Source: Methylopila sp. 73B
Lineage (GTDB): Bacteria; Pseudomonadota; Alphaproteobacteria; Rhizobiales; Methylopilaceae
Direction of reading: 5' to 3'
Assembly: GCF_000526315.1 (NCBI RefSeq)
Contig: NZ_JAFV01000001.1
Coordinates: forward strand, 3,784,501 to 3,848,500
Length of the DNA: 64,000 bases
Below, piece by piece: positions 1-64,000 of this stretch. The number at the start of each line of letters is the position of its first letter. Within the stretch, counting starts at the first letter, position 1. The translations under genes were made by a program, and so were the position numbers. The notes beneath the pieces were generated by a model, which made no database searches, was not told the DNA's origin, and saw only the letters and a list, made by a program, of their open reading frames with translations.

Positions 1-435
1 CGTGCCGACCGTCTGCCCCCGGGTTTCCGCAGGCGCGGCGTTCGCCACGATCGGCAGCAGCATCTGCGCGGCGGTGGAGGCGACGCCGACCGCGAAGGAG
101 GCGGCGAAGAACGCCGCGCCGGACGGGGCGAGGGCGGTCGCGGCGAGCGCCAGCGCCGCGGCTCCGAGCGTCAGGGTGAGCAGGCGGCGGGTCTCGGTGA
201 GATCGACCAGCGGCGCGAGCAGGATGAGCCCGACGCCGTAGCCGATCTGTGTAAGCGAGACCACGCCGCTCGCAGCGGAGGGCGCCAGCGCGAGATCGCG
301 GGCGATCAGGTCCACCAGCGGCTGCGCGTAATAGAGGTTGGCGACGATCGCGCCGCAGGCGATGGCCGCGAACAGCACGAGCTTCTGGTCGGCCGCAGGC
401 GCGGCGCCGTCGGCCGTTTCGGCGACGTTCGTCAT
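1..435 (-). CDS. MFS transporter, N-terminal part (runs off the window)
   Basis: Reading the minus strand from an ATG at 433-435 gives an open frame of 145 codons that continues past base 1. The product starts with a short polar leader, then a hydrophobic helix containing ANLYYAQPL, then further helices separated by LVDLTETRR. This Asn-Leu-Tyr-Tyr-Ala-Gln-Pro segment and the short charged loop after helix 2 are typical of the AraJ/YgaY-like branch of 12-helix major facilitator exporters. Only about the first four helices lie here, so substrate and C-terminus are unknown. It is transcribed divergently from icd. A small dyad lies upstream of the start. I am sure of the superfamily but not of the role; drug or sugar efflux is the usual guess for this branch. 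Confidence 0.8.
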
Positions 436-471
436 GACGCTCTCCTCGAGGGCAGGAGCGCAGTTCTAGCG

Positions 472-485
472 TTCGCAAATGCGAA
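472..485. promoter_or_regulatory. Small inverted repeat in the MFS/icd divergent gap
   Basis: TTCGCA and TGCGAA arms are separated by two bases in the 189-bp gap between the divergent MFS and icd genes, about 37 bp upstream of the MFS start. It could be an operator, but the arms are short. Confidence 0.25.
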
Positions 486-624
486 AGCCACGCGCGTTTC
501 GCGCGGCGCTCCCTTGCGTTTCCGAGGCGTCGCCTTCTTCCGCAGCGCGGCCGGCGATGGTAGATGTCCGGCGACCCGCCGCTGCGCCAAAGCGCCGCGC
601 CTCACTGCGAAAGGCTGTCCGCCC

Positions 625-1836
625 ATGTCGAAGATCAAGGTCGCCAACCCCGTCGTCGAGCTCGACGGCGACGAGATGACGCGGATCATTTGGCAGTACA
701 TCAAGGACAAGCTGATCCACCCCTATCTGGACGTCGACCTGCACTACTACGACCTCGGCGTCGAGAACCGGGACGCCACCGAGGACAAGGTGACGGTCGA
801 GGCCGCCGAGGCGATCAAGACGCACGGCGTGGGCGTGAAGTGCGCGACCATCACCCCCGACGAGCAGCGCGTCGAGGAGTTCAAGCTCAAGAAGATGTGG
901 CGCTCGCCGAACGGCACGATCCGCAACATCCTCGGCGGCGTGATCTTCCGCGAGCCGATCATCTGCAAGAACGTGCCGCGGCTGGTGCCGGGCTGGACGC
1001 AGCCGATCGTCGTCGGCCGCCACGCCTTCGGCGACCAGTACCGCGCGACCGACTTCAAGTTCCCGGGCAAGGGCAAGCTGACGATCAAGTTCGTCGGCGA
1101 GGACGGCCAGACCATCGAGCATGAGGTGTTCGACGCGCCAGGCTCCGGCGTCGCCATGGCGATGTACAACCTCGACGACTCGATCCGCGACTTCGCCCGC
1201 GCCTCGCTGAACTACGGCCTCAACCGCGGCTTCCCGGTCTACCTCTCCACCAAGAACACGATCCTCAAGGCCTACGACGGCCGGTTCAAGGACATCTTCC
1301 AGGAGGTCTACGAGGCCGAATTCAAGGACCAGTTCGCCGCCAAGAAGATCTGGTACGAGCACCGCCTGATTGACGACATGGTGGCCTCGGCGCTGAAGTG
1401 GTCCGGCGGCTACGTTTGGGCCTGCAAGAACTACGACGGCGACGTGCAGTCCGACACGGTGGCGCAGGGCTTCGGCTCGCTCGGCCTGATGACCTCGGTG
1501 CTGACGACGCCGGACGGCCGGGTCATGGAGGCGGAAGCCGCCCACGGCACCGTCACCCGCCACTACCGCGAGCACCAGAAGGGCAAGGCGACGTCCACGA
1601 ACTCGATCGCCTCGATCTTCGCCTGGACCCGCGGCCTCGGCCACCGCGCCAAGCTCGACGACAACGCCGAGCTCAAGCGCTTCGGCGAGACGCTGGAGAA
1701 GGTCTGCGTGGACACGGTCGAGAGCGGGTTCATGACGAAGGACCTGGCGCTGCTCGTCGGCGACCAGCAGACCTGGCTTACGACCACGGGCTTCCTCGAC
1801 AAGATCGACGCCAATCTGCAGAAGGCGATGGCCTGA
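625..1836 (+). CDS. icd: NADP-dependent isocitrate dehydrogenase
   Basis: The 403-residue product converts isocitrate to 2-oxoglutarate and CO2 with NADP+ in the TCA cycle, in the cytoplasm. It belongs to the homodimeric eukaryotic-like IDH subfamily of about 400 residues: the N-terminus reads [18 protein letters not shown], the mid-region has [12 protein letters not shown], and the metal/substrate region has [10 protein letters not shown] followed by the conserved NYDGDVQSD. The frame is open upstream to 514, but the family N-terminus (MSKIKV) starts at 625, so this start is preferred. A strong bidirectional hairpin follows the stop. The gene appears to be monocistronic. Confidence 0.97.
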
Positions 1837-1858
1837 ACTCACGCGTTCCGCGCAAAAC

Positions 1859-1888
1859 AAAACGGGCGGCCCAAGGGCCGCCCGTTTT
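1859..1888. terminator. Bidirectional Rho-independent terminator between icd and the SH3 gene
   Basis: Fourteen-base arms beginning AAAACGGGCGG and ending CCGCCCGTTTT flank a two-base centre. The outer A/T runs give a U-tract on either strand, so it can end both icd (plus) and the convergent SH3-domain gene (minus). Confidence 0.85.
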
Positions 1889-1908
1889 CGTTTCGACGCG
1901 AGGTCGAC

Positions 1909-2730
1909 CTAGCGGTCGCCACGCTCCCGACCGCCGCCGCGCTCGCCGCCGCCACGTTCGCCGCCGCCTCCGCGGCCGCCACGATCAAACCCGCCCCGAT
2001 CGCCGCCGCGATCACCGCCGCGATCGAAGCCCCCACGATCCCCGCCACGCTCGCCACGCCCGCGGTCTCCGCCCCGGTCGCCTCCGAAAACGCCGAGGCC
2101 TTCAGGCCGGCCGCCGCCACGGTCCATGCGCTCGACGCGACGGTCGTCGCCCCGGTCGCGGATGCGCTCGCGACGGTCGTCGATGCGCTCGCGGCGTTCA
2201 TCGCGCCGCCGATCGTCGATCCGCTCCCGGCGGTCGTCGCGACGCGACTCCCAGCGCTCATGATTGCGGCGGTCGCGGATGTTCCAGTTAACGTCGCGCC
2301 GCCACGAGTCCCGCCGCCAGCCGCCGTAGCCGGGACGGTCGTTGTACCAGCGGCCGCCGTAGAAATAGAGCCCGTTGGTGTAATAGTACGGCCGGCTTTC
2401 GTAATAGCCGCTGATCTCGTAGCCGGGGACCAGATACTCCTCCTCCTCGACCACGACGCGGGACGGGGCCGAACCGCCGATGTCCAGATAGCTGGCGCTG
2501 GCGAAGCCCGACCCGCTTGCGCCCATGCTGATCTCGCACCATCCGGCCGAGCAGCCGATAACGTTGACCCGCTCGCCCGCAGGCAGCGAGTCGACGACGG
2601 AGTAGCCCGTGCCGGGCCCGGATCGGACGTTGAGGTCCGTGGTGGCGATGGCCGGGGCGGCGATCGCGGCGCCGGCCGTCAGCGCGAGAACGCCCGCGGC
2701 GGCCAGCAGCGACTTGGCTGTGGTGAGCAT
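1909..2730 (-). CDS. Exported SH3-domain protein with an Arg/Gly/Asp-rich tail
   Basis: The 273-residue product has a clear Sec signal peptide (LLAAAGVLALTAGAAIA, cleavage after about residue 24). A bacterial SH3 (SH3b) domain follows at about residues 28-85, with the hallmark TTDLNVRSGPGTGY and a GWCEI motif. A Tyr/Trp-rich segment (about 95-150) comes next. The last 120 residues are low-complexity: first repeated DDRRERIDDRR blocks, then RGGDRGG repeats. SH3b domains usually bind cell-wall peptides, so a periplasmic role is likely. Such alphaproteobacterial SH3 proteins with RG-rich tails are common but uncharacterised. The repeat tail is likely to be disordered and prone to length change. 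Confidence 0.85.
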   Translation of the reverse strand: MLTTAKSLLAAAGVLALTAGAAIAAPAIATTDLNVRSGPGTGYSVVDSLPAGERVNVIGCSAGWCEISMGASGSGFASASYLDIGGSAPSRVVVEEEEYLVPGYEISGYYESRPYYYTNGLYFYGGRWYNDRPGYGGWRRDSWRRDVNWNIRDRRNHERWESRRDDRRERIDDRRRDERRERIDDRRERIRDRGDDRRVERMDRGGGRPEGLGVFGGDRGGDRGRGERGGDRGGFDRGGDRGGDRGGFDRGGRGGGGERGGGERGGGRERGDR

Positions 2731-2901
2731 GACGTCGAAACTCCCTGGGTCTGTCGTTGTTGTCTCTCAGCGGGATCCCCGCCCGGCTCCTCGAACCCCG
2801 CCGCGCGGCCGAACTGTGCGCCCGCGTGCGTCAGGAACGCGCGAGCCCGAGCGAAAGTTTCACATCTCAAAGCTGGGAAAAATGGCGGTGGTGCGGCGGG
2901 T

Positions 2902-3702
2902 TCAAGGCCGAGCGGACGCTTCTCCCACCTCGGCCAGGGCGCGCGCGGCGCCTTGCTGCAGGAACGCGAGATCGGGGCCCAGGCAGACGAACGGGAATCC
3001 GCGGCGCACGTAGTCGGCGGCGAACGCCGGCGTGTTGGCGAAGATCGCCGCGGGCTTCTTCGCGCGCTGGGCCGCGGCGACGATGGCGTCGAGCGCGTCG
3101 GTCACGGCGGGGTGGTCGGGATCGACGGCCGCGCCTCCGCTGAGCGCGACGGACAGGTCGTTGGGTCCGATCAGCACGCCGTCGAGGCCCTCGACCGCGA
3201 GAATGTCGTCGAGCGCGGCCAGCGCCTCGGCGGTCTCGATCATGGCGAGCGCGAGCGTCCGACGGTTCGCTTCCGCGAGGTAGCCGTCGCGCGACAGGCC
3301 TGAGAACGAGAGCCCGCGGTTCGGACCCCAGCTCCGCCGACCCGTCGGCGGGAACTTCACCGCCGCCACGAAGGCCCGCGCCATGGCGACGTCGTCGATC
3401 ATCGGAGCGATCACCCCGGCCGCGCCGGCGTCGAGCGCCTGCGCCGCGAGCGCGAAGCCGTCGAGCGGCAGGCGCACCAAGGCGGGCCGCGCCGCGAGAG
3501 CCGCCGCCGCGATCCCTTCGACGATGCGGTCGAAGGTCGCGAACCCATGCTGGGCGTCGAGGGTGACGGACGCGAAGCCCGCGCGGGCGATCGTCTCCAC
3601 CACCAGCGTGGAGGGCGCCTGGACCCAGCCGTTGAGATGCGGCGCGCCATTGGCGAGCGACGCCGCGCCGAGCGCGCCCGGACCAACCGCGGTCGAGGTC
3701 AT
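2902..3702 (-). CDS. HpcH/HpaI aldolase/citrate-lyase family protein
   Basis: The 266-residue product is a class II (metal-dependent) pyruvate aldolase of the HpaI type. These enzymes cleave 2-keto-3-deoxy acids or 4-hydroxy-2-oxo acids to pyruvate plus an aldehyde. Visible family signatures are the catalytic His region DAQHG, the pyruvate-binding Arg in VRLPLDG, and the metal ligands in MIETAEA (Glu) and GPNDLS (Asp). The start at 3702 has GGAG seven bases upstream and matches the family N-terminus better than the longer open frame. The true substrate (2-dehydro-3-deoxyglucarate, rhamnonate or hydroxy-oxoheptanedioate) cannot be read from sequence. The DUF1476 gene lies 28 bp upstream on the same strand. 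Confidence 0.9.
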   Translation of the reverse strand: MTSTAVGPGALGAASLANGAPHLNGWVQAPSTLVVETIARAGFASVTLDAQHGFATFDRIVEGIAAAALAARPALVRLPLDGFALAAQALDAGAAGVIAPMIDDVAMARAFVAAVKFPPTGRRSWGPNRGLSFSGLSRDGYLAEANRRTLALAMIETAEALAALDDILAVEGLDGVLIGPNDLSVALSGGAAVDPDHPAVTDALDAIVAAAQRAKKPAAIFANTPAFAADYVRRGFPFVCLGPDLAFLQQGAARALAEVGEASARP

Positions 3703-3730
3703 GCACGGGCTCCGGATGTGGGGAAAGGCG

Positions 3731-4051
3731 TCATTCGGTCTTAAGCTGGGCGACGGCGAGCACCAGGAGCTCCGCCATCTTCCTGCGGAGATCGAGGTCG
3801 GCGACCTCGACGCCGCGGTGGTCGAAGTCGCGGCGCACCTTGCGGAACACGTCGTCGTCGCCCGGCTCCTCGAAGTCGGCGAGCAGCACCGCCTTGGCGT
3901 AGGCCTGCGCCTCCTCACCCTGCTTGCCGAGCGCCTCGGCGGCCCAAAGCCCCAGCAGCCGGTTTCGCCTGGCGTAGGCGCTGAACTTCATCGTCTCGTC
4001 GTGCACGAACATGGCCTCGAAAGCCTGCTCGCGTTGATCGAAGGTTGTCAT
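3731..4051 (-). CDS. DUF1476 protein, alphaproteobacterial F1-ATPase zeta/inhibitor type
   Basis: The 106-residue product begins MTTFDQREQAFE and contains ARRNRLLGLWAAE and a LADFEEPG motif. These are the signatures of DUF1476, which includes the zeta subunit that blocks ATP hydrolysis by F1F0-ATP synthase in Paracoccus. The N-terminal stretch is the inhibitory region in that protein. An in-frame ATG four codons upstream (4063) with GGGA before it is possible; I prefer 4051 because family members start with MTTFD. It may be co-transcribed with the aldolase downstream. Confidence 0.85.
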   Translation of the reverse strand: MTTFDQREQAFEAMFVHDETMKFSAYARRNRLLGLWAAEALGKQGEEAQAYAKAVLLADFEEPGDDDVFRKVRRDFDHRGVEVADLDLRRKMAELLVLAVAQLKTE

Positions 4052-4302
4052 CGTGGTTTCCATGCCGTCCCGTCGGTCGCGCGGTGCCGCCCGACGCCAC
4101 TACATCCGGCAATTATGGCGAAGCCACGCGCCTTTGGCGTCTAATCCTTAGACTATCGTCACCGGCCGGAAGGGCTTCGCGATCGCCGCCCCCGATCGCC
4201 TTGGCATTCGCCAAGCGCGGTCTTACATTGCGCTCGGCGGCTTAAGGCCCCGAGCGTCTCGCTTGGGCCCTCGGCCGCCGCGCCGGTTGCGAAAGGCCCG
4301 CA

Positions 4303-6216
<1,914 letters not shown>

Positions 6217-6242
6217 CGCGTCAGCGTCATCTCGAACGCATC

Positions 6243-6269
6243 AAAGGCCGACCCTCGGGGCCGGCCTTT
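6243..6269 (+). terminator. Terminator after ftsH
   Basis: AAAGGCCGACCC and GGGCCGGCCTTT form a 12-bp stem with one mismatch and a 3-base loop. A T-rich tail (TTTGTCGTTT) follows 27 bp after the ftsH stop. Confidence 0.8.
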
Positions 6270-6382
6270 GTCGTTTCAGAGCCTGCGTTTCGCACAAATA
6301 GCGTTCGAAGCTGAGGTGCGTTTCGGCGGGTCCGGCGGCCAAAGTAACGGATCCGTGAAGCCAAAAGTTCACCTCGCTTAAG

Positions 6383-6407
6383 GGAACATCTCTCGCCCCG
6401 ACGAGTT
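6383..6407 (+). promoter_or_regulatory. EcfG-type (general stress sigma) promoter
   Basis: GGAAC at 6383-6387 and AGTT at 6404-6407 are separated by 16 bases, matching the GGAAC-N16/17-CGTT pattern of alphaproteobacterial EcfG/RpoE2 promoters except for the first base of the -10. It lies 41 bp before the start of the small exported-protein gene, which is the right geometry for a short leader. Confidence 0.55.
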
Positions 6408-6448
6408 GTCATCCGAAGATCGAACAACAAACTCGATAGGGAAAACCC

Positions 6449-6778
6449 ATGCGACATCTCATTCTCGCCGCCGCCTTCAGCGCTCTCGCTCTTGGAGCCG
6501 CTCAGGCGCAGGACAAACCCACGACGCCCTCGACCATGGACAAGGGTTCGACATCGGCCCCGAACGACCCCGCGAAGACGACCTCGCCGGGCACCACCGG
6601 GGCGATGAACAACACCACTGGCGGCGTGGCCACCAGCCCGCAGGACGTGCAGCGTCAGCAGGAAGGCAAGGACACCGCGGCGCAAGGCGGCGAGAAGCGT
6701 CCGGGCGCCATGGGCGCCGACCCGTCCAAGCACTCCCCCGGCACCGTAGGCGCGACGCCCGGCCAGCAGCCGAAGTAA
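6449..6778 (+). CDS. Small exported Thr/Gly/Pro-rich protein of unknown function
   Basis: The 109-residue product has a Sec signal peptide (LILAAAFSALALGAAQA, cleavage after about residue 20). The mature region is polar, has no cysteine or aromatic residues, and is rich in Thr, Gly, Pro, Asn and Gln, so it is likely to be disordered in the periplasm. I do not recognise a domain. It stands alone between two terminators and behind an EcfG-type promoter, suggesting a periplasmic protein made under general stress. Similar short, repetitive exported proteins are widespread in Hyphomicrobiales and usually annotated as hypothetical. Confidence 0.75.
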   Translation: MRHLILAAAFSALALGAAQAQDKPTTPSTMDKGSTSAPNDPAKTTSPGTTGAMNNTTGGVATSPQDVQRQQEGKDTAAQGGEKRPGAMGADPSKHSPGTVGATPGQQPK

Positions 6779-6804
6779 GCTAAACGCAGGCTTGACCTAA
6801 AACC

Positions 6805-6831
6805 ACGGCCGTCCGGTTACCGGGCGGCCGT
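6805..6831 (+). terminator. Terminator after the small exported-protein gene
   Basis: ACGGCCGTCCGG and CCGGGCGGCCGT pair around a TTA loop (one G-T pair), followed by TTTGCTGTGTT. Confidence 0.75.
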
Positions 6832-6925
6832 TTGCTGTGTTACAGGACCGGCGCGTGACTTCGGCGGCGCGCCGCCCACATATCGTGCTGCGTCCCTGAG
6901 GCGCGTGGATGATTGCGGAGGGGCG

Positions 6926-7942
6926 ATGAGCGTCGGTTTGATCGCGTTGCTGGATGATGTCGCGGCCATCGCCAAGGTGGCGGCGGCGTCGCTCGACGAC
7001 ATCGCCGCACAGACCGCCAAGGCCGGCGCCAAGGCGGCGGGCGTCGTGATCGACGACGCCGCGGTGACGCCGCGCTACGTCGTCGGCTTCAAGCCCGATC
7101 GCGAGTTGCCGATCGTGTGGCGGATCGCCATCGGGTCAATCCGCAACAAGCTGCTGATCCTGCTGCCGGCCTGCCTCCTGCTCAGCGCCTTCGCGCCCTG
7201 GCTGATCATGCCGCTGCTGATGCTGGGCGGCGCCTATCTCTGCTACGAGGGCGTCGAGAAGATCGTGGAGGCCCTGTTTCATCACGAGAACCGCGCGGCC
7301 GAAGAAGCTCCCAAGGACCAAGCCGCCGCGACCGGGCTCGAAGAGGCCAAGATCGCCGGCGCGATCAAGACGGATTTCATCCTCTCCGCGGAGATCATGG
7401 CGATCACGCTCTCGGGCATCCCGGCCGACGACAGCGTGTGGATGAAGGCTGCGGTGCTCGCCGCCGTGGGTCTAGCGATCACGGCGGCGGTCTATGGCGT
7501 CGTCGCGCTTATCGTAAAGGCGGACGACGTCGGTGTCGCGATGGCGAAGACGCCCGACGCCTCTTCCCTCGCCGGCCTGCGGCGGGCGTTCGGGCGCGGC
7601 CTCGTCGTCGGCATGCCGGTGTTTCTCAAAGCGCTCGCGGTGGTCGGCACCGCCGCCATGGTCTGGGTCGGCGGCGGCATCATCGTGCACGGGCTCGAAG
7701 GCTTGCTGCCGGCGCTCGCCCACGGGATCGAAGGCGTCGCCGAGGCCGCGGCGCACGCCCTTCCGTTCGCGGCCGGCGCCGTGCGCTGGATCGTGGCGGC
7801 GGCCGGGGCGGGCGTCGTCGGGCTGATCGTCGGCGCCGCCTTGGTGCCGCTGGTCAGCTACGTCATCGCGCCGATCGCCCGCGCCGTGACGCCAGCCAAG
7901 GCCAAGCCGACGTCGAGCGCGCCGACGACCAAAAGCGCCTGA
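6926..7942 (+). CDS. DUF808 family inner-membrane protein (YedI-like)
   Basis: The 338-residue product begins MSVGLIALLDDVAAIAKVAAASLDDIAAQ, which is the very conserved N-terminus of DUF808/YedI proteins. It is followed by PRYVVGFKPDRELPI and then a set of membrane helices (roughly residues 75-115, 160-205, 235-265 and 285-325) with Gly- and Ala-rich character. The start at 6926 has GGAGGGGCG immediately upstream and is preferred over an ATG seven codons earlier. YedI-type proteins are integral membrane proteins without a firmly assigned function. The C-terminal 15 residues are Pro/Thr/Lys-rich. The gene stands alone, convergent with the alkyltransferase gene. Confidence 0.9.
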   Translation: MSVGLIALLDDVAAIAKVAAASLDDIAAQTAKAGAKAAGVVIDDAAVTPRYVVGFKPDRELPIVWRIAIGSIRNKLLILLPACLLLSAFAPWLIMPLLMLGGAYLCYEGVEKIVEALFHHENRAAEEAPKDQAAATGLEEAKIAGAIKTDFILSAEIMAITLSGIPADDSVWMKAAVLAAVGLAITAAVYGVVALIVKADDVGVAMAKTPDASSLAGLRRAFGRGLVVGMPVFLKALAVVGTAAMVWVGGGIIVHGLEGLLPALAHGIEGVAEAAAHALPFAAGAVRWIVAAAGAGVVGLIVGAALVPLVSYVIAPIARAVTPAKAKPTSSAPTTKSA

Positions 7943-7964
7943 CGGCCGACCGGAGCCTAAGGCG

Positions 7965-8480
7965 TCACGCCGCCGGGGCGAACAGTTCGCTCTGGGCGGC
8001 GGACCCGCGTTCGAGCGCCAGCAGGTAGGCCTTGGCGGCGAGCCCGCCTGCGAACCCCGTGAGCTTGCCGGTCGCTCCCACCACCCGATGGCATGGCGCG
8101 ACGATCGAGAGCGGATTGCGCCCGTTCGCGGCGCCCACCGCCCGCGACGCGTCGGGACGCCCGATCGCGGCCGCAAGCGCGCCGTAGCTGCGGGTCTCGC
8201 CGAAGGGGATCGCGAGCAGCGCCCGCCACACCTCCGTCTGGAACGGCGTGCCCTGAAGGTCGAGCTCGAGATCGAAGGTCCGCCGTTCGCCCCGGAAGTA
8301 CTCGTCGAGTTGCGCCTCCGCGCGGTCGAGGGTCGCTCGCGCGTCGCCCTCGGGCGCCGGCCCCAGCCGCACCCGGCGGGGATCGTCGTTCTCCCACAGC
8401 ACCGCCGCCAGCCCGCGGCCGCTTGCGACCAGCGTGAGGCGTCCGACCGGCGACGGCGTCTCCCTGCGCGCGTAATCCAT
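7965..8480 (-). CDS. ogt: Methylated-DNA--[protein]-cysteine S-methyltransferase
   Basis: The 171-residue product repairs O6-methylguanine by transferring the alkyl group to its own cysteine. The active-site motif PCHRV is at residues 129-133 (Cys130). It is preceded by the helix-turn-helix that inserts into the minor groove ([16 protein letters not shown]) with its Arg finger in [13 protein letters not shown]. The N-terminal domain is short and there is no AdaA-like zinc domain, so it is of the Ogt/AdaB type. ATG at 8480 starts a typical N-terminus ([13 protein letters not shown]); the longer open frame upstream is not supported. It is divergent from dadA. Confidence 0.93.
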
Positions 8481-8667
8481 GGGCTCGGCTCCCCGACCGC
8501 GTCGACGTCGTTCGACGTTCGCCACGAATCGGCCCCGAGGTCCAGCGGCTCTGCGCTCACGTCCGATCTGTCCTGCGCGGTCGCAATCCGGCGGACGCCG
8601 CTGCGCTTCTTGGGCTATGACGGTCTCGGCGGGCCGCCGACGGCGTCTCGACGGCAAGGGGGCGTTC

Positions 8668-9939
8668 ATGCGGGTTCTGGTGCTCGGCGGCGGCGTCGTG
8701 GGCGTGACGACGGCCTACTACCTGGCGAAGGCCGGGCATGCGGTGACGGTGGTCGATCGCCAGCCCGGCGCCGGGCTCGAGACCAGCTTCGCCAACGCCG
8801 GGCAGGTCTCTCCCGGCTACTCGTCGCCCTGGGCCGCCCCGGGCATCCCGGTGAAGGCGCTGAAGTGGCTGATGATGCGCCACCGGCCGCTGGTGGTCTG
8901 GCCGCAGCTGTCGCCCGAGCTCTACGGCTGGCTCGCCCGCATGCTCGCGAACTGCACCGAGGCGGCCTACGAGCGCAACAAGGGCCGCATGGTCCGGATC
9001 GCGGAGTACAGCCGCGACGCCCTGCGCGCGCTGCGCGCGGAGACCGGGATCGCCTACGACCACCGGGAGCGGGGCACGCTGCAGCTGTTCCGCACGCAGC
9101 AGCAGCTTGACCATGTCCGCGACGACACCCGCGTGCTCGACGTCTACGGCGTGCCCTACGAGGCGCTCGACCCCGCAGGCTGCGTCGCGGCGGAGCCGGC
9201 GCTCGCGCATGTCGCGGGGATCTTCGTCGGCGGCCTGCGGCTGCCGGGCGACGAAACCGGCGACGCGCATCTGTTCACCCAGCGCTTGGCCGTGATCTGC
9301 GAGGGCCTCGGCGTGAGCTTCCGCTACGGCGTGGCGATCGCCAGCGTGGAGGCGGACGGCGACCGGGTTACGGGCGTCCGGACCACCTCCCGCGAGGCGC
9401 TGCGCGCGGACGCCTATGTGGCGGCGCTCGGCAGCTACACACCGGCGCTGCTGCGCCCGCATCGCATCGCCCTGCCGGTCTACCCCGTGAAGGGCTATTC
9501 CCTGACGCTGCCGGTGACCAATCCGGACGGCGCTCCGCAGTCGACCGTGATGGACGAGACCTTCAAGGTCGCGATCACCCGGCTCGGCGACCGCATCCGC
9601 GTCGGCGGCACCGCGGAGCTCGCGGGCTTCAGCAGCGCGCTGCGGGCCCCGCGGCGGGCGACGCTGGCGCGCTCGGTCAGCGACCTGTTTCCGACCGGCG
9701 GCGATCTTACCGCGGCGAGTTTCTGGACCGGGCTGCGGCCCATGACGCCGGATGGAACGCCGATCGTCGGCGCGACGCGGCTCGGCAACCTCTTCACGAA
9801 CACCGGCCACGGCACGCTCGGCTGGACCATGGCCTGCGGCTCCGGCCGCGTGCTTGCGGACCTCATCTCCGGCCGCGCGCCCGAGATCGCCAGCGACGAC
9901 CTCGCCGCGAGCCGTTATCTGCAGGCCATTCCCGCCTGA
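8668..9939 (+). CDS. dadA: D-amino acid dehydrogenase (DadA-type FAD oxidoreductase)
   Basis: The 423-residue flavoprotein oxidises D-amino acids to 2-oxo acids plus ammonia and feeds electrons to the respiratory chain. The N-terminus carries the Rossmann motif [19 protein letters not shown] with the acidic strand-2 residue in [18 protein letters not shown], the last part being the DadA signature. The C-terminal FAD/substrate part has [14 protein letters not shown] and [15 protein letters not shown]. Length fits the family (about 416-434). It lies 111 bp upstream of an aldehyde dehydrogenase gene; the two could form a small amino-acid catabolic unit. A related proline or sarcosine-type substrate cannot be excluded. 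Confidence 0.9.
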
Positions 9940-10050
9940 CGTCCGCCCCCTGGCGGCCGCGCCGCGCCGCGACAGGTGTCCATCGATCAAGGCGAGCCCG
10001 CTCTGCGGGAGCGCCCGGTCTCAAAAAACTCCGACGCAAGGACGCACACC

Positions 10051-11508
10051 ATGCGCGACCAGATCCGCACCAGCCCCTTCTTCCGCGAAGCCCTCCTGAT
10101 CGACGGCGCCTGGACCCCGGCCGACGGCGGCGTGACGCTGCCCGTGCACGACCCTGCGACCGGCGACGAGATCGGAACAGTTCCCCACGCGGGCGCGCCT
10201 GAGACCACGCGGGCGATCGAGGCCGCGAACCGCGCCTTTCCGGCCTGGGCGGCGCGCACCGCGGCTCACCGCGCCGCGCTGCTGCAGGCGCTTGCGGCCG
10301 ACATCCGCGGCAACGCCGACGCCCTCGCCGCCATGCTGACGCTGGAGCAGGGCAAGCCGCTCGCCGAGGCCAAGGGCGAGATCATGATCGGCGCGGCCTA
10401 CGTGCAGTGGTTCGCGGAGGAGGCGCGCCGGGTCCGCGGCGACGTCATCCCGTCGCCCTGGCCGGACCGCAAACTCTTCGTGACGCGCGAGCCGGTGGGC
10501 GTCGTGGGGGCCATCACGCCCTGGAACTTCCCGTTCTCGATGCTGGCCCGAAAGCTCGGCGCGGCGCTCGCCGCCGGCTGCACGGTGGTTGCGAAGCCCT
10601 CCGAGTTCACGCCCTACAGCGGCCTCGCCTGGGGCGTGCTCGCGGAGCGCGCCGGGATCCCCGCCGGCGTGGTCAACCTCGTCACCGGAGACGCGCCGGC
10701 GATCGGGAAAGCGCTCACGGACCATCCCGACGTGCGCAAGATCACCTTCACCGGCTCCACCCGCGTCGGAAAGCTGCTGAGCGAGCAGGCGGCGAAGGGC
10801 GTGAAGCGCGTCTCGATGGAGCTCGGCGGAAACGCGCCGTTCCTGGTGTTCGCTGACGCCGACCTCGACAAGGCGGTGGAGGGCGCCGTCGCCGCCAAGT
10901 ACCGCAACAGCGGCCAGACCTGCGTCTGCACCAATCGCTTCTACGTCGAGGCCTCGATCCATGACGCCTTCGCCGAGCGGCTGGCCACGCGGGCGAAGAC
11001 CCTCGTCGTCGGCTCCGGCTTCACCGAGGGCGCGCTGCAGGGGCCGCTGATCAACGACGCCGCGCTCGCCAAGGTGGAGGCCCATGTGGCGGACGCGCTG
11101 GAGAAGGGCGGCCGTCTGCTCACGGGCGGCCGCCGCCATGCGCTTGGCGGCACCTTCTACGAGCCGACGGTGATTTCAGGCGGCCACGCCGGCATGACGG
11201 TGGCGCGCGACGAGACCTTTGGGCCGCTCGCGGTGTTGATCCCGTTCGAGACCGAGGCCGAGGCGATCTCCGCCGCCAACGCCACCGAGTACGGGCTCGC
11301 CGCCTACCTCTACACCCGCGACCTCGCCCGCGCGTTCCGGGTCTCCGGCGCGCTGAAGTACGGCATGGTCGGCGTCAACGACGGCGTCATCACCACCGAG
11401 GTCGCGCCGTTCGGCGGCGTCAAGGAAAGCGGCATGGGCCGCGAAGGCTCGCACTACGCCTTGGACGACTATCTCGACATGAAATACCTCAGCATCGGCG
11501 GGCTATGA
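10051..11508 (+). CDS. gabD: NAD(P)-dependent succinate-semialdehyde dehydrogenase
   Basis: The 485-residue aldehyde dehydrogenase oxidises succinate semialdehyde to succinate in GABA and related catabolism. It has the ALDH signature MELGGNAPFLVF (general base Glu257), the nucleophile in NSGQTCVCTNRF (Cys291), the cofactor-binding GAITPWNFPFSM and FTGSTRVGK, and a C-terminal GGVKESGMGREGS motif that is typical of GabD-type enzymes. The start at 10051 follows AAGGACG. Context downstream of dadA suggests amino-acid carbon flow to the TCA cycle. A role on glutarate semialdehyde is also possible for this subfamily. Confidence 0.93.
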   Translation: MRDQIRTSPFFREALLIDGAWTPADGGVTLPVHDPATGDEIGTVPHAGAPETTRAIEAANRAFPAWAARTAAHRAALLQALAADIRGNADALAAMLTLEQGKPLAEAKGEIMIGAAYVQWFAEEARRVRGDVIPSPWPDRKLFVTREPVGVVGAITPWNFPFSMLARKLGAALAAGCTVVAKPSEFTPYSGLAWGVLAERAGIPAGVVNLVTGDAPAIGKALTDHPDVRKITFTGSTRVGKLLSEQAAKGVKRVSMELGGNAPFLVFADADLDKAVEGAVAAKYRNSGQTCVCTNRFYVEASIHDAFAERLATRAKTLVVGSGFTEGALQGPLINDAALAKVEAHVADALEKGGRLLTGGRRHALGGTFYEPTVISGGHAGMTVARDETFGPLAVLIPFETEAEAISAANATEYGLAAYLYTRDLARAFRVSGALKYGMVGVNDGVITTEVAPFGGVKESGMGREGSHYALDDYLDMKYLSIGGL

Positions 11509-11555
11509 CGCGAGTTCGTTAGCCGGCGTAACACCTCTGGCGTCAGCGCGTCTTG

Positions 11556-11771
11556 TCAGTCGCCGCCGCGAATGTCCGCCCAGGCCTCTTGGACGAGGCT
11601 CGTTGCAGTGACGAAGGCGGCGGTGACGACCAGGACCAGCAAGCTGAGGGCGGCTGCGACGAGCCAAAGCGGCAGGACGATCGGCAGGCCGATCAAAAAC
11701 GCGAGCCGCTGCGGCTTCGGCCGCGTCAACGGGTTGGAGCACACGGTTTCCAGCGCGCTTCGCACGTCCAT
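11556..11771 (-). CDS. Small membrane protein of unknown function
   Basis: The 71-residue product has a basic N-terminal segment (about residues 15-22) followed by one long, or two closely spaced, hydrophobic segments (about 23-58, LAFLIGLPIVLPLWLVAAALSL and following) and a short acidic end. No family is recognised. The opposite-strand frames here encode polar, low-information products, so this hydrophobic frame is the best candidate. It lies just downstream of and convergent with gabD. Confidence 0.55.
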   Translation of the reverse strand: MDVRSALETVCSNPLTRPKPQRLAFLIGLPIVLPLWLVAAALSLLVLVVTAAFVTATSLVQEAWADIRGGD

Positions 11772-12056
11772 CGCTTCGTCCTCCCATGCGCGTGGCCCGC
11801 TTCCGACGCCTGAGACGGCGAAGGGCGAGACACTTTGTCATTTGCTTATATCGAGACGAAGGAGTGATGGGAACGCGCATCGCCCGTGCTGCACAACTTT
11901 TGAGACGAAAACCCCGTCAGCTCGATGTCGAAAGACGTACGTCGCCTCCGTGCTCCTCAGAATTGGGAGAAGCGCGCGAATTTATAGGTGATCTTGTCGG
12001 CCGTTGCTGGGGGGCGGAACTCTTCGCGCGCCTAGATCTCCAGCCGGTGCGATGAG

Positions 12057-12446
12057 ATGATGCGAAGGCTTGTCTTGGGCTGCGTCTTCGTTGCGGCGCT
12101 CGCCGCGGCGGCGCGGCCGGCCTCCGCCCAGACCTCGATGAAGCCGACGCGCAGCGTGGTGCTGCTCGTCAACCGCAACAGCGGCATGTGCGCCGAGATC
12201 CCCGCCGTCGGCGCGGGGGTGGGCTCCGCCACCGTGCAAAACCGCTGCCTGGACCTCAGCCGCCAGCAGTGGCGCTTCAAGGCGATCGCCGGGGCGTACC
12301 GGATCGTCAACGCGACGAGCGGCATGGAGCACAGCGCCGGCCTGTTCGTGATCGACGCGAACGGCCTCCTCGTCGACCGGATTGCCCCGAGCGCCCCGCC
12401 CGAGGCCATCGCCGCCCGCCTGCGGCGTTGGATCGAAGGGGGCTGA
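12057..12446 (+). CDS. Exported protein with a partial ricin-B-like segment
   Basis: The 129-residue product has a Sec signal peptide (LVLGCVFVAALAAAARPASA, cleavage after about residue 25). Residues 33-90 resemble one lobe of a ricin-type beta-trefoil: VLLVNRNSGMCAEIP, a CLDLSRQQWRF stretch with the QxW motif, and GAYRIVNATSGM. A full beta-trefoil needs three such lobes and only one to one-and-a-half are present. The tail (LFVIDANGLLVDRIAP then an amphipathic helix) instead looks like the last strand-helix unit of a thioredoxin-like domain. It may therefore be a rearranged gene. It is the last chromosomal gene before the integrated element. Confidence 0.6.
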   Translation: MMRRLVLGCVFVAALAAAARPASAQTSMKPTRSVVLLVNRNSGMCAEIPAVGAGVGSATVQNRCLDLSRQQWRFKAIAGAYRIVNATSGMEHSAGLFVIDANGLLVDRIAPSAPPEAIAARLRRWIEGG

Positions 12447-12543
12447 GGGAGAAGGCGCGGGGCGCGCACGAACAGCGTCCCACCTGGAAAACCAAGTGGT
12501 CCACTTCGCGCTAACACGCTGATTATATGGAAACTTTAGCGCG

Positions 12544-12591
12544 TGGCGCTCCCAAGGGGACTCGAACCCCTGTTTTCGCCGTGAGAGGGCG
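12544..12591. repeat. Left attachment repeat (tRNA-Glu 3' fragment)
   Basis: Identical to 22731-22778 over 48 bp. It contains the tRNA CCA end, acceptor 3' strand, T arm and the anticodon arm up to the 5' side of the anticodon stem. The sequence diverges immediately outside, so no functional tRNA is encoded here. Confidence 0.92.
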
Positions 12592-12612
12592 CAGTTCCGG
12601 GCTGCCCAGCTA

Positions 12613-12735
12613 CCCCCGCAAACCCCCGCAAACTCGCCAAAACCCAACAGTATCAGGGAATACACTAGGTTGCGGCGCGCGCACGTTGCCACTAGCCCGC
12701 GCACGTTTGCCCCGCTATATTAGGCTGGCATTAGG
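12613..12735. repeat. Left-end arm region with short direct repeats
   Basis: Inside the left repeat lie two adjacent CCCCCGCAAA copies (12613-12622, 12623-12632), two near-identical GCGCACGTTGCC/GCGCACGTTTGCC copies (about 12679-12690 and 12699-12711), and TATATTAGGCTGGCATTAGG (12716-12735). The last has a partner at 22656-22674 near the right end in the same orientation. These are plausible arm-type integrase or excisionase sites; this is inference from position and repetition. Confidence 0.5.
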
Positions 12736-12755
12736 TCGATAGCGAGGGCTGGGCA

Positions 12756-14057
12756 GTGGCCAGGACGGTTCGGGACGCGAAGATGGACACGCGGACGGCG
12801 CGGATGCGCCTTCCCGTGGGGGCGAAGCCGCAGTGGAAGACGCTGGTGCCGGGGAAGCTCCACCTCGGCTATCGCCGCCGCCGCGCCGACGCCCCCGGCA
12901 CCTGGATCGCCCGGCGCTACGTCGGGCTCGACGCGGGCGGGCAGGGTCGCTACGGCGAGACCACGCTGGGCCTCGCCGACGACTTCCGGGACGCCGACGG
13001 TGCTGAGGTGCTGAGCTACGCCGAGGCGCAGCGCGCGGCCCACGCGCTCGCCGCGGCCGGGCGCGAGGAGAAGAGCCGGTCGCTGACGGTGCGCGACGCG
13101 ACGGACGCCTACCTCGCCTTTCTTCGTGCGCAGAGGAAGTCGGCCGGGGACGCCGAGAGCCGCATCCGCACGCACATCCTGCCCGCGCTCGGCGCGCGCC
13201 GCGTCGACCAGCTCACCACGCCCGAGCTGGAGCGCTGGATGCACGCCATGGCCAAGGAGCCGGCGCGCATCCGGACGCGGCCGGGGGAGGAGCAGCGCTT
13301 TCGCGCGCCCCCGGCGGACGCCGACGCGCAGCGCGGCCGCCACGCCACGGTCAACCGCACCGTCACCGTGCTGAAGGCCGCGCTGAACCGCGCGCACGAG
13401 CACCGCCTCGTCGCCGACGACACCGCGTGGCGGCTGCTCAGGCCCTTCCGCGCGGCGGACGCGGCCCGGCCGGGCTTCCTCCCCGCAGACGAGGTCAGGC
13501 GCTTCCTCGAAGCCGCCGACGAGCCCTCCGGCTTCCGCCGGCTGGCGACGGCGGCGCTCCTGACGGGCTGCCGCTACGGCGAGCTCTGCGCGCTGCGCGT
13601 CGGCGACTACGCCCGCGGCCAGATCGCCATCCGCGACAGCAAGTCCGGCAGGCCGCGCGTCGTCCGCCTGAGCGACGAGGGGCGGGCGTTCTTCGCCGGG
13701 CTGGCCGAGGGCCGGGGGGGCGACGAGCCCATGCTGACCCGCGCGGACGGCGAGGCCTGGGGGCCGTCGCACCAGATAAGGCCGACGGCGGCGGCCTGCG
13801 CGAGAGCGGGGCTGAGGCCAATCAACTTCCATGCGCTGCGCCACACGTGGGCGTCGCTGTCGATCATGTCCGGGATGCCGCTGCTGGTCGTGGCCGGCAA
13901 CCTCGGCCACACCGACACGCGCATGGTGGAGAAGCACTACGGCCACCTCGCCGAGAGCTACGTCGACGAGGAAATCCGCCGTCACGCGCCGCGCCTCGGC
14001 CTCGCCGGCGGGGCCGCGGTGATCTCGCTGGACGAGCGGCGGAGCGGCGCGGCGTGA
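12756..14057 (+). CDS. int: Tyrosine-type site-specific integrase
   Basis: The 433-residue phage-type tyrosine recombinase catalyses integration and excision at the tRNA-Glu site. The catalytic set is visible: Arg273 in TGCRYGEL, Lys about 296 in the following beta-hairpin, His359 and Arg362 in HALRHTW, His385 in GNLGHTDTRM, and nucleophile Tyr395 in EKHYGHL. Residues about 110-170 form the core-binding SAM-like domain. An N-terminal arm-binding domain occupies about 30-95. It starts with GTG, 164 bp inside the left att repeat, with a repeated arm motif just upstream. The stop overlaps the next gene's GTG by four bases. Confidence 0.95.
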   Translation: MARTVRDAKMDTRTARMRLPVGAKPQWKTLVPGKLHLGYRRRRADAPGTWIARRYVGLDAGGQGRYGETTLGLADDFRDADGAEVLSYAEAQRAAHALAAAGREEKSRSLTVRDATDAYLAFLRAQRKSAGDAESRIRTHILPALGARRVDQLTTPELERWMHAMAKEPARIRTRPGEEQRFRAPPADADAQRGRHATVNRTVTVLKAALNRAHEHRLVADDTAWRLLRPFRAADAARPGFLPADEVRRFLEAADEPSGFRRLATAALLTGCRYGELCALRVGDYARGQIAIRDSKSGRPRVVRLSDEGRAFFAGLAEGRGGDEPMLTRADGEAWGPSHQIRPTAAACARAGLRPINFHALRHTWASLSIMSGMPLLVVAGNLGHTDTRMVEKHYGHLAESYVDEEIRRHAPRLGLAGGAAVISLDERRSGAA

Positions 14058-14620
14058 CCCGCCCCCCGAGCTTCGCCAAGGCCTCCGACGAGGAACTTGC
14101 CGAGTTCGTGCGCGAGCGCGTCGAGCTGTGGGCATGGCCGCAGGAGCCACTGAGGATGGCCGAGAAGAACGCTCTCGGCGACGCGATGCTCAGTAGCGGC
14201 AAGGCGGGAGAGCGCTGGACGGCGGTCGCCGCTGCGCTGGCGAACGCCGACTGCTCGCCAGGGTTCAGGCGCGCGGTGGCCGACCTCATTCTGGCCAACG
14301 CATTTCACCCCCGGACCCGGTTTGTAGCCGCGGCGCGCGATCAAGTGATCATGGCGAGCAACTATCGCGAGGTCTACGAGTGTCTGAGGATCGCGTATCC
14401 CGAGCAGACGACCCCCCTGATCTACAGGCGGGCGGAAGTGGTGACGGCCATGCTCACAACGTTCGACCCGCCCGAGGAGGTGGGCGGCATGTCGGTTGTG
14501 GTGGCGGGGGAGGCCACGCCGGACGAGGTGACTTGCGCGCGGCTGAAGTTCGACGACGACCGCAGCTTGCGAGTCGCAAGACTGTTCATAAGGCTGAACG
14601 ACGCGCCGTTTATCGACTGA
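14054..14620 (+). CDS. Unknown protein translationally coupled to the integrase
   Basis: The 188-residue product starts at a GTG that overlaps the integrase stop (GTGA). It begins with an acidic helical stretch (SDEELAEFVRERVELWAWP), followed by predicted helices with AAALANADCSPGFRRAVADLI, and a C-terminal alpha/beta part ending LFIRLNDAPFID. There is no signal peptide, membrane segment or metal motif. I recognise no family. Coupling to int suggests a role in integration control or early element functions, but this is only context. Confidence 0.7.
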   Translation: MTRPPSFAKASDEELAEFVRERVELWAWPQEPLRMAEKNALGDAMLSSGKAGERWTAVAAALANADCSPGFRRAVADLILANAFHPRTRFVAAARDQVIMASNYREVYECLRIAYPEQTTPLIYRRAEVVTAMLTTFDPPEEVGGMSVVVAGEATPDEVTCARLKFDDDRSLRVARLFIRLNDAPFID

Positions 14621-14643
14621 GTAAATTTAACGCCGCCTACTAC

Positions 14644-14657
14644 CGCGTTTAAACGCG
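14644..14657. promoter_or_regulatory. 14-bp perfect palindrome upstream of the regulator gene
   Basis: CGCGTTTAAACGCG is a perfect palindrome in an AT-richer gap, four bases upstream of a sigma-70-like -35 element. This is a good position for an operator controlling the AlpA-to-primase gene string. Confidence 0.5.
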
Positions 14658-14661
14658 TCAA

Positions 14662-14690
14662 TTTACGCACAAACGGCTGCCGCCTATACT
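14662..14690 (+). promoter_or_regulatory. Sigma-70-like promoter of the AlpA-like gene
   Basis: TTTACG (14662-14667) and TATACT (14685-14690) are separated by exactly 17 bases. Transcription would start near 14697 and run into the SD (14713-14717) of the AlpA-like gene. Confidence 0.6.
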
Positions 14691-14723
14691 TGGACCAACG
14701 TGGCAAAAGCACGGAGGTCGCAG

Positions 14724-15107
14724 GTGCCAGTTACAGACAGTATCGTAGTAGCAAGCAACGATGGCGCGAAGGTCGCCGACAGCGTAGTTCGGATGCGCGC
14801 ATCGGGCGCGCCGGTCAAGCCTAAGGGGGTCGCTGTACTGCCCAAGGACCCGCGGCAGGCGCTGACGGTACCCCAGTTCTGCACGGCGGTCGGCATCTCG
14901 CGCTGCGGCTACTACAAGCTGAAGGCGCAGGGCCTCGGCCCGCGCGAGATGCGGCTGGGCGCGTCGGTGCGCATCAGCCCCGAGGCGCTGCTCGACTGGC
15001 AGCGCGAGCGCGAGAGCCCGACCGGGGCCGAGGCCGAGGCCCGGCTCCAGAACGAGAAGCGGGCGCGGGAGCGGGCGCGCCGCGCCGTCGCGGCGGTGGC
15101 GCGATGA
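14724..15107 (+). CDS. AlpA/excisionase-like helix-turn-helix protein
   Basis: The 127-residue product has a central MerR/AlpA-type winged-helix segment at about residues 47-85: LTVPQFCTAVGISRCGYYKL, then a wing with GPREMRLGASVRISPEALLDW. The C-terminal 35 residues are a highly charged Arg/Glu helix. Such proteins in satellites and integrative elements act as excisionase or as activators of excision and replication genes. The frame is open from GTG 14700, but GGAGG at 14713-14717 sits six bases before GTG 14724, so the later start is favoured. The TGA overlaps the next ATG (ATGA). Confidence 0.7.
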   Translation: MPVTDSIVVASNDGAKVADSVVRMRASGAPVKPKGVAVLPKDPRQALTVPQFCTAVGISRCGYYKLKAQGLGPREMRLGASVRISPEALLDWQRERESPTGAEAEARLQNEKRARERARRAVAAVAR

Positions 15108-15367
15108 GGCCCCGGGACAGGAGGTCGGGCGCGCCGGCCCCTCGGCTGATCAGCACCAGCGTGGGTCAGGACGACCTGATCCGCCTGCTGGCGACCCGGA
15201 ACCCGCATCGGAGGGGAACCCCGGCCCACGACCGCCATCGGCGGATCACCAGCGGCATGCGGGTGAGGGACTACGTGGCGCTTTCGCCGGTCCGGCGCGA
15301 CGCGCTGGCCGAGCTGGTCGTCGCGCAGCGGATGGGCGTGATCGGCTTCGAGAGAGCGGCCCGATGA
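15104..15367 (+). CDS. Tandem paralogue 1 of a small unknown family
   Basis: The 87-residue basic protein is coupled to the AlpA-like gene by an ATGA overlap and to the next gene by another. After a variable N-terminus, it shares with the next two genes a core of about 65 residues: (Q)DDLI at about 21, NPH near 33, a spaced AH..H motif, (G)MRVRDYVAL, A.AEL, and a final G-V-I-G-F. The conserved Asn-Pro-His and paired histidines are invariant in all three copies and could form a metal or active site. No known domain is recognised, and there is no signal peptide or membrane helix. Confidence 0.7.
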   Translation: MRPRDRRSGAPAPRLISTSVGQDDLIRLLATRNPHRRGTPAHDRHRRITSGMRVRDYVALSPVRRDALAELVVAQRMGVIGFERAAR

Positions 15368-15624
15368 CCCGGCCGATGCGCGAGCACGACCAGGCCCAGC
15401 TGCTGACCAGCGGGGTCCGTCAGGACGACATCATCGTGCTGCGGAGCCGCGACAACCCGCATCCCGAGTGGACCAAGGCCCACGGCCACCACGACCGGCT
15501 GCGGACGGGCATGCGCGTGAGCGACTACGTCGCGCTCTGCCCAGACAGGACCACGGCCCTCGCGGAGCTGGCGTTCGCCCATCGCCGGGGGATCGTCGGG
15601 TTCGTTGCGGGGCCGTCGCGATGA
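15364..15624 (+). CDS. Tandem paralogue 2 of a small unknown family
   Basis: The 86-residue member of the three-gene tandem set begins with the ATG of an ATGA overlap. It shares QDDIIVL, DNPHPEWTKAH, a following H, GMRVSDYVAL, LAEL and GIVGF with its neighbours. It is closest to paralogue 1 in the C-terminal half and to paralogue 3 in having Pro after NPH and a P-D after the DYVAL motif. The divergence between copies at protein level, with the motif kept, suggests that each is functional rather than a recent duplication. Confidence 0.7.
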   Translation: MTRPMREHDQAQLLTSGVRQDDIIVLRSRDNPHPEWTKAHGHHDRLRTGMRVSDYVALCPDRTTALAELAFAHRRGIVGFVAGPSR

Positions 15625-15884
15625 GCGGCGCGGACGAGGCCGAGCCGGCGGACGTGATCCTGCCGACGGGCGACCCGCGGCTGATGGACGTCATCGTCCT
15701 GACGAGCCTGGCCAACCCGCATCCGCCCTACACCGCGGCGCACGCGCGCCACGAGAGCCTGCGGGTCGTGACCAGCGTGCACGAGTACGTGGCGCTGGCC
15801 CCCGACCCCGACACGGCGATGGACGAGCTGACCGTCGCCTACCAGCGGCACCTCATCAACTTCGGATGGGCGACGCGGCACTGA
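15621..15884 (+). CDS. Tandem paralogue 3 of a small unknown family
   Basis: The 87-residue third copy begins at the ATGA overlap (15621). It keeps LMDVIVL, ANPHPPYTAAHARH, VHEYVAL (Glu for Asp), AMDELTVAY and a terminal INFGWATRH where the others end in GF. Its N-terminus is more acidic than those of the other two. It ends 14 bp before a strong hairpin, after which the primase gene begins. Function is unknown; the set may form a hetero-oligomer given strict coupling. Confidence 0.7.
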   Translation: MSGADEAEPADVILPTGDPRLMDVIVLTSLANPHPPYTAAHARHESLRVVTSVHEYVALAPDPDTAMDELTVAYQRHLINFGWATRH

Positions 15885-15897
15885 TCCAAGAAGTACC

Positions 15898-15930
15898 CTC
15901 CGGCCCGCTGCAGAGGAAAGCGGGCCGGAG
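15898..15930 (+). terminator. Strong hairpin between the paralogue string and the primase gene
   Basis: CTCCGGCCCGCT and AGCGGGCCGGAG form a perfect 12-bp stem with a nine-base loop. No T-tract follows, so it may slow transcription, stabilise an mRNA end or be a protein site rather than an intrinsic terminator. Confidence 0.45.
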
Positions 15931-16011
15931 AGGCTTCCCATCCGCCGCCAGCCAGGCGCGGGAGGATCATCAGCGTACTTGGTCACGGCACACCTAGAAG
16001 GGTAGTATAGC

Positions 16012-17772
16012 GTGGAAGACATGGCACGTAAAGCCGCGGCGGACGACTGCGCGACCGCGGAGAACTACACTGAATCTACTTCGAACGCCAGTGCACCTCG
16101 CGCTGCGGACCCCCCGGCACCTGCGGACGCGCCCGAGACGCCCGAGGCGCGGCTCCTCGCGCTGTTCCGGGGGGCCGAGACGCATCACGGCACGTACGAC
16201 GCCGCGGCCGTCGCGGCGCAGGAGCCGGCCGCCGGGGCGAAGGTCGAGATCAAGGACGTCGGCGGCGGCGTGCGGACGCTCAAGGAGCCGCCGACCGCGG
16301 AGATGTGGCGTCGTCACCTCGCCGGCGAGCGCCCGCTCGGCGTCAGCCCCGTCAGGGCGGACGGCACGGCGAGCTGGGGCGCGATCGACGTCGACAAGTA
16401 CGACGGCGACGCCGCCGAGCGCCTGAGGGGCCTTGCCGCCCGCGCGGCCGAGATGCGGCTGCCGCTGATCGTCTGCCGGTCGAAGTCGGGCGGCGCGCAC
16501 CTCTACCTCTTTCTGACGGAGCCGGTGTCCGCGGAAAAGGTTCAGGCGGCGCTTCGCGGATGCCTGCGGTCCCTTGGCCTCCTGGACGACACGGAGATCT
16601 TCCCCAAGAAGGCCGAGCCGAACCGGAGCGGCTGGATCAACATGCCGTACTTCCGCTCCGGGCCGGAGGGCGACGCCGGCGACCGGTTCGCGCTCAAGCC
16701 CGACGGGCTCGAGATGACCGTGCACGAGTTCGCCGACGCGGCGGAGCGCGGGGCCGTGGCGCCGTCCGCGCTGGCGGCCCTCGCAGCCTCGTCGGCGCCC
16801 TCGGGGCGGCGGGCCTCGGCGGCGGCGTCCGGCGGCGGCGGAGGGGCCGGCGCGCCCGCGCAGGCGGAGGGCGCGGCCCATGCGGCGGCCGAGCTGAAGC
16901 GGCTTGCCGCGGAGCTTCGCGCCACGGCGGAGGGCGGCCGCAACGAGCGGCTCAACAGGGCCGGCTTCGCCATGGGGCCGATGGTTGCGGCCGGGTGGGT
17001 GGACCGGGGCTCCGTCTTGAACGCGCTCTCCGACGCCGCCCGCTCGGCGGGGATGGACTTTGACGAGATCGGCAGCACCCTGAATCGCGCCATCGACGAC
17101 GGCGCGGCGCGCGGTGCAGTGCCCGAGATCGGCGGCCTGCGCGTCGAGCGGGTCGTGTTCGTCGAGGGGGGCCGGGAGAAGCTCTGCGAGCTCACGCTGG
17201 CGCACGGCGATCTGCGCGGCGAGGTCAGCCTGCTCGCCACGCATGCCGTCTACTACAACCGGGTCAAGGAGCAGACCTACAGCCAGCTCGGCTGGGTTCC
17301 GCCGCCACAGAAGGCCGCCGAGTGGGAGCGGCTTCTGAGCGAGGCTTCTCGCGGGGCGGAGGTGCGGCAGGTCGAATCGGACAGCTCGGTGAGCGGTCTC
17401 GTGATGTACGACCTCTGCGAGTTTCTGAGGTCGCGCGGCAAGGCCGACAACAAGGAGGAGATCCTCTTGAAGAAGCCCTGGTACGACGACGTGGAGGGCA
17501 TGCACTACTTCCGCATGGTCGATCTCGCCGAGTTCCTGGAGAAGAAGTCGCGTCCGGAGTACCGCGGACTGACCCAGGTCGATCTGTCGAAGCATCTGAG
17601 GGCGGCGTGCGGGGGGGTCTCGCCCGGCGGTGGCGAGTCCAGGACCAAGAACCTTGGCAGCAAGGGTGGGGTGGTTCGAGTGCGCCGGGTGGCCGAGGCG
17701 GCTCTGGCGCCACGGGAGCTGGCGGAGGGCGAGGAGATCCCGCTGCCGCCCATCGCAACCTATCCGCTCTGA
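16012..17772 (+). CDS. Archaeo-eukaryotic-type primase (TOTE-like) without helicase domain
   Basis: The 586-residue product likely primes element replication. The AEP catalytic core lies at about residues 45-215: metal motif I in AIDVDKYDGD (Asp126, Asp128), motif II in SKSGGAHLYLF (Ser157, His163), and motif III around EIFPKK (about 195-200). This arrangement resembles the primase domain of TOTE systems. After an Ala/Gly-rich linker (255-290), residues 305-365 carry a PriCT-like segment (GRNERLNRAGFAMG, then STLNRAIDDG) usual in phage and satellite primases. The last 150 residues look like a winged-helix part. No Walker A is present, so a helicase must come from elsewhere. The start is GTG 16012; ATG 16021 is an alternative. 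Confidence 0.75.
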   Translation: MEDMARKAAADDCATAENYTESTSNASAPRAADPPAPADAPETPEARLLALFRGAETHHGTYDAAAVAAQEPAAGAKVEIKDVGGGVRTLKEPPTAEMWRRHLAGERPLGVSPVRADGTASWGAIDVDKYDGDAAERLRGLAARAAEMRLPLIVCRSKSGGAHLYLFLTEPVSAEKVQAALRGCLRSLGLLDDTEIFPKKAEPNRSGWINMPYFRSGPEGDAGDRFALKPDGLEMTVHEFADAAERGAVAPSALAALAASSAPSGRRASAAASGGGGGAGAPAQAEGAAHAAAELKRLAAELRATAEGGRNERLNRAGFAMGPMVAAGWVDRGSVLNALSDAARSAGMDFDEIGSTLNRAIDDGAARGAVPEIGGLRVERVVFVEGGREKLCELTLAHGDLRGEVSLLATHAVYYNRVKEQTYSQLGWVPPPQKAAEWERLLSEASRGAEVRQVESDSSVSGLVMYDLCEFLRSRGKADNKEEILLKKPWYDDVEGMHYFRMVDLAEFLEKKSRPEYRGLTQVDLSKHLRAACGGVSPGGGESRTKNLGSKGGVVRVRRVAEAALAPRELAEGEEIPLPPIATYPL

Positions 17773-17777
17773 GTCGC

Positions 17778-18021
17778 GATAACGCCGGGGGCTTAATGGC
17801 GGCGTTACGTAACGCCTGCGCAGCGTTATCGGCAGTACGCCGGGGTTGCCTACCGGGGTTTAGGTAACGCTCCCCGTCGGAAAGTAACGCGCTCGCTTTC
17901 CGCGAGCGTTACCGCAGAAAGCCTCGGTTCCCAGCGTATAAACGTATGCGGTAACGCTGTAACGTCGAAACGCCTCGCGCGGCGCGCGCGTATGTATGCA
18001 GGGGTGAGGGTAGCGTAACGG
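17778..18021. repeat. Iteron array, putative origin of replication of the element
   Basis: Directly after the primase stop there are nine to ten copies of GTAACGC or close variants on both strands within 245 bp: 17778-17786 (GATAACGCC), 17802-17808 and 17809-17815 (forming the palindrome GGCGTTACGTAACGCC, 17801-17816), 17823-17830 (GCGTTATC), 17864-17870, 17884-17890, 17906-17912, 17951-17957, 17959-17965 (GTAACGT) and 18015-18021 (GTAACGG). The copies at 17884 and 17906 form a long inverted repeat. No gene fits here. Iterons beside a primase gene are the usual layout of satellite and phage origins. Confidence 0.65.
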
Positions 18022-18079
18022 GCGGCCCCCGGCAGATTAGCTTCATCGGACCAGTCTCAAACATAGCAAAGGCATCAGC

Positions 18080-18451
18080 ATGGCCAGAATAACACCACCC
18101 CCCGGCACCAATCGCCTGCCGACGATCGAGGTGCGCGGCATGGAGCGTGGGCCCGACGGCGACGTGCTCAGCGTGGCGGTCAAGAGCGAGGAGCAGCGCG
18201 AGACAGGTACCGGGCCGGTGTCGCGGGCCGAGTTCCGCGGCACCATGAGGATCCGATTGGACGCTGCGCGAGACGAGAACAGGTTCGTGCGCGCGGTGAA
18301 GCATGTTCTCGGCTACTGGCCGGCTACACCCCGGCCCAACAAATGGGGCGAGCATGTCGCCCGCGGAGTGACGCAGTGCGAGGCCAGCGGTCGCGTCACA
18401 TTCACCACCAAGGCTCGCCCCGCCGACGACGCCTGGCCCGACCCCGTTTAG
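18080..18451 (+). CDS. Unknown small protein downstream of the origin candidate
   Basis: The 123-residue product starts with an ATG after the iteron array. It is basic, has no hydrophobic segment, and contains a beta-rich middle (DVLSVAVKSEEQ, FRGTMRIRLDAARDENRFVRAVKHVLGYWP) and a Pro/Lys-rich C-terminal third. No family is recognised. It may act in replication or packaging, as suggested by position only. A longer open frame on the opposite strand is Arg/Ala-rich and lacks any family feature. Confidence 0.5.
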   Translation: MARITPPPGTNRLPTIEVRGMERGPDGDVLSVAVKSEEQRETGTGPVSRAEFRGTMRIRLDAARDENRFVRAVKHVLGYWPATPRPNKWGEHVARGVTQCEASGRVTFTTKARPADDAWPDPV

Positions 18452-19017
18452 AGCTGGTTCTCCGTCGCCCGCCGCGGACCCTGGGACGCCGCCTGAGCCC
18501 CTCGCCGCGCCGGCCTCGGCCGCCCTAGCCGCCGCGCGCCGCCAAGGCTCCTGCGTCCCGCCAGCGACGCGCGTCCGGGCTCGGGCGACTGCGGCAAAAG
18601 AACAGCCGAGGTCCGCGCCACCTTTTCCCGACGCGACGGCGCGGCCGGGCCGCGTCGCCCGACCCCGGCGCGCCATCACGTTTTGTCCGCAAAGCGTCGG
18701 TGGCCCCGGCCCGACCCTCGGCGGATTTTTTGCGCAGAGACCGTCCGACCCTCGGCCGGCCGCGACCGCGTCGTCGCATCCGGGGCGAGCGCTCGCCCGC
18801 GAGGCCCCGGGCGCCGCGATCGCCCGAGGGGCAGGGGTCCGCCGACCACATCGGGCCATGCCCGAGCCCGACTCCCCACGGCCGTCGCAGGCGGCGACTG
18901 CGCCGTATCAGGGCGCAAACTCCAAACCCGGAGCAACTCGGAAAAACCTGCTGGCAGCTATACTTAAGCCGCGCCCGACGCTATACTTAGCCGGCTCAAC
19001 CTAATAAGCGCACAAAT
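18452..19017. other. 566-bp GC-rich gap before terS: no gene seen; repeats and candidate packaging region
   Basis: No convincing coding frame is present. Features: the 12-mer CCGACCCTCGGC at 18711-18722 and 18745-18756, with a third copy at 19463-19474 just after the TerS-like gene; a T6 run at 18725-18730; and two copies of GCTATACTTA (18957-18966, 18980-18989), 23 bp apart, just before terS. TATACT inside the second would place a start site about 23 nt before the terS ATG, but no good -35 is visible, suggesting activator dependence. Phage cos or pac sites often lie next to terS. Confidence 0.5.
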
Positions 19018-19452
19018 ATGGCCCCCGCATACCCCTCTGAAGGCCGGCCGGCGTCGGGCTTTCGCCCGCTTGGCGGCCGAACGCAGCGGACCCGCGTCAC
19101 GAACGGCACGGCGACCATCCCCGGCGTCGACGGGCGGACGCTCTGGGCGCGCCGCCTTCGCGACCTGCTCGCGATCTACGCCTCCGACCTCGGCGGCGCG
19201 GAGAACATGACCGAGGCCGAGAAGTCTCTGGTGCGCCGGGCCGCGACCCTGTCCGTGGAGCTGGAGCTGCTGGAGCAGCGCTTCGCCGCCAGCGGCAAGG
19301 GTGCCAGCGCGCCGGACCTCGACCTCTACGGCCGCATGACCAACACGCTGCGGCGGCTTCTGGAGTGCACCGGGCTGGAGCGCCGCGCCCGCGACGTCAC
19401 GCCGTCGCTCGCCCAGTACCTCGACCTGACGCGGGGGGCCGACGACCGGTGA
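19018..19452 (+). CDS. Putative terminase small subunit
   Basis: The 144-residue, mostly helical product has GRTLWARRLRDLLAIYASDLGG, then AEKSLVRRAATLSVELE, a Ser/Gly linker and DLYGRMTNTLRRLLECTGLERR. Proteins of this plan occur immediately upstream of large-terminase genes in alphaproteobacterial prophages and are thought to be DNA-recognising small subunits. The N-terminal 40 residues are basic and probably contact DNA. Identification rests on the helical layout and on terL lying 128 bp downstream, not on a catalytic motif. No clear SD precedes the ATG. Confidence 0.6.
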   Translation: MAPAYPSEGRPASGFRPLGGRTQRTRVTNGTATIPGVDGRTLWARRLRDLLAIYASDLGGAENMTEAEKSLVRRAATLSVELELLEQRFAASGKGASAPDLDLYGRMTNTLRRLLECTGLERRARDVTPSLAQYLDLTRGADDR

Positions 19453-19580
19453 CGTAGGACGACCGACCCTCGGCCTCTCAGGGGTGGTCAAAAGTCGCCC
19501 GAGGGCCGCGGCGGATCGGATCCCGTTTTCGCACGGCGCGCACCCCGTCAGGTCTTTTCGCTTAATCGCGCGGAGCCGCA

Positions 19581-21116
19581 ATGAACACGACAGTGACCAT
19601 CCGCCGGGCCATGGAGGACCCCAACCTGCTCGGCGCGACGCTCGCCGGGCCGAGCTGGGCCACGTGGCGGATGCTGCTCGCCGCGGCCATGGGCGAGCGC
19701 CTCCGCGACGACGAGACGGAGAGCTTCCGCGCGCTGACCGGACGGTCCGCACCCCCGGCCCGCGCCGCCGACGAGGTGGTCGTCGTGGCCGGCCGGCGAG
19801 CCGGGAAGACGCGCGCCATGGCGGCGCTGGCGGTCTACCTCGCCGGGATGCGCGACTACACCTCGCGGCTGGCGCGTGGCGAGCGCGCCGTGGTGCTGAT
19901 CATCGCGCCCGACACGCGGCAGGCGCGCGTGCTGCTCGACTACGCCGTCGGCATGCTGGAGGCGACGCCGGTGCTGGCCCAGCTGGTAGCCGAGAAGACG
20001 GCCGACACCCTCTCGCTGACGACCGGGATCGACATCAAGGTGCGCGCCGCCAGCTTCCGCCGACTGCGCGGACTGACCGCGGTCGCCATCCTCGCCGACG
20101 AGGCGTGCTTCTGGAGCACCGAGGAGGACGGGGCCAACCCGGACTCGGAGATCCTGAACGCGGTGCGCCCAATGCTGGCGACGACCGGCGGCCCGCTGGT
20201 GATCATCTCGTCGCCCTACGCGCGGCGCGGCGAGGTCTACGAGATGTGGCGCGCCCACCACGGCGACGCTGGCGACCCGGCCATCCTCGTGGCGCAGGGC
20301 GCGAGCCGCGACTTCAACCCGAGCCTGCCCGAGGCCGTAGTCCGCCGCGCGATGGAGCGCGACCCGGCGGCGGCGCGCGCCGAGTACCTCGGCCTCTGGC
20401 GCGACGACGTGGAGACCTTCGTCGCGAGGGAGGCCGTGGAGGCCTGCGTCGAGGCCGGGCGACGCGAGCGCTCGCCGCGCCCCGGCATCACCTACCTCGG
20501 CTTCGTGGACCCGTCCGGCGGCGGCCAGGACAGCATGACGCTCGCCGTCGCCCACCACGACGGCGGCCGGCTCGTGCTCGACGCGGTGAGGGAGGCCCGC
20601 CCGCCGTTCTCGCCGGAGAGCGTTGTGGCCGACTTCGCCGGCCTGCTGGCGCAGTACCGCGTGCGGCGCATCGTGGGCGACCGCTACGCGGGCGAGTGGC
20701 CACGAGAGGCGTTCCGGCGCCACGGCGTGACCTACGACACGTCCGAGAGGACCAAGTCGGACATCTACCGCGACCTGCTCCCCCGGCTGAACTCGGGCGA
20801 CGTGGCGCTGCTCGACGACGACCGGCTCAAGAATCAGCTCTCGGGACTGGAGCGGCGCGTCGCCCGCGGCGGCCGAGACACCATCGACCACGGCCCCGGC
20901 GGCCACGACGACCTCGCCAACGCGGCGGCCGGCGCGCTGATGCTCGCGAGCGACGCGGTGCGCCGGCACGAGGTCCTGTGGGGCGGCGTCGGCGCGACCG
21001 GCGGCCTCAGCCTCAGGTCGCTGAACAAGAAGCGTGCGTGGCACCGCGGGCCGGGGGTGTCCGCCGTCGACGGCGGGCCGACGCCCGCCCGATGCCCCGA
21101 CCCGAAGCACCACTGA
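19581..21116 (+). CDS. Phage terminase large subunit
   Basis: The 511-residue packaging motor has both activities. ATPase: Walker A AGRRAGKT at 70-77, Walker B VAILADEACFW (Asp173, Glu174) and the coupling motif VIISSP near 208-212. RNase-H-like nuclease: Asp310 in FVDPSGGGQDS, Asp367 in VGDRYAGEW and the last metal site in GGHDDLANAAAG (Asp443/Asp444). All catalytic positions appear intact, so this is not a decayed remnant. In a full phage the portal gene would follow; here it does not. The protein could package element DNA into helper-phage heads, or compete with the helper's motor. Confidence 0.88.
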   Translation: MNTTVTIRRAMEDPNLLGATLAGPSWATWRMLLAAAMGERLRDDETESFRALTGRSAPPARAADEVVVVAGRRAGKTRAMAALAVYLAGMRDYTSRLARGERAVVLIIAPDTRQARVLLDYAVGMLEATPVLAQLVAEKTADTLSLTTGIDIKVRAASFRRLRGLTAVAILADEACFWSTEEDGANPDSEILNAVRPMLATTGGPLVIISSPYARRGEVYEMWRAHHGDAGDPAILVAQGASRDFNPSLPEAVVRRAMERDPAAARAEYLGLWRDDVETFVAREAVEACVEAGRRERSPRPGITYLGFVDPSGGGQDSMTLAVAHHDGGRLVLDAVREARPPFSPESVVADFAGLLAQYRVRRIVGDRYAGEWPREAFRRHGVTYDTSERTKSDIYRDLLPRLNSGDVALLDDDRLKNQLSGLERRVARGGRDTIDHGPGGHDDLANAAAGALMLASDAVRRHEVLWGGVGATGGLSLRSLNKKRAWHRGPGVSAVDGGPTPARCPDPKHH

Positions 21117-21137
21117 GCCCTAGCAAGGAGACCAGCC

Positions 21138-21860
21138 ATGAGCACTGTGCCGAACCTTAAGAGCCCGAGCCCGAGCCTGCACGAGGGCATGATCGAGCGC
21201 CACGCTGCCCGCGACAACGGCGGCCGGCCGCTGCTCGACGCCGACCCGGCGCTCGCCGCGCTGCGCGACGCCATGGCCCGCGGGCGCGCCGCCGCCGAGA
21301 AGGCCCGGCGCGTGGCCGAGGCCATGCTGCGGAACGAGATGGAGACGGTCCCGGCGCGTCATCGGCGCCTTCGCGACGAGAGCCACAAGCTCTCGCAGGC
21401 CGTGCTGCCGCTTTTCGACCGCGCGCTGGCCGAGGCCCGGCGCACGCTGGACGACATCGAGCGGCGCACCGGCCGCCCGCCTGCGCCGACCGGCGCGGCC
21501 GAGGTCGCGCTCGCGGGCGAGATCAGGGCGCGGCTGGCGTCGATGCCCCCGGAGAAGCGGCGCGCCGCCCTGAGGCAGGCGCTGGACGCCGGCGACGACA
21601 CCCTGCACGCCGCGGCGCTGCACGGCCCGGCGATGCTGACGGGGATGGAGCCCGCGGAGCTGGAGGTGCTGCGCGCGACGTGGCGCGAGGCGCGGCACGG
21701 GGCCGAGATGGAGCGGGCGCGCCGCCTGAGCGCGGCGGTCGCGGACGCCGAGCGGGGTGGGTCGCTGCTGATGACCTACACGGCTGGGCTGGCGAACGAC
21801 CGCATCATCGCGGAGGCGGAGAGGGCCGAGCGCGCGGTGCTGGAGGCGATCGCCGGTTAG
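21138..21860 (+). CDS. Alpha-helical protein of unknown function downstream of terL
   Basis: The 240-residue product is preceded by a strong SD (AAGGAGACCAGCC). It is almost entirely helical and charged, rich in Ala, Arg and Glu, with long heptad-like stretches (residues about 35-115 and 165-240) around a centre with RLASMPPEKRRAALRQALDAGDD. There is no cysteine, signal or membrane segment. In the portal position it could be a scaffold-like, head-size or helper-interaction protein, but no family is recognised and this is only inference from place and fold type. Confidence 0.65.
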   Translation: MSTVPNLKSPSPSLHEGMIERHAARDNGGRPLLDADPALAALRDAMARGRAAAEKARRVAEAMLRNEMETVPARHRRLRDESHKLSQAVLPLFDRALAEARRTLDDIERRTGRPPAPTGAAEVALAGEIRARLASMPPEKRRAALRQALDAGDDTLHAAALHGPAMLTGMEPAELEVLRATWREARHGAEMERARRLSAAVADAERGGSLLMTYTAGLANDRIIAEAERAERAVLEAIAG

Positions 21861-21983
21861 CTCGCTTCCGCGAGGCGAATGTTAGGAACTGTTGACACAG
21901 CTCCGCATCGCGCCGCGACTTGCCCCAAGTGTCTCACGGAAAGCGTATGCTGCGCGTGACAAAACTTGGTGGGCGAATCGTCG

Positions 21984-22616
21984 ATGCAGGAAATGATCCG
22001 GGCAGTGGTTGTCTCGCTCGTCCCAGCTGGGGCCGCCGCCCTGCTGGCTTCGCTACTTGGAGTTTTCGGGCCCAGCGAGCCGGCGGCATACATCAACTGG
22101 CAGAGCGTCAGCTTCACCAACGCATACATTCAATCTTTGGACTACAAGCCAGGGACATATGCTGATGCGCGCATAGTCGGGACACGCGTGGCCGTAAACG
22201 TGGAGATCAGAAACGATACATCGGTGAGGCTCAAAGATGTGCAGTTGATGGCCAGCAACAAGATCGAGAGCGCGGTAATACTTGGTAAGTATCCATCCGA
22301 AGGCCAAGAGCTTAAGAGGGAGGACGAGAGGATAGACCTTCCCGATGTTCAGCCAAAATCGCGGATGGAGATTGGTCTGATTTTGAGGGCATCTGGAGGA
22401 GAGTTGCCGGTCCAGGTCTTATCGGAAGGGCGCCAGATCGATTTGCGCTCGACTCGGATCAATTTGGACAGCTTCGGCTTCAAGAGCGCGGCTCTCAACC
22501 GGCCATGGGTTGAAATAGCGATTGTTTCGGGCATCGGGATTTTTGGGTTCTTTAGTTTGGCATTTGGCCTGCCTATTGCGGTCAGCATGCTGCGCAAGGC
22601 GTTCTCAGCGCCGTGA
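21984..22616 (+). CDS. Membrane protein at the element's right end, AT-richer than its surroundings
   Basis: The 210-residue product has an N-terminal membrane helix (about residues 5-27), an extracytoplasmic or cytoplasmic beta-rich domain (about 35-165, with VAVNVEIRNDTSVRLKDV, resembling an immunoglobulin-like fold) and a C-terminal helix (about 178-203). Base composition is visibly lower in GC than neighbours (29 of 60 bases are G or C at 22201-22260), a sign of separate origin. TTG 21966 and GTG 21969 are other possible starts. This end position in satellites commonly carries accessory genes such as defence or superinfection exclusion; the function here is unknown. Confidence 0.65.
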   Translation: MQEMIRAVVVSLVPAGAAALLASLLGVFGPSEPAAYINWQSVSFTNAYIQSLDYKPGTYADARIVGTRVAVNVEIRNDTSVRLKDVQLMASNKIESAVILGKYPSEGQELKREDERIDLPDVQPKSRMEIGLILRASGGELPVQVLSEGRQIDLRSTRINLDSFGFKSAALNRPWVEIAIVSGIGIFGFFSLAFGLPIAVSMLRKAFSAP

Positions 22617-22655
22617 CCGAACAAGCAGATGCCCCGTGGCGTAGAGCGCGAGGCA

Positions 22656-22674
22656 TATTAGGCTGGTTTTAGGC
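22656..22674. repeat. Right-end arm motif
   Basis: ATATTAGGCTGGTTTTAGG matches 12717-12735 (ATATTAGGCTGGCATTAGG) in 17 of 19 positions and the same orientation. It lies 57 bp inside the right att repeat. It is a candidate arm-type site for the integrase or its directionality factor. Confidence 0.5.
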
Positions 22675-22730
22675 CAAGCCCGGCGGCGCGGAAGGGTCCC
22701 CGGCTAAGTGCCTGCGAAACCTAGGTAATT

Positions 22731-22778
22731 TGGCGCTCCCAAGGGGACTCGAACCCCTGTTTTCGCCGTGAGAGGGCG
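22731..22778. repeat. Right attachment repeat inside tRNA-Glu
   Basis: The 48-bp copy is identical to 12544-12591. Because the complete tRNA lies here, this end preserves the functional gene and the left copy is the displaced 3' end. Confidence 0.92.
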
Positions 22779-22806
22779 ACGTCCTAGACCGCTAGACGAT
22801 GGGAGC
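22734..22806 (-). tRNA. tRNA-Glu (anticodon CTC)
   Basis: The minus strand folds as a complete cloverleaf: acceptor GCTCCCA with TGGGAGC, discriminator G and encoded CCA at 22731-22733. The anticodon loop is CTCTCAC with CTC at 22770-22772, and the T arm has GGTTCGAGTCC. The gene serves as the integration site of the adjacent element, whose int and att repeat lie on its 3' side. Confidence 0.95.
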
Positions 22807-22945
22807 GTTTCGCGCGGCGCACCCTATAGCCGCGATCGGCGGCGGCGGCAAGCCTCGGGCGCGACAATTCGAGGACGGCGAGGCTCCCCGGCGTCGCCGC
22901 GGGGCGCGCGCGGCGACCTCGCGACAGTGCGGCGCGAGGCACGCG

Positions 22946-23332
22946 TCAGCGCAGCGGGGGCGCGGAGGGGCCGCCGGGGGCGAGGTCGAGGCGGCCGGTC
23001 TCGGTCAGCGTCGCGGCGTCGACCACATGGACGCTGAGGCGGCCGTCGCGCTCGACGGTGACGAGGATGCGGCCGGCGTCGGCGGCGGTGGAGACCACCC
23101 GGGCGCCTTCGGGGAGCGCCAGCGCGCGCTCGACGAACCTCGTCGGGGCAGGCGTCGACTTGACGACGCGGTACGCGATCACCGAGATCAGCGCGAGAAA
23201 GCCCACGCCCATCGTCAGGCCGCCGACCATCGTCAGCCTGCGGAGGCGGGCGTAGACCCGCTGGACGCGGGGATCCTCCTCGTCCGCGCCATCACCGAAA
23301 GGGGCTCCGTTCGAGCCGCCGTGCGCCGTCAT
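22946..23332 (-). CDS. DUF6476-type single-pass membrane protein
   Basis: The 128-residue product has a polar N-terminus, one membrane helix (about residues 35-57, MVGGLTMGVGFLALISVIAY) and a C-terminal domain with alternating beta-strand pattern (RILVTVERDGRLSVHVVDAATL). This matches the small alphaproteobacterial DUF6476 proteins found divergent from an RluD-type gene and rpoH, exactly as here. Its start codon overlaps the rluD start on the other strand by two bases, so both share one promoter region. Function unknown. Confidence 0.75.
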   Translation of the reverse strand: MTAHGGSNGAPFGDGADEEDPRVQRVYARLRRLTMVGGLTMGVGFLALISVIAYRVVKSTPAPTRFVERALALPEGARVVSTAADAGRILVTVERDGRLSVHVVDAATLTETGRLDLAPGGPSAPPLR

Positions 23333-24347
23333 GTCTCAATCCGTTCCTGAAGAGCCGGCGGCCCCCGGCGTGCTGTCGGTCGTCGCCGGCCCGGACGACG
23401 CCGGCGAGCGGATCGACCGTTTTCTCGCCGCCCGGCTGCCGGACCTGTCCCGCGCCCGCCTGCAGGCGCTGATGCGCCAGGGAGCCGTCTCGGCGGGCGC
23501 GCGGACGCTAGAGGACCCCTCCGCACGGGTCAACGCGGGCGAGACCTATGTGGTGGCCGCGCCGCCGCCGGCGCCCGCCGCGCCGCAGGCGCAGGCGATC
23601 GCGCTCAGCGTCGTGTTCGAGGACGATCACCTCATCGTCATCGACAAGCCCGCGGGCCTCGTGGTGCACCCGGCCGCAGGCCACGCGGACGGCACGCTCG
23701 TCAACGCCCTGCTCGCCCATTGCGGCGCGAGCCTGTCCGGCGTCGGGGGCGTGGCGCGCCCCGGAATCGTGCACCGGCTCGACAAGGACACCAGCGGGCT
23801 GATGGTGGTGGCGAAGCATGACCTCGCCCACCGGGCGCTGAGCGCGCAGTTCGCCGACCACGGCCGCACCGGCCCGCTGGTGCGGTCCTACTGCGCCTTC
23901 GTCTGGGGCCTGCCGCGGCATCCCCGCGGCGTGGTGGACGCCCCGCTCGGCCGTAGCGAGCGCAACCGCGAGAAGATCGCGATCCGCAGCGACGGGCGGT
24001 TCGCCGTCACCCACTGGGAGACGCTCGAGCGCTTCGAGGCGTCGGAGGCGAGCCTCGTGGAGTGCCGGCTCGAGACCGGGCGCACGCACCAGATCCGCGT
24101 GCACATGGCCTCGCTCGGCCACCCGCTGATGGGCGACGCGGTCTATGGCGCGAGCCACCGGACCAAGGCCTCGAAGCTCGACGGCGGCGCCCGCGCCGCG
24201 CTGCTCGGGCTTGGCCGGCAGGCGCTGCACGCCGCCGTGCTCGGCTTTGCGCACCCGGCGACCGGCGAGACCCTGTTGTTCGAGAGCGCGCTCCCCGACG
24301 ACCTCGCGGCCCTCGCGCACGCGCTGAAGGCCCGGCCGGATCATTGA
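23331..24347 (+). CDS. rluD: RluA-family 23S rRNA pseudouridine synthase
   Basis: The 338-residue product makes pseudouridine in rRNA. It has an N-terminal S4-like RNA-binding domain (AGERIDRFLAARLPDLSRARLQALMRQGAV, about residues 23-52) followed by the catalytic domain with the family motif HRLDKDTSGLMV. Asp in this motif is the catalytic residue. DKPAGLVVHP lies before it and RTHQIRVHMASLGHPLMGD after it. Neighbour rpoH lies 164 bp downstream, a conserved order in Hyphomicrobiales. RluD is the best match, although RluC-type specificity cannot be separated by eye. Confidence 0.9.
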   Translation: MSQSVPEEPAAPGVLSVVAGPDDAGERIDRFLAARLPDLSRARLQALMRQGAVSAGARTLEDPSARVNAGETYVVAAPPPAPAAPQAQAIALSVVFEDDHLIVIDKPAGLVVHPAAGHADGTLVNALLAHCGASLSGVGGVARPGIVHRLDKDTSGLMVVAKHDLAHRALSAQFADHGRTGPLVRSYCAFVWGLPRHPRGVVDAPLGRSERNREKIAIRSDGRFAVTHWETLERFEASEASLVECRLETGRTHQIRVHMASLGHPLMGDAVYGASHRTKASKLDGGARAALLGLGRQALHAAVLGFAHPATGETLLFESALPDDLAALAHALKARPDH

Positions 24348-24511
24348 GAAGATCAAAGATCGGCCATGCGCAAACGCACGGCGCCGTGAAGCGATTTGAC
24401 ACCTTTCGGCCACGCCTCGCGTTATACTGCGGACAACAGAGCGATCGGCGCATCCCGCGGTCGCGACAGGGCCTGCCGCAAGGGCGGGGGCCCCAGACGA
24501 AGGAGACGCAT

Positions 24512-25393
24512 ATGGCCTCGGCCGCACTCCCAATCCTTGTAAGCGACAACGGTCTCTCGAAGTATCTCGACGAGATCCGCAAGTTTCCGATGCTGGAGCC
24601 GCAGCAGGAGTACATGCTCGCCAAACGCTGGCGCGAGCATGGCGACCGCGACGCGGCCCACAAGCTCGTCACCAGCCACCTCCGCCTCGTCGCCAAGATC
24701 GCGATGGGCTACCGCGGCTACGGCCTGCCGATCGGCGAGGTCGTGTCCGAGGGCAACGTCGGCCTGATGCAGGCGGTGAAGCGCTTCGAGCCCGAGAAGG
24801 GCTTCAGGCTCGCGACCTACGCGATGTGGTGGATCCGCGCCTCGATCCAGGAATACATCCTGCGATCCTGGTCGCTGGTGAAGATGGGCACCACCGCGAA
24901 CCAGAAGAAGCTGTTCTTCAACCTGCGCAAGGCGAAGAGCCAGATCTCGGCGCTGGACGAGGGCGACCTCCGTCCGGACCAGGTCAAGCAGATCGCGGTC
25001 AAGCTCGGCGTCAACGAGCAGGACGTGGTGGACATGAACCGCCGTCTCGGCGGCGACGCCTCGCTCAACGCGCCGTTGCGCGAAGACGAAGGCTCCTCGG
25101 AGTGGCAGGACTGGCTGGTCGACGACAGCGACAGCCAGGAGAGCCGCCTCGTGGAGAACGAGGAGCTCGACAACCGCCGCCAGGCGCTCTCGGGCGCGCT
25201 GACGGTGCTGAACGACCGTGAGCGCCGCATCTTCGAGGCGCGGCGCCTCGCGGACGATCCGCTGACGCTGGAAGAGCTGTCGAGCGAGTTCGGCGTGTCG
25301 CGCGAACGCGTGCGCCAGATCGAGGTGCGCGCCTTCGAAAAGGTGCAGGACGCGGTCCGCAAGAACGTCGCGGAGATCGAGGCGCGGGCTTAA
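24512..25393 (+). CDS. rpoH: RNA polymerase sigma factor RpoH (heat shock), copy 1
   Basis: The 293-residue sigma-32 has region 2 with the -10-binding and core-binding motif GNVGLMQAVKRFEPEKGFRLATYAMWWIRASIQEYIL, followed by the RpoH box (NQKKLFFNLRKAK). The region 4 helix-turn-helix lies at the C-terminus (TLEELSSEFGVSRERVRQIE). The SD AAGGAG lies just before the ATG. TTGACA (24396) and TATACT (24423) upstream are 21 bases apart, too far for a normal sigma-70 promoter. A terminator follows. A second rpoH lies 5.7 kb away. In rhizobia the RpoH1-type copy drives the main heat-shock response. Confidence 0.95.
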   Translation: MASAALPILVSDNGLSKYLDEIRKFPMLEPQQEYMLAKRWREHGDRDAAHKLVTSHLRLVAKIAMGYRGYGLPIGEVVSEGNVGLMQAVKRFEPEKGFRLATYAMWWIRASIQEYILRSWSLVKMGTTANQKKLFFNLRKAKSQISALDEGDLRPDQVKQIAVKLGVNEQDVVDMNRRLGGDASLNAPLREDEGSSEWQDWLVDDSDSQESRLVENEELDNRRQALSGALTVLNDRERRIFEARRLADDPLTLEELSSEFGVSRERVRQIEVRAFEKVQDAVRKNVAEIEARA

Positions 25394-25426
25394 GCCGCCC
25401 CGCCTTACGCGCTGCCTTATTGATAG

Positions 25427-25458
25427 GGCCGCCACGGAACGCCGTGGCGGCCTTATTT
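25427..25458 (+). terminator. Terminator after rpoH1
   Basis: GGCCGCCACGG and CCGTGGCGGCC form a perfect 11-bp stem with a four-base loop, followed by TTATTT. Confidence 0.85.
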
Positions 25459-25495
25459 CATGCTCGCCTGTCCGTCGAGGCGTTTGGATAAGCGC

Positions 25496-26367
25496 TTACG
25501 GCGCGACGAAGACGATCGTCGAGCCCCAAGGGCCGGTCACGGTCAGGCCGCGCTCGTCGCGGAGGCTGCGAACGCCGCGCGCCTCCAGGCGGGCGGCGAC
25601 GGGGTCGAGCGCGTTTGCGTCCGGCAGGATCGCCTCGAACGACCGCAGTCCGGCCGAGCCCTCGGGCGCCGGCCCGCGCCCGCGCGACGACCAGACGTTC
25701 GCGGCCACGTGGTGGTGGTAGCGCCCGCGCTCATGAACAGCGCGCCGGGATAGGTCGTGGTGAGGGCGAAGCCGACGGCGTCGATCCAGAAGCTGCGCGC
25801 GGCCGCGAGATCCCCGACCTGGAGATGGACGTGGCCGACGACGGTTCCCGCCGGCATCGCGGCGTCGAGATCGACGCCGGGCGAGAGCTCGGCGAGCACC
25901 TCCTGCGCAGCCATCGGCTCGGTCGCCATCCTGAGCGCGCCGTTGCGGTAGGGCCATTCGGCCTTGGGACGGTCGCGGTAGATTTCGAGCCCGTTGCCGT
26001 CGGGGTCGTCGAGGTAGAGCGCCTCGCTCACCAGATGGTCCGACGCGCCGATCCGCAGGCGGTCGCGGGCGAGCCGCGCGAGCACGACGGCGAGGTCGCG
26101 CCGCTCCGGCAGCAGGATCGCGACGTGGAACAGACCGGGGGCGTCCTTGGGCTTCGGTCGGGCCCCCGGCGTCTCCGCCAAGCGGAGGACAGCCGAGCCG
26201 CCGGTCCCGCCGAGCGTTGCGACCCGCGCTTCGCGGTCGAGCGTTCGAAGCCCGACCACGTCTTCATAGAAGGCGACCGAACGTCCGAGATCGGAGACGG
26301 CGAGTTCGGCGACGCCGAGGCGCAAGCCGTCGGGAAGGGTGGGTGAAGCGGATGCGGCGTCGACCAT
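25496..26367 (-). pseudogene. VOC-superfamily (glyoxalase/extradiol dioxygenase-like) gene with a frameshift
   Basis: Reading from the ATG at 26367 gives two VOC modules: residues about 15-130 ([50 protein letters not shown]) and the start of a second (VGHVHLQVGDLAAARSFW ... GALFMSAG). There the frame leaves the family pattern. The expected continuation (YHHHVAANVW ... GLTVTGPWGSTIVFVAP) is present in the next frame and ends at 25496. One missing G near 25721-25725 explains it. The intact protein would be about 290 residues, a CatE-like dioxygenase or glyoxalase. This is either a true inactivation or a sequencing error. Confidence 0.75.
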
Positions 26368-26430
26368 TGTGGGGTGATCCTGTGTGGCTCCCCGAGATAT
26401 CGGCTCGCCTTCGAAGACCCGCTACCCGAT

Positions 26431-26454
26431 TGACCTTGCGCCATTGCAAGGTCA
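26431..26454. promoter_or_regulatory. MerR-type operator-like inverted repeat
   Basis: TGACCTTGC and GCAAGGTCA are perfect 9-bp arms with a six-base centre. The ACCTTGC...GCAAGGT pattern resembles operators of MerR-family regulators. It lies 64 bp upstream of the VOC gene start and about 190 bp upstream of purA. No MerR gene is seen nearby. Confidence 0.45.
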
Positions 26455-26578
26455 TGCCGGACCATAGGCCGTTCAGCGCCCGCGCATGTCCCGCAGGCGC
26501 CTTCAGCCGTCGCCGCCGCCAGGTTGCGCCCTCCGCCTTGCCACGCCGGTCCCGATCCGATAGCAAGCCGCGGGAGAA

Positions 26579-26609
26579 CCCCGGCTCTCCCGAGCCGGGG
26601 TCTTTTTTT
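26579..26609 (+). terminator. Intrinsic terminator in the purA upstream region
   Basis: CCCCGGCTC and GAGCCGGGG form a perfect 9-bp stem with a four-base loop, followed by TCTTTTTTT. It is only 33 bp before the purA start and on the purA strand, with no plus-strand gene upstream. It is either the end of a small RNA or leader transcript, or an attenuator of purA. Confidence 0.8.
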
Positions 26610-26642
26610 GCCCTCGGCCGGTCAGGCGGAAGGATTTGCAAG

Positions 26643-27935
26643 ATGGCGAACGTCGTCGTGGTCGGCGCCCAGTGGGGCGACGAAGGCAAGGGCAAGATCG
26701 TCGACTGGCTGTCGGAGAAGGCGGACGTCGTGGTCCGCTTCCAGGGCGGCCACAACGCGGGCCACACCCTCGTCATCGACGGCGTGACCTACAAGCTCAG
26801 CCTGCTGCCCTCCGGCGTGGTGCGGAAGAACAAGCTCTCGATCATCGGCAACGGCGTGGTGGTCGATCCGCACGCGCTGGCCGACGAGATCGGCCGCCTG
26901 CAGGGGCAGGGCGTCGAGCTGACGCCCGACAACCTCAAGGTCGCGGACAACGCCACGCTGATCCTGTCGGTGCACCGCGAGCTCGACGCCCTGCGCGAGG
27001 ACTCCAGCGAAGGCACCCGCATCGGCACCACCAAGCGGGGCATCGGCCCGGCTTATGAGGACAAGGTCGGCCGCCGCGCCATCCGCGTGCGCGACCTCGC
27101 CAACCTGCCGACCCTGAAGCCCAAGATCGAGCGACTGCTCAGCCACCACAACGCGCTGCGCCGGGGCTTCAACCTGCCAGAGCTCACCGTCGACGCGATC
27201 TACGACGAGCTGGCTTCGGCGGCTCCGAAGGTGCTGCCCTACGTCGCCGCGACCTGGGAGCTGCTGGAGCAGCGCCGCCGCGCCGGCGACCGCATCCTGT
27301 TCGAGGGCGCGCAGGGCGCGCTGCTCGACGTCGACCACGGCACCTACCCGTTCGTCACCTCGTCCAACACCTGCGCCGGCCAGGCCGCGACCGGTTCGGG
27401 CCTCGGGCCGCGCGCCATCGGCTACGTGCTCGGCATCGCCAAGGCCTACACCACCCGCGTGGGCGAAGGCCCGTTCCCGACCGAGCTGACGGACGAGATC
27501 GGCCGCAGGCTCGGCGAGCGCGGTCACGAGTTCGGCACCGTCACCGGCCGTCCGCGCCGCTGCGGCTGGTTCGACGCGGTGGCGCTGCGCCAGACCGCGA
27601 GCGTGTCCGGCATCGACGGCATCGCGCTCACCAAGCTCGACGTGCTCGACGGTTTCGACGAGATCAAGGTCTGCGTCGGCTACGAGCTCGACGGCGGCCA
27701 GATCAACCGCCTGCCGGCGAGCCAAGGGTCTCAGGCGCGCGTGAAGCCGATCTACGAAACCATCGAAGGCTGGAAGGGCACGACCGCGGGCGCCCGCTCC
27801 TGGGCCGACCTGCCGGCGCAGGCCATCAAGTACGTGCGACGAATCGAGGAGCTGATCGAGTGCCCCGTGGCGCTGGTGTCCACCTCTCCGGAGCGCTCCG
27901 ACACGATTCTCGTGGCTGACCCCTTCGAAGACTGA
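26643..27935 (+). CDS. purA: Adenylosuccinate synthetase
   Basis: The 430-residue enzyme joins IMP and aspartate, using GTP, to form adenylosuccinate, the first committed step to AMP. The GTP-binding start [19 protein letters not shown] carries the catalytic Asp. [29 protein letters not shown] and [12 protein letters not shown] are the IMP and GTP site motifs. Length fits the family exactly. The leader contains a strong intrinsic terminator 33 bp before the ATG, so expression may be attenuated or driven from a promoter between hairpin and gene. Confidence 0.98.
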
Positions 27936-27958
27936 AAAACGCCGCGACTCCGTGTCTT

Positions 27959-27981
27959 CCCGGCCCTCGACGAGGGCCGGG
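27959..27981 (+). terminator. Hairpin after purA
   Basis: CCCGGCCCTC and GAGGGCCGGG pair around a GAC loop, 24 bp after the purA stop. No T-tract follows, so it is a weak terminator candidate or an mRNA-end stabiliser. Confidence 0.45.
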
Positions 27982-28002
27982 CGCTGCCGTATGTCCTGAT
28001 TC

Positions 28003-29352
28003 ATGGCGGATTATTTCCCAGTTCTCTCGCGCGCCGTCGCGGGACTCGAGACCAACACGGGCGAGAACCGGCGCGCGGTCTATGAACGCGCGCGCGCCGC
28101 GATCATCCGGCAGTTGCGCAGCATCGACCCTCCGATCGCCGAGGAGGACATCGCCCGCGAGCGGATGCAGCTCGAAGAGGCGATCCGCAAGGTCGAGGCC
28201 GCCCACGCGCCCGCTCCGGCGGCCGCGCCCGAGCCGCCGCGCGCGCCGGAACCTCCAGTCGCGGCCAAGGCCGCCGCGGCCGCTGCGTCCCCCGCCCAGC
28301 CGAAGGCCGAGGACCGGCCCGCGAACCGCCCCGCGGCCCGCGCCGACGGCCGTCCCATCGTTCGCGCCGCGGGCGAGCGCGCCGATGCTCCGAAGGCGCG
28401 GCGCTCCGGCTTGCTGGTCGCGCTGGCGGCGCTCGTCGTGATCGCAGTGGTCGCCGGCGCCGTCGCGGGCCGCCAGCAGATCGCCGCGCTGTTCAACGGC
28501 GGATCCTCCCAGACGGCGTCGGTCGAGACCGCGAAGACCGATGCCCCGGCCTCCACGCCGCAGAACGCCCCCAAGGCCGACGGCGGCAAGGACAGCGACC
28601 GCCTGCTCGACGAGCCGGCGCCGGCGCCCACGCCGCAAGCCCCGTCGACGGACGTCGCCCGCGCCCCCGAACCCACCGCGCCCGCGCCGCAGGCTGAGCC
28701 GGCCCCCGCCCCGCAAGCTCCCGCCGCCGCGCCGACGGCCGCCTCGCCAGCTCCGCCGGCTGAGACCCGACCGCAGCCGGGTCCGCTCGTGGCCCAGCGC
28801 GCGATCCTCTACGAAGAGGGCTCCGACCAGCAATCAGGCGAGCAGACCGAGGGCACGGTGCTGTGGCGCACCGAGTCCGTGAACGCCGGGCAGAGCCAGC
28901 CGCTCGAGACCGCGATCCGCGGCGACATCGACATCCCGGCCCGCAAGATCAAGGCGACGATCACGATCCGCCGCAACGCCGACGCCACCCTGCCGGCCAG
29001 CCACACCATCGAGGTGCAGTTCCGGTTGCCGGAGAACTTCGCCAACGCCGGCGTCGCCAACGTGCCGGGGATCCTTATGAAGGCCGACGAAGCGACGCGC
29101 GGCGCGCCGGTGCAGGGGCTGTCGGTGCGCGTCACCAACGGCTTCTTCCTGATCGGCCTGTCCAACATCGAGAACGAGCGCACGCTGAACGAGCAGCTTC
29201 TGCGCGATCGCGGCTGGCTCGACATCCCAATCCTCTACGACAACGGCCGCCGCGCGGTGCTGACCCTCGAGAAGGGCACGCCGGGAACCCAGGCTTTCGC
29301 CGACGCCTTCGGCGCCTGGGGCGGCTCGACCTCCGGCGGCGCGCAGCAGTAG
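28003..29352 (+). CDS. Membrane-anchored Ala/Pro-rich protein of unknown function
   Basis: The 449-residue product starts with a short conserved helical segment (YFPVLSRAVAGLETNTGENRRAVYERARAA, residues 4-33) found at the start of a group of Hyphomicrobiales proteins next to purA. An Ala/Pro-rich stretch follows, then one membrane helix (about 127-149, LLVALAALVVIAVVAGAVAG), then a long Pro/Ala-rich linker (about 170-260). The C-terminal folded domain (about 265-440) contains GTVLWRTESV, DIDIPARKIKATITIRRN and IEVQFRLPENFANAGV. The domain is probably periplasmic. I recognise no enzyme motif. Confidence 0.8.
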   Translation: MADYFPVLSRAVAGLETNTGENRRAVYERARAAIIRQLRSIDPPIAEEDIARERMQLEEAIRKVEAAHAPAPAAAPEPPRAPEPPVAAKAAAAAASPAQPKAEDRPANRPAARADGRPIVRAAGERADAPKARRSGLLVALAALVVIAVVAGAVAGRQQIAALFNGGSSQTASVETAKTDAPASTPQNAPKADGGKDSDRLLDEPAPAPTPQAPSTDVARAPEPTAPAPQAEPAPAPQAPAAAPTAASPAPPAETRPQPGPLVAQRAILYEEGSDQQSGEQTEGTVLWRTESVNAGQSQPLETAIRGDIDIPARKIKATITIRRNADATLPASHTIEVQFRLPENFANAGVANVPGILMKADEATRGAPVQGLSVRVTNGFFLIGLSNIENERTLNEQLLRDRGWLDIPILYDNGRRAVLTLEKGTPGTQAFADAFGAWGGSTSGGAQQ

Positions 29353-29369
29353 CCCGAGCGCTGGTCGCT

Positions 29370-29389
29370 GCAGATTAAGCTTAATCTGC
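29370..29389. promoter_or_regulatory. 20-bp perfect palindrome upstream of the RTX gene
   Basis: GCAGATTAAGCTTAATCTGC is a perfect 20-bp palindrome, AT-rich in the centre, 17 bp after the preceding gene's stop. Two further dyads follow within 70 bp (GGGCCGC...GCGGCCC and TTGAGG...CCTCAA). It may be an operator for the RTX gene or part of a termination structure. Confidence 0.4.
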
Positions 29390-29565
29390 GATAGGGCCGC
29401 TCAGCCGCCGCTTGCGGCCCGTCTGTTGAGGCCCCCTCAAGTCGATCGATGTATAACCCCCAACAACGCGGGGTCTTTCAAAACGTAATAGCTGGCGCGG
29501 CGTCCGGGGTAATCGGATGGCGCCCGCCCGCCTCGCGACGGCGCGAGAGCGATGGGACAGGCGCG

Positions 29566-30999
29566 ATGGCGGTGATCCGGGGGACCGACAACAACGACAC
29601 TCTGGAGAGCGGCGGCGCGTCGCCGGGGCCGAACGAACTGCTGGGCCTCGGCGGCGCCGACACGCTTTGGGGAGCCTTTGACGGCGACACGTTGCGCGGC
29701 GGCGACGGCGAAGATTTACTGGTGGCTGATGATCTCGATCGGATCGTCGTGGACGGCGGGGCCGGCGACGACACGATCTTGGCGGAGGCGTGGTCCGGCG
29801 ACCGGGTCACCATCGACGGCGGCGACGGCCTGGACACGCTGCTCGTCGATACCGGCTATTACCTGAACTCGGAGATCTCGAACATCGAGCGGATCGAGTT
29901 CTCGCCGCAGGGAAATGTCTATTTGTTCGGGAGCCAGTTCGAAGCGCTCGATGTGGTTTTTGTTGGGGCGCGGGGCGGCTACGGCCAGCTATGGCTGGTC
30001 GCTGATCCTGACCGCTCATCGCTTAACGCCTCCTCCCTACGCTTCGAAGGTCACGGCGGCATTTTCCAGACGGTGCTGATCGGCAGGGCCGGAAGCGCCG
30101 ATCGTATCGTCGGATCTGATTACGACGACCTCATCCTCGGCGAAGGAGGAGGAGACCGGTTGATCGGCGGACTGGGCAACGACTTCTACAGTCACGTCGG
30201 CTCGAACGACGCGATCGTCGAGCGCGCTGATGGCGGCTATGACGGAGTTTTTGCGGACGTTGACTGGCGGCTGGGAGCGAACATCGAAGAGCTCGGGTTG
30301 AGGGACGGCGTAGCGATCAGCGCGATCGGCAACGCCCTCGACAACGTCCTCCGGGGGAACTCGAACGCCAACATCCTCGTCGGCCGCGGCGGCGCCGACA
30401 CCATGCGCGGCGGCGCAGGAGACGACGTCTACACCGTCGACTCGTCCGACGACGTGGTCGAGGAAGCGAAGGGGGACGGGATCGATACGGTTCGGGCGAC
30501 GGCGGATTTCGCCTTCGGCTCCGGCCAGGAGATCGAGATCCTGCGTGGATTGGGCAAGGCCGGCCTGCAACTGCGCGGGAACGGCTTCGACAACAGGATC
30601 ATCGCCTCGAACGGTGACGATCTCTTGCGCGGCTACAACGGCGCGGACTGGCTGAAGGGCCGCGGGGGCGACGACACGCTGATGGGCGGCCTGGGGGTCG
30701 ATACGCTCGACGGCGGCGCAGGTGCTGACTCGTTCCGCTTCGCGGAGGCGCCGAACGGCGAAGTGGACGTCATCCGGACGTTCGACGCGTCCGAAGACCG
30801 CCTCGTGCTCGACGACCGAGCCTTCACTGCCTTTACCAAAGGCGCGACGACCGCCGCCGACATCTACGAACACCTGCTGTTCGACGCGCGGACGGGCGAG
30901 ATCGCCTACGACGCCGAGAGCGACGGCGGCTGGGTCGTGTTTGCGCGGATCCAGCACCTGACCGGCATCCTTGACGCGACAAGCGTCGTCATCGTCTGA
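29566..30999 (+). CDS. RTX calcium-binding repeat protein
   Basis: The 477-residue protein has scattered nonapeptide repeats of the GGxGxDxUx type: near residues 20-70 (GLGGADTL, GGDGEDLL, GGAGDDTI), 195-215, 270-300 (GRGGADTMRGGAGDDVY) and 365-400 (GRGGDDTLMGGLGVDTLDGGAGADSF). These bind Ca2+ outside the cell and form beta-rolls. There is no N-terminal signal peptide; the last about 60 residues (DRLVLDD and onward, ending SVVIV) fit a C-terminal type I secretion signal. The start MAVIRGTDNND at 29566 is chosen because RTX homology begins there. No type I transporter gene is in the window. No enzyme domain is recognised. Confidence 0.85.
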   Translation: MAVIRGTDNNDTLESGGASPGPNELLGLGGADTLWGAFDGDTLRGGDGEDLLVADDLDRIVVDGGAGDDTILAEAWSGDRVTIDGGDGLDTLLVDTGYYLNSEISNIERIEFSPQGNVYLFGSQFEALDVVFVGARGGYGQLWLVADPDRSSLNASSLRFEGHGGIFQTVLIGRAGSADRIVGSDYDDLILGEGGGDRLIGGLGNDFYSHVGSNDAIVERADGGYDGVFADVDWRLGANIEELGLRDGVAISAIGNALDNVLRGNSNANILVGRGGADTMRGGAGDDVYTVDSSDDVVEEAKGDGIDTVRATADFAFGSGQEIEILRGLGKAGLQLRGNGFDNRIIASNGDDLLRGYNGADWLKGRGGDDTLMGGLGVDTLDGGAGADSFRFAEAPNGEVDVIRTFDASEDRLVLDDRAFTAFTKGATTAADIYEHLLFDARTGEIAYDAESDGGWVVFARIQHLTGILDATSVVIV

Positions 31000-31047
31000 G
31001 CCGGCGGACTGGCGGACGCGGCGAGATCGACCCGCCGCGGGGGTTAA

Positions 31048-31917
31048 TCACATCGCAGCCGTGGCCTGCGGCTGCTGCTCAACGAGCGCGCGACGGAGCT
31101 TCTCAAGCGCGCGGTTCTCGATCTGGCGGACGCGTTCTTTCGAGATTCCGAGCCGCTCGCCCAGCGCCTCCAGCGTCACGGCGTTCTCTGCCAGCCGGCG
31201 GGCGCGAACGATCTTCAGCTCGCGCTCGTTCAGCACGGTGAGGGCGGATCGCAGCCAGCGCACGCGGCGCTCGCCGTCGATCGAGTCGCCCACCGTTTCG
31301 TCCGGGAGCGGCTGCGTGTCGACCAGGAAGTCCATGCGCTCGGACGACGAGTTCGGGTCGCTGTCGACCATCGGCGCGTTCAGCGACATGTCGGGGCCGG
31401 ACAGCCGCGAGTCCATCACCGCGACGTCCTTGACCGAGACGCCGACCGCTTCCGCGATCTTGGTGTGCAGCGCGCCCGGCATCATCGCCTCGCCGGTGCG
31501 GCTAAGGCGGGCCCGCAGGCGGCGAAGGTTGAAGAACAGCGCCTTCTGGGCGGAACTGGTGCCGCCGCGAACGATCGACCAGTTGCGGAGGATGTGGTCC
31601 TGGATCGCCGCACGGATCCACCACGTGGCGTAGGTGGAAAACCGCACTTCACGCTCCGGCTCGAATCGGGCGGCGGCCTCCAGAAGGCCGACGTGGCCTT
31701 CCTGGATCAGGTCGGGCATCGGAAGGCCGTAGTGGCGGAAGCGGGCCGCGATCGCGATGACCAGACGCATATGGGCGGCGGCGAGACGGTGCAGCGCCTG
31801 CTCGTCCTTCTGGTCTTTCCATTGGACGGCCAGATCATGTTCTTCCTGCCGTTCGAGGAAGGGCGCCTCCATGGCGGCCCGAACGAAGCGGCGGCGAACT
31901 CCGGCCATCTGCGACAT
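31048..31917 (-). CDS. rpoH: RNA polymerase sigma factor RpoH, copy 2
   Basis: The 289-residue sigma-32 paralogue has region 2 with LIQEGHVGLLEAAARFEPEREVRFSTYATWWIRAAIQDHIL, the RpoH box as AQKALFFNLRRLRARL, and a region 4 HTH ALGERLGISKERVRQIE. It differs from copy 1 across the linker and is of the RpoH2 type. The start at 31917 has GGGGAG seven bases upstream; ATGs further upstream lack an SD. The leader region contains two large perfect inverted repeats. In rhizobia RpoH2 works downstream of the general stress sigma factor in oxidative and photo-oxidative stress. Confidence 0.9.
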   Translation of the reverse strand: MSQMAGVRRRFVRAAMEAPFLERQEEHDLAVQWKDQKDEQALHRLAAAHMRLVIAIAARFRHYGLPMPDLIQEGHVGLLEAAARFEPEREVRFSTYATWWIRAAIQDHILRNWSIVRGGTSSAQKALFFNLRRLRARLSRTGEAMMPGALHTKIAEAVGVSVKDVAVMDSRLSGPDMSLNAPMVDSDPNSSSERMDFLVDTQPLPDETVGDSIDGERRVRWLRSALTVLNERELKIVRARRLAENAVTLEALGERLGISKERVRQIENRALEKLRRALVEQQPQATAAM

Positions 31918-32008
31918 CTCGGCACTCCCCGTTGGCGCCATCGTCGCGACGGCGTTCACGTGAGGCCAAACGCGCGGGACCATAAAAAGGACATGGCGCC
32001 GCTGGAAA

Positions 32009-32053
32009 TGCGCGATCACGAAACCGTGATCGCGCAGCTTCAAGGCCTTGAAG
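32009..32053. promoter_or_regulatory. Two adjacent perfect dyads in the rpoH2 upstream region
   Basis: TGCGCGATCACG and CGTGATCGCGCA (12-bp arms, four-base loop, 32009-32036) are followed one base later by CTTCAAGGCCTTGAAG (32038-32053, perfect palindrome). They lie 92-136 bp upstream of the rpoH2 start and after the carD terminator. They could be operators or, if transcribed, structured leader RNA. Confidence 0.55.
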
Positions 32054-32091
32054 GTCTGCCCGGCGCGCTACCACGCACGCGTGGAACAAAG

Positions 32092-32116
32092 AAAAGCCCG
32101 GCGGAGCCGGGCTTTT
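32092..32116 (-). terminator. Terminator of carD
   Basis: AAAAGCCCGGC and GCCGGGCTTTT form a perfect 11-bp stem around a GGA loop, 31 bp past the carD stop on the minus strand. Confidence 0.85.
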
Positions 32117-32146
32117 CGCATTCCTGGAAGAGACAGCCGCCAGCGA

Positions 32147-32728
32147 TCAGGCGGCCTCGTCCTGTTCGGCCTCGGCTTCGACCTCGATCTCCTCTGCCTT
32201 GCCGCCGCGGCGCGGGCCCTTGGCGAGCTGCGCCTCGATCAGCTTCTGCGCCTCGATGTCGCTCAGCCGTTCGGCGGCGGCCACTTCGCGCATCATGCGG
32301 TCGAGAGCCGATTCATAGAGCTGGCGCTCGGAGTAGGACTGCTCCGGCTGGGTGTCGGCGCGGTACAGGTCGCGGACCACCTCGGCGATCGCGATCATGT
32401 CGCCCGAGTTGATCTTCGCTTCGTATTCCTGGGCGCGACGGCTCCACATGGTCTTCTTCACGCGGGCCCGGCCGGTCAGCGTCTCGAGCGCCTTGGCGAC
32501 GACCGTCGGCTCCGAGAGCTTGCGCATGCCGGCGCTGGTGATCTTCGCGACGGGCACGCGAAGGGTCATCTTGTCCTTCTCGAAGCTGATGACGAAGAGC
32601 TCCAGCGTATGGCCGGCGATCTCCTGCTCCTCGATCGCGACGATCTGGCCGACGCCGTGCGACGGATAGACGACGTGCTCGAGCGGCTTGAAACCATGCC
32701 GGCTCGGGGAGATCTTCTTGGTGCTCAT
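32147..32728 (-). CDS. carD: CarD-family RNA polymerase-binding regulator
   Basis: The 193-residue product has the N-terminal CarD/TRCF RNA-polymerase interaction domain (HVVYPSHGVGQIVAIEEQEI ... LRVPVAKITSAGMRKLS, about residues 14-70) and a helical C-terminal DNA-binding part (WSRRAQEYEAKINSGDMIAIAEVVRDLYR). It ends in a Glu-rich tail. CarD stabilises open complexes, especially at rRNA promoters. The start at 32728 (MSTKKI) is preferred over an upstream ATG that adds an unrelated leader. It lies between fdxA and rpoH2 on the same strand, the usual Hyphomicrobiales order for fdxA-carD. Confidence 0.92.
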   Translation of the reverse strand: MSTKKISPSRHGFKPLEHVVYPSHGVGQIVAIEEQEIAGHTLELFVISFEKDKMTLRVPVAKITSAGMRKLSEPTVVAKALETLTGRARVKKTMWSRRAQEYEAKINSGDMIAIAEVVRDLYRADTQPEQSYSERQLYESALDRMMREVAAAERLSDIEAQKLIEAQLAKGPRRGGKAEEIEVEAEAEQDEAA

Positions 32729-32988
32729 GCTGCTCTGAACTCCGTCTCGTCGTGGCCGCGCGGGCCAGGACATCCCTCGTTCCCGGAAACCGCCGGGGCG
32801 ATCGCGCCGAGACCCGCACGTCCGAGAGCCAGCTCGGCCGTCCGGAGCCCCGTTTCGTCAGAGAAAAACGACCGCGCTCCAGACGCCGAAGGCGACTCTG
32901 AAGGATTCAGCCTGCTCGGTTTTGTGCCGAAATCTGAAGCCGTCGGGATGGCGGCGAGGCGGCGCACGTCGTTTTTGACCGTTGTGCA

Positions 32989-33017
32989 GGGATAGCACGA
33001 ACGGGCGCGAAAATCAA
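32989..33017 (-). promoter_or_regulatory. Candidate sigma-70 promoter of carD
   Basis: On the minus strand TTGATT (33017-33012) and TATCCC (32994-32989) are 17 bases apart, about 260 bp before the carD start in the 335-bp fdxA-carD gap. The rest of that gap shows no gene. Confidence 0.35.
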
Positions 33018-33063
33018 CGAAGAGATGCACGCGCGCAACAGCCTTGCGGCGCGTGAGGAAGCG

Positions 33064-33402
33064 TCAGTCGCCTTGGCCGGGCTCGGGAGAGAAATACTCC
33101 TCGAGCTTGTTCGTCTTGCCGTCGAACTCCTTGGCGTCGTCCGGCGGATTACGCTTGACGGTGATGTTCGGCCAGCTCTTGGCGTACTCGCCGTTCAGCT
33201 TGATCCAGCTTTCCAGCCCCGGTTCGGTGTCCGGCTTGATGGCCTCGGCCGGGCATTCCGGCTCGCAAACCCCGCAGTCGATGCACTCGTCGGGATGAAT
33301 GACGAGCATGTTCTCGCCTTCATAGAAACAGTCGACAGGGCACACCTCCACGCAGTCCGTGTATTTGCAGCGGATGCAGTTGTCGGTGACCACGTAGGTC
33401 AT
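33064..33402 (-). CDS. fdxA: 7Fe ferredoxin FdxA
   Basis: The 112-residue electron-transfer protein has two cluster-binding cysteine sets near the N-terminus. The first is [19 protein letters not shown], giving the [3Fe-4S] ligands plus one for the second cluster. The second, [12 protein letters not shown], gives the [4Fe-4S] cluster. The C-terminal extension ([16 protein letters not shown]) is typical of the FdxA type. It is usually next to carD and the S4/helicase genes in this order of bacteria. Here the SulP/carbonic anhydrase pair lies upstream instead. Confidence 0.95.
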
Positions 33403-33487
33403 GCCAGTCTCCCGGTTCGCTTGGGTGACGTAGCGGACGCGACCGTGCTTCGCAAGGGCGGGCGAGGGCGCGTCCGCCTGTCACGGC

Positions 33488-35020
33488 TCAGGCGGGGAGG
33501 GCGTTCGCCAGCCTCCGTTCGTGGCTGGGGGCCGAGCGGGCGACCTGCATCCGCGTTCCGCCTTCGCGGCGCTCGGCCCAATCCGCGATCATCTCCGACG
33601 TGGTGTGGTCGATGTAGGAGAGGCGGCTCGTCCGCAGCGTGACGGTCGCGCCCTCCGGCACGGCGGCGAGCTCCTTCTCGAGCTGGGGGAGCTGGAGGAA
33701 GGTCGCAGCCCCGGCGAGGCGCATGTCGACGCCGCCGTCCGCCGTCTCGTGGCGGCGCACGACGAGGTAGCGGCGCTTCAGGTGCGGCAGGATCTCGATC
33801 CCCGCAAGGGCGAGGCCGACCAGCACGCCGGTGAGCAAGTCCACGGCGACGACGACGATCAGCGTCGCGGCCCACACCGCGGCGGGCAGGGCGCCGTGGC
33901 GCCGGAACAGGCCGCGGGCGTGCTGCACGCTGACGAGACGCCAGCCGGTGACGATCAGGATGCCGGCGAGGGCCGCGGTCGGCACCACCTCCAGCGCCCA
34001 CGGGATCGCCGCCACGAAGGCAAGGATCCACAGGCCATGCAGGATCGCGGACCAGCGCGAGAGGGCGCCGGCCTGCACATTGGCCGAGGAGCGTACGATC
34101 ACGCCGGTCATCGGCAGGGCGCCCAGCGCGCCGCATATCGCGTTGCCGACGCCCTGCGCGGAGAGCTCGCGGTCGTAGGCCGTGCGCGGGCCAGTGTGCA
34201 TCTTGTCGACGGCCGCCGCCGACAGCATCGTTTCGGCGCTGGCGATCACGGCGATGATGACGGCCGCAAGCAGCGGCCCGGGCGCCATCAGTCCCGCAAG
34301 GCCCGCGGCGTCGGTGAGGTTGAGGCCGCCGAGGATCGAGTCCGGGATCTCGACGCGCTTGATCGGCAGCGCCAAAGCCGCGGCCAGCGCCGTGCCCGCC
34401 GCGACGCCCACCAGCGCGCCGGGGATGAGCCTGAGGTTCGCCGGGCGGAGCTTCTCCCAGGCGATCATCGCCAGAATGGTCGTGAGGCCGACCGCCAGCG
34501 CCGCCGGACCCTTCACCGTGGTGAGCCGCATCACGTCGCCGAAGGCCGCGGGGATCGCGATCAGGCTTTCGAGCGCGTTCGGCAACGGCGCGCCGTCGAT
34601 CAGCACATGAAGCTGGACGACCACGATCAGCACGCCTATGCCCGCGAGCATGCCGTGGACCACGGCGGGCGAGATCGCCTTGAACCATTTGCCGAGGCCG
34701 AGCAGGCCGGCGGCGATCTGCAGCGCGCCGGCGAGCAGCAGGATCGGCCCAAGCATCTCGAGGCCATGCTCGCGGACGATCTCGAACACGACGACCGCCA
34801 GGCCTGCGGCCGGACCGCTGACCTGAAGCGGCGAGCCGCCGATCAGCCCCACGACCACGCCGCCGACGACGCCGGTGACGAGGCCCAACTCCGCCGGCAC
34901 GCCGGACGCGACGGCGATGCCCATGCAGAGCGGCAGGGCGACCATGAAAACCACGATCGACGCGGGGAGGTCCCGGCCGAGCGAGGCGGGGAGGGACGGT
35001 TTCAGAGCGGAGAGGTTCAT
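33488..35020 (-). CDS. SulP-family anion (probably bicarbonate) transporter
   Basis: The 510-residue inner-membrane protein has 12-14 helices with the SulP signature start (LGRDLPASIVVFMVALPLCMGIAVASGVPAELGLVTGVVGG) and central EMLSAAAVDKMHTGPRTAYDRELSAQGVGN and ALPMTGVIVRSSANVQAGA. Its C-terminal STAS domain covers about residues 425-490. It starts at 35020 with GAGGAG upstream, the SD lying across the end of the carbonic anhydrase gene. Coupling to carbonic anhydrase points to bicarbonate or CO2-related transport, as for SulP-CA pairs elsewhere; sulfate is less likely but possible. Confidence 0.9.
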   Translation of the reverse strand: MNLSALKPSLPASLGRDLPASIVVFMVALPLCMGIAVASGVPAELGLVTGVVGGVVVGLIGGSPLQVSGPAAGLAVVVFEIVREHGLEMLGPILLLAGALQIAAGLLGLGKWFKAISPAVVHGMLAGIGVLIVVVQLHVLIDGAPLPNALESLIAIPAAFGDVMRLTTVKGPAALAVGLTTILAMIAWEKLRPANLRLIPGALVGVAAGTALAAALALPIKRVEIPDSILGGLNLTDAAGLAGLMAPGPLLAAVIIAVIASAETMLSAAAVDKMHTGPRTAYDRELSAQGVGNAICGALGALPMTGVIVRSSANVQAGALSRWSAILHGLWILAFVAAIPWALEVVPTAALAGILIVTGWRLVSVQHARGLFRRHGALPAAVWAATLIVVVAVDLLTGVLVGLALAGIEILPHLKRRYLVVRRHETADGGVDMRLAGAATFLQLPQLEKELAAVPEGATVTLRTSRLSYIDHTTSEMIADWAERREGGTRMQVARSAPSHERRLANALPA

Positions 35021-35031
35021 GGGCGCGCTCC

Positions 35032-35721
35032 TCATTCCGCCGCGATGGACAGCGGGGCCGCGGGACGCGCGGGGCCGACCGCGACGGGCGCGGGCCGGTC
35101 GCCGTGGATGGGCTCGAACCGGCCGGTCTCGCCGTCGTAGGCGAAGATCGTTCCGGTCTCGATCTCGAAGTACCAGCCGTGCAGGCGGACCTCGCCGCGG
35201 GCGAGCTTGGCGGCGACCGAGGGGTGGGTGCGCAGATGGTTGATCTGGACCACCACGTTCTCCATCGACAGCGCGCGGCAGGCCTCGGCCTCGTCGATGT
35301 CCGGCGGGTAGGCCTCGCAGACGATGCTCTGGGCGGCGGAGGCGTGCTTGAGCCAGGCCTTCACGTTCGGCATCGGGTCGAGGCTCGCGGGATGGCGGAG
35401 AGCCTTCATCGCCCCGCACTCCGAATGCCCGCACACCACGATATCCGCGACGCCCAGGGCCACCACGGCGTATTCGATCGCCGAAGACACGCCGCCGTTC
35501 ATCTGCGCGAAGGGCGGGACGATGTTGCCCGCGTTGCGGCAGACGAAGATCTCGCCGGGGCCCGCCTGGGTGATGTGCTCGGGCGCGACGCGGCTGTCGG
35601 CGCAGGAGATCACCAGCGCCTTCGGGCTCTGCCCGTCCCGGGCGAGGCGTTGGTAGAGCGCCTTGTCCTTGGAGAAGACTTCGCCCTGGAAACGCAGGGC
35701 GGCGTCGAAAATGTCGGCCAT
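35032..35721 (-). CDS. can: Beta-class carbonic anhydrase
   Basis: The 229-residue zinc enzyme interconverts CO2 and bicarbonate. Zinc ligands and the catalytic dyad are visible: Cys40, Asp42 and Arg44 in SCADSRVAP, and His99 and Cys102 in CGHSECGAM. Other family motifs are FVCRNAGN and VHGWYFEIETG-like text near the C-terminus (LHGWYFEIETG). The start at 35721 has GAGGAG six bases upstream, which decides against an ATG 24 codons earlier. It is the first gene of a two-gene operon with the SulP transporter, 11 bp apart. Confidence 0.93.
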   Translation of the reverse strand: MADIFDAALRFQGEVFSKDKALYQRLARDGQSPKALVISCADSRVAPEHITQAGPGEIFVCRNAGNIVPPFAQMNGGVSSAIEYAVVALGVADIVVCGHSECGAMKALRHPASLDPMPNVKAWLKHASAAQSIVCEAYPPDIDEAEACRALSMENVVVQINHLRTHPSVAAKLARGEVRLHGWYFEIETGTIFAYDGETGRFEPIHGDRPAPVAVGPARPAAPLSIAAE

Positions 35722-35924
35722 GTCCGGCTCCTCGCAAAGGTGTTCGACGAAAGTATGCTGCAGCGCAAAACTGCGCGCGTCCGTCGATAACAATGACGAT
35801 ACGGTCGGCCGACAACCTTCCTCACGGAAACGTCAGATTGGTTAGAATTCAGTGAGAATCGCCTGAAAAATAAGCGTTTGAACGATACGTGCGGACAAGA
35901 GATTCGGAACGCAGGATCGTTGCG

Positions 35925-36251
35925 TTATTCCAGCCCATCATCTCGCGATGCAACATCTTCGCCTGGGTGCGGAGCGAGATCGTCGAATAAGGCGCGCGCT
36001 TCCGTCGCAGGTCCGCGGCGGTCGCCGAAGCCGGCGACGCGCAGGACCCGAACGGTCTGCTCAAGAGCGATGGTGAGGACGTCGCCGATCTTGACGCCGC
36101 GGCCGGCCGCGGAGATCCGCTGGCCGTTGACCCGGACGTGGCCGGATTGCGCCAGTTCGGCCGCGCGCGCGCGGGTCTTCGCGACGCGCGCGCGCCACAG
36201 CCAGACGTCGATGCGCAGGCGGGCCGAGGCGACATCGTCCGGTCCCGCCAC
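35925..36251 (-). CDS. S4-domain RNA-binding protein (Hsp15-like)
   Basis: The 108-residue product contains an S4 RNA-binding domain at about residues 10-60 (RIDVWLWRARVAKTRARAAELAQSGHVRVNGQRI) with the conserved WLW and basic helix typical of Hsp15/HslR proteins, which bind stalled 50S subunits carrying a peptidyl-tRNA. The C-terminus is charged. It begins 3 bp after the helicase stop, so the two are certainly coupled, and both act on RNA. Confidence 0.9.
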   Translation of the reverse strand: MAGPDDVASARLRIDVWLWRARVAKTRARAAELAQSGHVRVNGQRISAAGRGVKIGDVLTIALEQTVRVLRVAGFGDRRGPATEARALFDDLAPHPGEDVASRDDGLE

Positions 36252-36254
36252 GGT

Positions 36255-39200
36255 TCAGGCGTCCGCGTCGCCGTTCTTACCGGTGCCCTTGCCGGCCTTG
36301 CCGCCGCCGTTCTTGCCGGCGCTCGCCTTTCCGCCCTGCTCGAGCTGGGCCTTCAGGGCCGCGAGCTTCGCGAAGGGCGAGTCCGGGTCCGGCGCACGAT
36401 CGGGGCGTTTCGCCGGGGACGGCGCGGCGTGCCGCGCTCCACGGTCTTCACGGTCGGGACGCGGGCGATCCTGCCCGGGCCGGCCGCCGTCGCGGCGGCC
36501 GCGGAACGGCTCGCCGCCGCCCGGCCGGTTTTCGCCGCGGTTGCGGTCGCTCCCGAAGCGGGGACGCTCGCCCGCCGGGCGGCCGGGTCCGTCGCGACGG
36601 GCCGCCTCTCCGCCCTCGCGGCGCGGCTGCTCGGCGCCGCCGCCCTCGCGACGGGGCCCGCGCGCCTGGTGCGGACGTTCGCCGCGCGGCTCGCCCGGGC
36701 GGCCCTGCTCGCGGCCGCGTGGGCGCTGGTTGTCGCGCCGGCCGAAGCCTGCAGGACGCCACACCTCGATCATCTCGGGCTCGGTCGCCACCGCGTCGGC
36801 GGCGGGCGCGTCCGGCGCGGCGTCGAGCGCGGTCTCGGCGGCGCTTTCGGCCGCCGCTTCCGCGGTCTCCGCCGCAAGTTCCGGCGTGTCGACGCCCTCG
36901 TCCTCCAACGCAGCCTCGACCGTTTCCGGCTCCGGCTCGTCGGCGTCGATCGGATCAATCAGCGCGGGCGCCTGGTCGCCGGCGTCGAACACCGGCGTGT
37001 CCTCGACCACGACCGCGTCGTCGGCGTCCGCAACGTCCCCGGCGTTCGCCTCCTCGAGGGTCGCCACGACTTCCTCGTCGCTCACCTCGGGAGCTGCGCC
37101 CTCGACCGAAAGGTCGGGCTCCGCCACGTCGGGCGCGGCGGTTTCGATGGTTTCGGCGACGTCGTCGACCGACTGAGCAGCCTCGGCGGCGTCCGCCTCA
37201 GGCGCCGCCAGCGCGGCGGCGACGGGCGGCGACACGGGCGCCTGGGCCTTGGGCCGCCGCTCCATGCGGTAGCCCAGCGACTTCAGGATGGTCGCGAAAT
37301 CGTCGCCGGAACAGCCGGCGAGCGAGGTCATCGCCACCGTCACCGTGAAGGCGTTGCCGCCGAAGGCGCCGGCCGGGACCGCGCCGGACTGGCCGGGCTT
37401 CCAGGCGATCGCGGGCCGGATCAGGTCGGCCAGCCGCTCGAGGATGTCGACCCGGATCGCCCGCTCGCCGCAGACGCGGTAGCCGAGCGCCCGGTACACG
37501 CCCTTGTCGATCTCGGCGTCGACCGGGATCGAGGTGCGGCCGGAGGCGGCGAGGTGGGCGATGTCGTCGACCTTGCCGTCGGAGTCCTTGCCGTGGGTCA
37601 GCGCCCAGAGCTGGGCGGCGAGCGCACGCGGCGCCGGCTTCATCAGGGCCGGCAGGTAGAGGTGATGCGCGCCGAAGCGCACGCCGTACTTGCGCAGAGC
37701 GGCGCGCGACGGCTGGTCGAGGCCCTTGACGTCCTCCGCCACCTGCGCCCGGTCGAGCACCCCGAGCTCCTCAACGAGCTGGAACGCCACGCCGCGGGCG
37801 ACGCCGGTGACGTCCTCGGCCTGCTCTAGCGCGCCGAGCGGCCCCAGCAGCTTCTGCACATGCGCGCGGATCCACTGGTCGAGCCGCTTTTCGACCTGCT
37901 CGCGGGCCGCGCCCGTTAGCTGATCGTCAGCGAGGATGCGGATGCGGGGGCTGAGCGTCTTGTCGCCCTTCGACAGCTTGCCGACGAGCTCCCCCTGCCA
38001 GCGCACCGCGCCGTCGGAGGCGAGCACCACGTCGCCGTCGCCCACATTGGAGAACCGGTTGGCCCTGGCCTCGATCTCGCCCGCGAGCGCCTTCGAGGCC
38101 GCCGCGCGCAGCGCCTTGCCCTCGACGGTGTCGGCTGACGAGTCCGGGGCGAACTGGAAGCCCGCGAGCCGTCCGACGTGGTGGCCCTCGACGACCACGT
38201 CGCCGTCCTTGTTGATTTCGGCCTCCAGCATGTCCTTTTCCCTGAGGCGGCGCATGAGAACGCTGGTGCGGCGATCGACGAAGCGTTGGGCGAGCCGCTC
38301 ATGCAGCGCATCCGAAAGCTTGTCCTCGACGCCGCGCGTCACTCCTTGCCAGTGGTCCGGGGCGCTCAGCCAATCCGTGCGATTGGCGACGAACGTCCAG
38401 GTCCTGATATGCGCGATGCGCGCGGAAAGCGTGTCGATGTCCCCGTCGGCGCGGTCGGTCATTGCGACCTGCCGCGCGAACCAGTCGGTCGGGACCTTAC
38501 CCGCAGAGCTCAGAAAACCATAGAGCTCCGCGAGAAGTTCAACGTGCTGGGCGGGCGCGATTTTGCGGTAGTCCGGCACCTGGCAGACGTCCCACAGCAG
38601 TTCGGTCCGCGCGCGGCCGCGCGCGGCGTCCCTGACGGCCGGATCGCGCGCGAGCGTCATGAGGGCGCGGACGTCGTCGGCGTCGGGCGCGCGCGTGAGG
38701 CCTTGCTCCGCCGGCGGCCGGGACAGGCTGTCGATCAGGGCGCCCGGCGAGCCGAAGTCGAGCTTGCCGTTCCGCCACTGCAGCACCCGGACGCTGTCGA
38801 AGCTGTGGGCCTCGATGCGCTCGGCCAGCTCCGGCTCGAACGGCGCGCAGCGGCCGGTGGTGCCGAAGGTCCCGTCCTTGAGGTGGCGGCCGGCGCGGCC
38901 TGCGATCTGGGCCATCTCGGCCGGGTTCAGCCGGCGGTGCTGGTGGCCGTCGAACTTTCGGTCGCCGGCGAAGGCGACGTGGTCGACGTCGAGGTTCAGT
39001 CCCATGCCGATCGCGTCGGTCGCGACGAGGTAGTCGACGTCGCCCGCCTGGTACATCGCGACCTGGGCGTTGCGGGTGCGGGGGCTGAGCTTGCCGAGCA
39101 CCACCGCCGCGCCGCCGCGCTGCCGGCGGATGAGCTCGGCGATGGCGTAGACCTCCTCGGCCGAGAAGGCGACGATGGCGGTGCGCGGGGGCAGGCGGGT

Positions 39201-39728
39201 GATCTTGCGCTCGCCCGCGAACAGGAGCTGCGACAGGCGCGGCCGGGTCACGATGTTCGCGCCGGGCAGCAGGCGCTCCACCAGCGGCCGCATGGTGGCG
39301 GCGCCGAGCACCAGGGTCTCGTAGCGCCCGCGACGGTTCAGCAACCGGTCGGTGAAGACGTGGCCGCGGTCAAGGTCGGCGCAGAGCTGGATCTCGTCGA
39401 TCGCGACGAAATCGACGTCGAGGTCGCGCGGCATGGCCTCGACGGTCGAGACCCAGTAGCGCGCGCCGAACGGCTTGATCTTCTCCTCGCCCGTGACGAG
39501 AGCGACCTTCTCGACGCCGACCTTCTCGACCAGCCGGCCGTAGACCTCGCGCGCGAGCAGGCGCAGCGGCAAACCGATCAGCCCGGAGCCGTGCGCCGCC
39601 ATGCGTTCGATGGCGAGGTGGGTCTTGCCGGTGTTTGTGGGTCCGAGCACCGCCGTGACGCCGCGGCCGCGGAAGGGCGCGGCGAGGTCCGAGGCGGCGG
39701 CCGGCGCAAGATCTGCGACATCGGTCAT
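36255..39728 (-). CDS. Suv3/MgpS-type DEAD/DExH RNA helicase with a long disordered tail
   Basis: The 1157-residue helicase is related to mitochondrial Suv3 and rhizobial MgpS. Walker A GPTNTGKT is at 29-36 and DEIQ at 111-114. The second RecA domain has VATDAIGMGLNLDVDHVAF and the motif VI QIAGRAGRH. A middle region of about 400 residues follows, as in MgpS. From about residue 790 the protein is acidic and Ala-rich, and from about 1000 it is Arg/Gly-rich (RGERPHQARGPRREGG), a likely RNA-binding tail. It is coupled to the S4 gene. The likely role is RNA turnover or ribosome-related RNA remodelling. Confidence 0.92.
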   Translation of the reverse strand: MTDVADLAPAAASDLAAPFRGRGVTAVLGPTNTGKTHLAIERMAAHGSGLIGLPLRLLAREVYGRLVEKVGVEKVALVTGEEKIKPFGARYWVSTVEAMPRDLDVDFVAIDEIQLCADLDRGHVFTDRLLNRRGRYETLVLGAATMRPLVERLLPGANIVTRPRLSQLLFAGERKITRLPPRTAIVAFSAEEVYAIAELIRRQRGGAAVVLGKLSPRTRNAQVAMYQAGDVDYLVATDAIGMGLNLDVDHVAFAGDRKFDGHQHRRLNPAEMAQIAGRAGRHLKDGTFGTTGRCAPFEPELAERIEAHSFDSVRVLQWRNGKLDFGSPGALIDSLSRPPAEQGLTRAPDADDVRALMTLARDPAVRDAARGRARTELLWDVCQVPDYRKIAPAQHVELLAELYGFLSSAGKVPTDWFARQVAMTDRADGDIDTLSARIAHIRTWTFVANRTDWLSAPDHWQGVTRGVEDKLSDALHERLAQRFVDRRTSVLMRRLREKDMLEAEINKDGDVVVEGHHVGRLAGFQFAPDSSADTVEGKALRAAASKALAGEIEARANRFSNVGDGDVVLASDGAVRWQGELVGKLSKGDKTLSPRIRILADDQLTGAAREQVEKRLDQWIRAHVQKLLGPLGALEQAEDVTGVARGVAFQLVEELGVLDRAQVAEDVKGLDQPSRAALRKYGVRFGAHHLYLPALMKPAPRALAAQLWALTHGKDSDGKVDDIAHLAASGRTSIPVDAEIDKGVYRALGYRVCGERAIRVDILERLADLIRPAIAWKPGQSGAVPAGAFGGNAFTVTVAMTSLAGCSGDDFATILKSLGYRMERRPKAQAPVSPPVAAALAAPEADAAEAAQSVDDVAETIETAAPDVAEPDLSVEGAAPEVSDEEVVATLEEANAGDVADADDAVVVEDTPVFDAGDQAPALIDPIDADEPEPETVEAALEDEGVDTPELAAETAEAAAESAAETALDAAPDAPAADAVATEPEMIEVWRPAGFGRRDNQRPRGREQGRPGEPRGERPHQARGPRREGGGAEQPRREGGEAARRDGPGRPAGERPRFGSDRNRGENRPGGGEPFRGRRDGGRPGQDRPRPDREDRGARHAAPSPAKRPDRAPDPDSPFAKLAALKAQLEQGGKASAGKNGGGKAGKGTGKNGDADA

Positions 39729-39943
39729 TCACCTCTCCTTAGCATCTCGACGCGGCGGGATGCACGCGCCGCGAGTCCAGGGAGACGGCCTTCGACCGGA
39801 ACGGGTCTGGAACGAACGGGGGGCGAATCGGCGACCTGACGAAAATTCGCGATTCGTTCCAAAGGCTTGAATCGACTCGCGGTTTTGGAGGGCGCCCCGA
39901 AGACGACGTTGTGCGGCTGAAAGCCTCAGGTCCCGAAGGCGGA

Positions 39944-40798
39944 TCAGAGATCCTTGTCCTCGATCGACGCCCGCTGCGCGGGCGCGCCGACCGTGAACGA
40001 ACTGGCCGCGATCACCGCCATGCCGATCTCGGTGCGCACCGCGATCTTCCACGGCAGCAGCACGGGCGCCCCGGCGACCGGCGCGAGCCAGATCTCCATG
40101 TCCTTGTTGCTCTCCATGAACTCCACCTGCTTGCGGCCGGGCCGGTGGCCGGAGATCGCCTTGTACGCCGCCTTGCAGACGACGACCTTGCCTTCGTACT
40201 GGCCGGGACCGGGGGTGGAGGGCTTCACCGTCTCGAAGCGGTCGAACCTCAGCCCCACGTCGAAGCGCTGGCGGCCGTCGAACACGGGCAGCGTGCGGTC
40301 GCAGGCCGCGGGCGCGAGCGGATCGCCGCCGCTCGCCACCGGCATCATCAGCGCGCTGACCGGATCGACGACGCCGCGCTTGTCGGCGTCGGAGATCGGC
40401 ACGATGCCTTCCGTCCGCGGCGGGGGCTCGACCGACATGGTCCGCACGGCGCCGGACACCAGCGCGAAACGGATGACCTGGCCCTTCTCGCCGGACCTGG
40501 TGTTGATGGCGTAGGCGGTCGGGGTCACGTGGTCGGGGCGGAACGCTCCCCGCGAGGTGGCCGCGCCGCGGCCCCCGGTTAGAAACTTCGCGAGGCCGGT
40601 CATGCGGGCGCTCACGTTCATGTCGTAGGACGAGCCCTTAAATCCTGCCTGCATCGAGGCCGCGCCGATGCCGAACCCGGCGAGAGTCAGATCGTAGCGG
40701 GCGCGCACGCGGGTTTCGGCGGCGTCGGCGGCGGAGGCGGCTGCGAGCCCGACGGTTGCGGCGAGCAGCAGGGCGGCGGTTTTGTGCGGAACGGGCAT
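39944..40798 (-). CDS. Exported DUF3108 protein
   Basis: The 284-residue product has a signal peptide (AALLLAATVGLAAASAADA, cleavage after about residue 24) and a DUF3108 beta-rich domain: RARYDLTLAGFGIGAASMQ, VTPTAYAINTRSGEKGQVIRF, VDPVSALMMPV, FDGRQRFDVGLRF and a C-terminal LPWKIAVRTEIGMAVI. It is a periplasmic or outer-membrane-associated protein of unknown role that is commonly found divergent from rpmB in Hyphomicrobiales, as here. The start at 40798 gives a proper signal peptide; the open frame upstream does not. Confidence 0.88.
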   Translation of the reverse strand: MPVPHKTAALLLAATVGLAAASAADAAETRVRARYDLTLAGFGIGAASMQAGFKGSSYDMNVSARMTGLAKFLTGGRGAATSRGAFRPDHVTPTAYAINTRSGEKGQVIRFALVSGAVRTMSVEPPPRTEGIVPISDADKRGVVDPVSALMMPVASGGDPLAPAACDRTLPVFDGRQRFDVGLRFDRFETVKPSTPGPGQYEGKVVVCKAAYKAISGHRPGRKQVEFMESNKDMEIWLAPVAGAPVLLPWKIAVRTEIGMAVIAASSFTVGAPAQRASIEDKDL

Positions 40799-40995
40799 CT
40801 GCGATCGGCTACTCGATGAGGCCTGCGGGCCAGTCGGGACCGCGTCGGCCGTTGGGCGTAAAAGACCAGGCTTCCGTCGCATGTAGAGCCGGATCGTGCC
40901 CCTTGTGAGGCCGTCCGGCCGCCCGCCATCGCCTGAAACCCGTGGCGCGCTAGGTGCAAATCCCGAATCTTTCGACGCGGGACGCCGCCGAATTG

Positions 40996-41024
40996 TTGAC
41001 GCCCGCGACGGCGGCGTCTATAGC
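40996..41024 (+). promoter_or_regulatory. Sigma-70 promoter of rpmB
   Basis: TTGACG (40996-41001) and TATAGC (41019-41024) are 17 bases apart, giving a leader of about 90 nt before rpmB. The rest of the 325-bp DUF3108-rpmB gap shows no gene. Confidence 0.75.
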
Positions 41025-41123
41025 ACGGCCTTCTTTTTGAGGCTCCGACGCGAAAAGCGCGGACCGATCAGGTCCGCGACGAGATCGTTCGTTCGGGCCG
41101 GCACGACATCTCAGGAGTCACCC

Positions 41124-41432
41124 ATGTCCCGGCGTTGCGAATTGACCGGCAAGGCCGTTCTGAGCGGTCACAAGGTCAGCCACTCGAACCACAAGACCAA
41201 GCGCAAGTTCCGCCCGAACCTGGTGCAGGTCTCGCTGATCTCCGAGGCGCTCGGCCGTTCGGTCCGCCTGCGGGTGTCCGCCCACGCTCTGCGTTCGGTG
41301 GAGCACCGTGGCGGCCTCGACGCCTTCCTGACGAAGGCGTCCGAGCTCGACCTCAGCCAGGGCGCGCGCGAGCTGAAGCGCAAGATCGCCAAGTCCGGCG
41401 ACGCTCCGGCCGCCGAGGCCGTCGCCTCCTGA
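41124..41432 (+). CDS. rpmB: 50S ribosomal protein L28
   Basis: The 102-residue ribosomal protein begins [21 protein letters not shown], followed by [13 protein letters not shown] and [17 protein letters not shown]. The L28 fold ends near residue 85 and an Ala-rich extension follows. The SD CAGGAG lies six bases before the ATG. A strong promoter lies 100-130 bp upstream. The alphaproteobacterial L28 is longer than the E. coli form (78 residues), as here. Confidence 0.97.
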
Positions 41433-41460
41433 TCTTGCGGTCTCGCGGAGGGCGCACCTC

Positions 41461-42069
41461 ATGGCGCGTCCCGCCGTCGACCCTGTCAGCCTGATCGTTC
41501 CCGCCGCCGCGATGGCCCTGGTCGTCGCGGCGTCGAACGTTTTGGTGCAGCATCCTGTCGAGGCTTTCGGCCTTGGGGACAAGCTGACCTGGGGCGCGTT
41601 CACCTATCCGCTCGCCTTTCTCGTCACGGATTTGACCAACCGACGTTTCGGCCCGGCCGTCGCGCGCCGCGTGGTCTATGTCGGCTTCGCGGTCGCGGTG
41701 CTGCTGTCGTTCGGCTTGGCAGCGCCGCGCATCGCGATCGCGTCGGGGGCCGCGTTCCTGTTCGGCCAGTTGCTCGACGTCGCCGTTTTCTCGAAGCTGC
41801 GCCGGCTGGCGTGGTGGCGGGCGCCGCTCGCCGCGAGCCTCCTCGGCTCGGCGGTCGACACCGCCGTCTTCTTCACGCTTGCCTTCGCCGGCGACGTCGC
41901 GATGTCCGCCCCCGTGACGCCGCTCGGCGCCGCGGTCGCCGTTCCGCTGTGGGTCAGTCTCGCCGGCTTCGACTTCCTGGTGAAGATTCTCGGCGCGTTT
42001 GTTTTGCTCGCGCCCTACGGCGCGCTGATGCGCGCCATCCGCCCATTCGAAGCCGCGGCGGCTCAGTAG
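41461..42069 (+). CDS. VUT-family queuosine precursor transporter
   Basis: The 202-residue inner-membrane protein has about six helices. The conserved WGAFTYPLAFLVTDLTNRRFG (about residues 43-63) and the later SLLGSAVDTAVFF and VKILGAFVLLAPYG motifs are those of YhhQ/QPTR proteins, which import preQ0 or preQ1 for tRNA queuosine synthesis. It is 28 bp after rpmB and likely partly co-transcribed with it, linking it to translation functions. Confidence 0.88.
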   Translation: MARPAVDPVSLIVPAAAMALVVAASNVLVQHPVEAFGLGDKLTWGAFTYPLAFLVTDLTNRRFGPAVARRVVYVGFAVAVLLSFGLAAPRIAIASGAAFLFGQLLDVAVFSKLRRLAWWRAPLAASLLGSAVDTAVFFTLAFAGDVAMSAPVTPLGAAVAVPLWVSLAGFDFLVKILGAFVLLAPYGALMRAIRPFEAAAAQ

Positions 42070-42105
42070 CGGCCGCCGCGACGCCGGCGCGCGCGTCCGC
42101 GCGCT

Positions 42106-43077
42106 TTACGCCTTCCACCCCGCGAATGGCGTCTCCGCCACCGGCGTGAGCGGCGGCTCGCCTTTCGCGAAGGCGGTAAGGTTGTCGACCACGAGCTGGG
42201 CCATGGCCTGGCGCGTCGCGGTCGAGGCCGACCCCACGTGCGGCAGCAGCACGGCGTTGGGAAGCGCGATCAGTTCGGCCGGGACCTGCGGCTCCTTCTC
42301 GAACACGTCGAGCCCCGCCGAGAGGATAACCCCATCCCGAAGCGCGGCGATCAGCGCCTGCTCGTCGATCACCGTGCCGCGCGCGACGTTCACCACCACG
42401 CCGTTGGCGCCCAGCGCCGCCAGAACCTCGGCGTTGATCAGCTTGGCGGTCGACGCGCCGCCGGGGATGATGACGATCAGCGTGTCCACGTCGCGCGCCA
42501 TGGCGACGAGGTCGGGGTAGTGCCGAAAGCTCACCTCGGGGTTCGGTTTGCGCGAGTGGTAGACGATCGGCAGATCGAAGGCCTGAAGCCGCTTCGCGAT
42601 CACCTGTCCGATGCGCCCCATGCCGACAACGCCGACCGTGCGGCCGCGCAGGCTCGAGGTCAGCCGGTACGGGCCCTCTTTCGCCCAGCGCCCCTCGCGC
42701 ACATGGGCCTCCGCAGGCCCGAACTCGCGCACCGCCGAGATCAACAGGCCGACCGCGGTGTCGGCGACCTCGTCGTTCAGTACGTCGGGCGTGTTGGTGA
42801 CGATGACGCCGTTCTTCGAGGCCCAGCCGGCGTCCACGAGGTCGTAGCCGACGCCGAAGTTCGACACGATCGCGAGCTTCGGGAAGCGCGACAGCAGCGC
42901 CTCGTCGACCGGCCGCTTGCCGAACACGCCGATCGCCTGGACCTGTTCGGCGATCTCCGACAGCAGGGCGTCCTCCGGGTTCGCTTCCCACAGCCGATGG
43001 GTCTCGAAGGTCTGCTCGAGCGCAGCGAGCGCCGCCTCCGGCGGGCGGCCGGTCAGGAGCAAAACGGGGCGCGTCAT
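42106..43077 (-). CDS. D-isomer-specific 2-hydroxyacid dehydrogenase
   Basis: The 323-residue NAD(P)H-dependent enzyme reduces 2-oxo acids such as glyoxylate or hydroxypyruvate. The nucleotide-binding motif GVVGMGRIGQVIAKRLQAF lies near residues 148-166. The catalytic Arg is in VVNVARGTVID, the Glu in LDVFEKEPQVP and the His in NAVLLPHVGSAS, all present. The NFGVGYDLVD and NTPDVLNDEVAD motifs place it in the GhrB-like glyoxylate/hydroxypyruvate reductase branch. It is convergent with the VUT transporter and divergent from the ABC operon. Confidence 0.9.
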   Translation of the reverse strand: MTRPVLLLTGRPPEAALAALEQTFETHRLWEANPEDALLSEIAEQVQAIGVFGKRPVDEALLSRFPKLAIVSNFGVGYDLVDAGWASKNGVIVTNTPDVLNDEVADTAVGLLISAVREFGPAEAHVREGRWAKEGPYRLTSSLRGRTVGVVGMGRIGQVIAKRLQAFDLPIVYHSRKPNPEVSFRHYPDLVAMARDVDTLIVIIPGGASTAKLINAEVLAALGANGVVVNVARGTVIDEQALIAALRDGVILSAGLDVFEKEPQVPAELIALPNAVLLPHVGSASTATRQAMAQLVVDNLTAFAKGEPPLTPVAETPFAGWKA

Positions 43078-43284
43078 GAGGCGATCCTATTGATTGATAG
43101 ATGAGGAGCGCGCGGACTTTAGCCGCTCACGAGGACCATCATCAAACGTGAAAGGCGCCTTTCGATTTTCTTGTGCGCGCCCCGAACATCTGTGCAATAT
43201 GCGCAGGCCTGATGCGCGGCTCGCGTATGACGGCTCTGCCGAGCGGCGCCCTCGAGAGCGCGGCCGGCGCAGGGAGGACACTGA

Positions 43285-44346
<1,062 letters not shown>

Positions 44347-44418
44347 TTGTCCCGACTGCTTTTTCCGACGCACCGCCGGCGCTCAAGAACGATCGGCGGA
44401 CGTCCCAAGGAGGAACCG

Positions 44419-45726
44419 ATGAAGTTTACCCGACGCGACGTGCTCGCGACCGGCGCCGGCCTGGGCGCGGCCTCTCTGATCGGCGGCATGCCGGCCTTCG
44501 CGCAAAGCGCGACGGCCAAGATCGAGCCGGAGAAGGGCGCCAGCCTGCGCGTTCTGCGCTGGTCCCCCTTCGTGAAGGGCGACGAGGACGCCTGGATCGC
44601 CAACACCAAGAAGTTTACGGAAGCGACCGGCGTCGAAGTCCGGATCGACAAGGAAAGCTGGGAGGACATCCGTCCGAAGGCGGCGGTCGCCGCCAACGTC
44701 GGCTCGGGCCCGGACATCATGTTCGTGTGGTTCGACGACCCCCAGCAGTATCCCGACAAGCTGCTGGACGTCAGCGACATCGCCGGCCAGATCGGCTCGG
44801 CCCATGGCGGCTGGTACGAGGGTCCGGCGTCCTACGCCCAGAGCGGCGGCAAGTTCGTCGGTCTGCCGCTCGCGGTCATCGGCAATGCGGTGTGCTACCG
44901 CGACAGCTGGGCGAAGCAGGCGGGCTTTTCGGAGTTCCCGAAGGACACCGCGGGCTTCCTTGAGCTCTGCAAGGCGCTCAAGGGCATCAACCATCCGGCC
45001 GGCTTCACGCATGGCCACGGCGTCGGCGACGGCAACAACTACGCGCACTGGCTGCTGTGGAGCCACGGCGGCCAGGTGGTCGACGAGAACAGCAAGGTCG
45101 TGCTCGACAGCCCCGAGACGATCGCGGCGGTGAAATACGCCTCCGAGCTCTACAAGACCTTCATTCCCGGCACCGAGAGCTGGCTCGACGTCAACAACAA
45201 CCGCGCCTTCCTCGCGGGCGAAGTGTCGATGACGGCGAACGGCATCTCGCTCGCCTACGCCACCAAGAAGGATCCGAAGCTCGCCGAGATGGCGGCGGAT
45301 CTGAAGACCACGAACTTCCCCGTGGGCCCGGTCGGCAAGAAGGTCGAGCTGTTCCAGGTCACGACGCTGATCGCGTTCAAGTACACGAAGTTCCCGAACG
45401 CGGTGAAGGCGTACATGCAGTTCATGTACGACGAGGCGCAGATGGCGGACTGGGTCACGCAGTCGAGCGGCTACTGCTGCCAGACGCTCAAGGGTTACGC
45501 CAACAACCCGGTGTGGACCGCCGATCCGCTCGCGGCGCCCTACGCGGTCGCCTCGGAGACGCTGCGCCCGAACGGCTACGCCGCCCCGCTCGGCACCGCC
45601 TCGGCGGGGTTCATGGCCGACTACGTGCTCGTCGACATGTTCGCCGAAGCCGTGACCGGCCAGCGGAGCCCGGAAGAGGCGGTCAAGCGCGCGGCCAAGC
45701 GCGCAGAGCGCTACTACCGGACGTGA
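44419..45726 (+). CDS. Sugar ABC transporter substrate-binding protein, Tat-exported
   Basis: The 435-residue solute-binding protein is of the MalE/UgpB type. The N-terminus KFTRRDVLATGAGLGAASLIGG is a twin-arginine signal, with cleavage at AFA-QS. The mature part shows family pattern: LRVLRWSPFVKGDEDAW, FTEATGVEVRID, AAVAANVGSGPDIMFVW and SFLAG-like text late (NNRAFLAGEVSMTANGIS). SD AAGGAGG precedes the ATG. It captures the substrate in the periplasm for the two downstream permeases. Confidence 0.93.
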   Translation: MKFTRRDVLATGAGLGAASLIGGMPAFAQSATAKIEPEKGASLRVLRWSPFVKGDEDAWIANTKKFTEATGVEVRIDKESWEDIRPKAAVAANVGSGPDIMFVWFDDPQQYPDKLLDVSDIAGQIGSAHGGWYEGPASYAQSGGKFVGLPLAVIGNAVCYRDSWAKQAGFSEFPKDTAGFLELCKALKGINHPAGFTHGHGVGDGNNYAHWLLWSHGGQVVDENSKVVLDSPETIAAVKYASELYKTFIPGTESWLDVNNNRAFLAGEVSMTANGISLAYATKKDPKLAEMAADLKTTNFPVGPVGKKVELFQVTTLIAFKYTKFPNAVKAYMQFMYDEAQMADWVTQSSGYCCQTLKGYANNPVWTADPLAAPYAVASETLRPNGYAAPLGTASAGFMADYVLVDMFAEAVTGQRSPEEAVKRAAKRAERYYRT

Positions 45727-45750
45727 ACTCGGTGCGCGCCTGATGAAAAG

Positions 45751-45858
45751 CGTCATCCCGGACGGCCCATCGGGCCGATCCGGGATCGCCCGCCGGATAA
45801 GGCGCTTCTTCCTGACGACGATCCCGGCTCGACGGCTCCGCCGTCGTCCGGGATGACG
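45751..45858. repeat. Extragenic palindromic repeat element, copy A
   Basis: A 108-bp element begins CGTCATCCCGG and ends CCGGGATGACG, with internal GATCCCGG-type segments. A related element at 46838-46948 lies in the next gap of the same operon. If transcribed it would fold into a large stem and could set relative expression of binding protein and permeases. Confidence 0.75.
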
Positions 45859-45872
45859 GCCCAGAGGCCCGC

Positions 45873-46820
45873 ATGACCGCCGCCGCAGATCACCTGACCC
45901 ATCCGGCCGCAAGGCGCTCGCTGATGTCGCGGATCGCGCACAGCCGGCACCTGCTCGGCCTCGTCTTCATGCTGCCGGCGGCGATCCTGCTGCTCGTGTT
46001 CCTGACCTATCCGCTCGGCCTCGGCGTCTATCTCGGCTTCACCGACACCACGATCGGCCGCGACGGCATCTGGATCGGGCTCGAGAACTACGAGCTCTTG
46101 ATGGAGGACAGCGTCTTCCTCCTGTCGGTCTTCAACACGATCTTCTACACGTTCGTGGCGTCGATCCTGAAGTTCGGCCTCGGCCTCTGGCTTGCGCTGA
46201 TCCTGAACGAGCACCTGCCGTTCAAGGCGTTCTTCCGCGCCATCGTGCTGCTGCCTTGGGTGGTGCCCACCGTGCTGTCGGCGATCGCTTTCTGGTGGAT
46301 CTTCGACGCGCAGTTCTCGGTGCTGTCCTGGGCGCTGATCAAGCTCGGGATCATCGAGAGCAACATCAACTTCCTCGGCGACCCCTGGGCCGCGCGCGCC
46401 TCAGTGATCGCGGCCAACGTCTGGCGCGGCATCCCCTTCGTGGCGATCACGCTGCTCGCCGGCCTGCAGACGATCTCGCCCTCGCTGCACGAGGCCGCGA
46501 CGCTGGACGGCGCGACCTCCTGGCAGCGCTTCCGCCACGTCACCCTGCCGATGCTCACCCCGATCATCGCGGTGGTGATGACCTTCTCGGTGCTCTTCAC
46601 CTTCACCGATTTCCAGCTGATCTACGTTCTGACCCGCGGCGGGCCGGTGAACGCCACCCACCTGATGGCGACCCTGTCGTTCCAACGCGCCATCCCCGGC
46701 GGCAATCTGGGCGAAGGCGCCGCGATCGCGGTCGCGATGATCCCGTTCCTGCTGGGCGCGATTCTGTTCAGCTATTTCGGCCTGCAGCGCCGCAAGTGGC
46801 AGCAGGGGGGGGCGGACTGA
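45873..46820 (+). CDS. Sugar ABC transporter permease (MalF/UgpA type)
   Basis: The 315-residue inner-membrane permease has six helices. The N-terminal membrane helix is LVFMLPAAILLLVFLTYPL. The EAA loop that contacts the ATPase is EAATLDGATSWQRFRHVTLPM at about residues 207-227. The C-terminal half has VLTRGGPVNATHLM, a CUT1 feature. It pairs with the MalG-type permease downstream. Palindromic repeat elements lie on both sides of the gene. Confidence 0.95.
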   Translation: MTAAADHLTHPAARRSLMSRIAHSRHLLGLVFMLPAAILLLVFLTYPLGLGVYLGFTDTTIGRDGIWIGLENYELLMEDSVFLLSVFNTIFYTFVASILKFGLGLWLALILNEHLPFKAFFRAIVLLPWVVPTVLSAIAFWWIFDAQFSVLSWALIKLGIIESNINFLGDPWAARASVIAANVWRGIPFVAITLLAGLQTISPSLHEAATLDGATSWQRFRHVTLPMLTPIIAVVMTFSVLFTFTDFQLIYVLTRGGPVNATHLMATLSFQRAIPGGNLGEGAAIAVAMIPFLLGAILFSYFGLQRRKWQQGGAD

Positions 46821-46837
46821 TGGAACGGTCCCTAATC

Positions 46838-46948
46838 GTCATCCCGGCCGAAGCGGCGCAGCCGCGCAGAGCCAGGATCGCCCCAAGGACAAAGCGCCTA
46901 TTCCGGCGCACGATCCCGGCTCTCCGCTTCGCTGCGGCCGGGATGACG
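46838..46948. repeat. Extragenic palindromic repeat element, copy B
   Basis: A 111-bp element has the same CGTCATCCCGG and CCGGGATGACG ends as copy A and a similar interior (ACGATCCCGGCTC). It sits between the two permease genes of one operon. Confidence 0.75.
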
Positions 46949-46962
46949 ACTGCGAGGCTTTC

Positions 46963-47874
46963 ATGACCGCCGCCCACACAGCCGCCGCGCCTCGGGCGAA
47001 GAAGGCCAAGGTCGCCGACGAAGGCGGCATGGGATTTCACGACAAGCTGCCGCGGAAGATCGTCACGATCTACATACCGCTCGCGATCTTCGTGTTCGTG
47101 CTGCTGTTCCCGTTCTACTGGATGGCGATCACCGCCATCAAACCGAACGAGCAGCTCACCGACTACGCCAACTACAGCCCGTTCTGGGTGGCGAAGCCGA
47201 CGCTCGACCACATCAAGTACCTGCTGTTTGAGACCTCCTACCCGAACTGGCTCTGGAACACGGTCGTCATCTCGGTCTGCGCCACGGCGCTGTCGCTGGT
47301 CGCCTCCGTGTTCGCGGCCTACGCCATCGAGCGCCTGCGCTTCCGCGGCTCCAAGATCGTCGGCCTCGGCATCTTCCTCGCTTATCTCGTGCCGCCGTCG
47401 ATCCTGTTCATCCCGCTCGCGCTGATGGTGTTCAAGCTCGGGCTCTACGACACCAAGTTCGCGCTGATCCTGACCTATCCGACCTTCCTGGTGCCGTTCT
47501 GCACCTGGCTGCTGATGGGCTACTTCCGGTCGATCCCTTACGAGCTGGAGGAGTGCGCGCTGATCGACGGCGCCAGCCGCTGGCAGATTCTCACCAAGAT
47601 CATGCTGCCGTTGGCGGTCCCCGGCCTGATCTCGGCGGGAATCTTCGCCTTCACGCTGTCGTGGAACGAGTTCATCTACGCGCTGACCTTCATCCAGTCG
47701 TCGGAGGGCAAGACCATCCCGACCGGGGTGCTGACGGAGCTCGTGCGCTCCGACGTCTACGAGTGGGGCTCGCTGATGGCGGGCGCGCTGTTCGGGTCGC
47801 TGCCCGTCGTCATCCTCTACTCGTTCTTCGTGGACTACTACGTCTCGTCGATGACCGGCGCCGTGAAGGAGTAA
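46963..47874 (+). CDS. Sugar ABC transporter permease (MalG/UgpE type)
   Basis: The 303-residue permease has a cytosolic N-terminus of about 28 residues, then helices beginning VTIYIPLAIFVFVLLFPFYWM. The EAA loop reads EECALIDGASRWQILTKIMLPLA, and the last helix ends near SFFVDYYVSSMTGAVKE, a common MalG-type end. It completes the CUT1 importer. The downstream dehydrogenase starts nine bases after the stop. Confidence 0.95.
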   Translation: MTAAHTAAAPRAKKAKVADEGGMGFHDKLPRKIVTIYIPLAIFVFVLLFPFYWMAITAIKPNEQLTDYANYSPFWVAKPTLDHIKYLLFETSYPNWLWNTVVISVCATALSLVASVFAAYAIERLRFRGSKIVGLGIFLAYLVPPSILFIPLALMVFKLGLYDTKFALILTYPTFLVPFCTWLLMGYFRSIPYELEECALIDGASRWQILTKIMLPLAVPGLISAGIFAFTLSWNEFIYALTFIQSSEGKTIPTGVLTELVRSDVYEWGSLMAGALFGSLPVVILYSFFVDYYVSSMTGAVKE

Positions 47875-47883
47875 GCCTTGGGA

Positions 47884-48771
47884 ATGGAACGCATCGGTTT
47901 CGTCGGTCTTGGCCTCATGGGCCACGGCATGGCGAAGAACCTGGTCGAAAAGGGCCATCCCCTCACCGTGATCGCCCACCGCAAGCGCGAGGCCGTCGAG
48001 GCTCTCGTCGGCCGGGGAGCGAGCGAGGCGAAGAGCCTGGAGGAGCTCGCCAAGGCCTCCGACGTGGTCGTCATCTGCGTCACCGGTTCGCCGCAGGTCG
48101 AGGAGGCGGTAGCGGGCCTGAAGGCGCATCTCGCCTCCGGGGCGCTCGTGATCGACGCCTCGACGGCGGACCCCACCTCGACCGCCAAACTCCACGCCGA
48201 GCTGAAGGCGATCGGCGTCACGCTGGTCGACGCGCCGCTCGCGCGCACGCCGAACGAGGCCTGGGAGGGCAAGCTCGACACCATGGTCGGCTGCGATCCC
48301 GAGACCTTCGCGCGGGTGAAGCCGATCGTGTCGACCTACGCCTCGAACGTGGTCCACGTCGGACCGTTCGGCGCCGGCCACACGCTGAAGCTCGTCAACA
48401 ACTTCGTCGCCCAGGGCTACGGCGCGCTCTACTCCGAGGCGCTGGCGGTCGCCATCAAGTCCGGCATCGCGCCGAAGACCTTCGACGCCTGGATGCGCGG
48501 CACGCGCATGATGAACGGCTACTACGACACCTTCATGCGCTCGGCGATCGACGGCGAGACCGAGGCCTTCCGCTTCACCGCCCGCAACGCGCTGAAGGAT
48601 TGCCTCTATCTCGAGTCGCTCGAGAACGGCCTCGCGATGTCGAATCCGCTCTCGAACGCGGTGAAGAACATGTTCGCCCACGCGGTCAGCCAGGGCCGCG
48701 GCGACGAGTACGTGCCGGTGATCGCCGAGCTGGTCGCGAAGGCGAACGGCGTGACGATCGCGAAGGCGTAA
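47884..48771 (+). CDS. 3-hydroxyisobutyrate dehydrogenase-family NAD(P) oxidoreductase
   Basis: The 295-residue beta-hydroxyacid dehydrogenase has the N-terminal Rossmann motif GFVGLGLMGHGMAKNLVEKGH. The substrate motif is present as DAPLARTPNEAWEGKLDTMVGC, and the catalytic Lys lies in GHTLKLVNNFVAQGY. Relatives act on 3-hydroxyisobutyrate, tartronate semialdehyde or 6-phosphogluconate-like acids. Its place as last gene of the ABC operon suggests it acts on the imported compound. ATG 47884 is chosen; a TTG two codons earlier is possible. Confidence 0.9.
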   Translation: MERIGFVGLGLMGHGMAKNLVEKGHPLTVIAHRKREAVEALVGRGASEAKSLEELAKASDVVVICVTGSPQVEEAVAGLKAHLASGALVIDASTADPTSTAKLHAELKAIGVTLVDAPLARTPNEAWEGKLDTMVGCDPETFARVKPIVSTYASNVVHVGPFGAGHTLKLVNNFVAQGYGALYSEALAVAIKSGIAPKTFDAWMRGTRMMNGYYDTFMRSAIDGETEAFRFTARNALKDCLYLESLENGLAMSNPLSNAVKNMFAHAVSQGRGDEYVPVIAELVAKANGVTIAKA

Positions 48772-48822
48772 GGGACGGCGTCGTTCCCGCCGGTCTCCGG
48801 ACAGATGCGGGCGCCCCCCGCG

Positions 48823-49776
48823 TCAGCGCTCCGGTCCGGCGGGGGCGATGTCAGCGGTCTTCACCACGCGGCCGCGCCGCTCGCGCATGAGCAGGTAGAG
48901 CCCCGAGCCGATGACGATGCCGGCGCCCGCCAGCGTCCACAGGCCGGGCACATGCCCGAAGATCGCGAAGCCGAGCGCCGCCGCCGCGATGAGCTGGGTG
49001 TAGATGAACGGCGAGAGAACCGCCGCCGGCGCCAGCCGATGCGCCGCGATGAAGAAGTAGTGGCCGAGCGCGCCGAAGCCGCCGACGGCGACCATCAGCA
49101 TCCACCCCTGCCACGTCGGCCAGGTCCAGACGAAAGGCGCGAGCGGCGTCACGATCGCGGCGCCGATCAGGCTCGAATAGAACAGCGTGGTGGAGGTGGC
49201 GTCATGCCCCGCCAGCATGCGCGTCATGATGATGTAGAGCGCGTAGAACAGGCAGTTCAGGAACGACAGCGCTGCCGCGGGATGGATCCCGCCAAGCCCC
49301 GGCCGGGTCACCACCAGAACGCCGAGGAAGCCGACCAGGATGGCCGCGAGCCGCTTCGGCCCGACCCATTCGCCGAGCATCGGCCCGGCGAGGATCGCCA
49401 CCACGAACGGCGTCGCGAAGGTGATGGTCATCGCTTCGTCGAGCTGCAGGTACTTCAGGGCGACGAAGTTGCAGGCGGTCGACAGCACCAGCAGCGTCGC
49501 CCGTCCGATCTGCAGCGGCAGCTTCTTCGTCTTCGTGATCCCTGGCGTCGTCCATGGGTTGAGGAAGAGGAAGGCCAGCAGGAAGTGGAAGGCGTAGCGC
49601 GCCCAGACCGCCTGGATCGCGTGCATCTGGTGGTTCAGCGTCTTCGCGATCGCGTCGAGGCACGCGAAGCAGGCGAGCGCCGCCATCATCAGGCCGATGC
49701 CCTTCAGCCGCGCGGCGCGCGCCGCCTCGCTCGTGGCCTCCAGATTGCCCGCGAACCGCGGGGAGCCGTCGGCCAT
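48823..49776 (-). CDS. DMT-superfamily (EamA) transporter
   Basis: The 317-residue inner-membrane protein has ten helices as two EamA repeats (about residues 20-150 and 165-295). Visible are KGIGLMMAALACFACLDAIAK, ARYAFHFLLAFLFL and the repeat hallmark EWVGPKRLAAILVGFLGVLVV. It is likely an exporter of metabolites or a nucleotide-sugar/amino-acid carrier. Its ATG overlaps the SDR stop by one base (TGATG), so the pair is translationally coupled. Confidence 0.9.
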   Translation of the reverse strand: MADGSPRFAGNLEATSEAARAARLKGIGLMMAALACFACLDAIAKTLNHQMHAIQAVWARYAFHFLLAFLFLNPWTTPGITKTKKLPLQIGRATLLVLSTACNFVALKYLQLDEAMTITFATPFVVAILAGPMLGEWVGPKRLAAILVGFLGVLVVTRPGLGGIHPAAALSFLNCLFYALYIIMTRMLAGHDATSTTLFYSSLIGAAIVTPLAPFVWTWPTWQGWMLMVAVGGFGALGHYFFIAAHRLAPAAVLSPFIYTQLIAAAALGFAIFGHVPGLWTLAGAGIVIGSGLYLLMRERRGRVVKTADIAPAGPER

Positions 49777-50525
49777 CAGTAGGTCGCCCGGCCGCCCGAC
49801 ACGTCGAACACGGATCCGGTGGTGAAGGAGCATTCCTTGGACGCCGCGAACACGATGAGGCTCGCGACTTCCTCGACCTCGACGAACCGTCCGCGCGGGA
49901 TCTTCGACAGCATGTAGCCGATGAACTCCTCGGTCATCTGCGAGAAGATCTCGGTCTTGGCGGCCGCCGGCGTCACCGCGTTGACGGCGATGTCGTAGGT
50001 CGCGAGCTCCTTGCCGAGCGATTTCGTCAGCGCGATCAGCGCGGCTTTCGAGGCGGAGTAGGCGGGGGCGTTCGGATTGCCCTCCTTGCCGGCGATCGAG
50101 GCGACGTTGACGATGCGGCCGTAGCCCTGGCCGATCATGACGGGCGCGACCGCGCGGCAGCAGTGGAACGGGCCGTCGAGGTTGATCGCCATCACCTGGC
50201 GCCAGGCGTCGAGGTCGTACTCCCAGGTCGGCGCGTTGGGGCCGGCGATCCCGGCGTTGTTCACCAGCACGTCGATTCGGGAGAACTGGTCGAGCGTCGC
50301 GTCGCGGGCGCGCTCCACCGAGCCGTAGTCCGTGACGTCGACGGCGACGGCCATGGCGGCGGGTCCGAACTCGCGGGCCGTCTCTTCGGCCTTCGCTGCG
50401 TCGCGGTCCCACAGCGCGACGCGCGCGCCGCCTTCGATCAGACGTTCGGCGACGGCGCGGCCGATGCCGCGCGCGCCTCCGGTGACGACCGCGGCGCGGT
50501 CGGCGAAATCATAGGTGTTGGCCAA
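49776..50525 (-). CDS. Short-chain dehydrogenase/reductase (FabG-like)
   Basis: The 249-residue SDR has cofactor motif TGGARGIGRAVAERL, NNAGIAG, and the catalytic set Ser (NVASIAG), Tyr and Lys (YSASKAAL). It ends with the typical FDVSGGRATY. The start is decided by an RBS: GAGGA lies six bases before a TTG at 50525, whereas the ATG of the long open frame (50609) adds an unrelated Phe/Ser-rich leader. The substrate is unknown. Coupling to the exporter gene suggests that its product is exported or that the two act on one compound. Confidence 0.88.
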   Translation of the reverse strand: MANTYDFADRAAVVTGGARGIGRAVAERLIEGGARVALWDRDAAKAEETAREFGPAAMAVAVDVTDYGSVERARDATLDQFSRIDVLVNNAGIAGPNAPTWEYDLDAWRQVMAINLDGPFHCCRAVAPVMIGQGYGRIVNVASIAGKEGNPNAPAYSASKAALIALTKSLGKELATYDIAVNAVTPAAAKTEIFSQMTEEFIGYMLSKIPRGRFVEVEEVASLIVFAASKECSFTTGSVFDVSGGRATY

Positions 50526-50675
50526 GGCGTGTCCTCGAACGGGGTCGGCCGATCTTGTCGTCGTCGCGACCGGAGGCCAAAAATGTTCACGAGATGAAAA
50601 AAAGAACAAGTCCGGCTGGTGACGTCGGGACGTGAGCCCCGCGCATGCGGCCGCCCTACGTGTTGTCGAAGACCA

Positions 50676-51158
50676 CTATTCGTCGGCGTCTTCGGCGTGA
50701 TCCTCGGCCGGCGCCGGAGCCCCGCCGAGCTGCACGCCAAGGGTCCGCCCCATCTTGCGAAGCAGCTTCTTGAGCCGCTTCCGGTCCTTGCCGTCGAGCC
50801 CCTCGACCATCTCGCCTTCGAGCCTCGCCCAGACCTCCTCGACCGCGTCCGCGCGCCGTCGGCCCTCGTCCGTGAGCCCTACGCGCACCACGCGGCCGTC
50901 GCCGCCGGGCGCCGACCGTCGCTCGACCAGAGATTGCGCGGCGAGGCGGGCGACCGTCTTCGACGCCGTCGGCGGTCGGACACGGAGATGGGCGGCGAGA
51001 TCGCCCATCGTGCGGTCTTCGTCGGCGAGCAGCGTCAAAACCTGCTCTTGCCCGGGAAACAGGCCGAGTTCGCTGAGGAGTTGCGCGGCGCGCGCGCGGT
51101 GCAGCCGCGCCGCATGGACCAGCTCGTAACCGACGGTCTTCGAATAGGGGCTTTTCAT
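50676..51158 (-). CDS. MarR-family transcriptional regulator
   Basis: The 160-residue winged-helix repressor has dimerisation helices at both ends and a DNA-binding core: GLFPGQEQVLTLLADEDRTMGDLAAHLRVRPPTASKTVARL, then wing ERRSAPGGDGRVVRVGLTDEGRRR. It probably controls the SDR/DMT pair downstream on the same strand, or itself, in response to a small aromatic or lipid ligand. The C-terminal tail is acidic. Confidence 0.92.
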   Translation of the reverse strand: MKSPYSKTVGYELVHAARLHRARAAQLLSELGLFPGQEQVLTLLADEDRTMGDLAAHLRVRPPTASKTVARLAAQSLVERRSAPGGDGRVVRVGLTDEGRRRADAVEEVWARLEGEMVEGLDGKDRKRLKKLLRKMGRTLGVQLGGAPAPAEDHAEDADE

Positions 51159-51254
51159 TGGATATGCCTCGGCCGCCCGACCGATGCTATGCGTGAGAGA
51201 CTTCTTAAAGTCGACTGCGGCGCCTCACTCTTTAGGCGTAGGCGCCATGTTTAT

Positions 51255-52085
51255 TTATCCCGCGTCGGTTGCAGCCTCCAGCGCCTGCGACACGGCCCTG
51301 CAAAGCGCGGCGTAGGCCGTGCTCATCCGAAAGCCTGAAGAGCGCGGTTCGTCCGCCGTCACAGCGATCTCAGCCGCCGCGCGGCCGGGCCTCGGCGTCA
51401 TCACGATGATCCGATCGGCGAGATAGACGGATTCGAAGACGGAGTGGGTGACGAACACCACCGTCCATCCATGCTCCCGCTTCAGAGCGAGCAACTCGTC
51501 GTTGAGCTTGAAGCGGCTGATCTCGTCGAGCGCGCCGAACGGTTCGTCGAGCAGCAGCAGGCGGGGTCGGGCGGCAAGGGCCCGCGCGATCGAGACCCGC
51601 ATGCGCATGCCGCCGGATAGCTCCCCGGGATAGGCTCCCGCCCGGTCGGCGAGGCCGACGCGTCCGAGCGCCTCCGCGACCCGCGGCGCCGACGCCGCGC
51701 GGCCGACGCCCCGCAGCCGCAGCGGCAGACGCACATTGTCCGCGACCGTCGACCAGGGCGCGAGCGTCGGGTCCTGCAGCACCATGCCGATGTCCGCGGC
51801 CGCCGCCGGATCGCGCCAGACGACGGCGCCCGAGGTCGGCTCGGTCAGGCCCGCGATCATCCGGAGCGCGGTGGACTTGCCGCAGCCGGAGGGGCCGAGC
51901 ACCGCCACCACTTCGCCGTCGCCGACCGTCAGATCGAACCCGTCGAGCGCTGCGATCTCACGGCCGGAGGGGCGGCCCCCGCGGGCTCCCGGCGCGGCCT
52001 TAGTCGGGGCGAAAGTCGTGGAGGCGAAGGTCTTGGAGACCCGTTCGAGCGCGACGAGGGGCGTGGGCGATAGGCTGTTGGTCAT
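51255..52085 (-). CDS. ABC transporter ATP-binding protein (TauB/SsuB/NrtD type), orphan
   Basis: The 276-residue ATPase has Walker A GPSGCGKST, Q-loop VLQDPTLAPWSTV (the APW text is typical of nitrate/sulfonate/taurine systems), signature LSGGMRMRVSIARAL, Walker B LLLLDEPFGALDE and VTHSVFESVYLADRI. No matching permease or binding protein is in the window, so it is an orphan or its partners lie elsewhere. The start may be ATG 52085 or GTG 52094. It is divergent from pcp. Confidence 0.88.
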   Translation of the reverse strand: MTNSLSPTPLVALERVSKTFASTTFAPTKAAPGARGGRPSGREIAALDGFDLTVGDGEVVAVLGPSGCGKSTALRMIAGLTEPTSGAVVWRDPAAAADIGMVLQDPTLAPWSTVADNVRLPLRLRGVGRAASAPRVAEALGRVGLADRAGAYPGELSGGMRMRVSIARALAARPRLLLLDEPFGALDEISRFKLNDELLALKREHGWTVVFVTHSVFESVYLADRIIVMTPRPGRAAAEIAVTADEPRSSGFRMSTAYAALCRAVSQALEAATDAG

Positions 52086-52131
52086 CGGCGGCACTATGCC
52101 GACGCGGCGCGGGCTCCGCTATGATGGCGGC

Positions 52132-52779
52132 ATGAGCCTGTTGATCACCGCCTTCGGCGCCTTCGACGGCGGCTGGAATTGCTCCGAGCGCCTGCTCGAC
52201 GCCCTGGAGGACGAGCGCGAGGCGCTGGCCGCGCTTTGGGGCGGGCCGGTCGCCTTCGTGCGCCTGCCCGTCGACACGGAGGCGATCGCCGACCATTTGC
52301 GCGTCGCGCTCGCCGCCCATCGACCGACCCACCTCCTGCTCATGGGCCAAGCCGCCGGCCGCGCCGGCCTGTCGCTCGAGCGGATCGCCCGCAACGATCG
52401 CGACCTGCTCACGCCGGACGCCTGCGGACGCTGCGGCGCGCTGGGGCCGGTCGATCCGGCCGGACCGGAGAGGCGGGACGCCACCTGGCCGGACCTTGCG
52501 GGCGTTGTCGTCAAACTCGCGGGCGAGGGGATGCCGGTCGCGCTGTCCGACGACGCGGGCCGCCATCTCTGCAACCAGACGCTCTACCTCGCGCTCGGCG
52601 TCGAAGGCCTGAACGCGGCGTTCCTGCATCTGCCGCTGCTGCCGGAGCAGGCGGCCGAGGGTCTGCCCGCGGCGCAGGGCGGCCGGCCGACGCTGCCTTT
52701 GGACGATATGAGGCGTGCGGTCCGCGCGCTTCTGTTGCATAGCAGGCGTTTCGCGGCGGCCTCAGCCGCGGAAAGCTGA
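52132..52779 (+). CDS. pcp: Pyroglutamyl-peptidase I (peptidase C15)
   Basis: The 215-residue cysteine peptidase removes N-terminal pyroglutamate from peptides. The catalytic triad is visible: Glu near 83 in GRAGLSLERIARN, Cys147 in SDDAGRHLCNQTLYLAL and His166 in NAAFLHLPLLPEQ. The N-terminus LLITAFGAFDGGWNCSE is the family start. It is 18 bp upstream of the creatininase-family gene, likely in one transcript. Confidence 0.88.
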   Translation: MSLLITAFGAFDGGWNCSERLLDALEDEREALAALWGGPVAFVRLPVDTEAIADHLRVALAAHRPTHLLLMGQAAGRAGLSLERIARNDRDLLTPDACGRCGALGPVDPAGPERRDATWPDLAGVVVKLAGEGMPVALSDDAGRHLCNQTLYLALGVEGLNAAFLHLPLLPEQAAEGLPAAQGGRPTLPLDDMRRAVRALLLHSRRFAAASAAES

Positions 52780-52797
52780 CGCCGCCGAGGATCGACG

Positions 52798-53610
52798 ATG
52801 ACGCTGCCCCGCCGCCGCTGGACCGAGATGACCACGGAGGAGTTCCGCAACGGCGACGTGGCGACCTGGATCGCGGTGCTGCCGGTGGCGGCCGTCGAGC
52901 AGCATGGGCCGCACCTGCCCGTCGGCGTCGACGCCATGCTGGGCGACGGCTACCTCGAGCGCGCGCTGGCGCTGGTCCCGGAGGATCTGCCCGTCACGGT
53001 CCTGCCGATGCAGACCATCGGCGCGTCGGCCGAGCATCTCGCCTTCCCGGGCACGCTGACCCTGTCGGCCGAGACGACGATCCGCGCGTGGACCGAGATC
53101 GGCGCCTCGGTGGCGCGCGCCGGCGTGCGCAAGCTGATCCTGCTCAACAGCCACGGCGGCAACACGTCCGCGCTCGACGTGGTGGCGCGCAATCTGCGGA
53201 TCGCGCATGGCATGCTGGCGGTGGTCACAAGCTGGCACCGGCTGGGCTATCCGGCCGGCCTGTTTTCCGCCGACGAGCTTCGGCACGGCATCCACGGCGG
53301 CGAGATCGAGACCTCTGTCATCCGCGCGCTGCGGCCCGAGCTCGTCCAGATGGACCGGGCGGAGCACTTCCGCTCCACGACCTACGCCATGGAGCGCGAC
53401 TTCGCGCACCTCCGCGCCTCGACGCCGGCGGGATTTGGCTGGATGACGCAGGACCTTCACCTCTCCGGCGCTGTCGGCGACGCCGCCTCCGGAACCGCGG
53501 AAGCAGGCGAGGCCGCGCTGGACCACGGCGCGGCGGCCTTCGTGGACCTGCTCCGCGACGTGCGCGGGTTCGCGCTCGACCGGCTGGCGAAGGGGCCACT
53601 CGACCGCTGA
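52798..53610 (+). CDS. Creatininase-family amidohydrolase
   Basis: The 270-residue metal-dependent hydrolase has VAAVEQHGPHLPVGVDAML (Glu, His and Asp ligands), then NSHGGNTSALDVVARN and GIHGGEIETSVI, the three ligand regions of the creatininase/MftE fold. Family members hydrolyse creatinine, amides in cofactor synthesis or peptides. The pair with pyroglutamyl-peptidase suggests a role with cyclic amides or small peptides, but this is inference. Confidence 0.9.
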   Translation: MTLPRRRWTEMTTEEFRNGDVATWIAVLPVAAVEQHGPHLPVGVDAMLGDGYLERALALVPEDLPVTVLPMQTIGASAEHLAFPGTLTLSAETTIRAWTEIGASVARAGVRKLILLNSHGGNTSALDVVARNLRIAHGMLAVVTSWHRLGYPAGLFSADELRHGIHGGEIETSVIRALRPELVQMDRAEHFRSTTYAMERDFAHLRASTPAGFGWMTQDLHLSGAVGDAASGTAEAGEAALDHGAAAFVDLLRDVRGFALDRLAKGPLDR

Positions 53611-53685
53611 GATCGGCTCGACAAGCGCCGCAAGCCGTCCCACCATGGGCGCCGAAAAAGGTTCAAGAACAGGAGGCCGACCGCC

Positions 53686-53898
53686 ATGCAGGACGTTCGT
53701 CAGGAGGGGCAGCTGATCCAGGGTCTCGCGGTGATCGAGACAACGGAGAGCGACAACGTTCTGCGCTGGGACGGCGAGATGCTCTACGTGGAGCACGACG
53801 TTTACCACAACGGCCAGCTGGTGCACCGGAAGTACCGCCGCCGCGTCACCGCCGACGTCGCCCGCACGCTTCTCACCACGGTGGCGAAGGCGTCGTAG
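53686..53898 (+). CDS. Small conserved-type protein of unknown function
   Basis: The 70-residue product has a good RBS (CAGGAGG) before the ATG. It appears to be a small beta-rich unit (LIQGLAVIETTESDNVLRW, MLYVEHDVYHNGQLVHRKYRRR) with a short C-terminal helix. There is no signal or membrane segment and I recognise no family. It follows the creatininase-family gene by 75 bp and converges with the hydrolase gene. Confidence 0.65.
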   Translation: MQDVRQEGQLIQGLAVIETTESDNVLRWDGEMLYVEHDVYHNGQLVHRKYRRRVTADVARTLLTTVAKAS

Positions 53899-53905
53899 CT
53901 CCGCC

Positions 53906-54862
53906 TCACCCTTCCAAAAACGCCTCGATGCGTTCCAGCGCCGGCTCGGCCTGCGGGTCGGGCAGCGCAATGTGAACGTGCGGAGAGCCGGGCCAGACCG
54001 CGAGTTCCGCTTGGTTGCCCGCCGCGGCCCAGCGCGCGGCCATGAACAGCGTGTCGTCCACCAGCGGGTCGCGCCCGCCCACGGTGAAGATCGTGGGCGG
54101 CAGTTTGGCGAGGTCGCCGTAGAGCGGAGAGACGTCAGGAGCCTGACGGTCCTCGCCGCCCTGCAGGTACTGCGCGACGAACATCCTGAGGTCGCGCGCG
54201 CCGAGCACGAGGCCCTTCGGCTGGAAGCTGCGGGCGCTCGGCGTGAGACCGAGGTCGAAGCAGCCGGCGGTGAGGTTCGCGCGGGAAAACGGCGTCAGTC
54301 CATGTTGGTCGCGCAGCCGCAGCAGGGTGACGACCGCGAGATGCGCGCCGGCCGATTCGCCGCCGATCAGCAGCCGCTCCACGCCGAACCGTTGCTTCGC
54401 CTCGCGGATCAGCCACAGCGCCGCCGCCTCGCAGTCGTCGGGAGCGGCGGGGTAGGGGTTCTCGGGCGCGAGCCGGTACTCCACCGAGACGCAGGCGAGG
54501 CCGAGGTTGGCGGCGAAGCGATCGAGCCGCGGATCGTCCTGATCCGCGGAGCCGAAGGTCCAGCCGCCGCCGTGGATGTGAAGATAGACGCCGGTCGCCT
54601 GCGCCGGGGCCGCGATCACCCTGAGCTGCAGCGGACCGCCCGGGCCAGGGATCGTCATGATTTCGGCCCGCGCCGACTTCGGCTCCCCGATGAAGGGGCT
54701 AAGCCCCAGCTTGCGCCGCTCGCGCACCGCAGCGGGGCCGATCGACCACGTGTCCGGCGCGCCGGCCGCCTGCGCCATCAGGCGCTCGTTCAGGGCGACG
54801 GTCCCCTCGGGAGCCGCGTCGGGCACGAAGGCGGCGGGGTCGATCGTCAGAAGAGGCGTCAT
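53906..54862 (-). CDS. Alpha/beta hydrolase (HSL/acetyl-esterase type)
   Basis: The 318-residue esterase has the oxyanion motif HIHGGGWTFGS, the nucleophile elbow GESAGAHLAVV, the Asp in GGRDPLVDD and the His in PGSPHVHIAL, giving a complete triad. This is the hormone-sensitive-lipase-like (family IV) arrangement with a cap domain. It acts on short-chain esters. The start at 54862 (MTPLLTIDPAAF) is preferred to an ATG 29 codons upstream that overlaps the divergent yjbQ region. Confidence 0.9.
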   Translation of the reverse strand: MTPLLTIDPAAFVPDAAPEGTVALNERLMAQAAGAPDTWSIGPAAVRERRKLGLSPFIGEPKSARAEIMTIPGPGGPLQLRVIAAPAQATGVYLHIHGGGWTFGSADQDDPRLDRFAANLGLACVSVEYRLAPENPYPAAPDDCEAAALWLIREAKQRFGVERLLIGGESAGAHLAVVTLLRLRDQHGLTPFSRANLTAGCFDLGLTPSARSFQPKGLVLGARDLRMFVAQYLQGGEDRQAPDVSPLYGDLAKLPPTIFTVGGRDPLVDDTLFMAARWAAAGNQAELAVWPGSPHVHIALPDPQAEPALERIEAFLEG

Positions 54863-54956
54863 GGTGGCGTCCGGAAAGCTGGCGGCGCGGCGGGACTGGG
54901 AGGAAACCGCCGTCGGGGGGCTTTCCGCAAGCCCGGGACGGCGCGACATTCAGCCG

Positions 54957-55424
54957 ATGAGCCAGGATTCTCCCGCCGCCGGCGTGTCGTCGGGCCCCGC
55001 GCCGCACCAGTGCATCGGGCGAATCACCGTCCGCACCCGCGGGCCGGGCCTCGTCGACGTCACCGCGCGCGTGGCGGCCGCGCTGCGCGAGGGGCGCGCG
55101 GGAGACGGGCTGCTCACGCTGTTCGTGCGCCACACCTCCGCCTCGCTCACCATCCAGGAGAATGCGAGCCCGGAGGTGCGCGACGACCTCGTGGACGCCT
55201 TGGACAGGCTCGCCCCGCGCGACGCCGGCTGGCGTCACGACCTCGAAGGGCCGGACGACATGCCGGCCCATGTGAAGACCATGCTGACCGATGTTTCGCT
55301 TTCGATTCCCGTGATTGCAGGCGCGCCCGCGCTCGGGACGTGGCAGGGGATTTATCTCGTCGAGCATCGCGATCGGCCGCATGAGCGGGAGATCGTGGCG
55401 CATTTCATCGGCGCGGCGATATGA
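54957..55424 (+). CDS. YjbQ/UPF0047 family protein (secondary thiamine-phosphate synthase enzyme)
   Basis: The 155-residue beta-rich protein has the family motifs GLLTLFVRHTSASLTIQENA, DLEGPDDMPAHVKTMLTDVSLSIPV and GTWQGIYLVEHRDRPH. The invariant His residues form the probable metal site. E. coli YjbQ has weak thiamine-phosphate synthase activity in vitro; the real role is unsettled. A 16-bp palindrome lies over the stop codon. Confidence 0.9.
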   Translation: MSQDSPAAGVSSGPAPHQCIGRITVRTRGPGLVDVTARVAAALREGRAGDGLLTLFVRHTSASLTIQENASPEVRDDLVDALDRLAPRDAGWRHDLEGPDDMPAHVKTMLTDVSLSIPVIAGAPALGTWQGIYLVEHRDRPHEREIVAHFIGAAI

Positions 55425-55436
55425 CAGCGCTGTCAT
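55421..55436. promoter_or_regulatory. 16-bp perfect palindrome before the response-regulator gene
   Basis: ATGACAGCGCTGTCAT spans the yjbQ stop codon and lies 126 bp upstream of the CrbR-like gene. It could be an operator for the LuxR-type regulator or another dimeric factor. Confidence 0.4.
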
Positions 55437-55561
55437 TACGGGAAGGAAGGTCTTCGCGCTGCAACGAAATCTTGCGTCTTTCGCTGCGAACGTGTTGAAG
55501 ATGTGAGCACGGACTACGTAACGCATCGACTTCCGTGTGGCGGGGGCGCTAAGACGACTTC

Positions 55562-56236
55562 ATGATGACGATCGCCGAATCCTCCGCGTACCGCCTGCTC
55601 ATTGCCGACGATCACCCGCTGTTCCGCACCGCACTCAAAGAAGCGGTGAAGGAAGAGGCGGCGGAGATCGTCGAAGCTGGATCCTTCGACGCCGCCACCA
55701 AAGCCCTCGAAGAGGACTCCTCCTTCGATCTGGTGCTGCTGGATCTGACGATGCCCGGCGTCAGCGGCTTCTCCGGCCTGATGTACCTGCGCGCGCAGTA
55801 CCCCGCGATCCCGGTGGTCGTGGTGTCGGCCAACGAGGACCCGGCGACCATTCGCCGCTGCATGGACTTCGGCGCCTCGGGCTTCATTCCCAAGACCCTC
55901 GACGTCTCCCAGATGCGCGTCGCCGTGCGCGTCGTGCTGGCCGGCGACAACTGGACGCCGCCGGACCTCGACCTGTCGCTCGCGACCGACGACCAGACCG
56001 CCAAGCTTGTCTCCCGCCTCGGCACGCTGACGCCCCAGCAGGTCCGCGTGCTGATGATGCTGAGCCAGGGCCTGCTCAACAAGCAGATCGCCTACGAGCT
56101 CAGCGTCTCCGAGGCGACGGTGAAGGCGCACGTCTCTGCGATCCTCGCCAAGCTCGGCGTCGAGAGCCGCACCCAGGCGGTCATCGCCGCCTCCAAGATC
56201 GAAGCCGGCCAGTGGCCGGAGCGCGCGGCGAGCTGA
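55562..56236 (+). CDS. LuxR-type response regulator (CrbR/NarL family)
   Basis: The 224-residue regulator has an N-terminal receiver: acidic pocket ADDHP (residues 15-19), phospho-acceptor Asp61 in LLDLTMPGVSG, and Lys in GFIPKT. The C-terminal LuxR helix-turn-helix lies at about 155-212 (LTPQQVRVLMMLSQGLLNKQIAYEL, EATVKAHVSAILAKL). It lies 320 bp from, and convergent with, a large SLC5-type sensor kinase of the CrbS plan, and the two most likely form a CrbSR-like system that in other bacteria turns on acetyl-CoA synthetase during the acetate switch. Confidence 0.9.
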   Translation: MMTIAESSAYRLLIADDHPLFRTALKEAVKEEAAEIVEAGSFDAATKALEEDSSFDLVLLDLTMPGVSGFSGLMYLRAQYPAIPVVVVSANEDPATIRRCMDFGASGFIPKTLDVSQMRVAVRVVLAGDNWTPPDLDLSLATDDQTAKLVSRLGTLTPQQVRVLMMLSQGLLNKQIAYELSVSEATVKAHVSAILAKLGVESRTQAVIAASKIEAGQWPERAAS

Positions 56237-56360
56237 CAGCCGGGCTGCGGCGCAGCCGTCCGCGAACGCGACTGACCAAGCGACGGCGCCGAATCGGATT
56301 CGGCGCCGTTCGCATGTCCGGGTCATGGCGCAGTGCGGGAGGCGTTTTCCGGGTTGGACG

Positions 56361-56530
56361 CGGGCGATCCCTCCTCAAGCGAAGCTTGGGGAGGGTGGCC
56401 TTGGCGAAGCCAAGGTCGGGTGGGGTCTTGGGCGTAGAGCACCTCAGCGGCGGCAGGGCGTCGTTCTGAGCCCACCCCACCCGGCCGGGCTTCGCCCGTC
56501 CACCCTCCCGTTCCGGGGGAGGGATCCCCG
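56361..56530. repeat. Interspersed GC-rich palindromic element (type 2, copy A)
   Basis: It begins GATCCCTCCTC and ends GGGGGAGGGATCC. Its segment 56471-56509 (GCCCACCCCACCCGG and onward) is the exact reverse complement of a 39-bp segment in the element at 63558-63719. It fills the crbR-crbS gap with no gene, and may act as a bidirectional terminator. Confidence 0.75.
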
Positions 56531-56556
56531 CGCTTCACCCCGTGGTCATGAGATCC

Positions 56557-59500
56557 TCACTCCGCCGCCGCGGCGCGTTGGGCGAGGAGCTGGGCGAGCA
56601 ATGCGCGGAGCGCGGCGGGACGGATCGGTTTCGGAAGCACCTGGACGTCCTTCTCCGCCGCCTGCTCCCGCAGGCCCGGCGATCGATCAGCGGTGATCAG
56701 GATCGCAGGGATCGGCTGCCCGAGCTTCCAGCGCAGGTTGACGATCGCCTCCAGCCCGTCCGCCTCGTCGAGGTGGTAGTCGGCCAGCAGCGCGTCGGGC
56801 GTCAGCTTGCGCGCGCGCATCAGCGCTTCGGCCTCGCGCTGGTTGGCGGCGGTGAGCGCGGTGCAGCCCCAGCCGCTCAGCAAGGTCGCCATGCCGTCGA
56901 GGATCGCCGGCTCGTTGTCGATCGCGAGCACCACGAGGCCGACAAGCGCGGCGCCGCGCGAGCCGACGAGACCCTCGACGGGCTTCGGCGCGGGCAGCGC
57001 CACCGCGGTCGGCAGCTCGATCGAGAACACCGAGCCCATCCCCGGCTTGGAGCGCAGCGTCAGGGGATGGTCGAGCACGCGCGCGATGCGCTCCACGATC
57101 GAGAGGCCGAGGCCGAGCCCCGGGGCGACCTTGGCGCCCTGTTCGAGGCGCTTGAACTCGCGGAACACCAGTTGCTGCTGGCCCGAGGCGATGCCGAGGC
57201 CGGTGTCCCACACCTCGACCCGGATCCGGCTGTCCGGCAGGCGGCGCACGCCGACGATGACGCGGCCGGCCGGCGTGTACTTGATGGCGTTGGAAACGAG
57301 GTTCTGCAGCAGGCGGCGCAGCAGCCGGCGATCGGAGCGCACGGCGAGGCTGGTCGGCACCACCGCGAGCTTCAGTCCCTTGTCGGCCGCGACCGGCGCG
57401 AACTCGCGGCCGAGCTGGCCGGTGATCTCGTCGAGGCGGAACACCGAGAGCTCGGGCTTCATCGCGCCGGTGTCGAGCCGCGAGATGTCGAGCAGGGCGG
57501 AGAGGATCTCCTCGACCGCGTCCAGCGAGGCGTCGACGTTGCGCGACAGCCGGCCGAAGTCCTCCTCGGGCGTCGTCCGCTCCACCAGGCTGGTCGCGAA
57601 CAGCCGCGCGGCGTTCAGCGGCTGCAGGATGTCGTGGCTGGCGGCCGCGAGAAAGCGCGTCTTCGAGATGTTGGCCTCGTCGGCCACCGTCTTGGCGCGG
57701 GCGAGCTCCTGGTTCAGACGCGTCAGCTCGCGGGTGCGCTCGCGCACCCGGCGCTCGAGGTTCTCGTTCGCAAGCTCCAGCGCCTGCTGGGCGTTCACCG
57801 TCTCGGTGATGTCGGTGTAGGTCGTCACTACGCCGCCATCCGGCATGCGGGCGGAGCGGATCTCGATCACGCGCCCCGAGGGCTGCAGGCGGGTGCGCAG
57901 GGTCTCCAGCCGCACCACGAAGCGCTGGATGCGGTCGGCGACGAACTCCTCCTCGTGCACCGGGCCGTAGAGTCCGCGAGCGGCGTTGAAGCGGAAGATG
58001 TCGTCGAGGCCGACGCCGGCGTGGATCATCTGTTCCGGCAGGTCGAACAGCTCCCGGAACTCGCGGTTCCAGGCGACCAGCTTCATGTCGCCGTCGATCG
58101 CGGTGATGCCCTGGCGGGCGTTGTCGAGCGCGGTCTGCAGCACGTCGCGGTTCGACTGCATGGCGGCGGAGGCGTCGTCGAGCAGCCGCAGAGCGTCCTG
58201 GGTCGTCACGTTGCGGCGGCTGAGCAGCAGCGATAGCACGAGGCGCGAGGAGGCGGCGCCGATGGCGGAGGCGAGCAGGTGTTCGGCGAAGCGCAGCGTC
58301 TGCACGTCGGCCTCCGCCTTCGGCTCCAGCGGCACGCCGCGGCCGCGGGCGAAGCCGGCGAAGGCCCGGTCGGCCCGGTCGGCGCCGAGGTAACGTCCGA
58401 CGGTCTGGACGAGGTCGCTCGTCGTCACGCGCGAGCGCCAGGGGCGGAAGCTGCCGGCGGCCTGTGCGGGCGCAGGCGGCGCGCCGCCGTCCGAGAAGGC
58501 CTCCGCCTGCTGGCTCTCGATCTGGGACGGCGCGCGGAGCAGGGAGACGAGCACGAAGGCGAGCGTGTTGAGCAGCAGGCTCCAGAACACGCCATGGGCC
58601 AGGGGATCGTCCATGCCGGCGCCGAACAGGCTGCGCGGCGCGAGCCATGCGAGGCCGTAGGGCCCGTCGTCCAGGAACGCGACGGAACCCGGCCAGTGGC
58701 TGGCGAGAGCCGGGACGGCGAGCGTCCAGGCCCATGTCACAAGGCCGACGGAGAGACCGGCGATCGCGCCGCGCGCCGTCGCGCGCCGCCAGGCGAGGCC
58801 GCCGAAGAAGGCGGGAGCGAGCTGCGCGATCGCCGCCAGCGACAGCAGGCCGAGGCTCGCCAGCTGCGCGGCGCCCGCCAGCCGGTGGGCGGCGTAGGCG
58901 CCCAGCAGGATCACCACGATCGCGAGCCGCCGGAAGCCGAGCAGCCGGCGGCTCATGTCCGGCCGGGAGGTCTCGGGGCCCTTCAGCAGGGCGGGAATGA
59001 CGAGGTCGTTCGACACCATGATGGAGAGGGCGACGCTCTCCACCAGCACCATCGCGGTCGCCGCCGACAGCACGCCGGTGAGCGCAATCACCGCGACCCA
59101 GGGCGCATCGGCGGCGAGCGGCAGGGCGAGCACGTAGACGTCCGGGTCGACCCCGCGCCCGGCTCCGAAGGTCGTCAGCCCCGCCGCCGCGATCGGCGCG
59201 ACGAACAGGCTCATAGCCACGGCGTAGAGCGGGAACAGCCAGGCGGCCGTGGCGGTCTCGTCGGCGTCGCGGGCCTCGACCACCGTCACGTGGAACTGGC
59301 GCGGAAGCAGGAAGGCGCCGAGGAACGAGAGCAACGCGAGCGCGGCGAAGGAGGCGGCGGACGGCGCGTGCTCGAAGGGCGCCAGCACGCCGGCCGCGGA
59401 CGCCCGAGCATAGAGGTCCGTCGGGCCGTCGAACAGGCTCCAGACCACGAAAGCGCCGACGGCGAGGAACGCGCCGAGCTTCACGACCGATTCAGTCGCG

Positions 59501-60060
59501 ATCGCCAGCATGAGCCCCTCGTGGCGCTCGGTCGCCTCCACCTGCCGGGTGCCGAACAGGCAGGCGAAGACCGCGAGCGCGAGCGCGGCGGCGAGCGCGG
59601 GATCGACCGGCAGATCGCGCCCCAGCGCCGTTCCGAGCGCGAGGGTGATGGCCTTGAGCTGCAGCGCGAGATAGGGCGTCGCGCCGATCACGGCGGCGAT
59701 CGCGACGAGACCCGCGACCCGTTGGCTCTTGCCGTAGCGGGCGCCGATCAGGTCGGCGATCGAAGTGATGTTGTTGGCCTTGGCGAGCCGGACCACCCGC
59801 GCGACGAGCGGCCGGAACGCGCCGATCGCGACCACTGCGCCGAGCGTCAGCGCGAAGAAGGTCCAGCCTGAGTTCGCCGCCAGGCCGACCGAGCCGGCGA
59901 AGGCCCAGGCGGTGCAGTAGACGCCGAGACCGAGCGCATAGAGATGCGGGCGGATGCGGCCGGCGAGCCAGGCCGGCCGCCGCGCCTCGCCATAGGCCGC
60001 GACGCCGAGCAGAAGGGCGAGGTAGGCGGCGGCGACCGCGACGATGATCCAGCCCTGCAC
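56557..60060 (-). CDS. CrbS-like hybrid sensor histidine kinase with SLC5 transporter domain
   Basis: The 1167-residue protein has an N-terminal sodium:solute-symporter (SLC5/SSF) domain of about 13 helices (residues about 5-510), a linker/STAC-like region (about 540-640), a PAS domain (about 660-770), HisKA with H-box His809 in ASHDILQPLNAARLF, HATPase_c (NAIKYTPAGR; GLGLGLSIVERIA) and a C-terminal receiver with Asp1094 in LLADYHLDEADG. GTG 60060 with GGGAGA upstream is the likely start because hydrophobic sequence begins there. This plan matches CrbS/CbrA-type sensors that couple solute uptake or pH to gene control. Its LuxR-type partner lies beyond a short repeat element. Confidence 0.92.
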   Translation of the reverse strand: MQGWIIVAVAAAYLALLLGVAAYGEARRPAWLAGRIRPHLYALGLGVYCTAWAFAGSVGLAANSGWTFFALTLGAVVAIGAFRPLVARVVRLAKANNITSIADLIGARYGKSQRVAGLVAIAAVIGATPYLALQLKAITLALGTALGRDLPVDPALAAALALAVFACLFGTRQVEATERHEGLMLAIATESVVKLGAFLAVGAFVVWSLFDGPTDLYARASAAGVLAPFEHAPSAASFAALALLSFLGAFLLPRQFHVTVVEARDADETATAAWLFPLYAVAMSLFVAPIAAAGLTTFGAGRGVDPDVYVLALPLAADAPWVAVIALTGVLSAATAMVLVESVALSIMVSNDLVIPALLKGPETSRPDMSRRLLGFRRLAIVVILLGAYAAHRLAGAAQLASLGLLSLAAIAQLAPAFFGGLAWRRATARGAIAGLSVGLVTWAWTLAVPALASHWPGSVAFLDDGPYGLAWLAPRSLFGAGMDDPLAHGVFWSLLLNTLAFVLVSLLRAPSQIESQQAEAFSDGGAPPAPAQAAGSFRPWRSRVTTSDLVQTVGRYLGADRADRAFAGFARGRGVPLEPKAEADVQTLRFAEHLLASAIGAASSRLVLSLLLSRRNVTTQDALRLLDDASAAMQSNRDVLQTALDNARQGITAIDGDMKLVAWNREFRELFDLPEQMIHAGVGLDDIFRFNAARGLYGPVHEEEFVADRIQRFVVRLETLRTRLQPSGRVIEIRSARMPDGGVVTTYTDITETVNAQQALELANENLERRVRERTRELTRLNQELARAKTVADEANISKTRFLAAASHDILQPLNAARLFATSLVERTTPEEDFGRLSRNVDASLDAVEEILSALLDISRLDTGAMKPELSVFRLDEITGQLGREFAPVAADKGLKLAVVPTSLAVRSDRRLLRRLLQNLVSNAIKYTPAGRVIVGVRRLPDSRIRVEVWDTGLGIASGQQQLVFREFKRLEQGAKVAPGLGLGLSIVERIARVLDHPLTLRSKPGMGSVFSIELPTAVALPAPKPVEGLVGSRGAALVGLVVLAIDNEPAILDGMATLLSGWGCTALTAANQREAEALMRARKLTPDALLADYHLDEADGLEAIVNLRWKLGQPIPAILITADRSPGLREQAAEKDVQVLPKPIRPAALRALLAQLLAQRAAAAE

Positions 60061-60225
60061 GCGTCCGTCTCCCGGCTTCTTACGTCCGACCCGGCGACCA
60101 TACACTGGCGGCGTTCGCCAGGACTGCATCAACCGTCAAGAACTTCGTCGCCTTGCCTTCCGTCAAACCTCCGTTAACGTCCAGTGATCATTCGGCCAAG
60201 GCCGGCGCAGCGTTGAGGGTCAGAC

Positions 60226-60660
60226 ATGTCGGTGCTCCAGGAATTCAAAGAGTTCGCCATGAAGGGCAACGTCGTCGACCTCGCGGTCGGCGTCATCATC
60301 GGCGCGGCCTTCGGCAAGATCATTGAAAGCCTCGTCGGCGACATCTTCATGCCGATCATCGGCTCGATCGTCGGCGGGCTGGATTTCTCGAACTACTTCC
60401 TCGGCCTGTCCTCCGCCGTCAACGCCACCTCGCTGGCCGAGGCCAAGAAGCAGGGCGCGGTTCTCGCCTACGGTAACTTCCTGACGATCGCCATCAACTT
60501 CGCGATCATCGCTTTCATCCTGTTCCTGATCATCAAGGCGGTGAACCGCTTGAAGAAAAAAGAAGAGGCAAAGCCCGCCGCCGTCGCCGAGACGCCGCAG
60601 GACGTGAAGCTGCTCGGCGAAATCCGCGATCTGCTCGCCGGCCGTCAGGCGCAGGTCTGA
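60226..60660 (+). CDS. mscL: Large-conductance mechanosensitive channel MscL
   Basis: The 144-residue pentameric inner-membrane channel opens under membrane tension to release solutes on hypo-osmotic shock. It has the amphipathic N-helix ([34 protein letters not shown]), TM1 with the Gly-rich gate, a periplasmic loop ([12 protein letters not shown]), TM2 ([21 protein letters not shown]) and the cytosolic helix bundle. Length is usual. The glutathione transferase gene follows by six bases. Confidence 0.97.
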
Positions 60661-60666
60661 GCCGCG

Positions 60667-61281
60667 GTGGCCCCGCGCTTCGTCCTGCATCACCATCCGC
60701 AGTCGCGCGCGCAGCGGGTGCGGTGGCTGCTCGAGGAAAGCGGCGAGGCTTACGAACTCGTCGCCCACGACTTCGAAGCGCGCACCCACAAGGCGCCGGA
60801 CTTCCTGGCGCTCAACCCGGACGGCAAGCTGCCGACGCTGATCGACCGTGGTCCCAACGGGACGTGGTCGACCGTGGTGACCGAAAGCGCGGCGATCGTG
60901 ATCCATGTCGCCGATGCCGCGGCGGTGGACGGCCTCGCGCCGCCGCCGAGCGACCCGGCGCGCGGCGCCTACCTGAACTGGATCGTCTACATGGCGGCGG
61001 CGGTGGAGCCCGCGCTCGCCGACGCCGCCTACCCACGCGCGTCTCCGCCGCCCGCCTCGGCGATCGGGTGGCCGCCCTTCGAGGCGACGGTGGCGCGCAT
61101 CGCGGCGCAGCTCGCCCGGACGCCCTACATCGTCGGCGCTCGTTTCACCGCGGCCGACGTCATGGTCGGGTCGATGCTCGGGTGGACGCGGTCCTGGGGG
61201 CGGCTTCCCGAACCGAAGCGTTTCGACGACTACCTCGTGCGGATCGCCGCCCGGCCAGCGAACCAGAAGGTGTTCGGCTGA
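60667..61281 (+). CDS. Glutathione S-transferase family protein
   Basis: The 204-residue product starts at GTG 60667, six bases after mscL. The N-terminal thioredoxin-like domain (residues 1-80) has FVLHHHPQSRAQRVRWLLEESG, with a Ser in the catalytic position, FLALNPDGKLPTLID, and the glutathione-binding ESAAIVIHVAD. The C-terminal helical domain has FTAADVMVGSMLGWTRSWGRLP, the GST N-capping box region. Substrate unknown. Confidence 0.9.
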   Translation: MAPRFVLHHHPQSRAQRVRWLLEESGEAYELVAHDFEARTHKAPDFLALNPDGKLPTLIDRGPNGTWSTVVTESAAIVIHVADAAAVDGLAPPPSDPARGAYLNWIVYMAAAVEPALADAAYPRASPPPASAIGWPPFEATVARIAAQLARTPYIVGARFTAADVMVGSMLGWTRSWGRLPEPKRFDDYLVRIAARPANQKVFG

Positions 61282-61291
61282 GCGCTCCCGT

Positions 61292-62449
61292 TCAGCCGAA
61301 GGCGGTCGCGAGCGCCCGCTGGTAGATGCGCGTCAGCGTCTCGAGGTCGGCGACCGCCACCCGCTCGTCGATCTGGTGCATGGTCTGGCCGACGAGGCCG
61401 AACTCCACCACCGGGCAGTAGCTCTTGATGAACCGCGCGTCGGAGGTGCCGCCGCCGGTGGTGAGCGCCGGCCGCCGCCCGGTCTCGGCCTCGACGGCCG
61501 CGCAGAGCGTCTCGACCAGCGGACCCTGCGGCGTCAGGAAGGCCTCGGCGTTCGGCCGCTCGAAGGCGAGCGCGTAGTTGCCCGCGCCGATGGCGTCGTC
61601 GAGCCGCTCGGCGATCAGCGCCATCAGGCTCGCCGAGGTGTGGAGATCGTTGTAGCGCACGTTGAACTGCAGGGCGGCGTCGCCGGGGATGACGTTGTAG
61701 GCGCCCGTCCCGCTGCGGACGCCGACGACCTCGAGGTTCGACGGCTCGAAGTGCTCCGTCCCCTCGTCCAGCGGCTCGCCCATCAGCGCGGTGAGCGCGG
61801 GCGCGAGCTCCCGGACGGGATTGCGGGCGAGGTGGGGGTACGCGACGTGGCCCTGCAGGCCGGGAAGCGTGACCACGCCCGACAGGCTGCCGCGGCGACC
61901 GATCTTCGCGACGTCGCCCAAGGCCTCAGGGTTCGTGGGCTCGCCCAGCAGGCAGCCGGAGAAACGCTCGCCGCGCGCATGCGCCCATTCCAGCAGCTTC
62001 GCCGTGCCGTTGATCGCCGGACCTTCCTCGTCGCCGGTGATGAGGAAGGCGACCGGCCCGCCGAGCTCGCCGCCGCCCTCGAGCGCGCGGGCGACCGCGG
62101 CCACCATGCAGGCCACCGCGCCCTTCATGTCGACCGCGCCGCGGCCGTAGAGCTCGTCGCCGACGATCGTCCCTGAGAACGGCTCATGGCTCCAGCGGGC
62201 CTCGTCGCCGGGCGGGACCACGTCGGTGTGGCCGGCGAACACGAAGGCTTCGCCGGCGCCGCGCCGGGCGTAGAGGTTCGCGATGTCCGGCGTGCCCTCG
62301 TCGGAGAACACCGGGCGGTGGATCTCGAAGCCGAGCGGCGCCAGCAGCCGCTCCAGCAGGGCGTGGGCTCCGCCTTCCTCGGGCGTCACGCTCCGGCAGG
62401 CGATCAGCGCCTGCGCGACCGCGACGGGATCTCGGGGGTCGATGGGCAT
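61292..62449 (-). CDS. dapE: Succinyl-diaminopimelate desuccinylase
   Basis: The 385-residue M20-type di-zinc enzyme removes succinate from N-succinyl-LL-diaminopimelate on the way to lysine and peptidoglycan DAP. Metal and catalytic motifs are FAGHTDVVPPGD, GRGAVDMKGA (bridging Asp), TGDEEGPAINGT (general base Glu) and the late FGLVGQTMHQIDE. The dimer and lid domain has RRGSLSG and NVRYNDLHT. The start at 62449 (MPIDPRD) is used; an ATG further upstream lies in the repeat element. dapD lies upstream on the same strand. Confidence 0.96.
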   Translation of the reverse strand: MPIDPRDPVAVAQALIACRSVTPEEGGAHALLERLLAPLGFEIHRPVFSDEGTPDIANLYARRGAGEAFVFAGHTDVVPPGDEARWSHEPFSGTIVGDELYGRGAVDMKGAVACMVAAVARALEGGGELGGPVAFLITGDEEGPAINGTAKLLEWAHARGERFSGCLLGEPTNPEALGDVAKIGRRGSLSGVVTLPGLQGHVAYPHLARNPVRELAPALTALMGEPLDEGTEHFEPSNLEVVGVRSGTGAYNVIPGDAALQFNVRYNDLHTSASLMALIAERLDDAIGAGNYALAFERPNAEAFLTPQGPLVETLCAAVEAETGRRPALTTGGGTSDARFIKSYCPVVEFGLVGQTMHQIDERVAVADLETLTRIYQRALATAFG

Positions 62450-62472
62450 CGCGCGCGTTCTCCCGCGAGGCG

Positions 62473-62596
62473 CCCCCTCACCCGTCATCGCTGACGCGAT
62501 GCCGACCTCTCCCCGCTGGGGAGAGGTAAGGAAGCGGCTCCGTTCTTCACCTTTCCCCGGCGAGGAGAGGTCGGCCCGCAGGGCCGGGTGAGGGGG
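62473..62596. repeat. Extragenic palindromic element (type 3) between dapD and dapE
   Basis: Perfect 12-bp end arms CCCCCTCACCCG (62473-62484) and CGGGTGAGGGGG (62585-62596) enclose smaller dyads (GACCTCTCCCC ... GGAGAGGT). It fills the dapD-dapE gap and may modulate coupling of the two genes. Confidence 0.7.
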
Positions 62597-62605
62597 CTTT
62601 CGCCC

Positions 62606-63448
<843 letters not shown>

Positions 63449-63557
63449 GGGTGCGGGCTCCGCGGAGAGGGATAGAGACAGGCTCGGACGTTTGGGACGC
63501 GCGGCCGGGGCTGTCAATTGGGGAGGGCGTTATGAACGTCACAGGACGAGGCGCGGG

Positions 63558-63719
63558 CGTCCCTCCCCCGGAAGGGGAGGGTGGACGGGCGAAGCCCGGC
63601 CGGGTGGGGTGGGCGCAGGATCAATCCCGACCGCCGCGCTTCACGCCCCAGGCCCCACCCGACCTCGGCCGAGCCGAGGCCACCCTCCCCGAGCTGGCGC
63701 TCGAGGAGGGATCCCCGAG
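63558..63719. repeat. Interspersed GC-rich palindromic element (type 2, copy B)
   Basis: It is bounded by CCCTCCCCCGG and GGAGGGATCC-type ends. It shares a perfect 39-bp segment with the element at 56361-56530 in inverted orientation. It lies between the dapD start region and the ligase stop; the remainder of the 298-bp gap shows no gene. Confidence 0.75.
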
Positions 63720-63746
63720 TTCGTCCGGCCCGCGTATGGGGCGTCC

Positions 63747-64000
63747 TCAGCTTTTCAGCGCCTCCAGGTCGGCGTAGAGGTCGAGCGCCTCGGGGTTCGC
63801 CAGCGCGTCCTTGTTCTTCACGGCGCGGCCGTGCACCACCTCGCGCACGGCGAGCTCCACGATCTTGCCGGACTTGGTGCGCGGGATGTCGGAGACCGCG
63901 ACCACCCTGGCCGGCACGTGCCGCGGCGAGGCGCCCTCGCGGATGCGCGTCTTCACCCGCTTGGTCAGGTCCTCGTCCAGCGTCGCGCCCTCGGCCAGCC
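63747..64000 (-). CDS. Acetoacetate-CoA ligase, C-terminal part (runs off the window)
   Basis: Only the last about 84 codons are present. The segment contains [28 protein letters not shown] and [20 protein letters not shown], the second being the C-terminal adenylation-domain motif with the catalytic Lys of ANL enzymes. The following [19 protein letters not shown] is typical of acetoacetyl-CoA synthetase rather than acetyl-CoA synthetase. It activates acetoacetate for polyhydroxybutyrate or ketone metabolism. Confidence 0.82.

Follow-up and report, generated by a model that had tools for sequence, protein, structure and literature searches.

A tRNA-Glu-seated element of Methylopila sp. 73B with a TerS-like gene, a complete TerL and no recognised portal is probably a PICI-like satellite

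The window analysed here, a stretch of 64,000 nucleotides from Methylopila sp. 73B, contains a chromosomal element of 10.2 kb that is seated in a tRNA-Glu gene, is bounded by exact 48-bp direct repeats and carries 12 genes, all on the + strand. The features of the element, in window coordinates, are:

12544-12591, no strand: left attachment repeat, 48 bp, a partial tRNA-Glu copy identical to 22731-22778
12756-14057, +: tyrosine integrase (int), 433 aa (PF00589, 3e-17; phrog_1, 9.5e-54)
14054-14620, +: orf2, 188 aa, start overlapping the int stop, no family over the cut-off in Pfam or PHROGs
14700-15107, +: AlpA-like HTH regulator, 135 aa, weak match (PF12728 (HTH_17), 0.003; phrog_66, excisionase/regulator, 0.0016)
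15104-15884, +: three small overlapping genes, s1-s3 (87, 86 and 87 aa), paralogous by alignment
16012-17772, +: AEP-type primase, 586 aa (PF22548, 1.3e-10; phrog_21866, 7.4e-39; PDB 7nqf, 4e-4)
17773-18080, no strand: iteron array GTAACG/CGTTAC, holding 8 of the 11 such hexamers of the window
18080-18451, +: orf8, 123 aa, an ORF with no family match in Pfam or PHROGs
18452-19017, no strand: 566-bp stretch before terS in which our own gene caller called no gene
19018-19452, +: TerS-like protein, 144 aa (family in 102 of 156 related loci and 42 of 42 repeat-bounded elements)
19581-21116, +: TerL, 511 aa (PF03237, 8.9e-8; phrog_2, 9.5e-30)
21138-21860, +: orf11, 240 aa, conserved protein directly after terL, predicted all-helical (family in 16 of 42 repeat-bounded elements)
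21984-22616, +: orf12, 210 aa, possible membrane protein (hydrophobic ends by eye) and cargo
22731-22806, -: intact tRNA-Glu(CTC), whose 3' part, 22731-22778, is the right attachment repeat (repeat and tRNA searches; empty site in congener G013)

In 11 control stretches of 21 kb taken from the window, the longest background repeats spanning the midpoint were of 15-16 bp; none of these stretches held both 48-bp copies, and the first overlaps the left part of the element. The 48-bp repeat is not due to chance, since the controls reach 15-16 bp at most. Congener G013 has an empty site at which the joined flanks align across the junction (88% over 826 bp). The first-pass annotation had described perfect direct repeats of a tRNA-Glu 3' end around a satellite-like element with all genes on one strand, and this observation is confirmed; the element is mobile and satellite-like, with a complete terminase and no recognisable head.

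In single-protein family scans, eight products were compared with both Pfam and PHROGs; for s1 and s3 the comparison was with Pfam, and for s2 and orf12 with PHROGs. None of the 12 products matched a portal, capsid, tail or lysis family in these scans. No identity was obtained for orf2, orf8, the small paralogs (the sole members of cluster c112) or orf12, for which PHROGs gave nothing better than E 0.38; orf12 was also included in a Pfam scan of mid-size downstream proteins, the results of which are family counts only. In relatives, int is often followed by an ORF of about 200 aa. The AlpA-like protein belongs to cluster c6 (20 proteins). The iteron array is likely to be the replication origin, and in relative G015 a stretch of about 100 bp behind the primase gene contains 10 copies of the iteron hexamer. 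The stretch before terS is a candidate location for the packaging site and late promoter; comparison of the window with G015 by eye gave no clear conserved cos or pac block upstream of terS. The integrase, primase and iteron array proposed earlier, as well as the lack of any recognised capsid, portal, tail or lysis gene, were upheld by these results, whereas the AlpA-like assignment, from the PF12728 and phrog_66 matches, is tentative, the former falling short of the Pfam cut-off.

Alignment of six TerL proteins, including that of the window, showed that residues G71, G75, K76, D173, E174, D310, D367 and D444 are invariant, in agreement with the earlier description of a TerL with intact motifs; the ATPase and nuclease motifs are intact in the window, and a regular expression search found the motifs in 92 to 100 of 100 terS-linked TerLs. 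terL is under purifying selection, with dN/dS values of 0.045-0.159 in nine close pairs; constraint is weaker in the pair formed by the window and L023 (dN/dS 0.37, dS 0.94). The terL of relative G247 is split into two pieces, which indicates that some copies decay. The TerS-like protein has no convincing family match in Pfam or PHROGs, and the first PDB fold match of its model (pLDDT 78.5) is the HK97 small terminase 8pop, at an E value (0.32; probability 0.80) that is not significant. The designation TerS-like, also that of the earlier proposal, is supported by position and by conservation beside terL, with weak backing from the fold.

Relatives were gathered using a TerL alignment in genome and viral contigs, a single-protein TerL search being unproductive, with the best 80 of 193 relatives retained in one search. 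The window and 155 fetched loci make up a set of 156, some members of which are near-identical and hence not independent (for example L097/L115, L098/L117, and L132 to L135 with L137); L023 is the G015 contig and L043 the G258 contig. Genes were called using our own crude gene caller, not taken from annotation, and no terL was called in L126. Within flanks of at most 10 kb, some contigs being short, the TerS family was found in 102 of the 156 loci and a portal-profile match in 42, and the two were never found together (0/156). The three portal profiles used missed the portal of congener G007 (phrog_21), which is of another portal type; a phmmer search with the G007 portal gave no match in any locus.

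A repeat search of the window and 103 of the 155 fetched loci flagged 45 elements, of which 42 were kept; L027 (15-bp repeat) and L109 and L110 (terminal repeats) were left out. The 42 repeat-bounded elements, of 8.5-18.3 kb, all have terL and terS, 41 have the integrase cluster and 39 are located at tRNA genes, and a portal was detected in none. Eight are defined by repeats of 15-19 bp, close to the 15-16 bp background, all eight overlapping a tRNA, and in L025, L045 and L080 the repeats measure 27-34 bp and no tRNA was called. L109 and L110 carry terminal repeats of 60 and 114 bp, possibly an assembly artefact in metagenome contigs, and are circularly permuted relative to each other. Related elements occur in many genera, with terS-bearing loci in records of Hyphomicrobiales, other Proteobacteria, Nitrospira and Acidobacteria, many of them MAGs in which binning errors are possible. 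In a TerL tree with weakly supported deep branches, the terS-bearing loci lie mostly in large clades of their own, an arrangement that does not favour the intermediate between PICI and cf-PICI proposed in the first-pass annotation; 17 of the 28 tagged portal loci lie in the main portal clade and 11 elsewhere, with portal locus L172 inside a terS clade.

The same annotation had reasoned that homologues sitting always inside complete prophages with head genes would mark the segment as a deletion remnant. This condition fails, as no portal was detected in any of the 102 terS loci within flanks of at most 10 kb. That TerL is a phage gene whose family is shared with portal-bearing contigs, that L172 falls among satellites in the tree and that terL is broken in G247 are all consistent with descent by deletion from a prophage, but the exact attachment repeats and the same core in 42 bounded elements make this reading extremely improbable, and it was rejected on the empty site in the congener, the mutual exclusion of terS and detected portals across the 156 loci, and purifying selection on terL. 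Judged by these comparisons, the element is not a prophage remnant. At the level of gene content, the terS-terL pair is shown to be kept in loci without a detected portal, with purifying selection measured on terL.

The model of orf11 (pLDDT 94.5) gave no fold match at E ≤ 0.001, including in a viral library, and none of its best 50 PDB matches was named Sid. In relatives L061 and L090 the slot directly after terL, which orf11 occupies in the window, holds a major capsid protein (MCP) homologue, suggesting that orf11 probably alters helper heads or fits TerL to a foreign portal, and it may be regarded as a candidate capsid-redirecting or portal-adaptor protein. An MCP homologue was found in 3 and a head protease in 5 of the 42 bounded elements, several relatives carry tape-measure or other tail genes, and head and neck genes after terL were also found; the earlier description of a capsid-less element is accurate for the present element and does not extend to the family. 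The downstream proteins scanned in the 42 elements were 40 of at least 340 aa and 118 plus-strand proteins of 130-339 aa, and no portal was among the Pfam families listed for them (25 of 32 and 16 of 16, respectively); the PHROGs families considered were the best 25 of 158 and 25 of 84. Cluster c3 was dropped as a tape measure, as PHROGs identified it as a portal.

These head genes beside the same terS-terL pair, together with the TerL-portal-protease set that congener G007 has beside the same tRNA-Glu, would also fit a very reduced cf-PICI in which orf11, orf12 or both encode head or portal proteins that escaped recognition. However, HK97-fold capsid proteins are not all-helical as orf11 is predicted to be, 240 aa is a small size for a portal protein, and the viral-library search was negative, so that this reading is improbable. 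Less probable again is that the element is plasmid-like or integrative and moves by another route, its terminase having a different task such as the cleavage of replication concatemers: TerL homologues are present on seven plasmid records, but in relatives terL is followed by tail, head and neck genes, which links the module to virions.

Helper candidates exist, as the host genome has seven PF04860 portal matches, one of them partial. At E ≤ 0.001 the element TerL matched only itself in the host and no helper was singled out; that no other host terminase matches it is a point against the satellite reading, which offers no account of how TerL would fit a helper portal. The element of congener G007 has TerL, portal and head/protease genes by PHROGs.

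The reading to which we give a probability of about two in three is that the element is a PICI-like satellite equipped with a TerS-TerL motor of its own, and that it would use the portal and, here, the whole particle of a helper. Upon helper induction, AlpA would switch the element on, Int would excise it from the tRNA-Glu site and the primase would replicate it from the iterons into concatemers. TerS would then select element DNA over helper DNA, and TerL would dock on helper procapsids at their portal, filling them with element DNA, with head, tail and lysis provided by the helper and orf11 probably modifying helper heads or adapting TerL to the foreign portal. Alternatively, the main role of terminase and orf11 may be to block helper packaging, as a host defence, by occupying the portals or heads of the helper, self-transfer being rare or secondary. 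PICIs interfere with their helpers (PMC6092414), a headless terminase would be expected to compete for portals, and orf11 has no known fold; nevertheless, intact nuclease residues, TerS, iterons, primase and integrase exceed the needs of blocking, and both the occurrence of related elements in many genera and the circular permutation of contigs point to transfer, making interference as the main role unlikely.

Beyond the window, the balance tips slightly towards a distinct, widespread satellite family with an int-alpA-rep-terS-terL core and no portal, whose members would combine their own motor with a helper portal and virion parts after terL. That these parts are interchangeable (the helical protein of the window, a capsid homologue, protease, tape measure, baseplate hub or neck/fibre protein) seems marginally the better supposition. 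If so, family members would remodel the particles of their helpers one component at a time, and the tape measure in relatives would set tail length. No description of a portal-less satellite family with its own TerS-TerL was found in the literature searched, outside which key papers lie. The terS-bearing loci are spread widely across taxa, yet none of 50,697 phage records matches the window TerS. TerL-portal matching is usually held to be tight, and a motor without a portal implies that TerL must act on a portal absent from its own genome, so natural pairs would make this matching testable. In relatives the slot after terL holds capsid, protease or tape-measure genes; this slot would show which virion parts a parasite must own.

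PICIs usually contribute no more than a terS and are packaged by the helper TerL, a common trait and no formal exclusion, and the present element differs in having a complete TerL. As far as the available parts of the sources go, described satellites are of two sorts: those that redirect helper packaging, some of them with a terS of their own, and those that encode motor, portal and head as a set. Like PICIs as described in part of PMC6092414, the element has a specific attachment site with its own integrase at one end, a weakly matched, putative AlpA-like regulator, and a primase and origin (the origin being read from the iterons alone); that text gives terS and capsid homologues, each present in some PICIs, as the encapsidation genes of PICIs of Gram-negative bacteria (e.g. 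EcCICFT073) and does not name terL there, whereas the full terS-terL pair is constant in the present family. cf-PICIs, which in the excerpts of PMC10690885 and PMC13230959 encode TerS, TerL, portal, protease, MCP, connectors and HNH, resemble it in small size and in having their own TerL and TerS (assigned here by position and conservation), but apart from the terminase none of these cf-PICI genes was recognised in the element, nor was a portal detected in the 42 bounded elements. The 16.8-kb Pseudomonas satellite AH14b, packaged in resident-prophage heads, shares integrase, AlpA (here a weak match) and primase, but its authors found no terminase in it, according to the portion of PMC4936722 available. 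P4-like satellites likewise share integrase, AlpA-like regulator (here a weak match) and primase and a lack of head and tail genes; they are characterised by Sid/psu-type genes and by use of a helper terminase. P4 encodes Sid, looked for here via the orf11 fold search, and it is the P2 terminase that packages P4 DNA, at cos (PMC10690885, in part), whereas the present element has its own TerL. The Streptomyces satellites Mulch and Flayer also have their own small and large terminase, but with portal, MCP and scaffold, none recognised here, and with no known primase in the same partial source (PMC10690885), in contrast to the present element. PICMI is similarly minimal and without capsid-remodelling genes, but the words 'terminase' and 'TerL' do not occur in the main text of PMC10803314.

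Two exactly matching 48-bp direct repeats bound the segment at 12544-22778, and the right-hand copy forms the 3′ part of an intact tRNA-Glu gene; the host genome is 4.38 Mb on two contigs. The congener G013 has an empty site, where the window flanks, joined by script, align through the junction (88% over 826 bp). The repeats and the empty site together indicate an inserted mobile element rather than a local duplication, validating the first-pass annotation of an element in tRNA-Glu between perfect 48-bp repeats. In the congeners G013 and G007, the left flank gene (12057-12446) aligns to two regions separated by about 2 kb, and the window version therefore appears internally shortened.

The tRNA-Glu site of the congeners is a hotspot. 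Beside the same tRNA-Glu, G007 (L211, G007:C2:441000-458000, 2738-12796) carries a gene set that looks like a cf-PICI: its TerL belongs to a different family (phrog_15), and it also includes a portal (phrog_21), a head/protease gene (phrog_4523) and a primase. This portal was missed by three local portal profiles and found by PHROGs, showing that the PHROGs search is able to detect a portal. The G009 site (L214/L215, G009:C1:3214500-3237500) holds an element of about 21 kb with a satellite-type integrase (73% identical to that of the TerL-bearing locus L048), an AlpA-like gene, a helicase and a tape measure, and G014 holds a third kind of element; neither has a match to the TerL or TerS of the window.

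All genes of the window element lie on the plus strand, in the order integrase, 188-aa ORF, AlpA-like HTH protein (a weak match), three small paralogs, AEP primase, iterons, 123-aa ORF, TerS-like protein, TerL, orf11 (240 aa) and orf12 (210 aa). The paralogs (15104-15884) overlap in tandem, are 86-87 aa each, and have no cluster partner among the clustered proteins of the other 155 loci. Of the 11 copies of the iteron word GTAACG/CGTTAC in the 64-kb window, eight lie within 308 bp after the primase. In G015, the nearest element-bearing relative and of the same genus as the host, the corresponding position has 10 copies of the word within about 100 bp, following a primase with 35% identity to that of the window over the matched part.

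The reading of TerL as carrying intact motifs was borne out, as residues at the ATPase and nuclease motifs are retained in the window and invariant in the five relatives aligned. A TerL profile search of the PDB gave only T4 gp17 (E 0.19) and the 6z6d large terminase (E 0.32) up to E 1, neither significant. The gene is evidently under constraint in this lineage, with dN/dS of 0.045-0.159 in nine close pairs and 0.37 for the distant pair of the window and G015 (L023). G247 (L021/L022, G247:C6:1730550-1732763) has a decaying copy: its terL is split into two fragments that lie apart from each other, flanked by 50-bp tRNA-Gln repeats.

TerL matches (E<=0.001, own genome included) were found in 2/18 genomes of the host's family and 8/347 of its order, two of the latter weak, and TerS profile matches in 7/385 genomes of its class (own included, one weak). 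A profile of six TerLs gave 193 confirmed relatives in named genomes, of which the best 80 were kept, and 75 in IMG/VR; the groups named in record titles include Hyphomicrobiales, other Alpha-, Gamma- and Deltaproteobacteria, Nitrospira, Acidobacteria and Binatia. A search of 50,697 phage records gave six distant TerL matches (25.6-33.5% identity) and no TerS match at E<=0.01. Seven plasmid records matched TerL; Komagataeibacter nataicola plasmids NZ_CP019881.1 and NZ_CP134887.1 (25.8 and 30.5 kb) encode a TerL 42.5% identical to that of the window, so that some members of the lineage may be plasmid-borne.

The 156 loci compared comprise the window and 155 fetched loci, some of which are near-identical to one another. 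With portals scored by the three local profiles, the TerS family was present in 102, a portal in 42, neither in 12 and both in none. Homologues lying always inside complete prophages, which would have pointed to a deletion remnant, were thus not the pattern found. In the TerL tree (FastTree, 144 rows; deep branches weakly supported), 17 of the 28 portal-tagged rows group in a single clade that also includes four untagged ones, and 11 lie elsewhere. The TerL of one portal-bearing IMG/VR contig (L172, 10001-11356) sits within a clade of terS-bearing loci, a possible case of motor exchange between phage and satellite.

From 104 loci examined, 42 repeat-bounded elements of 8.5-18.3 kb were obtained, 39 of which sit at a tRNA gene. 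Every one has both terS and terL; the integrase cluster is present in 41 and the orf11 family in 16. The element had been called capsid-less, which holds for the window element but not for the whole lineage: a portal was detected by the local profiles in 0/42 bounded elements, an MCP homologue in 3/42 and a head protease in 5/42. Among the Pfam families listed (25 of 32 for the large proteins), none was a portal when the downstream proteins of the bounded elements (40 large, 118 mid-size) were scanned; the PHROGs families listed for the same proteins include tape-measure, capsid, protease and neck families. A lysis family was the best match of no protein in the PHROGs tables listed for relatives, endolysin-labelled families being just lower matches of tail proteins.

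The slot directly after terL varies. It holds orf11 in the window, G015 and two bounded elements (L055, L074), with at most one more called gene inside the repeats in the window, L055 and L074, and a capsid homologue in L061 (by protein cluster) and L090 (phrog_10, 3.6e-64). Protease and capsid are present in L038 and L086, tape-measure proteins in L024, L032, L046, L060, L091 and L099, and a baseplate hub in L049. In G114 and G138 a tape-measure protein follows terL, G114 also having a tail chaperone, neck protein and fibre protein in an element of uncertain ends. Ten large proteins of relatives, tested singly, gave five tape measures, one tail-fibre protein and four without a match at 1e-7. 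The orf11 model is all-helical (pLDDT 94.5), with no significant fold match in the structure search, and any role for orf11 is a guess from its position.

In the mechanism we propose, a helper would trigger induction of the element, which would excise and replicate to concatemers; TerS would select the element's own DNA, TerL would dock on the helper portal, and helper heads would be filled with element DNA, tails and lysis being supplied by the helper. Two related IMG/VR elements, L109 (9.3 kb) and L110 (9.7 kb), show circular permutation and terminal repeats, suggesting that the samples contained circular or concatemeric molecules, barring an assembly effect. The host genome has seven portal matches, one partial, placing helper candidates at hand, and a single TerL of the element's family, so that the motor is not one copied from a resident phage.

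On the sequence evidence, the window element is genuine: it is inserted and satellite-like, and belongs to a lineage that is large and coherent. The excerpts of a review (PMC11389934) and of reports on PICMI (PMC10803314) and Pseudomonas islands (PMC12595487) mention no satellite that has a terminase but lacks a head. A literature search by title and abstract start returned no family with its own terminase and no head, though one may already be described in the original papers on cf-PICIs, VEIMEs, tycheposons or SatelliteFinder. No description of the lineage was found in the literature searched. AH14b is given an integrase, AlpA and primase and no terminase (PMC4936722), and cf-PICIs a capsid protein, protease, portal, connectors, both terminases and HNH (PMC10690885, PMC13230959), a definition outside which the window element falls. 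In PMC6092414, some PICIs are reported to carry terS and some a capsid homologue; the window element would work in a PICI-like manner with an added motor.
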